Source of the DNA: Streptococcus orisratti DSM 15617
Lineage (GTDB): Bacteria; Bacillota; Bacilli; Lactobacillales; Streptococcaceae
Direction: 5' to 3'
DNA: 64,000 nt
NCBI RefSeq assembly: GCF_000380105.1
Contig: NZ_KB904504.1
Location: 218-64,217 of the forward strand
A program made the translations under genes and the position numbers. Of this stretch, positions 1 to 64,000 are shown in pieces. A model generated the notes under the pieces. The model saw only the letters and a list, made by a program, of their open reading frames with translations. It was not told the DNA's origin and searched no databases. How positions within the stretch are numbered: position 1 is the first letter of the stretch; each line of letters opens with the position of its first letter.

Positions 1-54
1 CGTTCAGAGGCTGAAAGGTGTGAATACGAAGATTTTTTGGTAGAATGATTAGTG

Positions 55-121
55 GACATGTTCATCTGCTTTCTATACTGAGTTGGGGAATTCTAGTATA
101 TCAGACGAACATGTCTTTTTT
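55..121 (+). terminator. Hairpin terminator at left edge
   Basis: A 14-nt arm at 55-68 pairs with 102-115 with one mismatch. An inner TATACT/AGTATA pair extends the stem and six T follow. It most likely ends a gene lying to the left of the window. Nothing else is recognised in 1-211 apart from the ftsK promoter. Confidence 0.6.
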
Positions 122-196
122 GTTGCACTTCATTTTACAACGCGGGATTAAATATTAATTGTCGAACAAGTGCTGATTTTCCTTGACTAGAAAAAA

Positions 197-211
197 TGTT
201 ATAATAGACGC
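197..211 (+). promoter_or_regulatory. ftsK extended -10 promoter, leaderless layout
   Basis: TG-T-TATAAT occupies 197-205 and only six bases (agacgc) separate it from the ATG at 212. Transcription would start at about the first base of the start codon, and no Shine-Dalgarno sequence is present. A TTGACT at 183-188 is only 11 bases away, too close to act as a normal -35 box. Confidence 0.6.
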
Positions 212-2605
212 ATGGCAAAATCTAAAAAAACAAAAAAAGGACGAACGACTCGTCGTCCAACTAAAGCAGAAATAGAAAAACAAAAAGCACTAAGACGTCT
301 TATTTTGGCTGTTATCACAATAGTCGTCTTTTTCTTCGCCATTACTCGGCTAGGAATTTTTGGGGTAACAGCCTATAATGTCATGCGATTTTTTGTGGGG
401 AGTCTGGCGTACCTTCTTATGTTTGCTGTTTTGATTTACATTATAGGTTTTAAATGGCTTCATAAACAAGAAGGGCTAGTTGGTGGATTTGTTATTACCA
501 TGATAGGTCTTTTGATTGAGTGGCATGCCTATCTTTTCTCCATGATGGATTATCGGGACAAGGAAGTTTTCACAACAACAAGCAAACTTATTTTTGATGA
601 TTTGATCACTTTTAAAGTCAATCATTTTGTTGGCGGTGGTATGCTTGGAGCGGTTTTATATAAACCAGTAGCTTTTCTTTTTTCAAATGTCGGTTCTTTT
701 ATGATTGGCGGTCTCTTCTTGATTTTGGGTCTTTTTCTCATGAGTTCTTGGGATGTTTATGATGTGACTGGCTTCTTAAAGATCTTAGGAGGAAAAATAG
801 CTGCGCGGCATGAATTGAAGAAACAAGAACGCTTTGTCAAACGTGAAGAGAAAAAAGCGCTTGAAGAACAGGCGCGATTGGAAAAAGAAGCTCAGGAAGT
901 AGAGGAAAGTTTGGCAGATATGTCAATTGATCCAGAAACAGGAGAGATCTATGAAGATATTCCCATAAAAGAGTCTGACTATGATTACTTTCCACAAGAA
1001 ACAGAGGTCGAACCTGAAATCATCTCCTATAATGCTAATCACTCAGATGACGATTTTCTCAACTATTTGGACGAAGCGAGTTTATTTGATAAAGAAGAAC
1101 CTTTGCAGACAGAACAAGTTGATCAAGAGGACTTTGAAGATAATCTAACTGTTGATTTCACGCCTAAGGCTCCTCTCCTTTATAAGTTACCTTCTATTGA
1201 TTTGTTTGCTCCAGATAAGCCTAAGAATCAATCTAAGGAAAAGAATCTGGTTCGTCGAAATATCAAGGTTTTGGAAGATACTTTCAAGAGTTTTGGCATA
1301 GATGTCAAGGTCGAACGCGCAGAGATTGGTCCTTCGGTAACTAAGTATGAAGTTAAGCCAGCTGTTGGTGTTCGGGTCAATCGTATTTCTAATCTAGCTG
1401 ACGACTTAGCCTTAGCCTTGGCTGCAAAAGATGTTCGTATTGAGGCTCCAATTCCTGGGAAATCTCTAGTTGGTATTGAAGTTCCAAACTCAGAGATAGC
1501 CACCGTTTCTTTCCGAGAACTTTGGGAGCAATCTAATACAAGTTCTGATAAGCTTTTGGAAGTTCCACTTGGTAAGGCTGTAAATGGAAGTGCTCGTAGT
1601 TTTGATTTGGCGCGTATGCCACATTTACTGGTCGCAGGTTCAACGGGCTCTGGGAAATCTGTGGCTGTTAATGGCATTATTGCCAGTATTTTGATGAAGG
1701 CTAAACCCGATCAAGTCAAATTTATGATGATTGATCCTAAAATGGTTGAATTGTCCGTCTATAACGATATTCCACATTTGTTGATACCCGTGGTAACTAA
1801 TCCTCGAAAAGCAGCCAAAGCACTGCAAAAAGTTGTTGATGAGATGGAAAATCGTTATGAACTTTTCAGCAAGGTTGGTGTTCGCAATATTGCAGGTTAC
1901 AATGCTAAAGTGGAAGAATGGAACGCCTCCTCTCAGGAAAAACAGATTCCGCTTCCTTTGATTGTTGTGATTGTTGATGAGTTGGCTGATTTGATGATGG
2001 TTGCCAGCAAAGAAGTAGAAGATGCCATTATCCGTTTGGGACAAAAGGCACGTGCGGCAGGTATCCATATGATTCTTGCTACCCAACGGCCATCCGTTGA
2101 TGTTATCAGTGGTCTTATTAAGGCAAATGTGCCTTCTCGTGTAGCCTTTGCTGTTTCTTCAGGGACAGATAGCCGTACCATCCTTGATGAAAATGGTGCA
2201 GAGAAGTTACTTGGTAGAGGTGATATGCTCTTTAAGCCTATAGATGAGAATCACCCTGTTCGTCTTCAAGGTTCCTTCATTTCTGATGATGATGTTGAGC
2301 GGATTGTGACTTTTATAAAAGAACAAGCTGATGCGGACTATGATCATAGCTTTGATCCTGGTGAAGTGTCTGATAATGATTCAGCAGCTGGTAGTGAAAG
2401 TGGAGCAGCTGAAGGAGATCCACTTTTTGAGGAAGCTAGGGCTCTGGTCTTGGAAACTCAGAAAGCTAGCGCTTCAATGCTACAACGCCGTTTGTCTGTT
2501 GGTTTCAACAGAGCCACACGTCTTATGGAAGAATTAGAAGAAGCAGGAGTAATTGGTCCTGCCGAAGGAACGAAACCGCGTAAAGTTTTGCAAACAAATC
2601 AATAA
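212..2605 (+). CDS. ftsK: DNA translocase FtsK/SpoIIIE
   Basis: Septal DNA pump that clears and aligns chromosome ends at division. The 797-aa protein has a basic N-terminus, about four membrane segments in residues 30-190 and an acidic linker. The ATPase motor follows, with Walker A GSTGSGKS near residue 480 and the Walker [14 protein letters not shown]-terminal winged-helix gamma domain (about 730-797) reads DNA polarity sequences. The length and the full alpha-beta-gamma layout are normal for the family. The start at 212 lacks a ribosome binding site but sits six bases after a strong -10 box, and the basic N-terminus begins here, so I keep it as a probable leaderless start. A good terminator follows, so the gene is monocistronic. 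Confidence 0.95.
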
Positions 2606-2631
2606 TCTTTAATCAGTAAAATCAGTAAAAT

Positions 2632-2673
2632 GTCTAAGAGGTAAAGCTTGTAGCTTTCTTCTTAGGCTTTTTT
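2632..2673 (+). terminator. ftsK terminator
   Basis: The arm gtctaagaggtaaagct pairs with agctttcttcttaggc across a 3-nt loop, followed by six T. It lies 27 bases after the ftsK stop codon. Confidence 0.85.
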
Positions 2674-3350
2674 ATTTAACATTATTAAAAAAATAAAGAT
2701 AATCTGTTGTTTGCATCTTCTTTTCGAGTTCTTGTTGAAGTTAGACTTACCATACGAATCTAAAAGAGGTAGTATTTCAAGGAAAAACCGTCTCTTTCCT
2801 GATAGATACAAAGAGAAAGATTTGCTATTGAGTGGAGTCCATAGCTGTCTTAACAAAAATCATTATCAATATAAATTAGAATTATTACAAATAGTCAGAA
2901 AATTACAAAAACAATAAAACTTGTGCTATAATAATGTTTAATCTTGTAAGATTCAATGATGATAGATAGCAATGAAGTAACCGAATTATCATAAAAATGA
3001 GGGAGTAAGGAGTTATTTTTATCTATTAGACTTAGAACCTGCATTCACAGTTCAGCACTTCCATCTAAGGATAATTTTTCAGCTACTCATTGTCAGTTTT
3101 TTTCAAAATACAGTCAGTATTCTCTCAAAAAACTGCCTTAATTAGCGAAAAACTATTTCTTATATAAAAGCACCTCACTTGTGAATACAGGTTCTTAATT
3201 GCAAAGTAAAACTAATTCCGAATACAAGGAATTTATACTCTATGAACATTAAATAGGTACTTATTAACTCAGATTGATGAATTTCAATTTCATCTATTTT
3301 TGATTTTTATTGGGTATTGGCAAGGTAATTATTATCAAGAGGGAGACATC
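2674..3350. other. Gene-poor stretch with one promoter-like site and repeat copy 1
   Basis: Between the ftsK terminator and the ABC gene I see no convincing gene. A 68-codon reading frame at 2711-2917 would start on TTG without a recognisable ribosome binding site and matches nothing I know; it may be a gene remnant. An extended -10 (TG-C-TATAAT) lies near 2924-2933. It is followed by a short aatcttgtaagatt hairpin and then the interspersed repeat at 3033-3197. Past the repeat, an AT-rich leader of about 150 bases runs to the next ribosome binding site. Confidence 0.5.
3033..3197 (+). repeat. Interspersed near-palindromic repeat, copy 1
   Basis: A 165-bp element bounded by TTAGAACCTGCATTCACA on the left and the complement of TTAAGAACCTGTATTCACA on the right. 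The two halves are imperfect inverted copies for about 50 bases on each side, so the whole unit can fold into one long hairpin. Two more copies occur at 21979-22143 (same orientation) and 37951-38114 (opposite orientation). It has no coding capacity, which fits a MITE-like non-autonomous element. Confidence 0.85.
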
Positions 3351-5126
3351 ATGGCTGAAGAAACTTCAACTAATCGGATATCTCGTGAACGCCGTAGGGG
3401 TTTGTTAGCACGTTTGAAATCTGAAATCGGTCCACATAAACGAGATTTATATATTGCTGCATTTTTTGCATGGATTCAATTTTCTATGCGAATCTTATCT
3501 TTTTTTCTCATTGCCAAAAATATTGAGGCAATTTACCTTGGAAAGGCTATATCTGTTTGGTATTTGGTCGGGCAATTGTTGCTATTGGCGCTTGTTGGTT
3601 TCCTCGCTGCCCTAGTGGCTAAAAACTACCAAGGATCCGCTTCTCAATTTGCCAGAAATAATCTGAAAAGGAGATTTTTTGCAGCTTTTCAAGGTCAAGG
3701 TGGAGATTTTGGAAAGGAAACTTCGGTGGCTGATGTGATGACCGTTGCTTCTCAGGGGATTGATAGTCTGGACACTTATTTTCATCATTATTTGATGACC
3801 TCACTTCGTACCTACCTTAACTGCGCTACTATCCTTTTGCTAGTCGTTTGGATTTATCCGATAGGAGGAGTAATTTTTCTTGCTTGTTTGCCTCTGATTC
3901 CCATCTCTATTATTTCGATGCAAAAGCGTTCTAAGCGGATTATGAATCACTATTGGGGAACTTATATGGATGTCGGAAATCTATTTATGGACGATCTTAA
4001 GGGGATGAACACCTTATATACTTATGATGCTGACGAACGCTATGAGAAAAGCTTCGTTCAGCGTGCAGAGGAATTTCGTCAATCAACGATGCAATTACTC
4101 TATTTTCAGTTACAGTCAGTTGGTTATATGAACGGAGTAATGTATCTTGGTGTAGGGCTTTCTGGATTTGCAGCTGCAGTATCCCTAGCCTCAGGGAATC
4201 TTGATATCCTCAATATGATCTTTTTTGTTTTAATAGCTGCAGAATTTTTCACTCCTATTCGTGAAATGGGGTATGGAATGCATCTTGTTATGATGAATAC
4301 TAAAATGGCAGATCGTATTTATACATTTTTGGATAGTGTAGAAATAGAAAGTGACAAGGAAATACTCTCCCCAATCACTAGCCAAATTTCAACCCTCACT
4401 TTTGAAGATGTGTCATTTTCATATGGGAAAAGTCAGATTTTTTCAAAATTGAATTTTACTATTTCAAAAGGAAGTATTTTTGCGATTGCAGGAGAAAGTG
4501 GTCTAGGAAAATCTACCCTTGCTAAGTTAATTCAAAAGCAGCTAAGGATTAATGAGGGTGAAATATACTTTAATCAAACTCCATTGTCAGCTTTCTCATC
4601 TGACAGTGTCCGTCAAAATGTTATGTATGTTTCACCAGATTCCTATCTTTTTAATCAGAGCATTTATGAAAATCTTCTTTTAGGAGCAGATTTGTCTGAG
4701 AAAGAAGTTTTGACTTGGCTTAAACAACATCACTTTTTGACCTTTATTGATCAGTTGCCGGAAGGGATTCATACTATTGTTGGTGAAAATGGTAATTTAC
4801 TGTCACCTGGTCAACGCCAACAGATCATTTGTGCAAGAGCCTTGCTTGCCAATCGCTCGATCTATATTTTTGATGAAATGACCTCTAGTGTAGATGGCGA
4901 GAGTGAATCAGTTATTTTTAACTACATCACACTAATGGCAGATCGTGCTATTGTTATTTTTATTTCGCATAAAACAAAGCAAGTGGTAAAAGCAGATCAG
5001 GTTCTCTTTATTGATCGTCAGCATAATATTACACTTGCATCTCCAAAGGAACTACTCCAAAAAAATAGTGAGTTTAAGTCCTTGGTGGAAACTCAGAAAG
5101 AATTGGAGAGTATTTTGCATGGATAA
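3351..5126 (+). CDS. ABC half-transporter, permease-ATPase fusion (SiaD-like)
   Basis: A 591-aa exporter-fold ABC protein. About six membrane segments in residues 25-300 are followed by an ATPase with Walker A GESGLGKSTL, signature SPGQRQQ (a variant of LSGGQ) and Walker B IYIFDE. I start at 3351 because GAGGGAG lies 7 bases upstream; the longer reading frame from 3300 has no such site. The stop codon overlaps the next start by 8 bases, so the two half-transporters are translationally coupled and probably form a heterodimer. Pairs of this kind beside an ECF transporter occur in the haem locus of group A streptococci and in YbtPQ/IrtAB-type iron importers. Iron or haem traffic is an inference from that context. 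Confidence 0.8.
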   Translation: MAEETSTNRISRERRRGLLARLKSEIGPHKRDLYIAAFFAWIQFSMRILSFFLIAKNIEAIYLGKAISVWYLVGQLLLLALVGFLAALVAKNYQGSASQFARNNLKRRFFAAFQGQGGDFGKETSVADVMTVASQGIDSLDTYFHHYLMTSLRTYLNCATILLLVVWIYPIGGVIFLACLPLIPISIISMQKRSKRIMNHYWGTYMDVGNLFMDDLKGMNTLYTYDADERYEKSFVQRAEEFRQSTMQLLYFQLQSVGYMNGVMYLGVGLSGFAAAVSLASGNLDILNMIFFVLIAAEFFTPIREMGYGMHLVMMNTKMADRIYTFLDSVEIESDKEILSPITSQISTLTFEDVSFSYGKSQIFSKLNFTISKGSIFAIAGESGLGKSTLAKLIQKQLRINEGEIYFNQTPLSAFSSDSVRQNVMYVSPDSYLFNQSIYENLLLGADLSEKEVLTWLKQHHFLTFIDQLPEGIHTIVGENGNLLSPGQRQQIICARALLANRSIYIFDEMTSSVDGESESVIFNYITLMADRAIVIFISHKTKQVVKADQVLFIDRQHNITLASPKELLQKNSEFKSLVETQKELESILHG

Positions 5127-6780
5127 TAAAATAAAAACAGTGAGTGTTATCAAGCGTTTGGTGAAGCTTGTTAAGCACTTGTGGATGTACTATATTGGAG
5201 CGATTGGTGGTGCTGTTCTTGGCTTTATCACGACTTTACTCATTCCAGCTACTTTGATTGACTTGGCTTGGCAAGGGCTAGACGGACACAGGCCTTCTCT
5301 CCGAACTCTTCTTCTCTTGTTGATTTTGGGGATTTCAAGAGGACTTTTTCGTTATCTAGAACATTATTTTGGTCACTATGTCGCATTTAAAACACTTTAT
5401 GAATTACGTTGCATGGTGTTTTCAAAGCTACGTCGTCTGGCACCAACAAAGTTAGACCAACAAGACAGCGGACGTCTTTTAAAGATGATTGGTGAGGATA
5501 TTGAAGCTATGGAAGTTTTTTTTGCACATACTGTTCCTCCTGTTTTGACAGCTACTATTGTAACACTTCTTTTATCAGGATATTATGTGATAGTATCGCC
5601 CTATATTGCATTAACTGCGCTCTTATCCTATTTTATTCTAGCAATTATACTCCCAAGATTTTCTAGTCAGCGTTTGCAACCTTTATTAGCTAAACAGACT
5701 AAAGTACGGAAGGCCTATATCTCATTATTTTTAGACAGTTTAAAGGGTATGAAAGAGTTGTTACAGTTTGGTCAGACTAAATCACGCTTATCTCAGTTAG
5801 AAAAGCAAAGTAAAACCGTTAATGCGTGTGAAAAGGAAGTGGCTAGTTTACAGTATTTTCAATCAGCTTTGTCCTTTTTAATGATTGGTTTATCAATTAT
5901 TGTTGTTGCAGCAATTGCACTTCATGGAGCACAGCAAGGGACATTTAGCCTCTCAGCAGCAACAAAAGTTATCATTATTTTTTCAACATCTTTTGCTCCA
6001 TATCTAGAATTGAGCAGATTACCACTAGGATTTAAGCGAGCAATGGGGGCTTCAAGGGAAGTTTTAACATTACTAGATGAAAAAGAAGTTGCTAGAACTG
6101 GGCAGGCATTTGATGAGAATATTTCTTCAATTACTCTTGATAAGGTTGGTTTTTCCTACAGCAACCGAGAACAGATGATTTTAGAAAATCTGTCTGCTAC
6201 CTTTGAAAATCATAAAATCATTGGTATTATGGGGGAATCTGGTGTTGGGAAATCAACTTTAATGAAATTGATTATGCGTTGGTATGACAATACAATGGGA
6301 ACGATTTGGATCAATGAGAAAAAGATTTCGGATCTATCAGCACGTGATATTCAAAAAAGAATAGCCTATATTCCACAAATTCCACAAATTTTCAATCAAA
6401 GTATTCGTGATAATTTAACTCTAAGTAATCCAGATATTACAGATGAAATGATTTTGGAGGCTGCTGAGAAATGTCGCATTAAAGACATTATTTTATCAAC
6501 AGAGCAAGGGCTAGATACAGTACTTAATAATGAGCAGAAGATTTTTTCAGCAGGGGAGCTGCAACGCCTTGAATTAACAAGGGCACTTTTGAAAAAAGCA
6601 GATTGTTATATTTTTGATGAGCCAACCAGCAATCTTGATTCTTTAAATGAGGCTTCTTTGCTACAGGTTATTAGAGAACAGTGCAATGGGTATGTATTTT
6701 TACTTTCACACCGTGAAAGCACTCTTGCCTGCAGCGATTTGATTTATAAGGTAGATGATAAAACATTGAAGCTTATCTGA
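5119..6780 (+). CDS. ABC half-transporter, permease-ATPase fusion (SiaE-like)
   Basis: A 553-aa partner of the preceding protein. The membrane domain spans about residues 15-300. The nucleotide-binding domain has Walker A GESGVGKSTL, signature SAGELQR and Walker B CYIFDEPTSNLD. The start at 5119 (MDNKIKTV) overlaps the upstream stop codon; the longer reading frame from 5011 runs through the upstream ATPase domain and is not credible. Both signature motifs of this pair depart from LSGGQ, which is common in asymmetric heterodimers. Its role is as for the partner: movement of a small molecule, perhaps haem or a metal chelate. Confidence 0.8.
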   Translation: MDNKIKTVSVIKRLVKLVKHLWMYYIGAIGGAVLGFITTLLIPATLIDLAWQGLDGHRPSLRTLLLLLILGISRGLFRYLEHYFGHYVAFKTLYELRCMVFSKLRRLAPTKLDQQDSGRLLKMIGEDIEAMEVFFAHTVPPVLTATIVTLLLSGYYVIVSPYIALTALLSYFILAIILPRFSSQRLQPLLAKQTKVRKAYISLFLDSLKGMKELLQFGQTKSRLSQLEKQSKTVNACEKEVASLQYFQSALSFLMIGLSIIVVAAIALHGAQQGTFSLSAATKVIIIFSTSFAPYLELSRLPLGFKRAMGASREVLTLLDEKEVARTGQAFDENISSITLDKVGFSYSNREQMILENLSATFENHKIIGIMGESGVGKSTLMKLIMRWYDNTMGTIWINEKKISDLSARDIQKRIAYIPQIPQIFNQSIRDNLTLSNPDITDEMILEAAEKCRIKDIILSTEQGLDTVLNNEQKIFSAGELQRLELTRALLKKADCYIFDEPTSNLDSLNEASLLQVIREQCNGYVFLLSHRESTLACSDLIYKVDDKTLKLI

Positions 6781-6888
6781 GATGCTAGTTGCACTGAAGT
6801 GATATTTCGGATAGGTTAAGTTATGTTATCATGATTTAATCGGAGTATTTTCTCTTACTTTTAAAGGAAATTTTATAGATTAGGAGAT

Positions 6889-7479
6889 ATGTTAGTGAAA
6901 ACGAAAGATATTATTATTACAGGTGTTTATGCCGCAATGTATTTTATTTTTGTTTGTCTGGGAACTTTGGTAAGTGTCCTGGTAGAGCATAATGCTAATA
7001 TGAAGTATGCACCAGCTTTTACAGCACTTTTTGCGGGTACTGTTTACATGTTATTGATTGCAAAAACAAAAAAATTTGGCAATATATCTCTGCTAGCAGC
7101 AGTGATGTCACTATTCTTTTTCTTATCAGGTCATTTTGTATTATCGTTTCTACCAAGCCTCATTTGTGGTGTGGCAGCAGATTTGATTGCTAAAATTGGT
7201 AACTATGAAAAGAAGCTGCTAAATTTGCTGTCATATGTCGTTTTTTCATTCGGAAATTTAGCCCCGATAATGATGATGTGGGTTGTTAGGGAAGCCTATA
7301 TCAATCGTTTAGTAGCTCGTGGTAAAAGTGAAACCTATATTAGTGAAGTAATGATTGATTTTAATTTGGGGAATGTTGCTTGGTTGAGCCTTTGTATAGT
7401 TCTTGGTGCTTTAATTGGGGGTCTTTTTGGACAATATATGTTAAAAAAACATTTTTCAAAGGCCGGTTTGGTAAAATGA
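6889..7479 (+). CDS. ECF transporter substrate-binding S component (Trep_Strep family, SiaF-like)
   Basis: A 196-aa integral membrane protein with about six hydrophobic segments, of the Trep_Strep/MptE-like S-component family. The S component binds the substrate in the membrane and is toppled by the ECF module encoded just downstream. TAGGAG precedes the ATG at 6889, and a TGTTATCAT-like -10 near 6823 may allow separate transcription. It sits 108 bases after the ABC pair and its TGA overlaps the next ATG (ATGA). The substrate cannot be read from the sequence. In group A streptococci the equivalent gene order is linked to haem. Confidence 0.75.
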   Translation: MLVKTKDIIITGVYAAMYFIFVCLGTLVSVLVEHNANMKYAPAFTALFAGTVYMLLIAKTKKFGNISLLAAVMSLFFFLSGHFVLSFLPSLICGVAADLIAKIGNYEKKLLNLLSYVVFSFGNLAPIMMMWVVREAYINRLVARGKSETYISEVMIDFNLGNVAWLSLCIVLGALIGGLFGQYMLKKHFSKAGLVK

Positions 7480-8165
7480 GATATTATCATAGTGATATGC
7501 GAACAAAGATTTTAACTCTGCTTTGCGTTAACATGTTACTATTGGCTCATATTCCAATTCACTATGAGAGTATTTTGGTAGTTTTCCTTTGTTTCTGCTT
7601 ATTTCTTGAGGGAGATCGAAAAAGGGCAGTGACTTATCTGATGCTATTTAGTTTTCTTGTTTTTGTTGAAGAATTTCTCGTTGTGCTTAATCAAGACGTT
7701 TCTTATATCAATTTATTGGCTGTTGGCAGTCGTTCCTTGCTGCCTTGTTTTATCGTGGGAAGCAGTATATTGAGAAGTTCTGTTCATGAGTTTATCACAT
7801 GTATGCGAACTTGGCATATTCCGGAAAGTCTTTTGTTGGCTGTTGCAGTTCTGATGAGGTTTTTACCACTGATAAAACAAGATTATAGATCTATTAGAAC
7901 TGCTTTGAAATTAAGGGGGCTCTATTTGACACCCCTTGATTTGCTTAAGCGTCCCTTAGCTTATTTTGAGCATTTAGTTATTCCGTTGTTAATGTCGATG
8001 ACTCGAACTGCGCAGGAATTGACAATTGCCAGTTTGACGAAATCAGCTGGAAATTCTGGTGCAAAAACTTCTTACATTACTTATCGTTTTGGAAGGTTTG
8101 ATTATTTCATCTTGATATTCTTATTAGGCCTATCCTTGAGTTATTTTCTTGGAGGTGTCAGATGA
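7476..8165 (+). CDS. ECF transporter T component (CbiQ/EcfT family, SiaG-like)
   Basis: A 229-aa membrane protein that couples ATP hydrolysis to the S component. It shows several hydrophobic segments. The cytoplasmic region SIRTALKLRGLYLTPLDLL contains the A-R-G type coupling motif typical of EcfT, here ALKLRG. The start at 7476 forms an ATGA overlap with the S-component stop, and its own stop overlaps the ATPase start in the same way. The three ECF genes are therefore tightly coupled. A longer reading frame from 7380 would lie inside the upstream gene and is rejected. Confidence 0.8.
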   Translation: MRYYHSDMRTKILTLLCVNMLLLAHIPIHYESILVVFLCFCLFLEGDRKRAVTYLMLFSFLVFVEEFLVVLNQDVSYINLLAVGSRSLLPCFIVGSSILRSSVHEFITCMRTWHIPESLLLAVAVLMRFLPLIKQDYRSIRTALKLRGLYLTPLDLLKRPLAYFEHLVIPLLMSMTRTAQELTIASLTKSAGNSGAKTSYITYRFGRFDYFILIFLLGLSLSYFLGGVR

Positions 8166-9538
8166 TTAGGGTTAGCAATCTTATTTTTAGATACACTTCC
8201 TTGCCAGAACCGAGTTTGCGTATTTCAGATTTATCCATTCCAGAAGGAGAATGTCTGGTACTTTGCGGTAAAAGTGGTAGTGGAAAAACAAGCTTTACAC
8301 GTTTATTAAATGGCCTTATTCCAGAATATTTCGAGGGTGAATACAGTGGAGACATTAACATATTTGGTCTGGTGCCAGGGAGAGACTCAATAGAAACATT
8401 TTCAAAACTAACCTCCACTGTCTTTCAAAATCCAGCCAGTCAATTTTTTTATCGAAAAACAGAGCAGGAATTAGCCTTTCCTTGTGAAAATCAAGGACTA
8501 CCTTCCCAAAGCATTTGCGAACGTCTGAACGAAACGGCTGCATTTTTCCACCTTCAAAGTCTGATGGATCAAGATTTATTATCAGCCTCTGGGGGAGAAC
8601 AGCAGCGAATTGCCTTGGCTAGCAGCCAGATGCAGAGTCCGAAATTGTTGATACTGGATGAACCCACTGCCAATTTAGATGCTGAAGGGGTGAAAATGGT
8701 TAGAAACTATCTATCCAAGCTAAAAGCACAGGGGGTTACTATTGTTATTGCAGAGCATCGTTTAGATTATCTGGAAAATCTAGGTGATCGTTACCTTTAT
8801 TTTGAAAAAGGGGAAATAGCTCATTGTTGGAGTCAAGAGGAATGGTTGGACTTGACAAATGAAGATAGAAAGAAATTTGGTCTGCGGGGCTTACATCTGG
8901 AATTGAAACAATTTTATGAAGAAGACAGCTGTTTGTTAGGGTTAAGCACCAAAAGATTGCAGCTAAGAAATAATAAAGTTAACTTAGGTCAGATAGCAGA
9001 TTTACATTTTCCTAAAAATTGTATTACAGCGTTAGTTGGGCCAAATGGAATCGGAAAATCAACCTTGGCAAAAATATTATCTGGAATAGAGACCAGTGAC
9101 GGGGATGTCAACTTTGGTAAAAAAATATTGTCGCCATCGGAGCGCTTGAAACAGTCGGCTTATGTTATGCAAAATGTTCGCTTGCAGCTATTTTCGGACA
9201 GTGTTCGTAAAGAAATACTGCTTGGTAACAGCAAGACTGCAGATTTTAAGCAAGTGGTAGAACAACTGGGATTAAGTCAGCTTCTCGACCGTCACCCAAT
9301 CTCTCTTTCTGGAGGAGAACAGCAACGCGTCATTATTGCCAATGCCTTGCTTTCAAACAAAAAGATAATTATTTTCGATGAACCAACCAGTGGTTTAGAC
9401 TATGAGCAAATGTTATCTTTTAGTAAATTGCTACAAGAACTAAAAAGTCCAGAACGCGTTATAATTGTTATTACCCATGATTTAGAGCTAATTAACGAAG
9501 CCTGTCAGCAAATTCGATTTATTCGCAAAGTCCCCTAA
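8162..9538 (+). CDS. ECF transporter fused double ATPase (EcfA-EcfA', SiaH-like)
   Basis: A 458-aa protein carrying two ABC ATPase domains in tandem. The first has Walker A GKSGSGKTSF, signature SGGEQQRIALA and LLILDEPTANLD. The second has GPNGIGKSTL, LSGGEQQRVIIA and IIIFDEPTSGLD. It supplies the energy for the adjacent S and T components. The general streptococcal vitamin ECF module uses two separate ATPases, so the fusion and the dedicated T and S genes point to a stand-alone (group I) ECF importer. Translation is coupled to the T gene through ATGA. Confidence 0.85.
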   Translation: MIRVSNLIFRYTSLPEPSLRISDLSIPEGECLVLCGKSGSGKTSFTRLLNGLIPEYFEGEYSGDINIFGLVPGRDSIETFSKLTSTVFQNPASQFFYRKTEQELAFPCENQGLPSQSICERLNETAAFFHLQSLMDQDLLSASGGEQQRIALASSQMQSPKLLILDEPTANLDAEGVKMVRNYLSKLKAQGVTIVIAEHRLDYLENLGDRYLYFEKGEIAHCWSQEEWLDLTNEDRKKFGLRGLHLELKQFYEEDSCLLGLSTKRLQLRNNKVNLGQIADLHFPKNCITALVGPNGIGKSTLAKILSGIETSDGDVNFGKKILSPSERLKQSAYVMQNVRLQLFSDSVRKEILLGNSKTADFKQVVEQLGLSQLLDRHPISLSGGEQQRVIIANALLSNKKIIIFDEPTSGLDYEQMLSFSKLLQELKSPERVIIVITHDLELINEACQQIRFIRKVP

Positions 9539-9621
9539 AAAATGTTTATCATCACTGTGTTTCAAAAGTAGATGATAGCAAAAGTTGAAAGAAAAAATCC
9601 AGAACAATCCTGTCCAAGATA

Positions 9622-9673
9622 AAAAAAGCTCAGCCCCTCCCACCGAAAATCAAAAAATGGGAAGGAACTGAGT
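9622..9673 (-). terminator. Terminator of the minus-strand DUF3397 gene
   Basis: On the minus strand, aactcag..ccttccca pairs with tgggagg..ctgag and is followed by seven T (A run at 9621-9627 on the plus strand). It lies about 100 bases after the DUF3397 stop codon and may also help stop the converging ECF operon. Confidence 0.65.
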
Positions 9674-9768
9674 TCGAGATGATATCAAGGTAATGTGAAA
9701 AATATTGTTCTGATTTTTGAAAAGGATAAATTTCAGAGTAATTAGCACAGATACATTATTACTGATGT

Positions 9769-10119
9769 TTAAGTAGTCATAATAAATGCTAGCAAGACTA
9801 AATAGAAAATGAATGTGAGAATAAAACCTATTCGCCAAAAAAGTTTTCCAAAGCGTTTATAGGAAAAATGTTTGCTTCTTTTTAGCAAAAAAACAGCTAG
9901 TATCATGGCAAGTAGTGACATCACAATCAAATAGTAAGGAAGCCAGCTGTGCGTGAAAAATTTGTCAGAAACAATGACAATTTCCCAGAGAAAAAGCGGT
10001 AAAGAGAGATCTGGAAATTTTAGACCAAAACGCTCTAACCTAAAAATTTGAGTAACAATATTAGCAAAAATAGGAGTTAACAGGACAAAAGCCAGTGCAA
10101 TCAACTTATACATCATCAT
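9769..10119 (-). CDS. DUF3397 small membrane protein
   Basis: A 116-aa protein with about four hydrophobic segments and motifs such as FFTHSWLPYYL and SYKRFGKLFWRIGF, typical of the DUF3397 family found next to rplK in streptococci. Its function is unknown. The protein begins with three consecutive methionines (ATGATGATG). There is no ribosome binding site, and a TATAAAAT -10-like box ends six bases before the first ATG, so leaderless translation is plausible. It is divergent from rplK. Confidence 0.75.
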   Translation of the reverse strand: MMMYKLIALAFVLLTPIFANIVTQIFRLERFGLKFPDLSLPLFLWEIVIVSDKFFTHSWLPYYLIVMSLLAMILAVFLLKRSKHFSYKRFGKLFWRIGFILTFIFYLVLLAFIMTT

Positions 10120-10182
10120 GATTCTATTTTATACTGAAATGCTCCAGTTAGCAACTTTTTCATAAAAAAAGATACAAAAGAC

Positions 10183-10210
10183 TTGCTTTCTTGCAGGATT
10201 GAGGTATAAT
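10183..10210 (+). promoter_or_regulatory. rplK promoter
   Basis: TTGCTT (10183-10188), a 16-base spacer and TATAAT (10205-10210). A leader of about 75 bases follows, ending in an AGGAGG ribosome binding site before the ATG at 10293. Ribosomal protein L1 normally represses this operon by binding the mRNA, but I could not identify its target in the leader. Confidence 0.7.
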
Positions 10211-10292
10211 AGACAAGTATGCTAAAGAGCATATCTGTGGGAGGTAAAAATCTTTAATTACCGTAAAAACCACAACAGGAGGATTTTATATC

Positions 10293-10718
10293 ATGGCTAA
10301 AAAAGTCGAAAAAGTCGTAAAACTTCAAATTCCTGCCGGTAAAGCTACTCCAGCTCCACCAGTCGGACCAGCTCTTGGTCAAGCAGGAATTAACATCATG
10401 GGATTCACAAAAGAGTTTAATGCTCGTACAGCTGATCAAGCTGGTATGATTATCCCAGTTGTTATCTCTGTGTATGAAGACAAATCATTTGATTTTGTAA
10501 CAAAAACACCACCAGCTGCTGTTCTTTTGAAAAAAGCTGCAGGTGTTGAAAAAGGATCAGGCACACCTAACAAAACTAAAGTTGCAACAGTTACTCGTGC
10601 GCAAGTACAACAAATTGCTGAAACTAAAATGCCAGATTTAAACGCTGCAAACGTTGAGTCTGCAATGCGTATGATTGAAGGTACTGCTCGTTCTATGGGA
10701 TTCACTGTTGTTGACTAA
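10293..10718 (+). CDS. rplK: 50S ribosomal protein L11
   Basis: 141 aa, full length. The N-terminal proline-rich segment ([23 protein letters not shown]) and the C-terminal rRNA-binding domain are both present. L11 binds 23S rRNA at the GTPase-associated centre and is needed for RelA-type stringent signalling. It is followed after 99 bases by rplA, the usual order. A strong AGGAGG precedes the start. Confidence 0.98.
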
Positions 10719-10817
10719 TCAATAACACCCCAAGACCCGCATGACCTCATCTTTGATGAGTGACGTGGGAGATTTTAAATCAAATCGATATGACCACACT
10801 ACAAGGAGAAAATTAAA

Positions 10818-11507
10818 ATGGCTAAAAAAAGCAAACAAATGCGTGCTGCGCTTGAAAAAATCGATCGCACAAAAGCATACAGCGTTGAAGAAGCTGTAGC
10901 GCTTGCAAAAGAAACTAACTTCGCAAAATTTGATGCATCTGTAGAAGTTGCATACAACCTTAACATTGACGTTCGTAAAGCTGACCAACAAATCCGTGGA
11001 GCGATGGTATTGCCAAACGGAACTGGTAAAACTCAACGTGTTCTTGTATTTGCCCGTGGTGCTAAAGCTGAAGAAGCTAAAGCAGCTGGTGCAGACTTTG
11101 TTGGTGAAGATGACCTTGTCGCTAAAATCAACGGTGGATGGCTTGACTTTGATGTTGTTATTGCGACACCTGATATGATGGCTATCGTTGGACGTCTTGG
11201 ACGTGTCCTTGGGCCACGTAACCTTATGCCAAACCCTAAAACTGGTACTGTAACTATGGATGTAGCTAAAGCAGTTGAAGAGTCTAAAGGTGGCAAAATC
11301 ACTTACCGTGCTGATAAAGCAGGTAACGTTCAAGCACTTATTGGTAAGGTATCATTTGATGCAGATAAACTTGTTGAAAACTTCAAGGCTTTCAATGATG
11401 TTATGGTGAAATCTAAACCAGCTACTTCAAAAGGTACTTACATGACTAACGTATCTATTACAACAACACAAGGCGTTGGTATCAAAGTAGATCCAAATTC
11501 ACTTTAA
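10818..11507 (+). CDS. rplA: 50S ribosomal protein L1
   Basis: 229 aa, full length, with the family signature around [26 protein letters not shown]. It binds the L1 stalk of 23S rRNA and acts as translational repressor of its own operon. AAGGAG lies upstream of the ATG. It is the second gene of the rplK-rplA operon, closed by a clear terminator at 11517. Confidence 0.98.
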
Positions 11508-11516
11508 TCAATAAAT

Positions 11517-11547
11517 AAAATCCATTTCCTCAGGAGATGGATTTTTT
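11517..11547 (+). terminator. rplK-rplA terminator
   Basis: aaaatccat..cct pairs with agg..gatggatttt, followed by six T, ten bases after the rplA stop codon. Confidence 0.9.
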
Positions 11548-11616
11548 AGATATTTTACTAGGTAAAAGCCTTATTTTATGATAAAATAGTAAGGACTAAA
11601 AAAGGAGTAATTCATC

Positions 11617-12348
11617 GTGAAACCTAAATATCAACGTATTTTAATCAAATTGTCTGGTGAAGCTTTAGCAGGTGTCAAGGGTGTAGGTATCGACCTTCCT
11701 ACGGTTCAAACTATTGCTAAAGAAATTGCTGAAGTCCATGATTCAGGTGTGCAGATTGCCCTTGTTATTGGTGGTGGTAATCTTTGGCGCGGCGAACCTG
11801 CAGCTTCGGCAGGTATGGATCGTGTTCAGGCAGATTACACAGGCATGCTGGGAACTGTCATGAATGCTCTTGTTATGGCTGACAGTCTTCAGCAATATGG
11901 TGTTGATACTCGTGTTCAGACGGCTATTCCAATGCAAAATGTAGCTGAGCCGTATATTCGAGGGCGCGCCCTTCGTCATCTTGAAAAACATCGTATTGTA
12001 ATTTTTGGTGCTGGTATTGGATCACCATACTTTTCGACTGATACCACTGCCGCTCTTCGTGCTGCTGAAATTGAAGCAGATGCTATCCTTATGGCGAAAA
12101 ATGGTGTTGATGGTGTTTACAATGCCGACCCTAAAAAAGATGCTAATGCAGTCAAATTTGACGAATTGACCCATGTAGAAGTTATTAAACGTGGTCTCAA
12201 AATTATGGATGCAACAGCTTCAACACTATCAATGGATAATGATATTGATCTCGTTGTCTTCAATATGAATGAAGCAGGTAATATCAAGCGTGTTGTCTTT
12301 GGTGAAAATATTGGAACAACGGTTTCAAACAAAGTAGAACACCTTTAA
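11617..12348 (+). CDS. pyrH: UMP kinase
   Basis: 243 aa, amino-acid-kinase fold. The nucleotide-binding segment KLSGEALAG and the UMP/ATP region [19 protein letters not shown] are intact. It phosphorylates UMP to UDP in pyrimidine nucleotide synthesis. It starts on GTG at 11617, 8 bases after AAAGGAG. A TGATAAAAT extended -10-like site near 11580 gives it its own promoter after the rplA terminator. It is co-transcribed with frr, as usual. Confidence 0.97.
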
Positions 12349-12401
12349 GAAAACCTTCACTATTAACTAAATCAAGAAACATTAAGGAGAATTCTTTACT
12401 C

Positions 12402-12959
12402 ATGGCTAACGCTATTATCGAAAAAGCAAACGAACGTTTTGCACATTCCCATCAATCATTGGCTCGTGAATTTGCTTCAATTCGTGCAGGACGTGCTAAT
12501 GCTTCACTTTTAGATCGTATCCAAGTTGACTATTACGGTGCGCCAACTCCACTTAATCAATTGGCTTCAATTACTGTTCCTGAAGCACGTGTGCTTCTGA
12601 TTTCACCATTTGATAAGTCTTCAATCAAGGATATTGAACGTGCAATCAATGAGTCAGACTTAGGTATCAACCCTGCAAATGACGGCTCAGTGATTCGCTT
12701 GGTTATCCCGGCTCTCACAGAGGAAACTCGTAAAGACTTGGCTAAAGAAGTGAAAAAAGTGGGTGAAAATGCAAAGATTGCTATCCGCAATATTCGCAAA
12801 GACGCTATGAATGAAGCGAAAAAACAAGAAAAGGACAAAGAAATCACTGAAGATGAATTGAAAACTCTTGAAAAAGAGATTCAAAAAGCTACAGATGATG
12901 CTGTTAAGAAGATTGATAGTATGACGGCTGAAAAAGAAAAGGAATTGCTCACTGTCTGA
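12402..12959 (+). CDS. frr: Ribosome recycling factor
   Basis: 185 aa, full length. With EF-G it splits post-termination ribosomes. The conserved [16 protein letters not shown] start and the tail of charged helices are present. AAGGAGA precedes the ATG. It lies 53 bases after pyrH and forms the second gene of that operon. Confidence 0.97.
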
Positions 12960-12973
12960 GTGAGACAATGAGG

Positions 12974-13001
12974 TATTGGAAAATAGTCCAATATTGCTTT
13001 T
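12974..13001 (+). terminator. Weak pyrH-frr terminator
   Basis: TATTGGA pairs with TCCAATA over a 6-base loop; a broken T tract (ttgctttt) follows. It lies 15 bases after the frr stop codon. The stem is only seven pairs, so read-through is possible. Confidence 0.5.
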
Positions 13002-13414
13002 CCAAGGTTCGTGCTACCATTTCTATACAGTGGTCAATTGGGGGATTTATTCAGGTTTCACCCTCTGAATTTGGGAGACACTGTTGCGAACAGAGTTGGT
13101 TACATATTTTCACTCTCAACCTATCTCCAAGTCATTTTGAGCGATGTGGGGATGAGAGTAAGGTGATTCAGTGGACTATTTTGGTTCCAACCTGTAAATA
13201 TGGGAGTGAGGGGAACTCTTTTCATTTATTGAGTTTTCTCCTGCTTCCTTTTTTAATGGCTATGTACTCAATATGATCGCTAATCCTAGTCTACAAAAAT
13301 CTAGTTTTATTTATTTGATAGCGATAAAATATTCAATTTCAAAAAGACAGATTTTCTGTAGAAAGTCTGTATCTAACATCATTTTGATTGAATACAAGAA
13401 TGGAAAGAAAAATT
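13002..13414 (+). other. Unexplained 410-base gap between frr and cvfB with several inverted repeats
   Basis: No recognisable gene. A 102-codon reading frame (12968-13276) covers most of it but its start lies against the frr terminator, it has no good ribosome binding site and its product resembles nothing I know. Short stems are visible: CTGTT-gcg-AACAG (13081-13093), ACTCTCA with TGAGAGT (13111-13117 with 13153-13159) and GTTCC with GGAAC (near 13184 and 13212). It could be an untranslated leader of cvfB, a structured RNA or a decayed repeat. Confidence 0.35.
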
Positions 13415-14272
13415 ATGAATCATTTACTTGCAAGGGTCATAACAGGCATGGTGACCGATGAAAACGAAAAAAACTATTTTGTCCAAAAAGATGGGACTAC
13501 CTTCGCTCTTGATAAATCGGAAGGCTTACATCATATTGGTGACATGGTCTCAGGATTTGCCTATACCGATACGCTTCAAAAAGCTCGTCTGACGACAAAA
13601 GAAATCGCGGCAACCAGAACGACTTATGGTTGGGGAGTTGTGACAGAGGTTCGACGAGATTTGGGTATCTTTTTGGATATTGGACTTGAAGATAAGCAGT
13701 TTGTTATATCCCTTGATGTTCTTCCAGAATTAAAGGAATTATGGCCTAAAAAAGGTGACAAACTTTATGTTCGCCTAGAAGTGGATAAAAAAGACCGTAT
13801 TTGGGCTCTACCTGCTGATCAGGAAGTCTTTCAAAAAATGGCGGGGCCAGCTTACAATAATATGCAAAATCAAACCTGGCCAGCTATTGTTTACCGATTA
13901 AAATTATCTGGAACTTTCGTGTATCTTCCTGAAAATAATATGCTCGGTTTTATTCATCCAAGTGAACGTTTTGCAGAGCCACGTTTGGGTGAGGTTGTTA
14001 AGGCGCGTGTCATTGGTTTCCGTGAGGTTGACCGCACCCTAAATCTCTCCCTCAGACCACGTTCTTTTGAAATGTTGGAAAATGATGCTCAAATGATTTT
14101 GACCTACCTTGAGGCTAATGGAGGTTTCATGACCCTTAATGACAAGTCCTCCCCAGAGGATATCAAGGAAACCTTCGGCATTTCTAAGGGTCAATTCAAA
14201 AAGGCTCTAGGTGGACTCATGAAGGCTAAGAAAATCAAGCAGGACGAACTGGGAACAGAATTAATTGATTAA
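13415..14272 (+). CDS. cvfB: S1-like RNA-binding regulator CvfB
   Basis: 285 aa with S1-like RNA-binding domains in series and a C-terminal winged helix (about residues 220-285, SSPEDIKETFGISKGQFKKALGGLMKAKKI), the layout of the YitL/CvfB family of virulence and RNA regulators. I start at 13415 (MNHLLARVITG) because GGAAAG lies 7 bases upstream; upstream in-frame ATGs at 13388 and 13400 lack a site. The next gene begins 25 bases later. Confidence 0.88.
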   Translation: MNHLLARVITGMVTDENEKNYFVQKDGTTFALDKSEGLHHIGDMVSGFAYTDTLQKARLTTKEIAATRTTYGWGVVTEVRRDLGIFLDIGLEDKQFVISLDVLPELKELWPKKGDKLYVRLEVDKKDRIWALPADQEVFQKMAGPAYNNMQNQTWPAIVYRLKLSGTFVYLPENNMLGFIHPSERFAEPRLGEVVKARVIGFREVDRTLNLSLRPRSFEMLENDAQMILTYLEANGGFMTLNDKSSPEDIKETFGISKGQFKKALGGLMKAKKIKQDELGTELID

Positions 14273-14297
14273 GTTTTGGGATGGAGGCTAGTCAGTA

Positions 14298-14792
14298 ATG
14301 ATTTTATGCTTGCATGTGACCTTGGTTGGGCTTCTGATGAGTTTACTGTTCAATGTGGCAATCGCTAGACTTTGGTTGGCTTATCCACGGGCTGTGGTTT
14401 CCATGTTGCCTAAGCAAGTACAGCAGGTTACTCCCAAACCTGACTTGCTTCAGCGCAAAAAGATGAGAAAGTGGCTGTTTTGGATTTATCTATTAACTTT
14501 TGGTTTAGGCTTGGGGACGACGGTTTATCTACCTGTTAGGGGCTTTTGGCCGTTATTTATGACCGGTTATTGGCAGCTGTTTTTGGTTAATGTGGGGGAT
14601 CTGATAGGCCTGGACTGGTTTTTTCGTCAAAAAATGATGGTTCGCCTGATGATTCCGGGAACAGAGGACTGTACAGACTGGCATACCAGAAACTGGATGT
14701 TGCATTTCGGACTCCCAGAACACCTCTTCTTATGGCCTTTGCTGGTTTGTCCAATAGCGGGTTTGCTTTATCAAGTGATAAATCTGTTATAG
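14298..14792 (+). CDS. Integral membrane protein of unknown function
   Basis: 164 aa with about four hydrophobic segments (roughly residues 2-25, 60-80, 85-105 and 140-162) and a conserved-looking DWHTRNWMLHFGLPEH stretch between the last two. I do not recognise the family. It starts 25 bases after cvfB behind GGATGGAGG-like sequence and is closed by a terminator, so it is probably the second gene of the cvfB transcript. Confidence 0.65.
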   Translation: MILCLHVTLVGLLMSLLFNVAIARLWLAYPRAVVSMLPKQVQQVTPKPDLLQRKKMRKWLFWIYLLTFGLGLGTTVYLPVRGFWPLFMTGYWQLFLVNVGDLIGLDWFFRQKMMVRLMIPGTEDCTDWHTRNWMLHFGLPEHLFLWPLLVCPIAGLLYQVINLL

Positions 14793-14818
14793 CTTTTTGA
14801 AAAATCAATTGATATTAA

Positions 14819-14845
14819 AATCTCAGACAAACTGGGATTTTTTTG
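14819..14845 (+). terminator. Terminator before msrA
   Basis: AATCTCAG pairs with CTGGGATT across 5 bases, followed by seven T. It lies 27 bases after the membrane protein gene and directly abuts the msrA extended -10 box TGCTACAAT (14844-14852). Confidence 0.8.
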
Positions 14846-14884
14846 CTACAATATAAAAAACAATTTGGATAAAAAGGGGAAATC

Positions 14885-15394
14885 ATGGAACGTGCTATTT
14901 TTGCTGGAGGTTGTTTTTGGTGTATGGTGCAGCCTTTTGAAGAGCAAGAAGGAATTTTATCTGTTCGTTCAGGCTATACGGGTGGGCATGTCCCAAATCC
15001 GACGTATGAAGAGGTGTGCTCAAAAACAACAGGACACACTGAAGCTGTTGAGATTATTTTTGATGAGTCAAAGATTTCTTTTGCAGATTTGGTTGAAATT
15101 TATTGGGCACAAACAGATCCGACAGATGCTTTTGGCCAGTTTGAAGACAGGGGAGATAATTATCGCCCTGTAATCTTTTACTTTAATGAGCAGCAGCGGG
15201 AAATAGCAGAGCATTCCAAGGCTAATCTACAGGCTTCAGGCCGTTTTGATCAACCTATCGTAACAAACATTGAGCCTTCCCAACCTTTCTATGAAGCAGA
15301 GTCCTATCATCAAGGTTTCTATAGGACAAATCCCGAACGTTATGCTCAGAGCTCAGCTATTCGCCACCAATTTTTGGACGAGAATTGGCACTAA
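14885..15394 (+). CDS. msrA: Peptide-methionine (S)-S-oxide reductase MsrA
   Basis: 169 aa. The active-site motif GGCFWC is at residues 8-13, with the catalytic cysteine at position 10. No recycling cysteine is near the C-terminus; the only other cysteines are Cys13 and Cys45, so recycling must use one of these or an outside thiol. It repairs oxidised methionine in proteins. The gene has its own extended -10 promoter just after the preceding terminator and the AAGGGGAAATC ribosome binding site. Confidence 0.95.
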
Positions 15395-15412
15395 GCTTTT
15401 TAGAAAGATGCT

Positions 15413-15906
15413 ATGCCAATTAAAATTATCTACTAAAATGAAAGTCACAAGGAATTGACGGCGTCTCTGATAGTCAACTTTCGGGTTCATTTGCGAGCTT
15501 TGAAAAATTGATTGCTTGCTCCTGATTTTTATGAGGGACGTGAGGAGTTTTGAGATTTTTTAGAGAAAGATTTTCCCGTTTACGGTATCTTTGTCGGAGG
15601 TGGACTTAATAGGGTACTTGGTTTGTGAGGCAGAGAACGGTCGTCTGGGTAGAACAACTTTTTGTTTCTGAAAACTATCGTCATCAGGGCTAGGCAGTTC
15701 AATTATTTCAAAAGATAGAAAAATTATCTCTTCCTTTGGGTGGTGAGACCTTGTTCAACTATATCCATTCCAAGAATCATGTCATGTTGGTCTTCTTGAG
15801 AAAACAAGGCTACACTTTTTTAAATTTAATTGAAGTGCGTAAAACTTTTGAGAGTGAAATGTTGACGCGAGAAGTTTGTGTCAATGAGGAAAAATTTGTT
15901 TATTAA
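15413..15906 (+). pseudogene. Decayed GNAT acetyltransferase
   Basis: Reading from ATG 15413 gives MPIKIIY then a stop, followed by clear protein-like sequence in the same frame (NESHKELTASLIV, DFYEGREEF, DFLEKDFPVYGIFVGGG) broken by further stops. After a frameshift near 15630 the text continues as VEQLFVSENYRHQG, a stop, then AVQLFQKIEKLSLPLGGETLFNYI and ends LRKQGYTFLNLIEVRKTFE. The R-x-x-G-x-A segment and the C-terminal layout are those of GNAT acetyltransferases. At least four stops and one frameshift make it non-functional. Confidence 0.75.
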
Positions 15907-15915
15907 GGAGAAAAT

Positions 15916-16131
15916 ATGCGAAAATCATTTTACACGTGGCTGATGACTCAGCGCAATCCCAAGAGTCAGGAACCGGTGGCTATTTTAGCTGACTTGGCTT
16001 TTGACGATACGACTTTTCCCAAGCATACAGATAGCTTTGATGAGATCAGTCGTTATTTAGAAGATAGCGCCAGCTTTTCCTTTAATCTAGGACAGTTTGA
16101 TCAGATTTGGGAGGATTATTTAGCGCATTAA
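15916..16131 (+). CDS. yozE: YozE-like UPF0346 protein
   Basis: A 71-aa small soluble protein ([15 protein letters not shown]..., ending [11 protein letters not shown]), typical of the YozE/UPF0346 family of uncharacterised Firmicutes proteins with a SAM-like helical fold. AAGGAG precedes the ATG by 6 bases. It is the first of three closely packed genes (gap 7 bases, then 3 bases). Confidence 0.85.
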
Positions 16132-16138
16132 GGGGAGA

Positions 16139-16756
16139 ATGATGAAAAACTTATTTTTAACGTCTTATTTGGCAGGTGTCAAGCACCAATTAGCTAATTT
16201 TATCCAAAAACATCAGATTAGTCAGGTTTTATTCATTGCAACAGCTGGAAATGTGGAAGAGTACACCGATTATATTGATGAGGGGCGCGAGCTATTTCAG
16301 TCTTTAGGCGTTGTTGTAGAGGACTGTGATATTGCTAAACTAGGAGCAGTAGCTATTAGAAGCAGACTTGATCAAGCTCAGGCTGTTTATTTTTCAGGCG
16401 GGAATTCTTTTTACCTCTTACAGGAACTTCAGAAAAAAGTATTGTTGAAATCTTTGAAGGAACGAGTTGAAAATGGTCTACCTTACCTAGCTGAGTCTGC
16501 GGGAGCGATTATTGCCAGTCCTAATATTGCCTACAGCCAACTTATGGATGAACGTGAAAAAGCGCCACATCTAGCAAATGACTTTGGTTTGAAGTTGGTT
16601 GATTTTTACATTGTTCCTCATGTCGGAGAATTTCCATTTGAAGAGTCGGCGCAAGCCATTTTAGATCAATATCAAGAAAACTTGGCTATCTTACCACTGA
16701 ATAATGCACAAGCTGTAGTCGTTGAAGGGAATCGCTATCAAATAGTCGAGGAATAG
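16139..16756 (+). CDS. Peptidase E-like (S51 family) protein
   Basis: 205 aa. It resembles dipeptidase E of family S51: the nucleophile elbow is AESAGAII (about residues 117-124, Ser in the S-A-G), preceded by the FSGGNSFYL segment. A later IVPHVGEFPF carries the likely histidine. Dipeptidase E cleaves Asp-Xaa dipeptides, but streptococcal members are less studied, so the substrate is open. Two adjacent ATGs (16139, 16142) follow AGGGGAGA. Confidence 0.8.
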   Translation: MMKNLFLTSYLAGVKHQLANFIQKHQISQVLFIATAGNVEEYTDYIDEGRELFQSLGVVVEDCDIAKLGAVAIRSRLDQAQAVYFSGGNSFYLLQELQKKVLLKSLKERVENGLPYLAESAGAIIASPNIAYSQLMDEREKAPHLANDFGLKLVDFYIVPHVGEFPFEESAQAILDQYQENLAILPLNNAQAVVVEGNRYQIVEE

Positions 16757-16759
16757 AGA

Positions 16760-17230
16760 ATGGATATTTCGTACCAAGTACAAACTGAAAGGTTTAATTA
16801 TCGGGTAGCTTCGGTCATTGTTCATGAGGAGCAATTACTTGTGACAACAGATGCCAAGTCACCTTATTTTTACTTGCCTGGCGGTCGTGTGAAAATGGGG
16901 GAAGTAGCAGAGGATGCAGTGCTTAGAGAACTTCACGAAGAATTGGAGATAGAAGCAAGTGTTATTAGGCCTCTTTGGCTTAGTCAGTCATTCTTTAATG
17001 AAGAAACTAGCCAAGAGTGTTTTCATGACCTCTGTCTCTATTTCCTGATTGATATATCGCAAAGTGATTTGTTAAGCTTGGAGGCTAAATTTAGAAAATG
17101 GGAATCACATAAATGGCCTGATTATGAATGGCTGACTTTTGAGGAGTTGGAACGCAGTACTTTTTACCCAGAATTTCTCAAAAAGGAAATCGCCAACCTT
17201 CCAGAGCATTTGACACTTCGGACTAATTAA
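16760..17230 (+). CDS. Nudix hydrolase
   Basis: 156 aa. The Nudix box runs from about residue 45 as GGRVKMGEVAEDAVLRELHE followed by ELEI. This matches GX5EX7REUXEEXGU except that the final glycine is replaced by glutamate. It hydrolyses a nucleoside diphosphate linked to another group; the substrate is not predictable. It starts 3 bases after the S51 gene stop and is probably translationally coupled to it. Confidence 0.88.
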   Translation: MDISYQVQTERFNYRVASVIVHEEQLLVTTDAKSPYFYLPGGRVKMGEVAEDAVLRELHEELEIEASVIRPLWLSQSFFNEETSQECFHDLCLYFLIDISQSDLLSLEAKFRKWESHKWPDYEWLTFEELERSTFYPEFLKKEIANLPEHLTLRTN

Positions 17231-17367
17231 TATCAGCTAATGGTAATAAGTATTTGATGGTCAAATCGCAAGAATTGTTGTTTTTTGATGACAAATTCTT
17301 CGATTTTTTCTCAAAGATGGAAATTCTTTTAAAAAGAAGTTAAATGGAAGCATTTCACTATTCTTTG

Positions 17368-17412
17368 TGATATGATATAGGTATGTATACGAAAAATAGA
17401 AAAGGAAATCGC
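17368..17412 (+). promoter_or_regulatory. Promoter and ribosome binding site of the Sip-like gene
   Basis: Extended -10 TGATATGAT at 17368-17376. AAAGGA at 17401-17406 lies 6 bases before ATG 17413, which decides the start against the in-frame ATG at 17383, which lies only six bases after the -10 region and has no binding site. Confidence 0.6.
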
Positions 17413-18729
17413 ATGTCTAAACAAATTACAAAAAAATCTCTTTTATTTTCAACAGTAGCCCTATCAATGTTTGCAGCAAGCCATGTTCATGGTGATGAAG
17501 TTAATAATTGGACAGCTCGTTCAGTAGATGAAATCAAGGCAAGTCTTGTTAATGAAGGCAATAAAACAACTTATAAAGTTCAATATGGCGATACTTTGAG
17601 CACGGTAGCAGAAGCTATGGGAATTGATGTTAATGTTTTGGCAAACATCAATCAAATTACTAACTTAGATTTGATTTTTCCAAATACAGTCTTGACAACA
17701 ACTTATAATGACGCTAATCAAGTGGCGACCGTTGCAGTTGAGACACCTGTATCTAAACAATCTTCAGAGTCAGTAAAAGCAACAGCTGATTTGGAAAATA
17801 ATCAGGTTGTAGTAGGTGATCAAGTAGTGGATGTGGCAGATTTGACACAAAACATCATTAATACTCAAGAGTCAAATCTAAAAATTTATGCCCAAACTAC
17901 GGAGCCTGTGAAAGATGCTATTGCACAAATCACTGAAACACAACCTTCAATATCTACAGAAGAATCAAGTGAAGAGACTAGTCAAATAACAGATCCAGCT
18001 GAAAATTCTGAGGTTTTGACCACAGAAGAAGTAAAAATAGAAGAAGCTACTTCACAAACTGTTGAAGCCACTCAGTCTAGCACAGAAGAAACAAATACAA
18101 CAGAGCAAGTCTCAGCTTCTGAAACAGCACCTACGGCTGTTCAAGAAGTTACTCAAAATATTATTGAAGATACAGCCGCTCAGTCTGAGCAGCCGGTAGC
18201 AGAAACTGTTGTTGACACAAACCAAGTGACTGAGACTCCAGTAACAACTCAAGAACAGGGGGTACAGGCAACAGCTGTAGCGCAAGAATCTGCTGAATCA
18301 ATAGTCGAAACGATTGCTCAGACACCTGAAGAGTCAGAAACTACAACAGTCACTCCAGTGTCAACGCAAGCGACAACTTATGATAACACAGGGTTGCAAC
18401 CACAAACAGCGGCCTTTAAGGAAGAAGTTGCGGGTGTATACGGCATTACTGATTTCAGTGGTTATCGCCCAGGAGATCCAGAAGATCACGGCAAAGGGTT
18501 AGCGATTGATTTCATGGTGTATGATAATTCAAGCTTAGGTGATCAAGTTGCACAATATTCTGTTGATAACATTGCTGATAATGGTATCTCATATATTATT
18601 TGGCAACAAAAGTTCTACTCACCTTGGGATAACATTTACGGACCAGCCAATACTTGGAATCAAATGCCTGATCGAGGTAGTGACACTGCAAATCATATGG
18701 ACCATGTTCACGTTTCTTTTACTGAATAA
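17413..18729 (+). CDS. sip: Secreted LysM protein, homologue of surface immunogenic protein Sip
   Basis: 438 aa. A signal peptide covers about residues 1-27 (KKSLLFSTVALSMFAASHVHG). A WTARSVDEIK segment and one LysM domain follow (about 48-95, YKVQYGDTLSTVAEAMGIDVNVL). The long Thr/Glu/Gln-rich linker has low complexity. The C-terminal domain (about 340-438) contains HGKGLAIDF and HMDHVHVSF, a histidine/aspartate pattern like M15-type metallopeptidases. The same order and near-identical end blocks occur in GBS Sip (about 434 aa). It probably sits on peptidoglycan through LysM; whether the C-terminal domain is an active hydrolase is not established. Monocistronic. Confidence 0.88.
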   Translation: MSKQITKKSLLFSTVALSMFAASHVHGDEVNNWTARSVDEIKASLVNEGNKTTYKVQYGDTLSTVAEAMGIDVNVLANINQITNLDLIFPNTVLTTTYNDANQVATVAVETPVSKQSSESVKATADLENNQVVVGDQVVDVADLTQNIINTQESNLKIYAQTTEPVKDAIAQITETQPSISTEESSEETSQITDPAENSEVLTTEEVKIEEATSQTVEATQSSTEETNTTEQVSASETAPTAVQEVTQNIIEDTAAQSEQPVAETVVDTNQVTETPVTTQEQGVQATAVAQESAESIVETIAQTPEESETTTVTPVSTQATTYDNTGLQPQTAAFKEEVAGVYGITDFSGYRPGDPEDHGKGLAIDFMVYDNSSLGDQVAQYSVDNIADNGISYIIWQQKFYSPWDNIYGPANTWNQMPDRGSDTANHMDHVHVSFTE

Positions 18730-18747
18730 ATATTATTCTTACTTTTC

Positions 18748-18776
18748 AACAGCTACTTTTTTAAGTAGCTGTTTTA
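18748..18776 (+). terminator. Terminator after the Sip-like gene
   Basis: AACAGCTACTT pairs perfectly with AAGTAGCTGTT around four T, followed by TTTT. It lies 18 bases after the stop codon. Confidence 0.9.
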
Positions 18777-19006
18777 TGCTATAATAAAACAGATTTTTGA
18801 TACGAAACATAGATAATTTTAAAGGAGAGTGGGCTATATGCACGTACGTAGAGAAATCTGATGGATACTTTGTGAAAATTAAAGTCAATTAAGGTTCATA
18901 ATGGTGATGAATCGGCTTGACTTTTGATTTTCTAGTGACCTGCTTTGAAAGGTTGTTGACTTCAATCGCCCGATAGGGCTTGTATCAATTATTAAGGAAA
19001 TTATCT
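18777..19006 (+). promoter_or_regulatory. Leader of the MFS gene with a short frame behind a strong ribosome binding site
   Basis: An extended -10 TGCTATAAT (18777-18785) follows the Sip terminator. AAAGGAG (18821-18827) then precedes ATG 18838, which opens a 7-codon frame (MHVRREI, stop 18859-18861). Downstream, AAAGTCAA (18882-18889) can pair with TTGACTTT about 35 bases later. GCCC-gata-GGGC lies at 18968-18979, just before the MFS ribosome binding site. This may be a leader peptide with attenuating stems. Alternatively, the +2 frame reads TYVEKSDGYFVKIKVN-stop, so it could be the relic of a small gene. Confidence 0.4.
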
Positions 19007-20185
19007 ATGTTAAAAAAATCGTATCATCATAATATTGTCTGGCTAGGAGCAACGGAGTTCTTTAGTTTCTTTGGCATTACCAGTTTCTGGATTCTTTTTC
19101 TTACTCAACATGGCATGACGCTTTGGCAAGTAGGGATATTGGAAAGTATTTTCCACACTACTAGTCTTTTGTCTGAAGTCCCTTCGGGTATGTTGGCTGA
19201 TCGTTTTCATTACAGGACGAATTTGTACCTGGGTAGGATCATGTCGATTATCTCTTGTCTAATGATGCTCTTTGGACAAGGAAACTTTTGGATATACGCT
19301 CTAGGAATGGTTTTTAACGCCTGGTCCTATAATTTTGATTCTGGGACTAGCTCTGCTATGCTTTTTGAATCTGCTAAAGAAGCGGGGCTTGAAAATAGAT
19401 TCCTCAAAATTTCAAGTTTTTTATCAGGAACTGCAGAGGCGACTAGGACTATGGGAACAGTTATAGCAGGCGTTTTTGTCCATGGCTTACTTGATGTAAC
19501 TTACGTGATTCAGATTGCATTTTCACTGTTAGTTCTATTCTTTATCTTTATGATGAAAGAGCCGAGCGTTAAGGAAGAGAGAGATCAGCCAGCAAGTTTA
19601 AAAAATATTATAAAGACTGTAATCAAAGTCTTTAGGCGAACTCCGCGATTGCTTTACTGGCTCATGGTGAGTCAATTGATTTGTGTGTTCATGTGTATGT
19701 TCTATTTTTATTATCAAAATGAACTGGAATCCCTTGATTCGTGGCAAATTAGCTTAGTGATGTTGATTTCTAGCGGAGTGAATATTGGAGCAGTTTGGTT
19801 GGCTAGTCATCTTGGTGAAAATCAAAAAGCAAGCCGCATATTACCAATACTGGTTGCTTTGACTGGACTTCTATACATTTTTAGCTTTACAAAAATACCA
19901 ATGGTATATGTTCTCATTTATTTGCTGACTGACGGGATATACGCTTTCTTTCTGCCGATTTTTAATAATGATTTGCAGAATCAAATCCCAAGTGATGTCA
20001 GAGCAACCATGCTCAGTGTATGCTCTATGTTTTTTAGCTTATCCATGATTCTTGTTTTTCCAATGACTGGGCTTTTTATTGATTACTTTGGGTTCTCGCA
20101 AACCTTTTTAGGACTGGGGAGTGTTCTTGTGGTTTTGGGAATGATACTAATATGTGGGCACAGCTATTTTTCAAATGACAGATGA
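19007..20185 (+). CDS. MFS transporter
   Basis: 392 aa with about twelve membrane segments. The loop between segments 2 and 3 reads EVPSGMLADRFHYR, the MFS motif A pattern (G-x-L-a-D-r-x-x-r), as in streptococcal drug-efflux carriers of the MFS_1 family. The substrate is unknown. I start at 19007 (MLKKSYHH), with AAGGA 8 bases upstream. A terminator follows 8 bases after the stop. Confidence 0.8.
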   Translation: MLKKSYHHNIVWLGATEFFSFFGITSFWILFLTQHGMTLWQVGILESIFHTTSLLSEVPSGMLADRFHYRTNLYLGRIMSIISCLMMLFGQGNFWIYALGMVFNAWSYNFDSGTSSAMLFESAKEAGLENRFLKISSFLSGTAEATRTMGTVIAGVFVHGLLDVTYVIQIAFSLLVLFFIFMMKEPSVKEERDQPASLKNIIKTVIKVFRRTPRLLYWLMVSQLICVFMCMFYFYYQNELESLDSWQISLVMLISSGVNIGAVWLASHLGENQKASRILPILVALTGLLYIFSFTKIPMVYVLIYLLTDGIYAFFLPIFNNDLQNQIPSDVRATMLSVCSMFFSLSMILVFPMTGLFIDYFGFSQTFLGLGSVLVVLGMILICGHSYFSNDR

Positions 20186-20192
20186 CATAAGA

Positions 20193-20224
20193 AATCACGC
20201 AATTGCGTGGTTTTTTGATATAAT
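20193..20224 (+). terminator. MFS terminator abutting the phoH promoter
   Basis: The perfect palindrome CACGCAATTGCGTG is followed by six T (20211-20216). The last T begins the extended -10 TGATATAAT (20216-20224) that serves phoH. Confidence 0.8.
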
Positions 20225-20261
20225 AAAATATATTACAGATAAAAGAAATGAGGAACTCTAT

Positions 20262-21278
20262 TTGCAAGAGTATTCTGTTGATATTACATTAACCCACCCA
20301 GATGATGTTTTAGCTCTTTTTGGAACAAATGAACGTCACTTGAAATTGATTGAAGATCATTTAAATGTTGTTATCCATGCACGAACAGAGCGTGTGCAAA
20401 TTTTGGGAGATGACGAGGAAGCCGTTGAAGAAGCACGTTTGACCATTCAGGCACTTTTGGTTTTGGTTGGCCGTGGCATGATTGTCAATACTTCCGATGT
20501 TGTGACAGCCTTGTCTATGACACAAAATGGTTCCATTGATAAGTTTGTAGCTCTCTATGAGGAGGAAATTATCAAGGATAGTTATGGAAAGCCGATTCGT
20601 GTCAAGACCTTAGGGCAAAAGGTTTATGTGGATAGTGTGAAAAAACATGATGTGGTCTTTGGGATTGGACCCGCAGGGACCGGTAAGACATTTCTAGCTG
20701 TAACATTGGCGGTGACGGCTCTCAAGCGTGGGCAAGTTAAGCGTATTATTTTGACTCGACCTGCGGTAGAAGCAGGGGAAAGTCTAGGTTTCTTACCAGG
20801 AGATCTCAAAGAAAAAGTCGATCCCTATCTAAGACCTGTTTATGATGCTCTTTATCAAATCCTTGGTAAAGAGCAGACTACGCGGCTCATGGAACGTGAA
20901 ATCATTGAAATTGCACCATTGGCTTACATGCGTGGTCGGACTTTGGATGATGCTTTTGTTATTTTAGATGAAGCGCAAAATACGACCATCATGCAGATGA
21001 AGATGTTTTTGACTCGCTTAGGATTCAATTCTAAGATGATTGTTAATGGGGATATTAGTCAGATTGACTTACCTCGCAATGTCAAATCGGGTTTGATTGA
21101 TGCGACCGAAAAATTAAGAAAGATTAAGCAGATTGATTTTGTTTACCTATCAGCCAAAGATGTTGTCCGTCATCCTGTGGTCGCTGAAATCATCAATGCT
21201 TATGAAAATGGTAATCAAACGGGGCGCAGCCATCTTCCAGAAGAAGAAAAAACTGAATTGATGGGAGACAGAAAGTGA
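20262..21278 (+). CDS. phoH: PhoH-like ATPase
   Basis: 338 aa from a TTG start at 20262 (LQEYSVDITLTHPDD), chosen because GAGGAA lies 7 bases upstream; the longer frame from ATG 20154 runs through the MFS terminator and phoH promoter. An N-terminal KH-like segment precedes the PhoH domain, with Walker A GPAGTGKT and Walker B AFVILDEAQNTT. This is a cytoplasmic P-loop ATPase linked to RNA metabolism, with unsettled biochemical role. The stop overlaps the next gene. Confidence 0.93.
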   Translation: MQEYSVDITLTHPDDVLALFGTNERHLKLIEDHLNVVIHARTERVQILGDDEEAVEEARLTIQALLVLVGRGMIVNTSDVVTALSMTQNGSIDKFVALYEEEIIKDSYGKPIRVKTLGQKVYVDSVKKHDVVFGIGPAGTGKTFLAVTLAVTALKRGQVKRIILTRPAVEAGESLGFLPGDLKEKVDPYLRPVYDALYQILGKEQTTRLMEREIIEIAPLAYMRGRTLDDAFVILDEAQNTTIMQMKMFLTRLGFNSKMIVNGDISQIDLPRNVKSGLIDATEKLRKIKQIDFVYLSAKDVVRHPVVAEIINAYENGNQTGRSHLPEEEKTELMGDRK

Positions 21279-21781
21279 TGAAAATCGAAATATTAGCGAA
21301 GTCTTATAGTTGCCGAAAAGTGACTCAATCAGATATTCCAAGTGTTTTGGCTCTATATGAAAGCAATCCTTTGTATTTTCAATACTGTCCTCCTCAGCCA
21401 AGTTTAGATAGTGTGATGGAGGATATTGCTCGCTTGCCTCAAGGGAAAACTCAAGATGACAAGTACTACGTTGGTTTTTGGGACGGTTATAGTCTAGTTG
21501 CTGTTATAGACTTTGTTTGTGCCTATCCTGATGAAAAGACGATTTTTATAGGCCTTTTTATGGTCAATCAAGCTTATCAAGGTAATGAAATTGGTAGTCA
21601 GATTGTGACCGAAGCGTTAGCTTATTTTGCAAAAAATTTCCAAAAAGTTCGCTTGGCTTATGTTAAGGGGAATCCTCAATCTCAACACTTTTGGGAAAAA
21701 CAAGGCTTCAAACCGACTGGAAGCGAAATAGAGCAGGAGTCTTATACTGTTGTTATAATGGAAAAGAATTTTTTGGGGTAA
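21275..21781 (+). CDS. GNAT N-acetyltransferase
   Basis: 168 aa with the GNAT fold: an acetyl-CoA-binding segment QAYQGNEIGSQIVTEAL (Q-x-x-G-x-G/A variant) and a C-terminal NPQSQHFWEKQGFKPTG. The substrate is unknown. Start is GTG 21275 or ATG 21278; both overlap the phoH stop, so translation is coupled. GGGAGA lies 7-10 bases upstream. Confidence 0.82.
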   Translation: MMKIEILAKSYSCRKVTQSDIPSVLALYESNPLYFQYCPPQPSLDSVMEDIARLPQGKTQDDKYYVGFWDGYSLVAVIDFVCAYPDEKTIFIGLFMVNQAYQGNEIGSQIVTEALAYFAKNFQKVRLAYVKGNPQSQHFWEKQGFKPTGSEIEQESYTVVIMEKNFLG

Positions 21782-21794
21782 CTAAATACCATCT

Positions 21795-21978
21795 AGTAAA
21801 TTGTATTGAAAGTTTGTTTTGGAACAGTTATCAGTTTTAGACGAAGTAACCTATCGTAGCATGATGACGAATATCTTCTTTATTATCACGATAAGATTAT
21901 TGGTGGAATCTATGACGATTATTTTCCACTCAAACTTGTTCATATAGCCTTGGATAGTATGACCAACTTACCTAGGTT
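21795..21978 (+). pseudogene. TfoX N-terminal domain relic
   Basis: The text reads KFVLEQLSVLDEVTYRSMM, then after a 1-base deletion near 21870 continues EYLLYYHDKIIGGIYDDYF..ALDSMTNLPRF. This is the N-terminal half of the small TfoX/Sxy-like family found in streptococci. It has no start codon, carries a frameshift, and is cut by repeat copy 2. Past the repeat a lysine-rich stretch (KKKAKKYEKGAKHG) may be its former tail. Confidence 0.6.
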
Positions 21979-22143
21979 TAAGAACCTGTATTCACAGTTC
22001 AGCACTCCTATCTAAGGCTAGTTTTTGAGCTACTCGTCGTTAGTTTTTTTCAAAATACAGCCGGTATTTCCTCAAAAAACTCCTTGATTAGTGAAAAACT
22101 ATCTCTTAGATAAAAGCACTTTACTTGTGAATGCAGACTCTAA
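21979..22143 (+). repeat. Interspersed near-palindromic repeat, copy 2
   Basis: Same element and orientation as the copy at 3033. It begins TAAGAACCTGTATTCACAG and ends TTGTGAATGCAGACTCTAA. It interrupts the TfoX relic and lies about 120 bases before the rhamnan cluster. Confidence 0.85.
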
Positions 22144-22215
22144 GAAAAAGGCTAAGAAATATGAAAAGGGAGCTAAGCATGGTTTCCTTTTTCTTTCGCA
22201 ATGCCTTTAATAATA

Positions 22216-22259
22216 TGATATAATAAACAATGATTGTATTTAGAATGGAGTAGTGTGCG
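22216..22259 (+). promoter_or_regulatory. rgpA promoter
   Basis: Extended -10 TG-A-TATAAT at 22216-22224, no convincing -35. TGGAG near 22246-22250 serves the GTG start at 22260. This is the only clear promoter ahead of the seven overlapping backbone genes. Confidence 0.65.
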
Positions 22260-23414
22260 GTGCAACATGTTTTTATTATCGGAAGTCGTGGCTTGCCAGC
22301 TCAGTATGGTGGTTTTGAGACTTTTGTAGAAGAATTGGTAAAACATCAACAGTCTTCAAATCTTAAATATCATGTTGCTTGTTTGAGTAACACAGAGCAT
22401 GAGACCCATTTTGAACACCTGGGAGCGGACTGTTTTACCATTAAAGCTCCTAAACTTGGACCAGCGCGTGTTATCGCTTATGACATGATGGCTATTAACT
22501 ATTGTCTGAAGATGGTGAAAGAGCAAAGAATTTCAAACCCCATTTTTTATCTTTTGGGAAACACCATTGGTGCTTTTATTGGCAGATTTGTTAAAAAGAT
22601 TCATGCTGTCGGTGGTCACCTTTTCGTCAATCCTGATGGACTAGAGTGGAAACGTAGCAAATGGTCTAAACCTGTTCAAGCTTATCTTAAGTATGCCGAG
22701 AAATGTATGGCAAATCAGGCAGATTTGGTCATTTCCGATAATATTGGTATTGAAACCTACATTAAGAATTCCTACCCAACGGCCAAGACGCGTTTTATTG
22801 CCTATGGGACGGATACTCAGGTATCTTCATTAACTGCCAAAGACCAAAAAATCAGAACTTACTTTGAAAAATGGGATTTGACTGAAAAAGGCTACTATCT
22901 TATCGTTGGTCGTTTTGTGCCTGAAAATAATTATGAAACTGCCATCAGAGAATTTATGCTGTCTGAGACTAAACGCGATTTGGTGGTTATTTGCAATCAT
23001 GAAGGCAATGCTTATTTTGACACTTTGAGAGCGAAGACACAATTCGATATGGACGAGCGCGTGAAGTTTGTTGGGACAGTTTATGATCGAGATCTTTTGA
23101 ATTATGTTCGTGAGAATACTTTCGCCTACATTCATGGTCATGAGGTGGGAGGGACCAATCCTGGTTTACTTGAGGCGCTTGGTCATACTGATTTAAATCT
23201 GGTTTTTGGTGTTGATTTTAACAAATCAGTTGCTCAGAGTAGTGCTTATTATTGGACAAAAGAGGCGGGTAATCTAGCCAGCCTCATCAACGATGTTGAC
23301 AAGCAATCTGATTTTAAAGCCCTTGGTGAGCAAGCACGAGCGATTATCAAAGAAAGCTACACTTGGGAGAAAATTGTAGGGGAGTACGAGGAGTTGTTTT
23401 TACATGAAAGTTAA
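22260..23414 (+). CDS. rgpA: Rhamnosyltransferase RgpA (GacB type)
   Basis: 384 aa, GT4/DUF1972-type glycosyltransferase (IIGSRGLPAQYGGFETFVEELV at the N-terminus). It adds the first rhamnose to the undecaprenyl-linked GlcNAc acceptor, starting the rhamnan chain at the inner membrane face. It starts on GTG. Its last 11 bases overlap rgpB. The rmlD gene that precedes this gene in group A streptococci is not here; a repeat and a gene relic occupy that place. Confidence 0.93.
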   Translation: MQHVFIIGSRGLPAQYGGFETFVEELVKHQQSSNLKYHVACLSNTEHETHFEHLGADCFTIKAPKLGPARVIAYDMMAINYCLKMVKEQRISNPIFYLLGNTIGAFIGRFVKKIHAVGGHLFVNPDGLEWKRSKWSKPVQAYLKYAEKCMANQADLVISDNIGIETYIKNSYPTAKTRFIAYGTDTQVSSLTAKDQKIRTYFEKWDLTEKGYYLIVGRFVPENNYETAIREFMLSETKRDLVVICNHEGNAYFDTLRAKTQFDMDERVKFVGTVYDRDLLNYVRENTFAYIHGHEVGGTNPGLLEALGHTDLNLVFGVDFNKSVAQSSAYYWTKEAGNLASLINDVDKQSDFKALGEQARAIIKESYTWEKIVGEYEELFLHES

Positions 23415-24336
23415 TATACTCATGTCCACCTACAATGGTGAGAAGTTTTTGACGGAGCAAATTGAGAGCATTCGCCAGCAGACGGTGACAGATTGGACAC
23501 TTTATATCCGCGATGATGGTTCTAGTGACAAGACTCCAGAGATTATTAAGGATTTTGTCGCCCAAGATGGCCGAATTTGCTTTATCAATGTTGATGACCG
23601 TGAGAATTTTGGGGTTATCAAGAATTTTTACACACTTTTGAAACATAGCAGAGCGGATTATTATTTTTTTAGCGACCAAGATGACATCTGGCTACCTAAT
23701 AAGTTAGAAGTGACCTTGGCTGAAGCTGAAAAATATGATGAAACCAAGCCTCTTCTGATTTATACAGACTTAAAAATTGTTGACCAAAAACTCAATGTTT
23801 TACACGAAAGTATGATTAAGACTCAGTCAGACCATGCCAACACGCAGCTCGTTCAGGAATTAACTGAAAATACGGTGACTGGTGGAACAACGATGATTAA
23901 CCATGTTTTGGCTGACCTATGGACAACGTATGATCGGTTGCTCATGCATGACTGGTATCTAGCATTGGTTGCAAGTAGTATGGGTAATCTGGTCTATATT
24001 GATCAGCCGACAGAGCTTTATCGTCAGCATGAGGCTAATGTTTTGGGAGCTCGTACTTGGTCAAAAAGGATGAAAAATTGGTTGAAACCGCATAAATTAG
24101 TCGAAAAATACTGGTGGTTAATTGAATCGAGTCAGACACAGGCTAGATTTTTGTTAGATTTAGATTTAACCAAGGATAAACGAGACTTGGTTGAAGCCTT
24201 TGTTACTATTTTAGAACAACCTTTGTTAGAACGTATTAGACGCCTAAGACACTACAAATTGCGAAAAAACCGCAGTTTTCACACCTTGGTTTTTCGCACA
24301 TTGATTATCACTAAATTTGGTTATGGGAGAAAATAA
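23404..24336 (+). CDS. rgpB: Rhamnosyltransferase RgpB (GacC type)
   Basis: 310 aa, GT2 family. The N-terminal Rossmann-like half has MSTYNGEKFLTEQIESI, the nucleotide-sugar motif IRDDGSSDKT and the DQDD segment FFSDQDDIW. It extends the rhamnan primer with dTDP-rhamnose. It overlaps rgpA by 11 bases and shares one base with rgpC (TAATG). Confidence 0.93.
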   Translation: MKVNILMSTYNGEKFLTEQIESIRQQTVTDWTLYIRDDGSSDKTPEIIKDFVAQDGRICFINVDDRENFGVIKNFYTLLKHSRADYYFFSDQDDIWLPNKLEVTLAEAEKYDETKPLLIYTDLKIVDQKLNVLHESMIKTQSDHANTQLVQELTENTVTGGTTMINHVLADLWTTYDRLLMHDWYLALVASSMGNLVYIDQPTELYRQHEANVLGARTWSKRMKNWLKPHKLVEKYWWLIESSQTQARFLLDLDLTKDKRDLVEAFVTILEQPLLERIRRLRHYKLRKNRSFHTLVFRTLIITKFGYGRK

Positions 24337-25142
24337 TGAATTTTTTTAATAAGGAAAATCGTATCTTATTAAGAGAAATGGTTAAAACAGATTTTAAACT
24401 TCGCTACCAAGGTAGCTTGATTGGGCATCTTTGGTCTATCCTTAAGCCCATGATGCTTTTTGCCATTATGTATTTGGTTTTCATTCGTTTCTTGCGTTTG
24501 GATGACCATACTCCTCACTATGCTATTGCGGTTTTGCTTGGGATGGTGACTTGGTCGTTTTTCCAAGAAGCAACCAATATGGGGATGGTTTCTATTGTGA
24601 CACGTGGTGATCTTTTGCGTAAGTTAAATTTTTCAAAGGAAATTATTGTTATCTCGTCAGTAGTCGGAGCAGCCATTAACTATGGCATTAACTTACTGGT
24701 TGTTCTTGTTTTTGCTCTGATTAATGGTGTTAGTATTAGTTGGGGATATTTGTGGATTTTTCCTCTTTTTATTGAGTTAGCTTTGATGGCGACAGGGGTT
24801 GCTTTTATTCTTGCTACTCTCTTTGTTAAATATCGTGATTTAGGTCCTGTTTGGGAAGTTGTCATGCAGGCAGGAATGTATGCTACGCCAGTTATTTATT
24901 CGCTGACTTATATTCTTCAAAATAATCACTTTACCATTGCTAAACTGATGATGCTTAATCCACTTGCGCAGATTATTCAAGATTTACGTCATTTTATTGT
25001 TTACAGCGGTACAACTCGCGGTTGGGATTTGTATAATCATCATATCTGGGGGCTAGTTCCATATTGCTTGCCAATACTCATTTTTATTTTGGGTTACGTC
25101 TTGTTTAGTAAGAATGCTAAGAAATTTGCGGAGATCTTATAA
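24336..25142 (+). CDS. rgpC: Rhamnan ABC exporter permease RgpC
   Basis: 268 aa with about six membrane segments and the ABC-2 type polysaccharide export signature DFKLRYQGSLIGHLWSILKPM. With RgpD it moves the lipid-linked rhamnan across the membrane. It overlaps its neighbours by one base on each side (TAATG). Confidence 0.95.
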   Translation: MNFFNKENRILLREMVKTDFKLRYQGSLIGHLWSILKPMMLFAIMYLVFIRFLRLDDHTPHYAIAVLLGMVTWSFFQEATNMGMVSIVTRGDLLRKLNFSKEIIVISSVVGAAINYGINLLVVLVFALINGVSISWGYLWIFPLFIELALMATGVAFILATLFVKYRDLGPVWEVVMQAGMYATPVIYSLTYILQNNHFTIAKLMMLNPLAQIIQDLRHFIVYSGTTRGWDLYNHHIWGLVPYCLPILIFILGYVLFSKNAKKFAEIL

Positions 25143-26356
25143 TGTCAGAAAATCAAGTTGCAGTAAAAGTGGAACACGTTTCCAAATTCTTCAAACTTCC
25201 TACAGAAAGTACACATAGCTTGCGTACCGCTCTTGTCAACCGATTTAAAGGGATAAAAGGTTATAAGGAACAACATGTTCTTAGAGACATTAATTTTGAA
25301 GTTAATAAGGGTGATTTCTTTGGGATTGTTGGGCGTAATGGCTCAGGAAAGTCAACATTGTTGAAAATCATTTCTCAAATTTATGTGCCTGAAAAAGGTC
25401 AGGTGACCATTGATGGTAAAGTCGTTTCCTTTATCGAATTAGGAGTTGGTTTCAATCCTGAATTAACTGGTCGTGAAAATGTCTATATGAATGGTGCTAT
25501 GCTCGGTTTTACCACTGAAGAAATTGACGCTATGTACGATGATATCGTTGAATTTGCCGAGTTGAAGGAATTCATGAACCAAAAACTCAAAAATTATTCG
25601 TCAGGGATGCAAGTACGTCTAGCTTTCTCGGTTGCCATTAAAGCACAAGGAGATATTTTGATTCTGGATGAAGTTTTGGCGGTTGGAGATGAAGCCTTCC
25701 AACGTAAGTGTAACGACTACTTCATGGAACGCAAAAAATCAGGCAAGACCACTATCTTGGTTACCCACGACATGGGAGCTGTTAAGAAATATTGTAACCG
25801 TGCTGTGCTAATCGAAAATGGTCTGGTTAAGGCTTACGGGGATCCGTTTGATGTTGCTAACCAATACAGCTATGATAATACTGAGCAAGTTCTGGATGAA
25901 ACTGAAGAAGAAGTTGAAACTAAGGAAGAAGTAGTTCAAGTTGAAAATGTTAGCGTTGAACTTCATTCACCAACTCGTATGACACCAAAAGAGATAGTCT
26001 CTTTTACTGTTTCTTATGATGTTCTTGAAGATATCCCTACCTATATTGCTTTGTCTTTAACAGATATTGACCGCAATATTTGGATTTATAATGACAATTC
26101 TATGGATATCCCCACATCTGGGGCTGGTCATAAAGAGATAACTTATGAATGCTCGTTGTCACAGGTGAATGATTTGAAGATGAAACTGGAAGTCACTATT
26201 CGTGATAAGGAGGGACAAATGCTTGGTTTTGCCAATGCTACTCAAACACCCATTATCTGGATTAATCGTGACGACATTGCTTCAGATGATGAGTCAGCAC
26301 TGGATTCAGCCAGTGGGTTAATTCAGCGCAATGGAAGTTGGACTTTTAATGATTGA
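25142..26356 (+). CDS. rgpD: Rhamnan ABC exporter ATPase RgpD
   Basis: 404 aa. The ATPase domain (residues 1-245) has Walker A GRNGSGKSTLLK, signature YSSGMQVRLAFS and Walker B ILILDEVLAVGD. After an acidic linker (about 255-275) there is a C-terminal beta-rich domain (about 275-395) of the Wzt C type that usually recognises the chain end of the exported polymer. Confidence 0.94.
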   Translation: MSENQVAVKVEHVSKFFKLPTESTHSLRTALVNRFKGIKGYKEQHVLRDINFEVNKGDFFGIVGRNGSGKSTLLKIISQIYVPEKGQVTIDGKVVSFIELGVGFNPELTGRENVYMNGAMLGFTTEEIDAMYDDIVEFAELKEFMNQKLKNYSSGMQVRLAFSVAIKAQGDILILDEVLAVGDEAFQRKCNDYFMERKKSGKTTILVTHDMGAVKKYCNRAVLIENGLVKAYGDPFDVANQYSYDNTEQVLDETEEEVETKEEVVQVENVSVELHSPTRMTPKEIVSFTVSYDVLEDIPTYIALSLTDIDRNIWIYNDNSMDIPTSGAGHKEITYECSLSQVNDLKMKLEVTIRDKEGQMLGFANATQTPIIWINRDDIASDDESALDSASGLIQRNGSWTFND

Positions 26357-26373
26357 GAATTGAGGATGTAATA

Positions 26374-27771
26374 ATGCCAAAAGTATCTGTTATTTGTACA
26401 AATTACAATAAAGGAAAGTGGATAGCAGATGCTATTGATAGCTTTTTGCGCCAAAAAACAACTTTTGAGTTTGAGATTATCCTTGTTGATGATTGTTCAA
26501 CAGATGAGTCTGTTGATATTATCCGTGATTATGAGCGACGCTATCCAGAACAGATTAGAACTTTTTTCAATGCTGAGAATCAAGGAATTGCTAAAACTTG
26601 GATTGCAATTTGTAAGGAAGCACGAGGGCAGTATATCGCTCGCTGTGATGGGGATGATTATTGGATTGATGATGAGAAACTGCAAAAACAGGTTGATTTA
26701 TTAGAATCCTCGCCAAATTCTCGGTGGTCTAACACGGAATTTAATATGGTTGATTCCATTGGTAGAACTACTCAGGTAGAGGTTTTTAAAAATCAAGTCA
26801 TCCCCTTGTTGACTTCTTATGAAGAAATGCTTGTTCTGAAGGGCATGACTATGGCATCAACTTGGTTGGTCGATGCCGATTTAATGCGTGAAGTAAATAA
26901 TCTTATTGATGTCAATACTGCTGATGATACTTTTGATATTCAGGTAGAATTGTTTAGAAAAACAAAGCTAAGTTTTTTACCAGATTCTACGACGGTTTAT
27001 CGAATGGATCCTGAGTCTGATTCGCGTACCCAAGATAATGTTAAACTGCAGAAACGTTTTGAAAGGTTATTACAAACACAGCTTAATTATTTAGAAAAAT
27101 ATCCGTTAAATTATCATCGCGCTCTTGAACTGCTACTTAGACAGGATAATCATTTTGAAATTGCTCTATCACGGAAAAGTGAGCAGGTATCACAGATTGA
27201 TAAGCAGTATGTGACCATCTACTTTGCTGGTGAAAATGAGGATTTTAATCAAGATAAAGTATTGGAAATAACTATGAAGTATCAAGACAGCTTCTCGTTT
27301 GATTTACCAGAAGATACAGCACGATTACGGATTGATCTTTCTGAAATACCAAGTTTTTATAAGCGAGTTGCTTTAATTGCTAAAGATTACCAGACAGAAA
27401 TTTTACCAAGTTTTACAAATGGGACACTAATTGGTAATTATGTCATGTTTACTGAAAGTGATCCACAGCTAATTTATGACATTTCAAAAATTGAAAAGAA
27501 AAACTTTACATTAAGCTATTCGATGTTTAATGTAGATAATATCAATTCTGACGATTTTGTAGCTAAAATTTTAACTCAGAATCTTTTGGAAGCATCTCAG
27601 GAAATAAATAATCTTAATTCTTACAAAGTTCAGTTTGAAATAGCAGATCAGGAGCGTTTATACTACAAGACGGCTCTAGAAGAGATGGTTGTCCGTTATA
27701 ATTCGGTCACTCATTCGCGCCGTTGGACTATTCCAACAAAAATTATCAACTTTTTTAGGAGAAAAAAATGA
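26374..27771 (+). CDS. rgpE: Glycosyltransferase RgpE (GacF type)
   Basis: 465 aa. The GT2 domain covers about residues 1-230 (VICTNYNKGKWIADAID, LVDDCSTDES, ARCDGDDYW). A long C-terminal part resembles no catalytic domain I recognise. It works in rhamnan synthesis; the precise linkage is not visible from sequence. I start at 26374 (MPKVSVIC), with GAGGA 7 bases upstream, rather than at 26353, which overlaps rgpD. Confidence 0.9.
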   Translation: MPKVSVICTNYNKGKWIADAIDSFLRQKTTFEFEIILVDDCSTDESVDIIRDYERRYPEQIRTFFNAENQGIAKTWIAICKEARGQYIARCDGDDYWIDDEKLQKQVDLLESSPNSRWSNTEFNMVDSIGRTTQVEVFKNQVIPLLTSYEEMLVLKGMTMASTWLVDADLMREVNNLIDVNTADDTFDIQVELFRKTKLSFLPDSTTVYRMDPESDSRTQDNVKLQKRFERLLQTQLNYLEKYPLNYHRALELLLRQDNHFEIALSRKSEQVSQIDKQYVTIYFAGENEDFNQDKVLEITMKYQDSFSFDLPEDTARLRIDLSEIPSFYKRVALIAKDYQTEILPSFTNGTLIGNYVMFTESDPQLIYDISKIEKKNFTLSYSMFNVDNINSDDFVAKILTQNLLEASQEINNLNSYKVQFEIADQERLYYKTALEEMVVRYNSVTHSRRWTIPTKIINFFRRKK

Positions 27772-29537
27772 AACGTTTGCTCTTATACGTACATTTTAAT
27801 AAGTATAATCGCGTTAGTTCACATGTTTATTATCAGCTGACACAGATGCGTCCTTTGTTTTCAAAAGTGGCCTTTATTTCAAACAGTCAGGTCAGCGAGC
27901 ACGATTACCGTAAATTAGTTGATTTGCGATTGATGGACAATTTTATTCAGCGTGAGAATATTGGTTTTGATTTTGCTGCCTGGCGTGATGGAATGACTCA
28001 TATTGGATTTGAAGAACTTCTAACTTATGATGTCATTACTATTATGAATGATACCTGTTTTGGTCCGCTTTGGGATATTAAGGACTACTATCTCAATTAT
28101 GAAGCTAACGACCAAGTTGATTTTTGGGGCTTGACTAACAATCGGAAAACTAAGAAATCTCGTCAGACGCAAGGTTTTCCTGAACATATCCAGAGTTATT
28201 TTATTACTTTTAAAAAGCCAGTCATTGAGTCACCTGTTTTTAGGCAATTTTGGGAGAAGGTGCGAAATCATACGGATGTTCAAAATGTTATCAATGACTA
28301 TGAAACTCAAGTAACAACAACTTTTTTGGATGCTGGTTTCCATTACCAGACGATATTCGATACGGTTCATGAAGATACAACGGGAATGCTTCACCCGGAC
28401 TTTTCATATTATAATCCGACAGCCATTTTGAAGCACAAAGTTCCCTTCATCAAGGTCAAGGCAATTGATGCCCATCAAGGTATTACGCCCTATATTTTGG
28501 ATGAGATTGCCGACAAGACCAATTATCCGATTGACCTGATTATCTCCCATATGTCGGAAGTAAATTTTCCCGATTTTATGTATCTTTTGGGACATAAATT
28601 GGTTAAGCAAGTGGTGCCTGCTGATTTATCTAGCAAGAAAATCGCTGTTCATTTGCATACTTTCTATGTTGATCTGTTAGAAGACTTTTTAGAAGCTTTT
28701 GAAAAATCCTTTAATTTTGATTATGACCTGTTTATTACAACAGATGTTGAGGATAAGCGAGTAAAAATTCAAGAAATTTTAACCCAACACAAGCGTCAGG
28801 CTGATATCCGGGTGACTGGAAATATTGGACGTGATGTGTTGCCAATGCTCAAACTCAAGGAAGAGTTATCAAAATATGATTATATTGGACATTTTCATAC
28901 CAAAAAATCAAAAGAAGCGGATTTCTGGGCTGGAGAATCTTGGCGTAGGGAGCTTATTCAGATGTTGGTTTATCCAGCCAATAATATTTTGTCCAACTTT
29001 GACAATGAAAAACTGGGAATTGTTATTGCAGATATTCCAACTTTCTTCCGTTACAATAAGATTGTGGATGCTTGGAATGAACATTTGATTGCTCCTGAAA
29101 TGAATGATCTTTGGGAGCGTATGGGAATGACCAAGGCGATTGATTTCAATGCCTTTCACAGTTTTGTCATGAGTTATGGTACTTTTGTCTGGTTTAAGTA
29201 TGATGCCCTTAAACCTCTTTTTGAGCTTGGTTTAACAGATGACGATGTACCAGCAGAACCCTTGCCACAAAATTCAATCTTACATGCTATTGAGCGTTTA
29301 TTGATTTATATTGCTTGGAATGAGCATTATGATTTTAGAATTTCTAAAAATCCTGCTCAAATCACGGCCTTCGTGGATAATAAATTGCTTAATGAACGAG
29401 GCAACAGTGCGCCAAACACTTATGTCGATTTCACTTATATGGGTGGTATCAGAGGAGCTCTTAAATATATCTTTATCGGCCCTGCCAGAGCAGTAAAATA
29501 TATTATTAAACGTTTGTCTCAAAAGGTGTCTAAATGA
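27768..29537 (+). CDS. rgpF: Rhamnan synthesis protein RgpF (GacG type)
   Basis: 589 aa of the RgpF family. An N-terminal DUF/GT-like domain (FDFAAWRDG, MNDTCFGPL) is followed by a second glycosyltransferase-like half (NIGRDVLPMLKLKEEL, HFHTKKS). It polymerises the alternating rhamnose backbone. It is coupled to both neighbours by ATGA overlaps. Confidence 0.94.
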   Translation: MKRLLLYVHFNKYNRVSSHVYYQLTQMRPLFSKVAFISNSQVSEHDYRKLVDLRLMDNFIQRENIGFDFAAWRDGMTHIGFEELLTYDVITIMNDTCFGPLWDIKDYYLNYEANDQVDFWGLTNNRKTKKSRQTQGFPEHIQSYFITFKKPVIESPVFRQFWEKVRNHTDVQNVINDYETQVTTTFLDAGFHYQTIFDTVHEDTTGMLHPDFSYYNPTAILKHKVPFIKVKAIDAHQGITPYILDEIADKTNYPIDLIISHMSEVNFPDFMYLLGHKLVKQVVPADLSSKKIAVHLHTFYVDLLEDFLEAFEKSFNFDYDLFITTDVEDKRVKIQEILTQHKRQADIRVTGNIGRDVLPMLKLKEELSKYDYIGHFHTKKSKEADFWAGESWRRELIQMLVYPANNILSNFDNEKLGIVIADIPTFFRYNKIVDAWNEHLIAPEMNDLWERMGMTKAIDFNAFHSFVMSYGTFVWFKYDALKPLFELGLTDDDVPAEPLPQNSILHAIERLLIYIAWNEHYDFRISKNPAQITAFVDNKLLNERGNSAPNTYVDFTYMGGIRGALKYIFIGPARAVKYIIKRLSQKVSK

Positions 29538-32011
29538 AAAAATATCTTGAAGAGATCAACTGGATATCTGTTTTACATCGATGTCTTATCATTATCTTCT
29601 CAGTGTATTCCAGTTTTTATCTTTTGATGACGCATCTTCTGACTACAAAGGAAATTAAAGCGTCATTCCAAAATTTACATCAATTTCTTTTCTTTGCCTA
29701 TCTGCTTTCTATAGTGGTTTTAGTAGTATATGTTTCTAAAATCCTATCGAAACGATTTGTTATTCAACTGGCTATCGGATATTTTCTTAGTCAGGTGGTT
29801 TCCTATGTTGTCCTTGCGACAAGAAATTTAAATGATAAGTCGTTTAAAATATGGAATTTTGGAAAAAATCACTTTTGGGAAGGTAACGCTTTGCCAACAC
29901 TTGCTGCTATTTTAATTGTAGCATTACTTATTCAGCAGGTGGCATCAAGAACTAAGTATTTGAAAAAGCTTTCAGTTTTCTTGGAAGACAGCAAAGGATA
30001 CCATCTTCCACAGTCACTTTTGCTTGCAAATGTTGCACTTCTTGATTCTAAATGGCTAAGCTATTTACGAGGAGAGCTCATTTCAACATTGACTACAAGC
30101 GGAACAACTGCCTTTTTAGAGGAATTGTTCAAAATTTTACTTATCTGTTTATTGGCTTTTTCACTGATTGCCTATACAGCAATTGATGGTTCAGAAAAAA
30201 TGCGGAAGAATCAGCCGAGCCTATCCCTTGCAGTGTTAACTAGTCTTATCTTAGCCTTAATTTTTAACTATACCTTGCAGTATGGTGTTCGAGGCGATTC
30301 AGACTTATTGGGACGTTATATCTTTCCAGGGGCAACTCTGTATCAGTTTACTGTCCTAGCCCTAATTTTCATTTTTATCTATCTTATCGTTGACCGCTAT
30401 ATCTCAACAACATTGATGATTATTATTGTTGGAACGCTGGTTTCAGTAGCTAACGTTTTGAAAAATAGTATGCGAAGCGAGCCCTTGTTGATAACAGATT
30501 TCGTCTGGCTTCATGAAGTGAATTTATTGCTTAGCTTTTTGGATGCCAAAATGATTTTCTATATTGTTTTGGTCTTCCTTCTGCCAATTGCGGTTTACCT
30601 TATTTTTAGAAATCGTTTCTTGGCTGGCAAGCTAGTCTTGAAAAAACGTGTGCGTTGGTCACTTTTAGTCCTTCTTACCACTATTTTTATTTCAGGATTT
30701 GCTGTTTTCAAAAATGAAAAGGATGGAAAAGTTGCTTCGGGAATTCCAGTTATCTCCAAAATTAACAACTGGATGGATATTACTTGGATGGGATTCTCAA
30801 CTAACGCGCGCTATCGTTCTTTAATGTATGTCTGGACCAAGCAAATGACTAAGACAATTATGGAGAAACCAGATGGTTACAGCAAGAAAGCTATTGAAAG
30901 ATTAGCCAAGAAATATGGGGCTAAGGCAGAAGAAATTAACAAAAGTAGGAGCCAAGAGATCTCAGATCAAACCATCATCTATGTGCTAAGTGAGAGTCTG
31001 GCAAATCCCAATCGTATTTCAGGTGTCAGTTTATCGATGGAGGCTATTCCCAACATTGATCAAATCAAGTCCATTACCACCAGTGGATTGATGCATTCGG
31101 ATGGCTATGGCGGTGGGACAGCTAATATGGAATTCCAGACCTTAACTGGTTTACCATTTTCAAATTTTTCAGCGTCTGTATCAACACTCTACTCTGAAGT
31201 TGCTCCTAAAATGTCAGTCTTTCCATCAATCAGTGACGTTTTTCAAAATCAGAATCGTTACGTGATGCACCCATCTGGTGCTAGCAACTATAATCGTTAC
31301 AATATTTATAAAAAACTTGGTTTTGAACATTTAATTTTTTTATCGGACTCCAAAGAGAAGTTTAAGAATATTACTAAAACAGGTGTCAGCATGGGAGATG
31401 ACTCGCTCTATAATAACGTTTTGGATAAGATTGATAGCAAACAAAGTCAGTTCTTTTCAATTATAACAATGCAAAATCATGCACCATGGTCGGTTGCAGT
31501 TCCCACCGAAATGACTGCTAACGGGCAAGGATTTAGTGAAGATGAAAATTGGAAATTAACAGAGTATTCTAGGTTGCTGACCCATACGGATCAAGCAACT
31601 CAAGATTTTTTAGATAGTCTATCTAAAATTGATAAAAAAATCACGGTTGTTTTTTATGGAGATCATTTACCAGGCTTGTACCCAGACAGTGCTTTCACTG
31701 AGGATAGTAATGTCAAATATCAAACAGATTATTTTATTTGGAGCAATTGGCAAAATAAGAAACTAGATTATCCATTAGTAAATTCGAGTGATTTTACAGC
31801 TGAATTATTTGCACATACAGATTCAAAAGTTTCTCCCTACTATGCTTTGTTAACAGAGGTTCTCAATAAAGTAACGAACTCTAACAACGCTTCAAGCAAA
31901 GAGCAGGAAGATATTAAAAAAGATTTGAAACTCTTACAGTACGATATTACTGTTGGAAAAGGCTATATCAAGGAGGATAAAACTTTCTTTAAAATCAAAA
32001 ATAACCAGTGA
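29534..32011 (+). CDS. gacH: Rhamnan glycerol-phosphate transferase (GacH/SccH, LtaS-like)
   Basis: 825 aa. About 10-12 membrane segments occupy the N-terminal half (to about 395). The C-terminal half is an extracellular LtaS/alkaline-phosphatase-like domain. The catalytic threonine is Thr529 in DGYGGGTANMEFQTLTG. Metal-site segments such as YVLSESLANP, MGDDSLYN and FYGDHLPG follow the family. The group A and S. mutans counterparts add glycerol phosphate to side-chain sugars. The length (about 824 in group A) and position after rgpF match. It is not a sulfatase despite the common family label. Confidence 0.9.
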   Translation: MKKYLEEINWISVLHRCLIIIFSVYSSFYLLMTHLLTTKEIKASFQNLHQFLFFAYLLSIVVLVVYVSKILSKRFVIQLAIGYFLSQVVSYVVLATRNLNDKSFKIWNFGKNHFWEGNALPTLAAILIVALLIQQVASRTKYLKKLSVFLEDSKGYHLPQSLLLANVALLDSKWLSYLRGELISTLTTSGTTAFLEELFKILLICLLAFSLIAYTAIDGSEKMRKNQPSLSLAVLTSLILALIFNYTLQYGVRGDSDLLGRYIFPGATLYQFTVLALIFIFIYLIVDRYISTTLMIIIVGTLVSVANVLKNSMRSEPLLITDFVWLHEVNLLLSFLDAKMIFYIVLVFLLPIAVYLIFRNRFLAGKLVLKKRVRWSLLVLLTTIFISGFAVFKNEKDGKVASGIPVISKINNWMDITWMGFSTNARYRSLMYVWTKQMTKTIMEKPDGYSKKAIERLAKKYGAKAEEINKSRSQEISDQTIIYVLSESLANPNRISGVSLSMEAIPNIDQIKSITTSGLMHSDGYGGGTANMEFQTLTGLPFSNFSASVSTLYSEVAPKMSVFPSISDVFQNQNRYVMHPSGASNYNRYNIYKKLGFEHLIFLSDSKEKFKNITKTGVSMGDDSLYNNVLDKIDSKQSQFFSIITMQNHAPWSVAVPTEMTANGQGFSEDENWKLTEYSRLLTHTDQATQDFLDSLSKIDKKITVVFYGDHLPGLYPDSAFTEDSNVKYQTDYFIWSNWQNKKLDYPLVNSSDFTAELFAHTDSKVSPYYALLTEVLNKVTNSNNASSKEQEDIKKDLKLLQYDITVGKGYIKEDKTFFKIKNNQ

Positions 32012-32185
32012 GAATCATTTAGAATTTTGAAATACCCTGTCATATGTCTAGATGGTGCAGAGTTGCGCTTTACAGCATTCTCTGTTAGAATTTAAACAAA
32101 GAATATGACTGCCATTGGTCAGTCAAGACTGTTATTTAATACTTTCGTTAAGTAAAAACAGTCAACTAGTTAGGAGAATATCATA
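32012..32185 (+). promoter_or_regulatory. 174-base gap splitting backbone and side-chain genes
   Basis: TGTTAGAAT near 32083 is an extended -10-like box. Two inverted repeats follow: TGACTG-ccattgg-tCAGTCA and GACTGTT..AACAGTC (about 32129-32165). They could form a partial terminator or an attenuator between gacH and the GTG-initiated side-chain gene. TAGGAG precedes that GTG. This is the only break in an otherwise overlapping gene chain. Confidence 0.4.
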
Positions 32186-32881
32186 GTGAAAAAATTAATC
32201 ATTATCCCTGCTTATAACGAGAGTAGTAATATTGAGCGTACCGTAGAGGCCATTATTAAGGATGCTCCTGATTTTGACTATGTCATTATCAATGATTGTT
32301 CAAAAGACAATACTCTTGAGATTTGTCAGAAGAATGGTTTTAATGTTGTATCCTTACCAATTAATTTGGGGATTGGTGGTGCTGTGCAAACAGGTTACCT
32401 TTATGCCAAAAAAAATGGCTACGACATAGCTGTTCAAGTTGATGGAGATGGTCAGCATAACCCGTCCTTCCTGAATCAGATGGTCGAAGAGTTGAAAAAT
32501 AATCAGGTAGATATGGTGATTGGTTCGCGCTTTATCAAGAATGAAGGTTTCCAATCATCATTTGCTCGTCGTATTGGCATAAGGTATTTTACTTGGTTGA
32601 TTAAACTGATGACTGGTACAAGAATCACGGATGCTACTTCTGGTCTTCGTATGATTAATCGAGGTCTAATTGAACGTTTTGCAGACAATTATCCAGATGA
32701 CTATCCAGAGCCTGAAACTGTAGTAGAAGCTTTATTGAATGATTATAAGGTGAAAGAAATTCCAGTTATCATGAATGAGCGTCAAGGTGGCGTTTCATCC
32801 ATTTCAATGAGCAAGTCAGTTTACTATATGATTAAAGTAACCATGGCGATTTTATTTGTAAAACTGAGAGGAAAACAATAA
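32186..32881 (+). CDS. gacI: Side-chain lipid-sugar synthase (GacI/SccN type, GT2)
   Basis: 231 aa GT2 polyprenyl-phosphate sugar transferase (IIPAYNESSNIERTV, INDCSKDNT, QVDGDGQHNP). In group A streptococci GacI makes GlcNAc-phosphoryl-undecaprenol for the side chain; in S. mutans the counterpart supplies glucose. Which sugar is used here cannot be decided. It starts on GTG at 32186 after TAGGAG. Confidence 0.88.
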   Translation: MKKLIIIPAYNESSNIERTVEAIIKDAPDFDYVIINDCSKDNTLEICQKNGFNVVSLPINLGIGGAVQTGYLYAKKNGYDIAVQVDGDGQHNPSFLNQMVEELKNNQVDMVIGSRFIKNEGFQSSFARRIGIRYFTWLIKLMTGTRITDATSGLRMINRGLIERFADNYPDDYPEPETVVEALLNDYKVKEIPVIMNERQGGVSSISMSKSVYYMIKVTMAILFVKLRGKQ

Positions 32882-32882
32882 T

Positions 32883-33224
32883 ATGACTGCAACAGCAACA
32901 ATTTTTATCAGCCTTATCATACTTGGCTTTATTGTTTTGGTAATCAATTTGATTAGAAAAGGCAAGTTAGCTATCAAGTTTTCAATTTCTTGGTTTATCT
33001 TAGCCTTAATGGTCTTGATTTTTGTTTGGTTTCCAGGACTATTGAAATTTGTCTCATCTCTGTTGGGGATCTATTCACCAACCAATATGCTCTTCTTCCT
33101 TGGCTTTTGTTTGAGTTTGAGCATTATTTTCTCCTTGACAAATAACATTTCAATTCAAAATCATAAGTTAAAACATTTGACGCAAGAAATTGCTTTGATG
33201 AAAAAAGAGGACAAGCATGATTAA
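32883..33224 (+). CDS. gacJ: DUF2304 small membrane partner (GacJ type)
   Basis: 113 aa with three hydrophobic segments and a C-terminal coiled tail (NNISIQNHKLKHLTQEIALMKK). DUF2304 proteins pair with GT2 polyprenyl-phosphate transferases. In group A streptococci GacJ forms a complex with GacI and raises its activity. The length is identical to GacJ. It overlaps gacK by 8 bases. Confidence 0.88.
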   Translation: MTATATIFISLIILGFIVLVINLIRKGKLAIKFSISWFILALMVLIFVWFPGLLKFVSSLLGIYSPTNMLFFLGFCLSLSIIFSLTNNISIQNHKLKHLTQEIALMKKEDKHD

Positions 33225-34485
33225 GACACAAACCAGTCCTCAAAAAATATTCTTTTGGAATATGATGGGGAGTCTATCATCAGCTTTGATATCAGTCTTT
33301 TTGTTAATGGTTGTTTCACGTGTTTTGTCAACCTTAGACTCTGATATTTATGCTTTTGCCTATTCTTTAGGAAATATGCTTGTTGTTGTTGGACTTTTTC
33401 AGGTTAGAAATTTTCAGGCTACAGACATCACTCAAAAGTATTCTTTTTCAGAATACTTTTTGGTACGTTTAATCACCTGTTTTGCGATGATGGCGATAGC
33501 AGTAGCTTACCTAGCTTTGACTGACTATGATGCTTATAAGAGTCAAGTGATTTTTTATATCACACTTTACAGAGCTTCAGATGCCTTTTCTGATCTATAT
33601 CAAGGACTTTTTCAGCAACATGAACGTCTGGACATAGCTGGGAAATCTTTAAGTTTTCGGAATGCAATCCTGTCCATTCTATTTACGATTGTTGTCGTGC
33701 TCACGCACAGGCTTTTGTTAGCGATTCAATTGGTCTGCCTTGTATCATTTGTTTTTATTCTCTTCTATGATGTTAGAAAATCTCTATATTTTGACAAGAT
33801 AGCTTTTAGACAGCTAAGTCAGCTTAGTCTACTAAAGGATGGCATCAAGTTGATGAAGGAAAGTCTCCCACTCTTTTTAAATGGATTTTTGCTTATCTAT
33901 ATTTATAATGAACCAAAGTATGCTTTGGATGCTTTGACTGGTTTGGGAAAGGTTGAGCTGGGATCGCAGACAATTTTCAATATTTTGTTTATGCCTGCCT
34001 TTGTCATGAACCTCATGATGCTTTTCTTCAGACCGCTCATCACACAAATGGCCATCTATATTTCTAAAAAGCAGCTAGCTGATTTTAGAAAACTGCAAAT
34101 TAGACTTTTCTTTTATCTTTTTGGAGCCGGCTTGCTTGTTTTGCTGGGAAGTGCTTTACTTGGAATTCCTTTCTTAAGTTTCTTGTACGGTATCAAGCTT
34201 AGTGACTACTGGGTGGCTTTCATGCTCATCATGGTAGGAGGAGCAGTAGGTAGCTTTTCAACGGCTATTGATAACATTTTGACAGCTATGCGGTGTCAAA
34301 ATTATCTGCTGATTCCATACGTTGGCAGCTTTTGCGCCTCGCTCTTGATGACCAATCATTTAGTAGCTAGTTATCAGATTTTAGGAGCTTCCTTAAGCTT
34401 TGTATTGACCATGCTTATCTGGTTAATCCTGTCAATAGCTGTTTATCTATTTACAAAAAAGAAAGTTGAAAAAGGTGATTTATGA
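33217..34485 (+). CDS. gacK: Wzx-like flippase for side-chain lipid (GacK type)
   Basis: 422 aa with about twelve membrane segments, polysaccharide-flippase fold. It is expected to move the sugar-phosphoryl-undecaprenol made by the two preceding proteins to the outer face. It overlaps gacJ by 8 bases and gacL by ATGA. Confidence 0.87.
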   Translation: MIKTQTSPQKIFFWNMMGSLSSALISVFLLMVVSRVLSTLDSDIYAFAYSLGNMLVVVGLFQVRNFQATDITQKYSFSEYFLVRLITCFAMMAIAVAYLALTDYDAYKSQVIFYITLYRASDAFSDLYQGLFQQHERLDIAGKSLSFRNAILSILFTIVVVLTHRLLLAIQLVCLVSFVFILFYDVRKSLYFDKIAFRQLSQLSLLKDGIKLMKESLPLFLNGFLLIYIYNEPKYALDALTGLGKVELGSQTIFNILFMPAFVMNLMMLFFRPLITQMAIYISKKQLADFRKLQIRLFFYLFGAGLLVLLGSALLGIPFLSFLYGIKLSDYWVAFMLIMVGGAVGSFSTAIDNILTAMRCQNYLLIPYVGSFCASLLMTNHLVASYQILGASLSFVLTMLIWLILSIAVYLFTKKKVEKGDL

Positions 34486-35981
34486 CTAAGACTACAGGTT
34501 TTTCATTATTTGGAATAGTGAAATCAAATTATAAATATGTTTTGTCTATTTTGGCAACTATCATCATGGCTGTTGTTCTTTACACTGATGCCATGGATTT
34601 GCCTATGAAATTTTTAGGACTCCTGTTCCTTGTGTCAGTTCTGCTGATTATTTGTTTACCAAGGAAAATAGAATATGCAACTGTTGCTATTATTTTGCTG
34701 ATGGGATGTATTTCAGCGCTGATTTCCCCGATTAATGATATTCCAGATGAACGTGTCCACTATGCTCGAGCAGTTTACATTTCTGAAGGGGATATCAATT
34801 TAAGTAATAAGAAAGCTAATTTGAAGATTTCTGAAGATGTTAAGCGCATTGATGAACATGCAGGGCAGACTATTATTAGCGAGACTTTAAAGGGGACTAA
34901 GCATAGTACAAAAGAATTTATCTATCCAGAAGTTAAAATGACAAATGCTTATTACAGCCTATCTTACTTGCCACAAGTTATTGGTATTAGTCTAGGTAAT
35001 CTTCTTCATTTACCACTTGTGGCGACCTACTATCTTGGTCGAATCTGTAACCTGCTAGTTTATGCTTTACTGATTTTCTTTGCGATTAAGCTGGCAGGGC
35101 GTTTGAAGCAGGTTGTTGCCGTGACTTCTCTGATTCCGATGAATATTTATCTGGCTGCTTCCTACAACCAAGATGGTTTTGCGCTTGGTCTTGTGATTTT
35201 AGCACTCGCTGTTTTCATGAATATGCTTCAAGCAGAGGATAACGAGATTTCAGGACTGAAATTATTGAGTTATTACTTGTTGTGTGGTTTGCTCGTTCTT
35301 AGTAAGTTTACCTATTTCCTTTTGGTAATACTACCGTTCTTTATTCCAAGCACGAAATTTGACAACAACAAAAAGCTGGTTTTTGTCAATAAGATTTTGG
35401 GGATTCTGATTGTTACAGGCTTTGCAGCCATTTGGTTTAAACTATATGGCCAAGTGAAAATTCCAATTTTAGCAGATTTCCTTAAGCAAGTTAATGTTGG
35501 TGAGCAGATTCATAATCTCATCCATTCTCCACTGGTATATGGTCGAGTGGTGCTTAGAGAAATGCTAGTTAATGTATTTAACCTTGACAACATTCTACGC
35601 TTTGGCGGCCTGACTTACGGGACAACCAATCTTTTTACCCTGTATGCCATTTTTACGGTCTTTGTTTACCTCAACAATGCTACAAAAGTTAAGCTTCATT
35701 GGTGGACGCATTTAGGTGTTTTTCTGGTGATTGCAGGTATTACTGGGGCAACAGTTTTGGCTATGTTCTTGACATGGACACCAGTGGGCTCTATGGTTGT
35801 TTTGGGGGTTCAAAGTCGTTACCTGATTGGTATTTTACCGCTTCTCTTCTTGCTCTTTACCAGTAAAAATCAGCAATTAGAAAAAATATCAGACTTTTTA
35901 TCAACAAAGACTCTCTTGAACGTAGCCTTGCTTTTTGATATTTGCATGCTCTTGAGTACAATTTTTCGGTATTATAATTAG
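34482..35981 (+). CDS. gacL: GT-C side-chain glycosyltransferase (GacL/SccM type, DUF2142)
   Basis: 499 aa with about eleven membrane segments. The first outside loop carries the acidic pair in NDIPDERVHYARA, as in GT-C enzymes of the DUF2142 family. It transfers the side-chain sugar from the lipid carrier to the exported rhamnan. It is the last gene of the cluster, followed by a large hairpin. Confidence 0.88.
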   Translation: MTKTTGFSLFGIVKSNYKYVLSILATIIMAVVLYTDAMDLPMKFLGLLFLVSVLLIICLPRKIEYATVAIILLMGCISALISPINDIPDERVHYARAVYISEGDINLSNKKANLKISEDVKRIDEHAGQTIISETLKGTKHSTKEFIYPEVKMTNAYYSLSYLPQVIGISLGNLLHLPLVATYYLGRICNLLVYALLIFFAIKLAGRLKQVVAVTSLIPMNIYLAASYNQDGFALGLVILALAVFMNMLQAEDNEISGLKLLSYYLLCGLLVLSKFTYFLLVILPFFIPSTKFDNNKKLVFVNKILGILIVTGFAAIWFKLYGQVKIPILADFLKQVNVGEQIHNLIHSPLVYGRVVLREMLVNVFNLDNILRFGGLTYGTTNLFTLYAIFTVFVYLNNATKVKLHWWTHLGVFLVIAGITGATVLAMFLTWTPVGSMVVLGVQSRYLIGILPLLFLLFTSKNQQLEKISDFLSTKTLLNVALLFDICMLLSTIFRYYN

Positions 35982-35994
35982 ATGACTTCGAAAG

Positions 35995-36078
35995 TTAATA
36001 TTAAAGTCACTTAAAATCAAAAATAGCAATCCGATAGTAATTTGGAGTGCTATTTTTGATTTTAAGTGAGTATTAGTC
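35995..36078. mobile_element. Hairpin mini-element made of IS630-type ends
   Basis: A perfect 21-bp inverted repeat (36008-36028 with 36048-36068) flanks a 19-base loop. The right arm plus flank (tatttttgattttaagtgag, tatta) closely matches the right end of the IS630 relic at 38874-38900. The left relic end (38359-38386) has the same pattern. It looks like two element tips head to head. It lies 26 bases past gacL and may also act as a terminator, although no long T run follows. Confidence 0.55.
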
Positions 36079-36163
36079 TGACTTTTGAACAGTATTGAAT
36101 AACTTACTTTAGTCAAAATTGCGTGAAGAAGGAATACAATAGAAATTAACTCTCATACGTTTG

Positions 36164-36353
36164 TTGTGTTTTGTAATACAAATTTGATATAATTAAGGCG
36201 GATAAATACGGAATTAAGCACCTTTTAACTGACAAGATGAAAGGAGGTAAATACATTTTTTTGTTGTACTAGAGCTTAACTAGACTAATTTCTTCATTTG
36301 TGTTTTTGTAATTGTTTCAATGATATTGATAATTATTGTAAGAGGTGATAATA
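36164..36353 (+). promoter_or_regulatory. Promoter and leader of the ChW-CHAP gene
   Basis: TTGTGT (36164-36169), an 18-base spacer and an extended -10 TG-A-TATAAT (36185-36193). The leader is about 150 bases. Inside it, AAAGGAGG (36239-36247) is followed by no ATG, GTG or TTG at proper spacing; an ATG at 36237 overlaps it and opens an 11-codon frame. The real gene uses AGAGGTG before ATG 36354. Confidence 0.55.
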
Positions 36354-37757
36354 ATGAAGAAACATTTAATTATGTTGTTACTTATGCTACTTTCATTAAT
36401 AGTAAGTGTAACTAATGTTAGTGCTGATTCGTATGGTATAACTTCAAGTGAAGAAAATAAGGGATTAAGTTATTCTTCTCACATATCAGACTATGGCTGG
36501 CAGAACTTTGTTAGTGGTGGAGAAATCAGTGGAACAACTGGACAAGCGAGATCAATTGAAGCTGTAATGATTAATTTGTCTGATAAGATGGATGTTTATG
36601 GGAACATTGAGTACTCAACACACGTATCGGACTATGGTTGGCAGAATTTTGTTAGTGGTGGAGAAGTCAGCGGAACAACTGGACAAGCGAAATCAATTGA
36701 AGCAATGCGTATTCGTTTAACTGGAGAGTTAGAAAAGAAATACGATGTTTATTACAGAGTTCATGTATCTGATATAGGCTGGTTGGATTGGACAAATAAT
36801 GGGGAACCTGCTGGCACTGAGGGGCTAGCAAAGGGTCTTGAAGCATATGAAGTGAGACTTATTCCAAAGGGAGAGGCATCTCCTGGCACAATGACAAGAT
36901 CATTCATTAGATTTGTGTTACCAAATTTGTATTATAATGCACATGTTAGGGATGTAGGTTGGAAAGATTTTGTAACCGAGGGAATAACTAGTGGCACTGT
37001 AGGTCAGGCAAAACCTATAGAGGCTATCCAAATGAAATTATCAACCTACGATTTTGGTTCTATTCAGTATTCAGCTCATGTTCAAGATTATGGTTGGCAA
37101 GATTTTAGGAGTAACGGAGAAACTAGTGGAACAACTGGACAAGTGAAACAACTTGAAGCAATAAAAGTTCAACTTACTGGAAAACTCTTAGAGAAATATG
37201 ACGTTTACTATAGGGTTCATGTATCTGATATAGGTTGGTTAGGTTGGGCGAAGAATGGGCAGCCTTCTGGAACTGAAGGGTATTTTAAGGCAGTAGAAGG
37301 TTATGAAGTTAAAATTTTACCTAAAAATTCTTCAGCACCGGGTTCTATGGATAAATCATTTATAAAGAAAAGTGAATATGAGGGAGCTACTCCTAGAATT
37401 ACAGATTATATAAATGAAGTGAATAATTATCCTATTGGAGAATGTACTTGGGGTGTGAAAACTTTGGCGCCATGGATACCAAATCAGTTAGGAAATGCCC
37501 GTCTCTGGGCCGTAAATGCGAGATCACGTGGATTTCGCATAGGAGCTTCCCCTATAGTAGGTTCTATAGCTGTCTGGCCCAATGATGGTAAGGGTTATGG
37601 ACATGTTGCCTATGTTATTAAAGTTGAATCAAAAACTCGTATTCAAGTCAAGGAAGCTAACTACTCTGGTAATAGGCGAATAGATAATTATCGTGGATGG
37701 TTTAATCCTACTTCTTATAATTGGGGAGGAGTAGTGGTGTATATTTACCCTGATTAG
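36354..37757 (+). CDS. Secreted ChW-repeat protein with CHAP amidase/peptidase domain
   Basis: 467 aa. The signal peptide covers about residues 1-24 ([16 protein letters not shown]). Six repeats of about 45 aa (to about 335) share H-x-x-D-x-G-W and G-x-x-x-G-T-x-G-x-x-K/R-x-x-E-A, the clostridial hydrophobic W (ChW) pattern. They form two sets of three, the third of each set starting [15 protein letters not shown]. The C-terminal CHAP domain has Cys364 (GECTWG) and His417 (GYGHVAYV), the expected catalytic pair. It is probably a peptidoglycan hydrolase held to the wall through ChW repeats. It lies directly after the wall-polysaccharide cluster with its own promoter. Confidence 0.85.
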
Positions 37758-37950
37758 GGTTATCATGCCATTATTTGCTAAAGATTTTCTTTAAGCATAT
37801 ACATTTTCTAAAATAGAATGATTAAGATATGAAGATGCTAGTTAGCTCAATTAGAAGATAAGTAATTTCTTGATTATTTAGAGTGTATATCAGTTTTAGT
37901 TGCTTAGTTCACTTTAATTATTCATCAACTGCAATAGTTGACAAACGTAC

Positions 37951-38114
37951 TAAGAACCTGTTTTCACAAGTAAAGTGCTTTTAGATAAGAGATAGTTTTC
38001 GGTAATCAAGGCAGTTTTTAGAGAGAATACTGACTGTATTTTGAAAAAAAACTAATAATGATTAGCTGAAAAACTAACTTAGATGGAAGTGCTGAACTGT
38101 GAATACAGGTTCTA
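37951..38114 (-). repeat. Interspersed near-palindromic repeat, copy 3 (inverted)
   Basis: The same 165-bp element as at 3033 and 21979 but in the opposite orientation: it reads AGAACCTGTTTTCACAAG at the left and CTGTGAATACAGGTTCT at the right. Confidence 0.85.
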
Positions 38115-38119
38115 AGATT

Positions 38120-38164
38120 AGTAATGAAGAAATCTCCGACAGGAAATTTCTTCATTACTTTTTA
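38120..38164 (+). terminator. Terminator abutting repeat copy 3
   Basis: AGTAATGAAGAAAT pairs perfectly with ATTTCTTCATTACT around an 11-base loop, followed by TTTTTA. It lies about 360 bases after the CHAP gene, separated from it by repeat copy 3, so the repeat may have been inserted between gene and terminator. Confidence 0.75.
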
Positions 38165-38358
38165 TGCCCCTATATTCCACTGTGGTGGTTGAAAATTGAT
38201 ATTTTTCAAAAATCAAACTCATATTTTGCTAACTTTTAATTCTACTGCACGGGTGTTGTTTAGTTTAGTATTCATTGATTATAAAAATAATTCTTTTCAC
38301 AAACTAAGAAAGAAACCTCCAATAGTTTGAAAAACTTTTGAAGGCTGAAAATAATATA

Positions 38359-38902
38359 TTATACTTAACAAAAATCATAAATAGCGATATAATAGTTTTA
38401 TGACAAAAGAACTTACGTCCTCCCAAATCGAGGAATTAAAACAGGCCCTTAAAGAAAAAAGCAATGCTCGGCATCATATTCGAGAATATCGCTATTGTTA
38501 TGGAGCTGTAGATGCTCATACAGGCGACTCATTTTCATCATAGCAGGCGGGTGTAATAGCGACTGGATGAATGAGTTTCTAGGCCAGCTATCAGCCACTT
38601 ACCCAGATGACGACATCATTTTAGTCATGGATAATGCCGTCTGGCATAAATCTCAGACATTGACTATTCCTGAGAATATAGAGTTTACCTTCATTCCACC
38701 TTATACACCTGAAATGAACCCCATTGAGCAAGTCTGGGCTGAGATTCGTAAACGCGGGTTTAAGAATAAGATATTTAGAACATTAAATGAGGTCATTGAT
38801 AAACTTCAGGAAGTTATTCAAAGCTTGTCTACTTCTCAACTAAAATCAATTGTACACCGAGAATGGGCAGCCGTTATTTTTGATTTTAAATGAGTATAAA
38901 AG
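38359..38902 (+). mobile_element. IS630-family element, internally deleted
   Basis: The left end (38359-38386, ttatacttaacaaaaatcat...) and the complement of the right end (38874-38901, tttatactcatttaaaatca...) are imperfect inverted repeats, with TA beside the left end as expected for IS630. Only about 540 bp remain. Confidence 0.65.
38400..38893 (+). pseudogene. IS630-family transposase relic
   Basis: ATG 38400 opens MTKELTSSQIEELKQALKEK, the family N-terminus, which after about 28 codons jumps into the DDE domain (YRYCYGAVDAHTGDSF). Most of the helix-turn-helix region and the first catalytic segment are deleted. One T is then missing near 38535, shifting the frame to FIIAGGCNSDWMNEF..VMDNAVWHKS..PPYTPEMNPIEQVWAEIRKR, which is intact to TGA 38893. 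The second aspartate and the final glutamate of DDE are visible. It cannot make a working transposase. Its TATAAT lies six bases before the ATG. Confidence 0.85.
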
Positions 38903-39136
38903 TCACATAATGAAATAGCAGCCAACGTCTGTATAGACGCTGACCGCGTAGTTAAAAAGATACGTGAAAAATGCTTTAGAACAGCATGAAATCCTTTTTA
39001 GTCATTCCTTTTTTTCTTGAACTTCGTTAGTGGATTGCTATCCCTTATATGGCTGATTTGTGTTGTCGGAAGTATTATTGTTTATCTCAGACGTGTTTTT
39101 TTGAATTTTATTTGTTACTGTAATCAGCTTTTACGT
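38903..39136 (+). other. Intergenic stretch with a possible gene tail
   Basis: At about 39010-39140 one frame reads LNFVSGLLSLIWLICVVGSIIVYLRRVFLNF, like one membrane segment of a lost protein, with no start or ribosome binding site. A second fragment, ANVCIDADRVVKKIREKCF, lies at about 38927-38985. I do not recognise either. Confidence 0.3.
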
Positions 39137-39982
39137 TTATAAGCGGTACTCCAAAAGGTGCTTTATGCGGTCTGGGCTTTCGTCTGGACCGTAATTTTTT
39201 GGGAAACGGTCTAGTGCTTGTATCTGAGCTATGTCGTGATCAGTTAGTTGAAAGTCAAAAATGTCAAAATTTTCAATCATTCGATCTAGATGTATGGATT
39301 TTGGGATAGTCAAGATGTCGCTTTGAATTTGCCAACGTAAAATGACTTGAGCGATGGACTTGCCATGTTTTTCGGCGATATGTTCAAGTGTGGCATCTTT
39401 GAAAATGCCATCGTTGCCCCTGTTGAAAGGGCTCCATGCTTGAGTTGCCACACCAAATTGAGCATTGGCTGCTTGAATGAGAGGATGCTGCTTGTAAGGA
39501 TGAAGTTCAATCTGATTCAGGGCGGGGACAACCTCAGTTTGAAGGGCAAAATCTGTCAAATGTCCTGTAGAGAAGTTTGATACTCCAATCGCTCGAACAT
39601 AACCTTCTTTGTAAAGTTCAGTCATTGCTCGCCAAGCCCCGTATAGATCACCAAAGGGCTGATGAATGAGGTAAAGATCCAAATAATCAGTTTTCAACTT
39701 ATTTAGGCTTTCATGGAAGGCCTTTTTAGTTTCTTCATAACCCAACTGACTGATCCATGCTTTGCTAGTCAGGAAAACGTCCTCACGCGCCAGACCAGAG
39801 GTCTTGACAGCTTGACCAACGGCCTCTTCATTTTGGTAAAGTGCTGCGGTATCAATAAGGCGGTAGCCAACTTGCAAAGCCTGTTCAACGGCTTTCTGAC
39901 ACTCAACCAAATTGAACATTTGCCAGACACCAAAGCCAAGTCGGGGAATTTGAACCCCATTATTTAACGTTTTGAATTCCAT
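39137..39982 (-). CDS. Aldo/keto reductase
   Basis: 281 aa NADPH-dependent oxidoreductase. The catalytic tetrad is visible: Asp in LIDTAALYQNE, Tyr in the same segment, Lys in TSKAW and His in LIHQPF. The C-terminal nucleotide-binding part (TIPKSIHLDRMIEN) is normal for 2,5-diketogluconate-reductase-like members. The start at 39982 (MEFKTLNN) has TGGAGGT upstream; the extra seven codons of the longer frame do not. It lies 36 bases after the LysR gene on the same strand, so it is likely its operon partner. Confidence 0.9.
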   Translation of the reverse strand: MEFKTLNNGVQIPRLGFGVWQMFNLVECQKAVEQALQVGYRLIDTAALYQNEEAVGQAVKTSGLAREDVFLTSKAWISQLGYEETKKAFHESLNKLKTDYLDLYLIHQPFGDLYGAWRAMTELYKEGYVRAIGVSNFSTGHLTDFALQTEVVPALNQIELHPYKQHPLIQAANAQFGVATQAWSPFNRGNDGIFKDATLEHIAEKHGKSIAQVILRWQIQSDILTIPKSIHLDRMIENFDIFDFQLTDHDIAQIQALDRFPKNYGPDESPDRIKHLLEYRL

Positions 39983-40018
39983 AGGAATACCTCCATACCT
40001 CATTTTACCATAAAAGAG

Positions 40019-40921
40019 TTAAGTCCTAGTGTGTGAACCAAGGCTTTTTTTGATTTCTTGGATAAAAGCTGAGCTGATATCTGATATTTTTTTCTTTTTA
40101 TTGGTCACGTAGCCAAGTGTGTGGCTAGGACTGTCTTTTAGCGGAATGAGAACTATCTGTTCTTTGATGAAACTATCAACGATGCCTAAACCAGAAGCGT
40201 AGGCGTCGCTAGCGCAAAGTAAATTCATGACAGTACCACGGTCATTACTATAAAGGATACGCTGACCTTGGTGAACTTCCAAAGGATCTTCATCAAAGTT
40301 GAGACCAGATTTTTCTTGACGAAACCGAACCTGCTGGTAACCTTCTAAGTCAGCTTCGGAGATTTCACTATTTTTAGCCAGAGGATGCTGGCGACGCAGA
40401 AAAATGCGAGTTGGAAAATCACCAAGAGATGTGAATTCCAAGTCGTGGTTAGTAAGAGAGCGTTCTAAAATATGTTTATTATCATCATTCAAGTAAATAA
40501 TGCCTAAGTCCGCCTCAAAATTTGCCACGTTTTCAAGAATGCGTTTAGTCGTTGTCTCAATTAATTGAAATTCCTGATAGTCTTCTCCAAATTGCTCAGC
40601 CATTTTTGCCAAAGGAATCGAAAGAAAATCGTAGTGATGGGAGGCTACTGTAAAACTTTTCTTAAAAGTGCTGTGATAGCGCTGTTCAAGTAAATTCAAC
40701 TCACCGATAATTCGTTTTGCATATTTGAGAAAATCATGCCCATCTTCAGTTAATCTAGTTCCCATATTGGAACGTGTAAAAAGTTGAACTCCGAGTTCAT
40801 TTTCCAAATCTTTGATAGAACTGGATAAATTAGGTTGGGTGACGTAGAGCTCTTTAGCAGCCTGACTAAAAGACCCTGCTCTAGCAACCACCTCAACATA
40901 ACGACACTGTTGTAAATTCAT
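40019..40921 (-). CDS. LysR-family regulator, CmbR/CysR-like
   Basis: 300 aa. The N-terminal winged helix-turn-helix is MNLQQCRYVEVVARAGSFSQAAKELYVTQPNLSSSIKDLENELGVQLF. The effector domain follows (about 90-295). Such proteins in streptococci control cysteine and methionine uptake. The start at 40921 follows GGAGGGTCTCTT-like sequence; longer starts lack a site. It is divergent from the first ABC/URO-D operon. A TGATA-N9-TATAA-N4-TGATA element lies between them, close to the published CmbR box. Regulation of both operons downstream is an inference. Confidence 0.82.
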   Translation of the reverse strand: MNLQQCRYVEVVARAGSFSQAAKELYVTQPNLSSSIKDLENELGVQLFTRSNMGTRLTEDGHDFLKYAKRIIGELNLLEQRYHSTFKKSFTVASHHYDFLSIPLAKMAEQFGEDYQEFQLIETTTKRILENVANFEADLGIIYLNDDNKHILERSLTNHDLEFTSLGDFPTRIFLRRQHPLAKNSEISEADLEGYQQVRFRQEKSGLNFDEDPLEVHQGQRILYSNDRGTVMNLLCASDAYASGLGIVDSFIKEQIVLIPLKDSPSHTLGYVTNKKKKISDISSAFIQEIKKSLGSHTRT

Positions 40922-41010
40922 AAGAGACCCTCCCCAAAGATACTTGTAGCCATTATAACAGAAACGTTTCTGAAAAATCAGCAAAATCCTGATACAAAAA
41001 AACTAAGAGG

Positions 41011-41068
41011 TGATAACTTTTATTTATAACGGATGATAAGTTTTGTTAATTATAAATTTTTCTTATCA
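41011..41068. promoter_or_regulatory. Operator of the LysR regulator (CmbR-type box plus palindrome)
   Basis: TGATA (41011-41015), 9 bases, TATAA (41025-41029), 4 bases, TGATA (41034-41038). The known CmbR box is TGATA-N9-TATCA-N2-4-TGATA, so there is one mismatch. The outer parts also form a palindrome: GTGATAAC..TTTATAA against TTATAAA..CTTATCAC (41010-41069). It lies between the divergent lysR gene and the first binding-protein gene. Confidence 0.55.
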
Positions 41069-41139
41069 CTAGACATAAAAAATAGAGATTATGCAAGGAG
41101 TGAAAGGGATGGTAAGATAGGAGCAAGTTAAAAAATGAA
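41049..41139 (+). repeat. Duplicated 91-bp promoter/leader, copy A
   Basis: The block ATTATAAATTTTTCTTAT..AAAAAATGAA is repeated without gaps at 44827-44917 with 6 differences in 91 bases. It covers the right operator half, a weak GATTATGC -10-like segment and a purine-rich leader (ggagtgaaaggg, gataggagcaag). The ATG at 41135 inside the block opens only four codons here, so the true start is ATG 41152. Confidence 0.85.
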
Positions 41140-41151
41140 GGGGGATTGAAG

Positions 41152-41955
41152 ATGAAAAAATATTTTAACTTACTAATTCTTACAGCACTCGGATTGTTGT
41201 TGACAACCAAGGTTGATGCGGACAGCAAAACCTTGACGGTAGCTTTGGAACAAAATACTCAACCGCTGAGTTATAATAACAAAAATGGGAAATTAGTGGG
41301 TTACGAGGTAGATGTCATTAAAAAAATCAACTCAGTAATCAAAGGTTATCATATCGAAATTGAGGCAGTATCTGCTGAGGCGGCTGAGGTTGGTATTGAA
41401 AGTGGAAAATATGATTTAGTTGGTGGCGGTCTTTTTAAAACGGCAGAGCGCGAAAAGAAATATCTTTTTCCAAGTGAGAATACAGGAGTTAGTACGATTG
41501 AAATTTACAAACGCAGTGATGACAAAGATATTCAAACCTTAGATGATCTTGTTGGTAAAAAATTAAGTCCAGTGACAGCTAACGGAGGAATTTATAACCT
41601 ACTAACAACTTACAATAACAAGCATCAAGATAATCAGATTACTATTCCACTTGGAGAGAGTGGGGAACTTGCACAACGTTATCAAAATCTTGCAGATGGC
41701 AAATATGATGCAGTTGTAATGCCTTCAAATTTTGGAGCGGACAAAATTATTAAGCAATTAAATTTAGATGTCGTTACTGCTGATGAACCTGTTCAAGTAA
41801 ACGCAACTTATTTTATTATTTCAAAGAAAGAGCAAAAGTTTAAAGAGGCTTTTGATAAAGCTGTCAACAAATTAAAGGCTCAAGGAACCTTGTCCAAATT
41901 GTCTAAAAAGTGGTTTGGAGAAGATATGTTCAAATATAAAATAACAGAAGAATAA
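41152..41955 (+). CDS. Polar-amino-acid-type substrate-binding protein, operon A
   Basis: 267 aa, SBP family 3 (LTVALEQNTQPLSYNNKNGKLVGYEVDVIKKIN; SGKYDLVGGGLFKTAERE; TLSKLSKKWFGED). An N-terminal hydrophobic segment (residues 5-18) ends TTKVDADS. There is no cysteine in the protein and hence no lipobox, so it is either released by signal peptidase I or held by an uncleaved anchor; most Gram-positive binding proteins are lipoproteins. AAGGGGG lies 6 bases before ATG 41152. First gene of operon A under the shared leader. Confidence 0.85.
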   Translation: MKKYFNLLILTALGLLLTTKVDADSKTLTVALEQNTQPLSYNNKNGKLVGYEVDVIKKINSVIKGYHIEIEAVSAEAAEVGIESGKYDLVGGGLFKTAEREKKYLFPSENTGVSTIEIYKRSDDKDIQTLDDLVGKKLSPVTANGGIYNLLTTYNNKHQDNQITIPLGESGELAQRYQNLADGKYDAVVMPSNFGADKIIKQLNLDVVTADEPVQVNATYFIISKKEQKFKEAFDKAVNKLKAQGTLSKLSKKWFGEDMFKYKITEE

Positions 41956-41972
41956 TCGTTAATGGAGGGAAT

Positions 41973-42656
41973 ATGAGTATTGATTATATGTTAGAAATCT
42001 TACCGAGTCTTTTATCAAAAATTCCCTTAGTTATCTCTGTTTTTCTTTTATCAGCATTGGTCTCTCAAGTTCTTGCGGTCATACTTGTCGTGATACGTGA
42101 GTGTAGGATACCTCTTTTATCGCAACTTATTTTTGTTTTTATTTCCTTTGCCAAAAGTGTTCCAGGTCTCATTCATATTTTCATTGTATATTATGGCTTA
42201 CCTTTGCTGTTATTACGTTTTGGAATTGACATCAATCATTGGAGTAAATTTGCATTCTCAGTCATCGCTTTGAGCATTTATCAAGGTGTGACGGTTTCTG
42301 AAATTATAAGGCCGGCTTATGAAGCGATTCCTATAGAACAATTTGAAGCAGGTAAGAGCATTGGAATGACAACAGGGCAGATTATTAAAAGGATTATTGT
42401 GCCACAGATGTATCCAATCATGTTGCCAAGTTTAGGAAATGCTTCAATTGATCTATTTAAATACACCTCTTTATTATTTTTAATTGGGCTTGCAGATATT
42501 ATGGGGCAAGCTGAAATATTTGTGGCTAATTCTTATGGTATTTACCAGCTGGAAGTTTATTTTATTGTTGCTCTCATTTACTGGTTTTTTTCTTGGGGGG
42601 TTGGGCAGTTGTTTAAATCTCTTGAACAATCTTCGAGACGTTTCTTAGCGAGTTGA
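41973..42656 (+). CDS. Amino-acid ABC permease, operon A, first subunit
   Basis: 227 aa with about five membrane segments and the HisM-type coupling loop EAIPIEQFEAGKSIGMTTGQIIKRIIVPQMYPIMLPSLGN. It imports the ligand of the adjacent binding protein. AATGGAGGGA precedes the ATG. The following permease starts 8 bases after its stop. Confidence 0.88.
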   Translation: MSIDYMLEILPSLLSKIPLVISVFLLSALVSQVLAVILVVIRECRIPLLSQLIFVFISFAKSVPGLIHIFIVYYGLPLLLLRFGIDINHWSKFAFSVIALSIYQGVTVSEIIRPAYEAIPIEQFEAGKSIGMTTGQIIKRIIVPQMYPIMLPSLGNASIDLFKYTSLLFLIGLADIMGQAEIFVANSYGIYQLEVYFIVALIYWFFSWGVGQLFKSLEQSSRRFLAS

Positions 42657-42664
42657 GGTTGATT

Positions 42665-43354
42665 ATGGCAGGGTATATTGACATATTTAGAAAGATAATT
42701 GTTGTTGTTCCCTACACACTTTTTCTAGCAATACTTATACTTATTATTGGTGTTTTAGGGGGAAGTGTTTTAGCAGTTGTAAAGAATAAAAAATTTGTAT
42801 TTCTTAATACGATAATTGATCTTTACATTTCGTATATCCGAGGCGTTCCTATTGTTGTACATTTATTGATTGCACAGGCTATGCTACCCCAAATTGTTGA
42901 GGGGTTCTATAAACTGTCTGGAAAAGAAGTTTTAAATCCAGATATTCCCGCATTCGTAATTGTATTGGTCTGTTATAGTTCATATCAGATTGCAATTGAA
43001 TCAGAAAACTTGAGGGGGATTTATCAATCTTTTGATAAAGCACAGTTAGAAGCCGGATTATCAATTGGTTTAACACTGGGGCAAGTTTTCAGGAGGATTG
43101 TGATACCGCAATTGATTCCAACAGCAATACCGATTTTGTTAAATTCATTTCTAAAGATTGTTAGGACATTGTCGGTTGCTTTTTTAGTTGGAGTCGTTGA
43201 TATTATGGCGAGTGCTCGCTATGTGGCGGCTTTAACATCAAATTATGTATTATCATTTGTTGTGGCTGGATTGATCTATTGGTTTATTTGTTTGAGTATT
43301 GAAGGTTTACTAAGGTTATTTTCAATAGGATTAAAATTAAGCGAGTATAGGTGA
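42665..43354 (+). CDS. Amino-acid ABC permease, operon A, second subunit
   Basis: 229 aa HisM/GlnP-type permease with coupling loop YQSFDKAQLEAGLSIGLTLGQVFRRIVIPQLIPTAIPILLNS. It forms a heterodimer with the preceding protein. I use ATG 42665 (MAGYIDIF) behind GAGG rather than the TTG at 42653. No ATPase gene exists in operon A; the one at 48301 probably serves both transporters. Confidence 0.87.
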   Translation: MAGYIDIFRKIIVVVPYTLFLAILILIIGVLGGSVLAVVKNKKFVFLNTIIDLYISYIRGVPIVVHLLIAQAMLPQIVEGFYKLSGKEVLNPDIPAFVIVLVCYSSYQIAIESENLRGIYQSFDKAQLEAGLSIGLTLGQVFRRIVIPQLIPTAIPILLNSFLKIVRTLSVAFLVGVVDIMASARYVAALTSNYVLSFVVAGLIYWFICLSIEGLLRLFSIGLKLSEYR

Positions 43355-43358
43355 AGAT

Positions 43359-44390
43359 ATGAGTAAAATCGAAAAAATTAAAAAAGTTTTAAATGGTGAA
43401 TTAACAGAGGATATTCCATTTTCTTTTTGGACACATTTTCCAGATATTGATCGAATTCCAGAATTAATAGCTGAAGAAACCTATCAGTTCTATAAAAGAT
43501 TTGACCTAGATTTTATTAAGACTATGAACAATGGTATGTATGCAACTGAGGACTATGGTTGTAAGATTGATTATTCTAAAATTGAAAGTGGAGGAGTTGC
43601 TGAAATCATCTCCACCCCAATTGAAAGTTACACTGATTGGAAAAAATTAAAGACGCTAAATCTCCAAGATGCTCCAGCTTTGCAGCGTGAATTAACTTAT
43701 TTACGGCTGCTTTTAGAAAGAGTGCAGGGAGAGGTTCCTGTCGTAATAACGGTTTTTAGTCCGTTGACGATTGCTGATAAAATCAGTGGAGGAAAAATTT
43801 TGGAAAGCATTACAGAGGAAGAAAAAGGTGGTCAATTGTTCAAGTCTGCACTAGAGAAGATTTCAAAAATTACTGCAGAATTTGTAGCAGAAGCAATATC
43901 AATTGGTGCAGATGGTATCTATTTTGCCAGTCAAGTCAGTACCTTTGAGAGGCTATCTGCACAGCAATATCTTGAATACGGTCGCCCTTATGATTTGAAG
44001 GTTTTAGAAAAAGCTCAAAATGCTTGGTTTAATACTGTTCACTTACATGGAAATAAAATTATGTTTGATGTTGTCAAAGATTATCCTGTTCAGGCAATTA
44101 ATTGGCATATAGGTGAAAGCTATCCAACTCCAAGAGAAGGGCAGATTTATTCTCAAAAAGTAATCATGGGTGGAATTAATAGATGGGATGTCACCGCGTC
44201 AAATTTCAATGAATTGCATCATCAGATTTATCGGACTATCTTTGGGACACAAGGGAAAGGGCTGATTCTAGCTCCTGCGTGTGTTATCCCTAAACCTTAT
44301 GATGACGGTGTTATTGATTATCTGAAAAAAGTAAAGCAAGAAACTCAAATATTATTTAATGATAATTATCTTGAAAGCAGTTTACTTTAA
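43359..44390 (+). CDS. URO-D-superfamily protein, operon A (H-x-H...C variant)
   Basis: 343 aa TIM-barrel of the uroporphyrinogen decarboxylase superfamily (IPFSFWTHFPD, FIKTMNNGMYATEDYG, ADGIYFASQV). The position of the zinc motif in methyl-transferring relatives reads His228-Leu-His230-Gly, with Cys308 in APACVIP. The usual cysteine of H-x-C is thus a histidine. True haem-pathway HemE is unlikely: no other haem genes are near and it is coupled to an importer. A Zn-bound methyl or alkyl transfer step on the imported compound is an inference. Confidence 0.75.
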   Translation: MSKIEKIKKVLNGELTEDIPFSFWTHFPDIDRIPELIAEETYQFYKRFDLDFIKTMNNGMYATEDYGCKIDYSKIESGGVAEIISTPIESYTDWKKLKTLNLQDAPALQRELTYLRLLLERVQGEVPVVITVFSPLTIADKISGGKILESITEEEKGGQLFKSALEKISKITAEFVAEAISIGADGIYFASQVSTFERLSAQQYLEYGRPYDLKVLEKAQNAWFNTVHLHGNKIMFDVVKDYPVQAINWHIGESYPTPREGQIYSQKVIMGGINRWDVTASNFNELHHQIYRTIFGTQGKGLILAPACVIPKPYDDGVIDYLKKVKQETQILFNDNYLESSLL

Positions 44391-44415
44391 ACTGAAGTTA
44401 GTAGTGAGATATGAA

Positions 44416-44592
44416 ATGAAGATGAAATTAATCATTTTTTTAGTTGCTTTTTTTCTAATTTGTATGGTTTTAGTCCTTATAAGTCAAGAGTCTATTTTTT
44501 CCGCCATTTTTCCTAATTGTCATGACAAAACTATATCAAGAGATGATTTAGAACGCATCAACTGTTTCAAAAGTTTCTTTTTATTAAGGTGA
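44416..44592 (+). CDS. Small single-pass membrane protein of unknown function
   Basis: 58 aa. Residues 4-22 form one hydrophobic helix (LIIFLVAFFLICMVLVLIS); a short polar tail with two cysteines follows (FPNCHDK, ERINCFKSF). Two start choices (ATG 44416 or 44422) follow a weak AGTGAG. It lies 25 bases after the URO-D gene and before the operon terminator, so it is transcribed with operon A. I do not recognise it. Confidence 0.45.
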   Translation: MKMKLIIFLVAFFLICMVLVLISQESIFSAIFPNCHDKTISRDDLERINCFKSFFLLR

Positions 44593-44663
44593 AGAAAGCT
44601 TTAGGGCAAAAATGTTAACTGCCGATAAAATAATTCAGAACAACATATCATTTTTCTTATTGT

Positions 44664-44687
44664 ACCGGCCTTGTGCTGGTTTTTTTA
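44664..44687 (+). terminator. Operon A terminator
   Basis: ACCGGC pairs with GCTGGT around CTTGT, followed by seven T, about 70 bases past the small membrane protein gene. Confidence 0.8.
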
Positions 44688-44788
44688 TTGATAAATTGCA
44701 AGAATAGATGCAACTTTTATTGAAACCATTAATATCTCAAAGGCTATCTGATAACCTAAATATTTTCGTGAACGAGAGTCTAGTTTCA

Positions 44789-44917
44789 CCATAACAAATA
44801 CTTATAGCCGGCAATAACATTTACTGATTATAAATTTTTCTTATGGCTAAACATAAAAAATAAAGATTATGCAAGGAGTGAAAGGGGTGGTAAGATGGGA
44901 GCAAGTTAAAAAATGAA
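44789..44917 (+). repeat. Duplicated promoter/leader, copy B
   Basis: 44827-44917 matches copy A (41049-41139) gaplessly with 6 differences. The alignment continues leftwards to 44789 more loosely: the first operator part is degenerate here (CCATA..TATAG..CAATA). The ATG at 44913 in the block is in frame with the URO-D gene, but ATG 44931 has the better ribosome binding site. The rest of 44593-44930 holds only the operon A terminator. Confidence 0.82.
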
Positions 44918-44930
44918 AGGAAGTATTACG

Positions 44931-45938
44931 ATGACAACAAAAAGGGAATTAGTTTTAAAAGCCTTTCGAGGTGAAGAGGTTGATCGAGTGCCTGTTGGTT
45001 TTTGGTACCATTTTGCGGAAGAAGATGAATTGTTGAGAGGATTTAATAATCCAGAAATTTTCGCTAAAAATGTTGCAGGTCATAAGAAATTTGTTGATGA
45101 TGTTAAACCTGATTTTGTCAAAATCATGAGTGATGGTTTTTTTGCTTATCCAAATCCATTGATCAAAGAAGGTATTAGTTCTATTAAAGATTTGGCAGGC
45201 ATCCAGTCAATCGGTGAAGATCACCCTTGGTTTGACCAACAAGTTGAGCTGGTCAAGCAAGTTCGTGCTAATTTTAGAGAAGATATCGTTTCAGTTTATA
45301 ATATTTTTGCTCCATTGACACATTTAAAATGGCAAATCTCAAATAAAGTTGCTTATGGAGACGAACGTGTTGCAGAATTTCTACGAGAAGATCCAGAGAC
45401 TTTAAAACACGTTTTGGATGTCATTGCTTATGATATTGCGCAACTTGTAAAGAAAGTCATTACAGAAGCAGGTGCAGACGGTATTTATTATAGTGCCCAA
45501 AATATCCAAGCCAGAGGGATTGAACGTCAAGATTATATTGATTATGTTTCAGAGAGCGATTTAATCGTCTTGGAAGCAGCCAATAGAGTTCAGGGGCAAA
45601 CCATTCTTCACATTTGTGGCTACAAAGGGGCAAGTAACGATGTTACTGTCTTTAAAAATTACCCTGTACAAGTTGTCAATTGGGCCGTCGAACCTGAGGG
45701 GATTTCACTAAAAGAAGGTCAAAAGTTATTTGGTGGAAAGACTGTTTTAGGTGGATTTGAAAATACTGAACATAGTTTACTTTATACTGGAAGTAAAGAA
45801 GAAGTTCAAGCAGAAGCGAAGCGTTTAATTACCGACAATGGCAAACGAGGGATTATCATTGGCGCAGATTGTACTATTCCAAGCGATATCAGTTCAGAGC
45901 GTATTGAATGGGTACGTGAAGCAGTAGCTCAAGCATAG
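44931..45938 (+). CDS. URO-D-superfamily methyltransferase-like protein, operon B (H-x-C...C)
   Basis: 335 aa, paralogous to the operon A protein over its whole length. It carries His227-Ile-Cys229-Gly and Cys314 (GADCTIP), the H-x-C...C zinc signature of corrinoid- or thiol-dependent methyltransferases (MtaA, MtbA, CmuA) within the URO-D superfamily. HemE lacks this motif. No corrinoid protein is encoded nearby, so methyl transfer may be cobalamin-independent. AAAGGA lies 8 bases before ATG 44931. First gene of operon B. Confidence 0.8.
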   Translation: MTTKRELVLKAFRGEEVDRVPVGFWYHFAEEDELLRGFNNPEIFAKNVAGHKKFVDDVKPDFVKIMSDGFFAYPNPLIKEGISSIKDLAGIQSIGEDHPWFDQQVELVKQVRANFREDIVSVYNIFAPLTHLKWQISNKVAYGDERVAEFLREDPETLKHVLDVIAYDIAQLVKKVITEAGADGIYYSAQNIQARGIERQDYIDYVSESDLIVLEAANRVQGQTILHICGYKGASNDVTVFKNYPVQVVNWAVEPEGISLKEGQKLFGGKTVLGGFENTEHSLLYTGSKEEVQAEAKRLITDNGKRGIIIGADCTIPSDISSERIEWVREAVAQA

Positions 45939-45956
45939 GAAGCAGGGGGAAATATT

Positions 45957-46835
45957 ATGAGTAAGAAAAAATGGATTATTGCTAGTGGAGTACTCGTCGC
46001 GGTTGTTGCAGCAACTGTCATTGGACGACAACTAACAGGTAAGTCAGACAGTGATACTAATTCAGCATCAGGCAGTTCCGATAAGGTCATTACGCTAAAG
46101 GTTGCACACACACAAAGTTATGCTCCTTATGATTTTGTCAATGAAAAAGGTGAAAGTGATGGCTTTGAAGTTGCTGTTTTGAAAGCTATTGATAAAAAAT
46201 TAGATAAGTACCAATTTGAATATACTGGAACCAGCGATGAAGACTTGTTGATTGGACTTGAATCGGGTAAGTATGACATTGGAACAAAAGGAGCATGGTA
46301 CACTGCTGAGCGTGCAGAAAAATTTATCATTCCTAAAAATGCTATTGGGGCAAGCATCATTGGCTTTACCATTCGTAAAGATGATGCAAGCAAATTTAAA
46401 GATATTGCTTCTTTTGCAGCAGCTGGCGGGAAATTAGTGCCTATTTCTCCCCAAAATGCTCAATACAATGTTATTCAAGAGTATAATAAGAAAGCCTCAA
46501 ACCCAATCGCTCTAACTGAAGCGGAAAGTTTCAATGTGGCAGATGCTTATGCTTGGGTATTGGAGGGACGTTACGATGCCTACTTTGATATCAAATTATC
46601 TTTTGAAAATGCAGTAACCAAGGAGGATGGCGCCTATCATCAATACGCTGAAAAGTTGACTTGGTTCCCTTATAAAGGAATCGAAACTTATCCACTTATT
46701 CATAAAAATGCTACCAACGAGGATTTTGCGAAAGCCTATGACAAAGCAATCCAAGAACTTCAAGACGATGGAACAATTTCTAAACTTTCTAAGAAGTATT
46801 TTGGAGAAGATGTTTTCTCATATGTAACGGATTAA
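45957..46835 (+). CDS. Polar-amino-acid-type substrate-binding protein, operon B
   Basis: 292 aa, SBP family 3 (LKVAHTQSYAPYDFVNEKGESDGFEVAVLKAID; SGKYDIGTKGAWYTAERAEKF; TISKLSKKYFGED). An N-terminal hydrophobic segment (6-22) precedes a Ser/Asp/Gly linker. There is no cysteine, so it is probably membrane-anchored rather than a lipoprotein, like its operon A counterpart. GGGGGAAAT precedes the ATG 18 bases after the URO-D gene. Confidence 0.85.
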   Translation: MSKKKWIIASGVLVAVVAATVIGRQLTGKSDSDTNSASGSSDKVITLKVAHTQSYAPYDFVNEKGESDGFEVAVLKAIDKKLDKYQFEYTGTSDEDLLIGLESGKYDIGTKGAWYTAERAEKFIIPKNAIGASIIGFTIRKDDASKFKDIASFAAAGGKLVPISPQNAQYNVIQEYNKKASNPIALTEAESFNVADAYAWVLEGRYDAYFDIKLSFENAVTKEDGAYHQYAEKLTWFPYKGIETYPLIHKNATNEDFAKAYDKAIQELQDDGTISKLSKKYFGEDVFSYVTD

Positions 46836-46850
46836 ATGTAAAGAGCTGAA

Positions 46851-46887
46851 GGGAAGACTCTGAATCCTGAGGAGTTCTTTCCTTTTT
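46851..46887 (+). terminator. Hairpin between binding protein and permeases, operon B
   Basis: GGGAAGACTC pairs imperfectly with GGAGTTCTTTCC, followed by five T. It lies 15 bases after the binding-protein gene. Such intercistronic hairpins often let the binding protein be made in excess over the permeases. Confidence 0.55.
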
Positions 46888-46909
46888 GATTAATACTTTG
46901 GAGGTGTTC

Positions 46910-47602
46910 ATGGTTTCTTATGACCTATCTTATGTTTTTAAATTTCTTCCAGATATTCTATCTGCTCTACCATTAACGCTGTGGATACTATTGCTAACGA
47001 CTGGTCTAGGAAGTCTACTTGGAGCTCTCTTGGCTTGGGGACAGCTTTATGGTGATGAGGTGTTAGCATCCTTATCAAGGGGATATGTCTTTGTTTTGAG
47101 ATGTACACCTCCGATTGTACTTCTTTTTATGATTTTTTATGGATTGCCAGAATTTTTAGAATGGTGGCTTGGTTTAGATGTTAATGGTTGGTCACGGACG
47201 ATTTTTGTAGTAACAGCTATGACATTATTATTTGCAGCCAGCATTTCAGAGGTTTTCAAATCCGCCTATGAAGCTGTCCCAGTAGGTCAGATGGAAGCAG
47301 GATTAAGTATTGGATTAACAGAACTACAAACTTTTTGGAGAATACTTTTCCCTCAAGCTTTTCGCATAGCCTTGCCTAATATTAGTAACGCCATTTTGAA
47401 TTTGTTGAAAGATACGGCCTTGGCTTATACTATTGGGTTAGCCGATGTGATGGGTGCTGGAAATCTTTTAATTGGACGAAATCTTGGAAACTATTCTTTA
47501 GAAACTTATACAGCTGTTGCTGTTATTTATTGGGGGCTTGCTTTGTTACTGTCAGTTGGAAGTCAGCTTCTTGAAAAGTCTTTAGATGCAGGAAAACGGT
47601 AG
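46910..47602 (+). CDS. Amino-acid ABC permease, operon B, first subunit
   Basis: 230 aa with the HisM-type loop EAVPVGQMEAGLSIGLTELQTFWRILFPQAFRIALPNISN. The start at 46910 (MVSYDLSYVFKF) follows GGAGGTG; the longer TTG start at 46886 lies in the preceding hairpin. It pairs with the next permease. Confidence 0.88.
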   Translation: MVSYDLSYVFKFLPDILSALPLTLWILLLTTGLGSLLGALLAWGQLYGDEVLASLSRGYVFVLRCTPPIVLLFMIFYGLPEFLEWWLGLDVNGWSRTIFVVTAMTLLFAASISEVFKSAYEAVPVGQMEAGLSIGLTELQTFWRILFPQAFRIALPNISNAILNLLKDTALAYTIGLADVMGAGNLLIGRNLGNYSLETYTAVAVIYWGLALLLSVGSQLLEKSLDAGKR

Positions 47603-47611
47603 GAGGAACTT

Positions 47612-48292
47612 ATGAATTTTAATTTTATTATTTCTACTCTCATTAAGGCTTTATCAGGTGTTCCAGTAACATTGGGTATAATGATTGTTGCTATTTTGCT
47701 AAGTTTCTTTCCGGCACTTTTTCTAGCTTTGGGACGGTTGTACAAGGTAAAGGGGGTTACAGGATTTTCAATAATTTATTTAGCTTTTATCCGATCAACA
47801 CCACCTATTTTATTGATTTTATTTTTTTATAGCCTTTTTCCGAGTGTTTTAAATAGCTTATTAAAAGGGACTGGTATCAATGTTTTCGAGATCAATCCAA
47901 TCTTTTATGCCTTTATCATTTTTAGTTTGATGACAACAGGAAGTCTCTCTGAGATTATTCGTTCTGCTATTTTAACCGTAGACAAGGGACAATTGGAAGC
48001 GGCGCAGGCTATCGGATTAAGCAATACGCAGGCCTATCTTAGGATTATTTTTCCACAGGCATTGCGCTCAGCTCTCCCCAATCTTTGTAACTTGGTAATC
48101 AATCTGGTTAAGGGAACATCTTTGGTTTTTGTGATGACAGTTAAAGATATTACGGCAATCGCTAAAGTGGAGGCTGCCTACGGTTATCAGTATTTTGAGT
48201 CTTACTTTGTTATCTTTATCATCTATATTTTAATTTGTGGTATTATCCAGTATATATTTAGAAGTCTTGAAAAGCGTGTAAAATTTGCATAG
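47612..48292 (+). CDS. Amino-acid ABC permease, operon B, second subunit
   Basis: 226 aa with the loop [40 protein letters not shown] and about five membrane segments. AGGAGG lies upstream of the ATG, 9 bases after the preceding gene. Confidence 0.88.
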
Positions 48293-48300
48293 GAGTTAAT

Positions 48301-49059
48301 ATGTTAGAAGTAAAAAATATTGAAAAATCGTTTGGCGATAAAAAAGTTTTGGATGGTGTTAGTTTGAAGGTCAATCAGGGAGATGTTGTGGTTATCCTTG
48401 GTCCCTCTGGCTCAGGTAAGACAACATTTTTACGTTCTCTCAATTATTTGGAAAAAGCAGATTTGGGACAACTGATATTGGATGAAAAGTCTTATGACTT
48501 GTCTAAAATCAGCCGTAAGGATGTTCTGGAAATTCGTCAGAAAACAGCTTTTGTTTTCCAGAATTATAATCTTTTTGCCAATAAAACAGCCCTAGAAAAT
48601 ATTTTGGAAGGACTTGTTATTGCGAGAAAAATTCCAAAGGCAGAGGCCTTGGTGATTGCAGAAAAAGCCTTAGAAAAAGTGGGTTTATCTGATAAAAGAG
48701 ATGCTTATCCAAGTCAACTTTCTGGAGGTCAGCAGCAAAGGATTGGAATTGCCCGTGCTATCGCAGTTAAGCCAGATGTTATCCTTTTTGACGAGCCGAC
48801 CTCTGCTCTTGATCCAGAATTGATTGGAGATGTGTTATCTGTCATGAAAGAATTAGCACGAGAGGGCGTGACCATGGTGGTTGTCACACACGAGATGAGC
48901 TTTGCGCGTGATGTAGCAAATCATGTTATCTTTATGGAAGGTGGACATATCATTGAAGAAGGCGAGCCAAAAACCTTTTTTACGCGCCCAAAAGAAGAAA
49001 GAACAAAACAGTTTTTGACACGAATCATACCAGAATTAAGTATGGATCCGATTATTTGA
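48301..49059 (+). CDS. Amino-acid ABC transporter ATPase
   Basis: 252 aa, GlnQ/HisP type. Walker [13 protein letters not shown], signature [14 protein letters not shown], Walker [15 protein letters not shown] and switch histidine VVTHEM. It is the only ATPase gene among the two operons, so it probably energises both permease pairs. Closed by a terminator about 100 bases on. Confidence 0.93.
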
Positions 49060-49160
49060 TAATGACTCTTGAATGTCTCATTCCACCGGTGCCGATAAAG
49101 TAACAGTTGTCTATTTATTAGTTATTGAAATTTGCAGATTTCTCAGTTTAACACATCATC

Positions 49161-49184
49161 ACAGCCCATTTGGGGCTGTTTTTG
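49161..49184 (+). terminator. Operon B terminator
   Basis: ACAGCCC pairs with GGGGCTGT around ATTT, followed by a T run. About 100 bases after the ATPase gene. Confidence 0.85.
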
Positions 49185-49471
49185 GGGTTAATCTTGCTAT
49201 AATTGTTCTCTATGTTTGAGAGTTAGAGAGGTTACAGAGGTGACTTTAAGTCAATTGGCTAGAACATCAGCTGTTTCTAATAAAATGAGGACTATTCTAG
49301 AGGATTATCAAAGTGTTTTGGTTGACCAGTTTTATCCAAGACACCCCAAATTTGGATTTGAAAAATTGAGTCACTGACTCAAGATGGTTTGCTAGTGATC
49401 TTATGTGTGGGGAAGATGGTAACATTTGATTATTAATATTGTTTGGTGAGGGATATTTTCTTCGTGCAATG

Positions 49472-49504
49472 AAGTGATTTTTCATATGAAAGTCGCTTTT
49501 TTTA
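49472..49504 (+). terminator. Terminator before mvaK1
   Basis: AAGTGATTTTTCAT pairs with ATGAAAGTCGCTT (near-perfect palindrome with G-T pairs), followed by seven T. It insulates the mevalonate operon from upstream transcription. Confidence 0.75.
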
Positions 49505-49555
49505 CGTGTTGATGGTAGAATAGTATGAGGACTAAAAGTAATTAAGAGATAAGAT

Positions 49556-50434
49556 ATGACAAAGAAAATCGGCGTTGGTAAGGCGCACAGTAAAATTATT
49601 CTGATGGGAGAACATTCGGTAGTGTATGGCTATCCAGCTATTGCAATTCCCTTGAAAACAATTGAGGTGGAGTGTTACATTTACCCATCAGATCATAGCA
49701 TTATTTTTGATTTTGACGACACCCTGTCCACTGCTATTTATGCCGCTTTGGACTATTTGGGCAAGACTCAAGTTGCTATTTCCTATGATATCAGGTCAGA
49801 AGTTCCTCAAAAACGTGGCATGGGCTCTTCTGCAGCAGTTTCGATTGCTGCTATTCGAGCGGTATTTGATTATTTTCAGCAAAGTGTTTCTGATGAGTTG
49901 CTAGAAGTATTAGTTAACCAAGCAGAAATCATTGCCCATACTAATCCGAGTGGTTTGGATGCCAAAACGTGTTTGAGTGACGAAGCAATCAAGTTCATTC
50001 GTAACGTCGGGTTTGAAGCAATTGATTTGAATTTGAATGCGTATTTGGTGATTGCAGATACAGGAGTTCATGGCAATACAAGAGAGGCAGTGGATAAAGT
50101 AGCTGCATCAGAAATCGACAATCTTCCATTCCTCTCCCAATTGGGGCTGTTGACCGAACAAGCGGAACAGCAGATTATCGCTAAAGATTGTCAGGGACTT
50201 GGACAGTCAATGACAGCTGCGCATGCATTTTTGCAAAAAATTGGTGTCAGCCTTGAAAAATCTGATCACTTAGTAACCAGTGCCCTTGAAGAAGGAGCCT
50301 TAGGTGCCAAGATGAGTGGTGGTGGACTAGGGGGCTGCATGATTGCTCTGGCAGAAACGGAAAATCAAGCTCACAAAATCACTGATAGACTAAGAAAGGA
50401 AGGAGCAGTTAACACGTGGATTCAAAAACTGTAA
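49556..50434 (+). CDS. mvaK1: Mevalonate kinase
   Basis: 292 aa GHMP kinase. Motif 1 is KIILMGEHSVVYGYPA, the ATP loop is KRGMGSSAAVSIA, and the C-terminal motif is KMSGGGLGGCMIAL. It phosphorylates mevalonate, the first committed kinase step to isopentenyl diphosphate. First gene of the five-gene operon; its end overlaps mvaD by 19 bases. Confidence 0.95.
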   Translation: MTKKIGVGKAHSKIILMGEHSVVYGYPAIAIPLKTIEVECYIYPSDHSIIFDFDDTLSTAIYAALDYLGKTQVAISYDIRSEVPQKRGMGSSAAVSIAAIRAVFDYFQQSVSDELLEVLVNQAEIIAHTNPSGLDAKTCLSDEAIKFIRNVGFEAIDLNLNAYLVIADTGVHGNTREAVDKVAASEIDNLPFLSQLGLLTEQAEQQIIAKDCQGLGQSMTAAHAFLQKIGVSLEKSDHLVTSALEEGALGAKMSGGGLGGCMIALAETENQAHKITDRLRKEGAVNTWIQKL

Positions 50435-51366
50435 GCGTTAAATCTTATGCAAACATTGCAATTATCAAATATTGGGGTAAGGCTGATCCTATTAAAATGA
50501 TTCCTGCGACTAGCAGCATTTCTTTGACCTTAGAAAATATGTTTACCACAACCACAGTTAGTTTTTTACCTGAAACTGCAAAGCATGATGAATTTTACAT
50601 CAATGGTGTCTTGCAAGACGCCAAAGAGCATGCTAAAGTCTCAGCTATTGTGGATGATTATCGTTCAAACAAGTTTCACTATGTCAAAATAGAAACAACG
50701 AATACCATGCCAACAGCTGCAGGGCTGTCTTCTAGCTCTAGTGGTCTGTCAGCCCTTGTCAAAGCTTGTAATCTACTTTTTGAAACAGGATTGAGTCAGT
50801 CGGAACTGGCACAAAAAGCCAAATTTGCTTCTGGTTCTTCGTCGCGCTCTTTTTTTGGACCCGTTGCAGCTTGGGACAAAGACAGCGGGGAAGTGTACAA
50901 GGTTGAAACGAAGTTGAAGCTTGCTATGCTCATGTTGGTCTTGAATGATCGTAAAAAACCAATTTCTAGTCGTGATGGAATGAAGCTCTGTACCGAAACC
51001 TCGACAAATTTTAAAGAGTGGATTGCTCAATCTGAAAGAGATTATAGCGCTATGTTGGCTTATCTCAAAGAAAATGATTTTGAAAAGGTTGGTCAATTGA
51101 CCGAGAGTAACGCTCTTGCCATGCACGCAACTACTAAGGCGGCACAGCCAGGGTTCTCATACTTGACCGATGACTCTTACAAAGCGATGGCGTTTGTAAG
51201 AGAACTTCGACAAAAAGGAGAACTTTGCTATTTCACTATGGATGCAGGTCCAAATGTTAAAGTTCTTTGTCGAGAAGAAGACTTGGAGCGTCTGAGCCAG
51301 CTTTTTGAACAAGAAGGTTACCGCGTTATCGCCTCACGAACAAAGGAATTACCCGATGACTATTAA
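50416..51366 (+). CDS. mvaD: Diphosphomevalonate decarboxylase
   Basis: 316 aa. It has the N-terminal SYANIAIIKYWGKADP and the ATP loop TAAGLSSSSSGLSALV typical of MvaD. It converts diphosphomevalonate to isopentenyl diphosphate. It starts on GTG 50416 inside mvaK1 behind AAGGAAGGAG and overlaps mvaK2 by 11 bases. Confidence 0.95.
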   Translation: MDSKTVSVKSYANIAIIKYWGKADPIKMIPATSSISLTLENMFTTTTVSFLPETAKHDEFYINGVLQDAKEHAKVSAIVDDYRSNKFHYVKIETTNTMPTAAGLSSSSSGLSALVKACNLLFETGLSQSELAQKAKFASGSSSRSFFGPVAAWDKDSGEVYKVETKLKLAMLMLVLNDRKKPISSRDGMKLCTETSTNFKEWIAQSERDYSAMLAYLKENDFEKVGQLTESNALAMHATTKAAQPGFSYLTDDSYKAMAFVRELRQKGELCYFTMDAGPNVKVLCREEDLERLSQLFEQEGYRVIASRTKELPDDY

Positions 51367-52344
51367 AGTGCAGACTAGTGGGAAGCTGTATATTGCTGGG
51401 GAATATGCTGTGCTAACACCAGGGCAGACGGCCTTGCTCAAGAATATTCCTATTCAGATGACAGCAGAAATAGTAACGGCAGGCACCATTTCACTATCCT
51501 CTGACATGTTTGATTATGTGGCAGACATGACGCCAGACCATAATTATGCCCTCATTCAAGAGACGGTGACTAGCTTGGCGGCTTATTTAGGAGTGACCAT
51601 AGCAGAGCTGCGACCTTTTTCCCTCACCATCACTGGGAAAATGGAAAGAGATGGGAAAAAGTTTGGCATTGGCTCCAGCGGTAGCGTAACTGTGCTGACC
51701 TTGAAAGCCTTATCAGCTTTTTATGCCCTTGATTTGTCAGCTGACACTTTGTTTAAATTAGCCTCCTACACCCTTATCAAGCGTGGAGATAATGGTTCTA
51801 TGGGAGATATTGCCTGCATTGCCTATGATGACTTTGTGGCCTTTACGTCCTTTGACAGACAGCAGGTGCGTGACTGGATTGTTAACGAAGAGATACAGAC
51901 GGTGTTGGCAAAAGATTGGGGTTATCAGATTGAAGTAGTGAAACCAGCGATTGCCTGTGACTTTTTGGTAGGATGGACCAAGCAGCCTTCTATCTCAAAA
52001 GACATGATTGACCGTGTAAAGTCCTCCATCACTGCGGATTTTTTGAAAAACACACAAGCTAGTGTGCTGTCCTTAAAATTGGCGTTAGAAGCGGGAGATA
52101 AAATATCCATTAAGAAACATATTGAACGAATTTCTGATTTGTTGCTTAAGCTAAATCCTGCTATTTACAATCAAACCTTGCTAAACCTCAAGTTAGCTAG
52201 CCAAGGTCTGGATATCGTTGCTAAGTCTTCTGGCTCTGGCGGTGGAGACTGCGGTATAGCCCTATCCTTTGATGGTAAGGATAGTCAAAAGCTGATTGAG
52301 GCGTGGGAACATGCAGGAATTGAACTATTACATAAGGAGACATT

Positions 52345-52348
<4 letters not shown>
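51356..52348 (+). CDS. mvaK2: Phosphomevalonate kinase
   Basis: 330 aa GHMP kinase with SGKLYIAGEYAVLTPGQTA, ATP loop KFGIGSSGSVTVLTLKA and KSSGSGGGDCGIAL. I use ATG 51356 (MTIKVQTS) behind AAAGGA; the frame start at 51305 lies deep in mvaD. It ends in an ATGA overlap with the GNAT gene. Confidence 0.95.
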
Positions 52349-53900
<1,552 letters not shown>

Positions 53901-53975
53901 TTTTAAGGATCCAATGAGGTGTTACAACCTATTACCTAAAAATCAAAGATAGTAGAAATCAATTGGTGCATGGTT

Positions 53976-54082
53976 ATACTCAATGAAAATCAAAAGTAGC
54001 CTAGGAAACGAAGCCGACGATAGAACTTGAGTTCATCAAGGCAAGTTGACAACGGATAATTTTGATTTTCGAAGAGTATTAA
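53976..54082. repeat. BOX-like repeat element
   Basis: It begins ATACTCAATGAAAATCAAA and ends ATTTTCGAAGAGTATTAA, the characteristic ends of the pneumococcal BOX element (boxA and boxC type), with GGCAAGTTGAC resembling the conserved boxA core. About 107 bp, so short, without multiple boxB units. It lies in the gap between convergent fni and gatD, whose remaining sequence I do not recognise. Confidence 0.75.
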
Positions 54083-54168
54083 TAAGAATGACGGTTACTT
54101 TATCACCAGCCCCTCCTCAAATTGTTGAAGATAGTCTGATTTTGGTGGTGTAAAAAATAAATGAAAAA

Positions 54169-54201
54169 GCTCAGAAAACAGGTAGTTTCTGGGCTTTTTT
54201 T
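54169..54201. terminator. Terminator between fni and gatD
   Basis: GCTCAGAAA pairs with TTTCTGGGC around ACAGGTAG, followed by seven T on the plus strand; AAAAA before the stem allows some function on the minus strand for gatD-murT. Confidence 0.8.
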
Positions 54202-54208
54202 CTGAACA

Positions 54209-54997
54209 TCATTTTTCGAATTCTGCCTTGCTTTTTACATCTCCATATTCTTCAGGGACTTCCTTGGCTAAAATATCTTGATAGGCAGGTAAATCAAGAT
54301 TTTTACCGTACTTATTGCGCAGTGCTGTAGTCACCAAACGGTAGGCTAGGTTAGCATTGCGAGAGAGGATAGGTCCGTGGAAGTAGGAACCAAAAACATT
54401 TTTATAGTGAACGCCTTCAGTGCCATCTTCTTTGTTATTACCATTGCCATAAAGACACTTACCAAGTGGTTTTTCATCTTCAGACAAGAAAGTGCGACCT
54501 TGATGATTTTCAAATCCATAGTAGGTCTCATCAAACTCCTCGTTGTGAATTTTGATGTCACCGATAAAACGATTATTTTCTTGATTTAACGTGTAGTGTC
54601 CCATGACACCAATGCCTTCAATACGTTCACCATTTGCCTGAACATAGTATTGTCCCAATAATTGGAAGCCTCCACAGATAGCAAGTAGCACTCCATCATT
54701 TTGGATATAGCGATCAATGGCAGAACGCTTGGAAGGGAGATCTTGGGCTACGATAGACTGCTCATAATCTTGACCGCCACCGAAGAAAACTAGCTGATAG
54801 TCGTTAGGGTCAAAGGTATCGCCAATAGACACAATATCAAAAATCATACGAGCCCCCAATTTTTCACCTACATATTTCATCATCAGTACGTTGCCATTAT
54901 CACCATACGTGTTCATTAGGTTACCATAGAGATGGGCCACTTTTAGTTCGTAGGTGTAAGTTTTTGTGTCGGGAGATTTGAGTGAAGTGTAAGTCAT
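54209..54997 (-). CDS. gatD: Lipid II glutamine amidotransferase subunit GatD
   Basis: 262 aa class I (CobB/CobQ-like) glutaminase. The nucleophile Cys108 lies in [15 protein letters not shown] and the histidine in YFHGPIL. It releases ammonia from glutamine for MurT, which amidates the D-Glu of lipid II. Its start shares one base with the murT stop (TAATG). Confidence 0.95.
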
Positions 54998-56340
54998 TAG
55001 ATCATCTCCTTTCCAACAGCGTGACGGCTAGCTAGAATCTCACGAAATTCGAGCATAGCGGTGTAGGTCGCTAAAATATAGGCGTGCTCACAATCTTGTT
55101 TTTCAATTAATTCCATAATATCGGTCAAGAGCGGAGCCTCGGTAATTTTTGTTTCTTCATAACCAGTCACGCGTAGTCTGCGAGCGATTTCAGAATATCG
55201 GACACCACCAGCAAAAATCTGCGGGATATTCATCTCTAAAATGCTTTCAAAATTAGCGTCCCAGATCCAGCTTGTATCAATGCCATCAGCGTAATTAGCA
55301 TTAAGCAAGACAGACAAGGTAAAAGGATATGGAGCTAGGCGTATCATATCTAAGGCTTGACTAGCACCAACAGGATTTTTAATCAAAACGAGGGTGCAGG
55401 ATTTATTGCCAATCTGGAAGGTCTCTTGACGACCAAAGACAGCACGACTTTTATCAAAACCAGCCTTGATTTGTTCGGGAGTAACTCCGAAAAATTCAGC
55501 AACAGACACGGCTGCTAGAGCATTGTAGATATTGTATAGGCCCCCAACGTTAATCTTATACGCTTGACCATCAATGATAAACTCGGAAGAAGTGTTGGAA
55601 ATCTTGGTCAGCTCTGTCAGTTTGTAGTCCAAATCGGGACGATGGAAGCCACAATCTTCACAGATATAATCACCAAGGTTGGCGTAGGTATTAAGTTGGT
55701 ACTTGAGGATGTTTTGACAGTTTGGACACAAGATTCCTTCAGTATTGTAGTGTGCTAAGTGTGGTTTCTGTTTTTCGGTATCAAACCCGTAATATTTGAT
55801 GGGGTTGACAACTTCCTTAGAGTGGAAAAGCGGACTGTCACCGTTTGCGAGGATAGTAGCTTGAGGTGCATTAGCAGCACCATCCAAGATCATCTGGTAA
55901 GTGGTATAAATCTCACCGTAACGATCCATTTGATCACGAAAAATATTGGTGAAAACAAAGAGACTTGGCGTAATGTACTTAGTGATTTTAGGTAAAGAAG
56001 CTTCATCAATTTCCAAAACGGCAATTTTCTTGCCGGATTTGGCTTTTTTAGCTGTCAAAAAGGTTGATACAATTCCGGTAATCATATTGGCACCACTTGG
56101 ATTCGTCACCACTTCGCCAAAGGTTTCCTTGAGAATACCAACCGTTAAAGCGGTAGTCAAGGTTTTACCGTTTGTTCCAGTCACTACGACGATTTCATAA
56201 TCTTTAGCAATGGTATCTAAGATATCTTTATCAAACTTGAGTGCAAGGCTACCTGGGTAGGTGGAACCACGTCCTAATCGCCTTAAAATAAAATGTGCAG
56301 ACTTGCCTGCAGCGAGTCCCAAAAATGTCTTAACTTTCAT
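54997..56340 (-). CDS. murT: Lipid II isoglutaminyl synthase subunit MurT
   Basis: 447 aa Mur-ligase-like ATPase. The ATP loop is [17 protein letters not shown] Cys4 zinc ribbon is visible (CPNCQ near residue 205, CEDCGF near 228), and the C-terminal DUF1727 domain follows. With GatD it makes the D-isoglutamine needed for efficient cross-linking and is essential in several streptococci. There is no ribosome binding site; a TACAAT -10 box ends six bases before ATG 56340, so the transcript is probably leaderless. Confidence 0.95.
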
Positions 56341-56346
56341 GATGCT

Positions 56347-56355
56347 ATTGTATCA
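56347..56355 (-). promoter_or_regulatory. murT extended -10, leaderless layout
   Basis: On the minus strand TG-A-TACAAT is followed by agcatc and the murT ATG. The six-base distance matches that at ftsK (205 to 212). Confidence 0.55.
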
Positions 56356-56396
56356 TAAAAACTTCTTTTCTTGATACAGAAAATATTTTTCAAACG

Positions 56397-56405
56397 TGAT
56401 ATAAT
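56397..56405 (+). promoter_or_regulatory. cdaA extended -10 promoter
   Basis: TG-A-TATAAT at 56397-56405, 35 bases before ATG 56440. AAAGAGA (56424-56430) is the ribosome binding site. No -35 at normal spacing. It is divergent from the murT promoter. Confidence 0.6.
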
Positions 56406-56439
56406 AGTTATAGTTTGTATTTGAAAGAGATGAAACAGT

Positions 56440-57291
56440 ATGCGAAATTTAATGGCAATTGATGCTAATTTTTGGGCAAGTTTGGTTGAAAATCCTTGGA
56501 TGATTGTTGTGCACATTCTGGATATTTTGATTGTTGCCTATTTGATTTATAGATTAATAAAGGCTCTCGCGGGGACTAAGATTATGTCCCTTATTCAGGG
56601 AGTTATCCTTTTTATTCTTCTACGATTTGTGGCAGAGTTGATTGGTTTTACTACAATAACTTACCTCATGAATCAGGTTATCACCTATGGGGTTATTGCT
56701 GGTGTCGTTATTTTTGCACCAGAAATTCGAACTGGTTTAGAAAAATTTGGACGAACAACTCAAGTTTTTCTCCAAACACAGCACATGAGTGATGAGGAAA
56801 AATTAGTTCAAGCTTTGGTCAATTCAGTGGCTTATATGAGTCCAAGAAAGATTGGTGCCCTTATTGCCATTGAGCAGACTCAAACGTTACAGGAATACAT
56901 TTCAACGGGAATAAAATTAGATGCAGATGTATCTAGCCAATTGCTAATCAATATTTTCATTCCTAATACCCCATTGCATGATGGAGCAGTCATCATTCAG
57001 GGAAATAAAATTGCAACAGCCTGCTCATACTTGCCCTTGTCGGAGTCCAAAGCGATTTCAAAAGAATTTGGAACGAGACACCGTGCAGCTATAGGGCTGT
57101 CGGAAAATTCAGATGCCTTGACCATTGTTGTTTCTGAGGAGACAGGTGCTATTTCGATTACTTACAAAGGTGAGTTTATCCATGATTTGTCTAAAGAGAA
57201 TCTTAAGGTATTTTTGAGTAGACATTTTGCTTCAGAAAAAGTAAGCAAGACCGCTTGGTATCATAGATTTTTAGGGAGGAGAGAAAAATGA
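56440..57291 (+). CDS. cdaA: Diadenylate cyclase CdaA
   Basis: 283 aa. Three N-terminal membrane segments (about 21-95) precede the DAC domain, with the DGA motif at 181-183 and RHR at 213-215, both needed for c-di-AMP synthesis. c-di-AMP controls potassium and osmotic balance and is linked to cell-wall state. It is coupled to cdaR by ATGA. The order cdaA-cdaR-glmM is conserved in Firmicutes. Confidence 0.97.
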   Translation: MRNLMAIDANFWASLVENPWMIVVHILDILIVAYLIYRLIKALAGTKIMSLIQGVILFILLRFVAELIGFTTITYLMNQVITYGVIAGVVIFAPEIRTGLEKFGRTTQVFLQTQHMSDEEKLVQALVNSVAYMSPRKIGALIAIEQTQTLQEYISTGIKLDADVSSQLLINIFIPNTPLHDGAVIIQGNKIATACSYLPLSESKAISKEFGTRHRAAIGLSENSDALTIVVSEETGAISITYKGEFIHDLSKENLKVFLSRHFASEKVSKTAWYHRFLGRREK

Positions 57292-58262
57292 AAACACTAT
57301 TGCAGAAGATATTAAATAGTCGATTTTCACTGGCTGTAGTTTCTATATTTTTCTCTATCATTCTTTTTTTGACAGCGGCTGCTAATAATTATAGTCGTGT
57401 AGGGACACAAATTTCAGGAGCAACCGAGACATATACCCATACGTTAACAGACGTGCCAATTGATATCAAATATGATAGTGATAAATATTATGTTAGTGGT
57501 TATTCGTATGAAGCACAGGTTTATTTGACCTCCACTAATCGTGTTAAATTAGATTCTGAGATTAATAGCGATACAAGGAGTTTCAAAGTTGTTGCTGATT
57601 TATCAAAAGCAGAAATTGGAACAGGGACAGTTACAGCAAAATTAAAAGTTACTAATCTTCCCTCAGGCCTTACAGCTACAGTATCGCCTAAGACTATTTC
57701 TATCACAATTGGCAAGAAGAAAACTGAGACGTTTTCTGTAGAAGGTAAGGTGGATGCAAGCCAGTTAGCAGATGGTTATGAACTAAAAAGTGTTTCAACA
57801 AATCTCTCCGAAGTCGAAGTAACTAGTGATGAAGCAACAATAGATCAGATTGATCATGTTGTTGCTAGTTTGCCAGATGATACCGTTCTTGATTCTGATT
57901 ATAGTGATAAAGTCACTCTACAGGCTGTCTCAACAGATGGTACGATTTTACCGAGTGTTATTAAACCAGCTAAAGCCGAGTTAAAAGTTGAAGTTAAAAA
58001 AATAACCAAGACAGTTCCCGTATCGCTAAAAGTTGTTGGTGATATGTCGGAAAGTTTATCAAATATTGATTACAAATTAAGTAATCAGACTGTAACAATT
58101 TCTGGTAGTCAGGAAGCTGTGGCAGCTGTAAATGAGGTTGTTGCAGAAGTTGATATTACAAATGTTACCAAAAATACCTCAAAAACAGTATCTTTAAGCG
58201 CTGATAACGTAACGATTGAACCAAATGTGGTCACTGTTCAGTTGACAGTTAAAAAGAAATAG
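57288..58262 (+). CDS. cdaR: CdaA regulator CdaR (YbbR-domain protein)
   Basis: 324 aa. One N-terminal membrane anchor (residues 12-32) precedes about three extracellular YbbR repeats, each with a V-x-V-x-G or similar beta-rich pattern. It binds CdaA and tunes its activity. It overlaps cdaA by ATGA. Confidence 0.93.
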   Translation: MKTLLQKILNSRFSLAVVSIFFSIILFLTAAANNYSRVGTQISGATETYTHTLTDVPIDIKYDSDKYYVSGYSYEAQVYLTSTNRVKLDSEINSDTRSFKVVADLSKAEIGTGTVTAKLKVTNLPSGLTATVSPKTISITIGKKKTETFSVEGKVDASQLADGYELKSVSTNLSEVEVTSDEATIDQIDHVVASLPDDTVLDSDYSDKVTLQAVSTDGTILPSVIKPAKAELKVEVKKITKTVPVSLKVVGDMSESLSNIDYKLSNQTVTISGSQEAVAAVNEVVAEVDITNVTKNTSKTVSLSADNVTIEPNVVTVQLTVKKK

Positions 58263-58286
58263 TAGATAATAACGAAGAATGACAAA

Positions 58287-58316
58287 GGGAGGAAGCGAGT
58301 TTATCGCGAAAAAATA
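58287..58316 (+). promoter_or_regulatory. glmM ribosome binding site set apart by a small hairpin
   Basis: GGGAGG (58287-58292) lies 24 bases before ATG 58317, too far for normal initiation. In between, GCGA-gttta-TCGC (58295-58307) can form a hairpin that would shorten the effective distance to about 11 bases. No closer ribosome binding site is visible. Confidence 0.4.
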
Positions 58317-59669
58317 ATGGGAAAATATTTTGGAACGGACGGTGTCCGTGGAGAAGCAAATGTTGAGTTAACACCTGAATTAGCCTTTAAACTTGGACGC
58401 TTTGGCGGATATGTTCTTAGCCAACACGAGGCTAGCCGTCCGCGCGTTTTTGTGGCTCGAGATACACGTATTTCGGGTGAAATGTTAGAGTCAGCCTTAG
58501 TTGCAGGCCTTCTGTCCGTCGGGATTGAAGTTTACAAACTTGGTGTTCTGGCTACCCCTGGTGTCTCTTATCTTGTCCGTACAGAAAATGCTAGCGCAGG
58601 TGTTATGATTTCAGCTAGTCATAATCCTGCTCTCGATAATGGCATTAAATTTTTCGGTGGAGATGGTTTCAAATTAGCTGATGACCAAGAGTTGGAAATC
58701 GAGGCTCTACTTGATGCTAATGAAGATACTTTGCCACGCCCATCAGCTCAAGGGCTTGGGACTGTTGTAGATTACCCAGAAGGTCTTCGCAAATATGAAA
58801 AATTCTTAGCATCAACTGGACTTGATCTTGAGGGAATGAAAGTTGCTCTTGATACAGCCAACGGTGCTGCCTCAACGACAGCTCGCGATGTATTCTTAGA
58901 CTTAGGTGCTGATATTACCGTTATTGGTGAACAACCAGATGGTCTGAATATCAATGATGGTATTGGCTCAACTCATCCTGAAAAATTACAAGAAACGGTC
59001 AAAGAGGTTGGCGCCAATATTGGTCTTGCCTTTGATGGTGACAGCGATCGATTGATTGCTGTTGATGAAAATGGTGAAATTGTTGACGGTGACAAGGTTA
59101 TGTATATTATCGGTAAACACTTAGCTAGTAAGGGGCTTTTGGCTAAAAATACCATTGTAACGACAGTTATGTCCAACCTTGGTTTCCACAAAGCTCTTGA
59201 CCGTGAGGGGATTAACAAGACTATTACAGCCGTTGGTGATCGCTATGTCGTTGAAGAAATGCGTAAATCGGGCTATAATCTTGGTGGTGAGCAATCAGGT
59301 CATGTAATCATCATGGACTACAACACTACTGGTGACGGTCAGCTGACAGCTATCCAATTGACCAGGGTCATGAAAGAAACTGGTAAGCCACTTTCAGAAC
59401 TTGCTGCCGAAGTTACCATTTATCCACAAAAGTTGGTCAATATCCGTGTTGAAAATAGCATGAAAACAAAAGCTATGGAAGTCCCAGCTATCGCAAGTGT
59501 TATTGAAAAAATGGAAGCAGAAATGGCAGGCAACGGTCGTATTCTAGTACGTCCAAGTGGAACAGAGCCATTACTTCGTGTTATGGCAGAAGCGCCAACA
59601 CATGAAGAAGTTGATTACTATGTAGATACTATTGCAGATGTAGTCCGCTCAGAAATTGGTCTTGACTAA
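58317..59669 (+). CDS. glmM: Phosphoglucosamine mutase
   Basis: 450 aa. The phosphoserine loop is ISASHNP with Ser101, the metal loop is [12 protein letters not shown] and the phosphate-binding end is [12 protein letters not shown]. It makes glucosamine-1-phosphate for UDP-GlcNAc and thus for peptidoglycan and the rhamnan primer. It is the third gene of the cda operon; GlmM is known to bind and inhibit CdaA. Confidence 0.97.
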
Positions 59670-59675
59670 TATGAA

Positions 59676-59707
59676 TTTCCTCCTAGGTTAGTCCTAGGGG
59701 GATTTTT
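59676..59707 (+). terminator. cdaA-cdaR-glmM terminator
   Basis: TTCCTCCTAGG pairs with CCTAGGGGGA around TTAGT, followed by six T, seven bases after the glmM stop. Confidence 0.88.
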
Positions 59708-59748
59708 TGCACAAAATATGATAAAATAGCGGAAAGGATAGACTTGAG

Positions 59749-60258
59749 GTGATAAAATTGAAACTTACTTGTGATTTTGAAAACCACGTTATTCCGGATG
59801 TTTATAGTAAAAAGTCTAGTATTCAAGTTCAGGGAAATGCTGTGATTTCCTTTCCGTTTGCGGTGGAAGATCTTCCAAAAGGAACACAGACACTGGCTTG
59901 GACTTTTGTTGATTATGATTCTATACCTGTTTGCGGCTTTGCTTATATTCATTGGGTAGTGGCTAACGTACCGGCCGACAAAACTCGGATAGAAGAGGAT
60001 TTTTCAAGACAGGACAAAAATCATCTAAAGGGTAAGAATAGTTTGGTCAGTAAGTTTTTAGATACTGATTATTCAGCTATTGATGATAGTTATATGGGGC
60101 CTTATCCACCCGACAAAGATCATATTTACACATTGACGGTTTATGCTTTGGATACGGCATTAACCTTATCAGAAGGTTTTTACATGAATGACTTGCTTCA
60201 TGCTATGGAAGGACATCTGCTGGACAAGACCAGTTTAGAGCTTATTGGTAAATGTTAA
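59749..60258 (+). CDS. PEBP-family (YbhB/YbcL-like) protein
   Basis: 169 aa phosphatidylethanolamine-binding-protein fold: SFPFAVEDLPKGTQTLAWTFVDYDS, FAYIHWVVANVP and YMGPYPPDKDHIYTLTVYALD, with the G-P-x-P-P-x-x-x-H-x-Y signature. Function in bacteria is unclear. Start is GTG 59749 (GGAAAGGA 10 bases upstream) or TTG 59758 (GAGGTG 6 bases upstream); both fit. Confidence 0.85.
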   Translation: MIKLKLTCDFENHVIPDVYSKKSSIQVQGNAVISFPFAVEDLPKGTQTLAWTFVDYDSIPVCGFAYIHWVVANVPADKTRIEEDFSRQDKNHLKGKNSLVSKFLDTDYSAIDDSYMGPYPPDKDHIYTLTVYALDTALTLSEGFYMNDLLHAMEGHLLDKTSLELIGKC

Positions 60259-60299
60259 GCGGTTTTGATCATTTGAATGAACAAGAATGAGGAGGAGAT

Positions 60300-60953
60300 A
60301 TGCAGCATTCAAGTTGGCATGAGTTGATTAAAAAAGAGTTGCCTGAGGGCTATTTTTCGCAAATCAATCATTTTATGGACAATGCTTATAGTCAAGGAAC
60401 AGTTTATCCACCACGCGATAAGGTTTTTAATGCTATTCAGACAACGCCTTTAGAAGATGTCAAAGTTGTTATCATTGGTCAGGATCCTTATCATGGTCCT
60501 AAGCAGGCACAAGGGCTGTCTTTTTCAGTACCAGATGATTTGCCTGCTCCACCCTCCCTCCAAAACATCCTCAAAGAACTTTTGGATGACATTGGTCTTC
60601 GCAAACACCATGATTTGACGCCTTGGGCACAGCAGGGGGTACTTCTGCTCAACGCTTGTCTGACTGTTCCAGCAGGACAGGCCAATGGTCACGTAGGATT
60701 GATTTGGGAACCATTTACGGATGCCATTATTCGGGTGGTTAATGCGCAAGCGCATCCTGTTGTTTTTATCCTTTGGGGTGGCTACGCGCGTAAGAAAAAA
60801 ACTCTTATTACTAATCCCATCCATCATGTCATTGAATCGGCTCACCCGAGTCCCCTGTCAGCCTACCGCGGTTTCTTTGGCAGTCGTCCCTTCTCAAGGG
60901 CTAATGCATTTCTTGAAGAGGATAATCTTGAACCCATTGATTGGTTACAATAG
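60300..60953 (+). CDS. ung: Uracil-DNA glycosylase
   Basis: 217 aa family 1 enzyme. The water-activating motif is GQDPYHG with Asp62, and the minor-groove loop is [11 protein letters not shown] with its histidine. It removes uracil from DNA in base-excision repair. GAGGAG lies upstream. pyrC follows after 41 bases and may be co-transcribed. Confidence 0.97.
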
Positions 60954-60994
60954 TTAGTTTGCTTGGATTCAAAAATAGAAATAAGGAGAAGAAG

Positions 60995-62266
60995 ATGCTT
61001 TTAATTAAAAATGGTCGTGTCGTTGATCCAAAATCTGGCTTTGACCAGACTGCAGATGTTCTGGTAGATGGCAAGAAGGTTGTAAAAATAGCAGAGCAGA
61101 TTGAGGCAGATGGTGCAGATATCATTGATGCAACAGGATTGGTTGTTGCCCCTGGTCTGGTTGATATTCATGTGCATTTCCGTGAACCGGGTCAGACACA
61201 CAAAGAAGACATCCATACAGGAGCACTAGCTGCTGCAGCTGGTGGTGTGACGACGGTTGTCATGATGGCTAATACCAATCCAACCATTTCAGATGTCGAA
61301 ACGCTGGAAGAGGTCTTAACCAGCGCAGCCAAGGAAAATATTCACATCTATACTAATGCAACGGTAACGAGAAACTTTGATGGTCAGCATCTAACAGACT
61401 TCAAGGCGCTTTTGGCAGCTGGGGCTGTTTCTTTTTCTGATGATGGTATTCCCCTTCAAAGTTCTAAGGTGGTTAAGGAAGCTTTGGACTTGGCGAAAGA
61501 AAATCATACCTTTATCGCCTTGCATGAAGAAGATCCAGAGCTCAATGGCATTCTTGGTTTTAACGAAGGGATTGCCCGTGATAAATTCCATTTTTGTGGG
61601 GCGACTGGTGTGGCCGAATACAGTATGATTGCGCGTGATGTTATGATTGCTTATGACCGTCAGGCTCACTTGCATATCCAGCATTTGTCCAAGGCAGAGT
61701 CTGTTAAAGTTGTTGCCTTTACTCAGCAGCTGGGGGCTAATATTACAGCAGAAGCAGCACCGCAGCATTTTTCAAAAACAGAAGACTTACTACTCATCAA
61801 AGGCAGTAATGCCAAGATGAATCCGCCTTTGCGGACTGAAAAGGATCGCTTGGCTGTCATTGAAGGTCTAAAATCGGGTGTCATTTCGGTCATTGCGACT
61901 GACCACGCCCCTCATCACGCCGATGAGAAAAATGTGGAGGACATCACCAAAGCACCATCTGGTATGACAGGACTTGAAACATCCTTATCGCTTGGCTTGA
62001 CCAACTTGGTGGCGACTGGGGAACTATCGCTCTTGGACTTTTTGGCTAAAATGACTATAAATCCTTCATCACTTTATGACTTTGATGCAGGTTACTTAGC
62101 TGAAAATGGCCCAGCAGACATTGTGATTTTTGCTGATAAGGAAGAACGTATCGTATCAGAACATTTCGCCTCTAAGGCCTCTAATTCACCATTTATCGGT
62201 GAAACACTGCAAGGTGTGGTTAAATACACCATCTGCGAGGGTCAAATAGTGTATAAAAATTGTTAG
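60995..62266 (+). CDS. pyrC: Dihydroorotase
   Basis: 423 aa class I dihydroorotase. Metal ligands are seen in [10 protein letters not shown], the loop [26 protein letters not shown] and ATDHAPHH. Third step of pyrimidine synthesis. I start at 60995 ([11 protein letters not shown]) behind AAGGAG; the longer frame from 60941 lies inside ung. No PyrR-type attenuator is seen upstream. Confidence 0.95.
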
Positions 62267-62500
62267 TCTAGCCATTCTCAGAATACAATATACGGTTAGA
62301 TCTTATCAGTTACAATGGAATATACAGCAATTATCAAAAATTTATCATCAACTTTATCGTGATTACTGTTCTGATTTACTGAAACATCATCACAACATCA
62401 GTTTATCTAAAATTTCGGACGAATCTGAATAGGTTACACTTTTAGCTGTTAGTAAGGTTTTTTTGCTATAATAGGCATATCAAAAAAGTTGGGGAAACTT
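62267..62500 (+). promoter_or_regulatory. Leader of the relP operon
   Basis: No gene and no clear terminator for pyrC. An extended -10 TG-C-TATAAT at 62464-62472 lies 28 bases before ATG 62501; GGGGAAA is the ribosome binding site. The rest is AT-rich sequence in which I see no feature. Confidence 0.6.
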
Positions 62501-63124
62501 ATGGAAAAAACGATTTATGGGCCTTACCTTGCCTATCTTCCCTTGATATTGGAGGATTTTAGCAATCGGATTAAGCAAAAAAATAAGGAAGTTAAAGCTG
62601 AGACTGGCTACAAACTTTATGAGCATTTCATTGCTCGTATCAAGACGTCCAAAAGCATGACAGAAAAATGTCATCGAAAGGAACTGCCAGCCACTGCACA
62701 ATCTGCTTTGAAGGAAATTCGTGATAGTATTGGGATAAGGATTGTGTGCGGTTTTGTAGATGATATTTACAAAATTGTAGAGATTATTCGCAATTTCGAT
62801 GACTGTAGTATCGCTGTTGAAAAAGATTACATCCAAAATGCTAAGCCTAACGGCTATCGTTCTTACCACTTGATTGTGGAACTTTCAACTGATTTTCCAG
62901 ATTGTTTGGGAAATGAGCGAGGATCGTACTTTATTGAGATTCAGCTGCGCACCATTGCTCAAGATTCTTGGGCTAGTTTGGAGCATCAGATGAAGTACAA
63001 GCACGATATTAAGAATCCTAAGCGAATTGTGCGGGAATTGAAGCGTTGCGCTGATGAATTAGCTTCTTGTGATTTAACCATGCAAACGATTCGCAATCTG
63101 ATTCAAGAAAGTTCGGGTGATTAA
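62501..63124 (+). CDS. relP: Small alarmone synthetase RelP
   Basis: 207 aa, synthetase domain only. Motifs include RIKTSKSMTEK, DSIGIRIVCGFVDDIY, KPNGYRSYHLIVEL and IEIQLRTIAQDSWASLEHQMKYK (the E-x-Q-x-R-T/S nucleotide site). It makes (p)ppGpp without a hydrolase domain. In S. mutans relP is co-transcribed with the relRS two-component genes, as here. I use ATG 62501 behind GGGG rather than the TTG at 62489. Confidence 0.93.
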   Translation: MEKTIYGPYLAYLPLILEDFSNRIKQKNKEVKAETGYKLYEHFIARIKTSKSMTEKCHRKELPATAQSALKEIRDSIGIRIVCGFVDDIYKIVEIIRNFDDCSIAVEKDYIQNAKPNGYRSYHLIVELSTDFPDCLGNERGSYFIEIQLRTIAQDSWASLEHQMKYKHDIKNPKRIVRELKRCADELASCDLTMQTIRNLIQESSGD

Positions 63125-63125
63125 G

Positions 63126-63803
63126 ATGAAAATACTTATTGCAGAAGATGAAGTTCAAATGAACCGTGTTCTAACAACGGCTTTGACACATGAAGGCTAC
63201 GAAGTTGATTCTGTTTACGATGGTCAAGCGGCTGTTGATTTAGCAAGTCATAATGCCTATGATGTTATGGTTATGGATATCATGATGCCTATTAAAACTG
63301 GTGTTGAAGCTGTTCAGGAAATCCGTCGGACGGGCAACCAGACACATATCATCATGCTAACAGCCATGGCTGAGGTTGATGATCGTGTTAATGGGCTTGA
63401 TTCTGGGGCAGATGATTATTTGACAAAACCTTTTTCACTCAAAGAATTACTAGCACGCCTTCGTTCCATGGCGAGACGGGTTGACACCACTTTCACTTCA
63501 AAAGTCTTGACTGTAGGCTCTGTGACTTTAAAAGTTGGAGAGCAGGAATTGGTCAGCCACAATACTATTCGTTTGGCCGGTAAAGAGTCGAAGATGTTGG
63601 AATTTTTCATGCTAAACGTTGGTAAAAAACTGTCGACTAAGCAACTATTTAATCATGTTTGGGCTAATGAGGCTGATGAAGATGTTGATGAAGGTTATGT
63701 CTTTATTTATGTATCCTATCTCCGTCAAAAACTCAAAGCAATTGGAGCTAATGTTAGCATCCTTGGAGAAGAAGATGGTGATTATCAATTGGTAGAAATG
63801 TAG
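63126..63803 (+). CDS. relR: Response regulator RelR
   Basis: 225 aa OmpR/PhoB type. The receiver has Asp7/Glu8 (IAEDEV), phospho-acceptor Asp51 (VMVMDIMMP) and the LTKPF lysine. The DNA-binding winged helix covers about 130-225. I use ATG 63126, one base after the relP stop region. Its partner kinase gene follows. Confidence 0.92.
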   Translation: MKILIAEDEVQMNRVLTTALTHEGYEVDSVYDGQAAVDLASHNAYDVMVMDIMMPIKTGVEAVQEIRRTGNQTHIIMLTAMAEVDDRVNGLDSGADDYLTKPFSLKELLARLRSMARRVDTTFTSKVLTVGSVTLKVGEQELVSHNTIRLAGKESKMLEFFMLNVGKKLSTKQLFNHVWANEADEDVDEGYVFIYVSYLRQKLKAIGANVSILGEEDGDYQLVEM

Positions 63804-63811
63804 GTGTTGCC

Positions 63812-64000
63812 ATGCTTCGTAAACTAAGGATACGCTTTATTGGAATAGCTTCTGTTGCTATTTTGATCGTTTTATTTTCTGTGGTGGGGGTCTTAAATTC
63901 AGCTCGCTATCTTCAAACACGCAATGAAATAAATCGCATTTTATCAATTTTGACGGATAATAATGGAAAATTTCCGAGTTTATCTGAAACCTCAAAAGAA
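63812..64000 (+). CDS. relS: Sensor histidine kinase RelS (partial, cut by window end)
   Basis: Only the first 63 codons are present (MLRKLRIRFIGIASVAILIV...). They show one membrane segment (about 9-28) and the start of an extracellular loop. The identity as kinase comes from position after relR, not from visible kinase motifs. Confidence 0.7.
   Translation, partial: MLRKLRIRFIGIASVAILIVLFSVVGVLNSARYLQTRNEINRILSILTDNNGKFPSLSETSKE

Follow-up and report, generated by a model that had tools for sequence, protein, structure and literature searches.

A candidate corrinoid-free methyl-transfer system beside two paralogous amino-acid importers of Streptococcus orisratti

Two neighbouring cassettes in the genome of Streptococcus orisratti DSM 15617 each join genes for an amino-acid-type ABC importer to a gene for a protein of the URO-D superfamily, raising the question of what is imported and what the URO-D protein does with it. 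A preliminary description of the locus proposed an undescribed system that takes up a methylated small molecule, perhaps a thioether or betaine, and moves its methyl group without a corrinoid protein nearby. We followed this up in a 64-kb stretch of DNA (the window) and in related loci and genomes. The observation is confirmed, and the interpretation as a whole is partly supported.

Layout and regulation of the two cassettes

All nine genes of the two cassettes are open reading frames at the claimed positions (41152-49059; Table 1). The Pfam counts (SBP_bac_3 twice, BPD_transp_1 four times, URO-D twice, ABC_tran once) bear out the gene list first given, i.e., one family-3 solute-binding protein, two HisM-type permeases and one URO-D protein per cassette, with an ATPase gene in cassette B only. 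The parts of a polar-amino-acid ABC importer (family-3 binding protein, HisM-type permeases and TcyN-type ATPase) are all found, cassette A having no ATPase gene of its own. Judged by identities of 25–41 % between counterparts over the aligned parts (binding proteins 34 %, URO-D proteins 25 %, permeases 41 % and 33 %), the cassettes are paralogues, as had been described.

Table 1. Features of the two cassettes and their promoter regions, in window coordinates
Feature	Position	Strand	Remark
LysR-family regulator gene	40019..40924	-	PF00126 + PF03466; divergent from cassette A
CmbR-type operator match	41010..41030	both	3 mismatches
Cassette A promoter region, 130-bp repeat copy 1	41013..41142	+	84 % identical to 44791-44920
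CmbR-type operator match	41049..41069	-	2 mismatches
Cassette A family-3 solute-binding protein	41152..41955	+	PF00497; ORF start 41146
Cassette A permease 1	41973..42656	+	PF00528
Cassette A permease 2	42653..43354	+	PF00528
A-type URO-D-fold protein	43359..44390	+	PF01208; H-x-H...C
Terminator-like hairpin between cassettes	44664..44680	+	consensus match only
Cassette B promoter region, 130-bp repeat copy 2	44791..44920	+	84 % identical to copy 1
CmbR-type operator match	44827..44847	-	3 mismatches
B-type URO-D-fold protein, SMU.932 type	44913..45938	+	PF01208; H233, C235, C320
Cassette B family-3 solute-binding protein, SMU.933 type	45957..46835	+	PF00497
Cassette B permease 1	46886..47602	+	PF00528
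Cassette B permease 2	47612..48292	+	PF00528
ATPase gene	48301..49059	+	best NCBIfam match cystine TcyN

The promoters of both cassettes carry matches to the CmbR operator motif published for the cysteine regulon (PMC5131005), so that regulation of the HomR/CysR type may be a candidate, by motif only. At up to 3 mismatches the motif occurs in the 64 kb at these two promoters only, against 0.20 matches expected. Of the 40 motif places in 60 streptococcal loci, 31 precede URO-D/importer cassette genes by no more than 350 bp, and 34 of the 60 loci have no match at 3 mismatches. The LysR protein encoded divergently from cassette A is a candidate regulator of both cassettes, and in several loci without cassette A a LysR gene directly precedes the B-type URO-D gene. 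Rfam searches gave no riboswitch match in the window, and only sRNAs and tRNAs in 19 of 20 non-streptococcal loci (L159 was omitted, its gene list being near-identical to that of L158). A scan for sigma-70 promoters returned 40 sites compared with a shuffle mean of 36.4, and these sites were left unused because their number is no higher than in shuffles. The divergent LysR gene, the duplicated promoter with its operators and the terminator-like site had gone unmentioned in the preliminary description, as had the appearance of operon B in print.

The single ATPase is probably common to both importers, because at locus L032 an ATPase 93 % identical to that of cassette B comes after an A cassette. 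It scores 323 bits against the cystine TcyN model, under the cut-off of 406. The best PDB matches of the binding proteins are 4c0r, 4eq9, 4gvo and 2o1m for cassette A and 4c0r, 4eq9, 2o1m and 4gvo for cassette B, and YtmK and Lmo2349 are among the entries nearest to both. The suggested betaine ligand is unsupported; the relatives of the binding proteins, the operators and the neighbouring genes described below indicate sulfur amino acids. The cassettes might also be plain importers of cystine, cysteine or a thiol, with the URO-D protein a zinc enzyme acting otherwise (a lyase or decarboxylase), a sensor or an importer helper, a possible if somewhat doubtful explanation. The nearest binding proteins and the cysteine-regulon operator matches speak for it, as does the description of tcyDEFGH of S. 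mutans as a HomR-activated cysteine-transport operon in the accessible portions of the literature.

Identity of the URO-D-fold proteins

Neither protein appears to be HemE, in agreement with what had first been proposed. Against the HemE model TIGR01464 they score 29.8 and 22.2 bits, far under the cut-off of 302.95, and in a tree whose reference set held one HemE and MtaA/CmuA members from Bacillota only, they fall in a clade of 56 sequences (UFBoot 97) apart from both HemE and MtaA/CmuA. A placement of both proteins inside true HemE was looked for in this tree and was not seen. The clade has the signature W-x-H...K. Within it all A-type proteins group weakly (UFBoot 32), and an inner clade with the window's A protein reaches UFBoot 100. 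That the proteins are true uroporphyrinogen decarboxylases or remnants of HemE, as membership of the URO-D Pfam family and a nearly equal structural match to UroD might suggest, has next to no probability given these scores, the separate clade and the absence of the motif residues from E. coli HemE, and this reading was dropped.

The B protein carries, as a putative zinc motif, the H-x-C...C pattern given for S-methyltransferases of the URO-D superfamily in the accessible part of Kountz and Balskus (2023, PMC10418091). Its residues, first numbered His227, Cys229 and Cys314 from an ATG at 44931, are His233, Cys235 and Cys320 of the longer open reading frame from 44913, and they are invariant in 116/116 B-type homologues. 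This invariance, and the lack of the triad in E. coli HemE, argue for the methyltransferase assignment made earlier and against a plain importer. A-type proteins, the window's included, have H-x-H...C in place of H-x-C...C. Three URO-D frames shorter than 300 aa (two in L037 and one in L058), apparently broken copies, were left out of the motif and neighbourhood counts.

The nearest curated models of the URO-D proteins are MtaA/CmuA and PRK06252; against the former (TIGR01463) the A and B proteins score 44.4 and 40.2 bits, with a cut-off of 235.4. They resemble MtaA/MtbA/CmuA in fold and, for the B protein, in H-x-C...C; they differ in lying far under the cut-off and in a separate clade, in the W-x-H...K signature, in the H-x-H...C of the A protein and in having no corrinoid partner that we could find. 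In the structure prediction proposed in the preliminary description, MtbA is the best structural match of both models (4ay7 for B, pLDDT 94.4; 4ay8 for A, pLDDT 77.7), but UroD decarboxylases reach an equal Z, so that structure does not separate methyltransferase from HemE; this equality also suits a plain importer whose URO-D protein is a decarboxylase. With phmmer neither protein had a significant match in the PDB, and the B profile gave E 0.011 for 2eja (a HemE) and 0.061 for 4ay7 (MtbA).

MetE performs its chemistry at a zinc site free of corrinoid. The URO-D proteins share with it a related barrel fold (Z about 17–20, the same fold class) and, putatively, the zinc-site logic; they differ in being half the size, linked to an importer and unmatched by MetE models (TIGR01371 and PF01717 are absent among the matches of either protein), MetE being encoded by a separate gene.

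Gene neighbourhood and corrinoids across genomes

B-type homologues stay with the importer, as had been expected, and a check for B-type genes regularly away from one came up empty. The URO-D gene adjoins binding-protein and permease genes in 92/92 streptococcal genes and, in 79 named loci, in 116/116 genes from four kinds of bacteria; these loci favour near relatives because they were chosen among the top 80 of 458 confirmed matches. In the least biased set, 30 hand-picked loci of which 25 come from 20 of the 32 matching non-Streptococcus genomes and 5 from elsewhere, the importer is adjacent to 14/14 B-type genes and to 11/16 A-type (H-x-H-G) genes, three of those eleven (L219, L220 and L248) being third-type genes within a B cassette. 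The 60 streptococcal loci represent 59 of 79 matching genomes, the window's genome being additional, and the 169 loci (60 + 79 + 30) are not independent because many of the 60 and 79 coincide. Other A-type and related URO-D genes adjoin MetN-like, MetQ-like or PTS genes, and the URO-D protein is thus not bound to one importer, which again counts against a plain importer.

Sulfur-metabolism genes adjoin the cassette in distant bacteria. MetE and MetF genes do so in the Treponema loci L158, L159 and L165 (confirmed by models for L158), and a six-locus PatB cluster beside cassettes is loose, L155 and L161 resembling other aminotransferases. Dehydrogenase genes adjoin some cassettes as well and are not explained by methyl transfer.

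The Treponema loci, together with the MetE fold class and the His-x-Cys...Cys site, are compatible with a MetE-like reaction at zinc, in which the URO-D protein would use a donor of the cell's own, e.g., 5-methyltetrahydrofolate, to methylate a thiol, whether imported or internal. We consider this unlikely because MetE models are unmatched, the constant importer is left unexplained, and two carriers without full-length MetE (G026 and G130) still keep the cassette. Among the 32 of 60 carriers covered by these searches, full-length MetE is present in 30 and a PF02574 methyltransferase in 24, and an additional methyl route is therefore not obviously required.

No corrinoid protein was found near the cassettes, as first noted. 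A corrinoid-domain profile built from six fused CmuA-like proteins matched none of the 60, 79 (best 80 of 458) and 30 loci; among control MtaA/CmuA loci it matched 1/8 of the short ones and 7/10 of the longer ones. A B12-binding domain over the cut-off occurs in 0/60 carrier Streptococcus genomes, and none was found in the window's own genome; among non-Streptococcus carriers, 9/20 have B12-binding proteins and 11/20 have no such domain over the cut-off. Those nine carriers and the nearest curated models would fit an MtaA- or Mlp-like methyltransferase dependent on a corrinoid protein encoded elsewhere; the streptococcal genomes, the other eleven carriers and the unmatched loci make this highly improbable, and it was dropped.

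Proposed function and described relatives

The reading we prefer, at a probability of about 0.4, is that an imported sulfur-containing, probably S-methyl, amino acid takes part in corrinoid-free methyl transfer at zinc. Under cysteine shortage, the LysR regulator would turn on both cassettes, whose binding proteins would take up the amino acid, one ATPase powering both importers. Once inside, either a thiol or the sulfur of the import may be bound by zinc of the URO-D protein; the imported compound and a thiol, for example homocysteine, would then exchange the methyl group directly, with a gain of cysteine, homocysteine or methionine. The A-type protein, with its different metal site, probably serves a different imported compound. 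Counting against this reading are the scores far under the MtaA/CmuA cut-off and the place outside that clade, the near-equal structural match to UroD, the MetE and PF02574 proteins of most carriers covered, the streptococcal loci free of an operator match and the dehydrogenase neighbours. More broadly, and only tentatively, the W-x-H clade could be a widespread corrinoid- and oxygen-independent branch of the superfamily that demethylates imports, sulfur amino acids for the B-type and related compounds for the A-type, with an importer for each subtype. No such salvage route was found in the literature searched, and we know of thioether demethylation in the URO-D superfamily only with corrinoids. 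If true, B12-free methyl transfer would add a new role to a superfamily linked so far with haem synthesis and corrinoid methyl transfer, and it could account for the oxygen-independent use of methylated sulfur compounds by bacteria of the mouth and gut. The URO-D protein is small and well modelled, and its function is thus directly testable.

S-Alkylcysteine salvage by YtmJKLMN/YxeMNO of B. subtilis combines a cystine-type importer with oxygen-dependent monooxygenases that free the sulfur; where that system has monooxygenases the cassettes have a URO-D-fold protein, and the likeness is one of analogy only. Type 1 mlp gene clusters, linked to sulfur/selenium metabolism, each hold several URO-D S/Se-methyltransferase homologues and encode a corrinoid protein and its RACE activase together with Mlp2 and Mlp3, according to the accessible part of PMC10418091, whose main text to that extent does not mention streptococci. 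The window's genome differs in the corrinoid protein, no B12-binding domain having been found there.

The term "undescribed" is not upheld, because operon B corresponds to SMU.932-936 / tcyDEFGH of S. mutans, in print as cysteine transport. We take tcyDEFGH to be SMU.932-936; the accessible text of the HomR literature examined gives no locus numbers for it. In the portions of the sources available, the URO-D gene of the S. mutans operon is printed as "hypothetical protein" with no methyl transfer proposed, and the operon is listed as changed in several expression studies and annotated as an amino-acid importer only. The S. mutans operon and cassette B share the order URO-D, binding protein, permease, permease, ATPase and, going by the operator matches, a putative association with a sulfur regulon, and the window differs in the additional A cassette that precedes cassette B. 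The printed C-terminal 10-mers of SMU.932 and SMU.933 are present in L072 (SMU.932 being compared by its 10-mer only), a locus with a URO-D protein that shares 59 % identity with the B protein of the window; through these 10-mers, cassette B matches the SMU.932-936 type, with proteins that appear orthologous.

Two importer cassettes and their components

The two cassettes comprise nine genes in all. Their sequences mark A and B as paralogues, with identities over the aligned parts of 34% for the solute-binding proteins (SBPs), 41% and 33% for the first and second permeases and 25% for the URO-D proteins. A divergently oriented LysR gene lies upstream of cassette A, and the gene 3' of cassette B looks, by eye, like mevalonate kinase. 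The source genome (2.4 Mb, 90 contigs) has two URO-D matches, namely the proteins of the two cassettes. GC content is lower around cassette A than around cassette B, which may reflect a separate arrival. By eye, the N-terminal segment of both SBPs lacks Cys, so they do not resemble ordinary lipoproteins; an uncleaved N-terminal helix may anchor the cassette B SBP.

Window positions of the features discussed
Feature	Position	Strand	Content
Apparent polysaccharide gene cluster	22260-35981		assigned by eye
ChW/CHAP protein gene	36345-37757	+	secreted protein, 470 aa; six Clostridial-hydrophobic-W (ChW) repeat matches, C-terminal CHAP domain
DDE_3 transposase fragment	38495-38893	+	profile positions 49-145 of 146
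Cassette A region	41000-44000		GC 0.34-0.35
Repeat 5' of A SBP gene	41013-41142		130 bp
Cassette A	41152-44390	+	family-3 SBP (41152-41955), two HisM-type permeases, URO-D protein
Terminator-like hairpin between cassettes	44664-44680
Repeat 5' of B URO-D gene	44791-44920		130 bp
Cassette B	44913-49059	+	URO-D protein, family-3 SBP (45957-46835), two permeases, ATPase
Cassette B region	45000-49000		GC 0.37-0.39

The ATPase at the 3' end of cassette B probably serves both importers, judging from gene arrangements in two relatives. Locus L032, from a genome with one URO-D match (G173), has the order LysR, SBP-A, permeases, A-type URO-D gene and an ATPase 93% identical to that of cassette B; in genome G043, no such ATPase is seen in the segment covering the A locus, and a B cassette is on another contig. 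A cassettes elsewhere have their own ATPase gene (L222, L226, L228, L232 and L234).

Elsewhere in the window, the ChW/CHAP gene lies directly 3' of the apparent polysaccharide cluster, and the DDE_3 fragment is flanked by this gene and an aldo/keto-reductase-like gene.

Distribution and linkage to importers

A URO-D match was found in 79 of 197 Streptococcus genomes, in 57/395 genomes of the order and, under a stricter cut-off than in the order search, in 7/398 of the phylum. In the streptococcal set (60 loci, from 59 of the 79 matching genomes) plus the window, 92/92 URO-D genes of at least 290 aa have an SBP and at least one permease on their own strand no more than 4 kb away. Tandem pairs of B-type genes occur in many of these loci; A-type genes occur only in the window, L032 and L038. 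The named-genome set (79 loci, drawn from the 80 top-ranking of 458 confirmed matches) covers Streptococcus, three Enterococcus, Lachnospiraceae and other Clostridia, and Treponema and relatives, and an importer adjoins all 116 of its URO-D genes. Among 30 loci hand-picked from the order and phylum searches, the importer adjoins 14/14 B-type (H-x-C-G) and 11/16 A-type (H-x-H-G) genes; one further A-type gene has just a permease beside it, and the five URO-D genes of other types have no importer beside them. This genome-neighbourhood survey bears out the linkage proposed in the preliminary description, whose observation of paired gene sets was sound and not due to chance.

Other neighbours appear in some hand-picked loci. 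The A-type gene of L223 adjoins a permease and an ATPase that scores best with the MetN model, though below its cut-off, the URO-D genes of L244 and L246 adjoin an NlpA-family lipoprotein (L244 model-scanned) and those of L235, L238 and L247 adjoin PTS genes (L238 model-scanned); L230, L243 and L245 lack a nearby importer of the cassette type. The PTS-associated proteins are a third kind within the W-x-H clade (motif H-M/I-C-K), with sorbose/mannose-type PTS neighbours, an M20 dipeptidase-like gene in L235 and L238 and a Cys/Met PLP enzyme in L238; these loci are perhaps another import-plus-sulfur system. A fourth kind (H-T-C-G; L244, 4921-8407; L246, 5325-8805) occurs next to two genes, one for an NlpA/MetQ-family lipoprotein and the other resembling pyrroline-5-carboxylate reductase. 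As in the window, A and B cassettes are adjacent in L219; a single cluster there (2526-13741) combines a GFO/IDH/MocA oxidoreductase with two importer cassettes and three URO-D genes (H-I-H-G, H-I-C-G, H-A-H-G). Decay of individual operon parts can occur, since apparently broken (split or short) copies exist of the SBP gene in L072 (8028-8881) and of the upstream URO-D genes in L037 (8669-9715) and L058 (10723-11088).

Identity of the URO-D proteins and the corrinoid search

The URO-D proteins are not HemE, in agreement with the preliminary description. Both fail the HemE model (29.8 and 22.2 bits; cut-off 302.95) and the MtaA/CmuA model (44.4 bits for A and 40.2 for B; cut-off 235.4). Phylogenetic analysis of 71 sequences (LG+F+G4, 1000 UFBoot, E. 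coli HemE as root) placed 56 such URO-D proteins in a single clade (UFBoot 97) beside 14 MtaA/CmuA members (90). Scores so far below the cut-off and a clade separate from E. coli HemE make a true HemE very unlikely. The 32 B-type proteins group together (90) and the 19 A-type proteins weakly so (32), with an inner clade holding the window A protein at 100. H33 (B numbering) is present in 56/56 proteins of the clade and W31 and K70 in 55/56, a signature with none of its residues in the 14 MtaA/CmuA members or HemE of the tree alignment.

The proposed H-x-C...C zinc motif stands for the B protein: His233, Cys235 and Cys320 are invariant in 116/116 B-type homologues, and the profile alignment places H-I-C-G of MtbA on the B motif, with neither residue in Aquifex HemE. 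It does not extend to A-type proteins, which have H-x-H...C instead. According to Kountz and Balskus (PMC10418091), S-methyltransferases of the superfamily have His-Cys-Cys zinc sites, and O-methyltransferases have one or both Cys replaced. The B model (pLDDT 94.4) has MtbA 4ay7 as top Foldseek match (7.0e-14), then human UroD (7.8e-14). Its structural Z is 27-29 with both UroD and MtbA, and 17-20 with MetE. The A model has a lower pLDDT (77.7; top match MtbA 4ay8). In these models, the fold alone cannot separate methyltransferase from decarboxylase; the motif favours a methyltransferase for the B protein, with a predicted zinc site.

The claim that no corrinoid protein lies nearby held: a corrinoid-domain profile built here had no match in any of the three locus sets of this URO-D family (60, 79 and 30 loci), versus 7 of 10 longer MtaA/CmuA-type control loci (1 of 8 short ones). 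The B12-binding domain had no match in the source genome and none over the cut-off in 60 carrier Streptococcus genomes, two of which gave weak sub-threshold matches; 9 of 20 non-Streptococcus carriers had it and 11 did not.

Probable cysteine regulation, sulfur context and proposed methyl transfer

The promoters of the two cassettes are 84% identical over the repeat. The CmbR operator of the pneumococcal cysteine regulon, given as GYGATAAAAAWWAYTTATMAC in PMC5131005, has four matches (up to three mismatches) at three places in the window, all within the two cassette promoters; 0.20 were expected by chance, and 0/100 shuffles reached four. In the 60 streptococcal loci (1.13 Mb), 31 of 40 motif places fall in the 350 bp preceding a cassette or URO-D gene, windows that make up about 3% of the sequence; at least one occurs in 26 loci and none in 34. 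From the duplicated promoter and this motif placement, cysteine/methionine LysR regulators most likely control both cassettes.

The label 'undescribed system' went too far, since cassette B is an importer operon already known. We take tcyDEFGH to be SMU.932-936 of S. mutans, five letters fitting five genes. Published reports describe tcyDEFGH as a cysteine transport operon (PMC10233336) whose activation requires HomR (PMC5131005), and give SMU.932, a 'hypothetical protein', the C-terminus IAWVKEAVTL and SMU.933, a putative amino acid ABC transporter, GEDVFNYVTK (PMC10782952). The window counterparts end in RIEWVREAVAQA (B URO-D protein) and GEDVFSYVTD (B SBP). L072 contains both printed ends, that of SMU.932 closing a 338-aa B-type URO-D protein and that of SMU.933 a short frame of 107 aa in an apparently broken SBP gene; the latter end recurs in L039, L071, L073 and L074. 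In other papers, SMU.932-936 (or most of them) are named amino acid transporters and changed with saliva, manganese limitation, S. mitis coculture, magnesium or HlyX loss and GpsB repression, and a Cnm study table gives SMU.933-936 values of 37 to 49. Our literature searches found no paper on the function of this URO-D gene; an S. gallolyticus gene is annotated as uroporphyrinogen decarboxylase, porphyrin synthesis, in a transcriptome paper (PMC5786311).

The importers and their neighbours have a sulfur context. The top-scoring PDB entries for both SBPs are 4c0r and 4eq9, presumably pneumococcal GshT of the glutathione type, then YtmK and Lmo2349. Recurrent neighbours in 20 non-streptococcal loci include Cys/Met PLP enzymes (6 loci), CysK (4), Rrf2-type regulators (4) and a loose aminotransferase/PatB cluster (6); a scan for riboswitch families, covering 19 of these loci, found none. 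Among single neighbours compared with curated models, MetE, MetF, cysteine synthase and a C-S lyase of the PatB family exceeded their cut-offs, and two had best matches that fell below cut-off, to CymR and to cystathionine gamma-lyase/homocysteine desulfhydrase. It is improbable that the URO-D protein simply stands in for methionine synthesis, given that full-length MetE is present in 30 of the 32 carriers tested (but not in cassette carriers G026 and G130) and a PF02574 methyltransferase in 24 of 32.

We propose that cysteine shortage would switch on both cassettes, that each importer would take up a sulfur amino acid, probably S-methylated, and that the zinc site of the URO-D protein would pass a methyl group directly to or from a thiol. 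The results reported here underlie the regulation, the import class and the motif; the ligand, the methyl transfer, its direction and the A-type difference are inferred. The strongest objection to this mechanism is chemical: to our knowledge, known thioether demethylation uses a corrinoid, and for that reason an onium (S-methylmethionine) or folate donor may be likelier than S-methylcysteine. As far as our searches show, the novelty lies in the W-x-H clade, corrinoid-free and with two types of metal site, in its association with importers in different phyla, in the cysteine-regulon promoter common to both cassettes and in the ATPase that they probably share. Some cassettes have a dehydrogenase as neighbour (SDR type in L164, L168 and L239; GFO/IDH type in L219), a hint of a further step.
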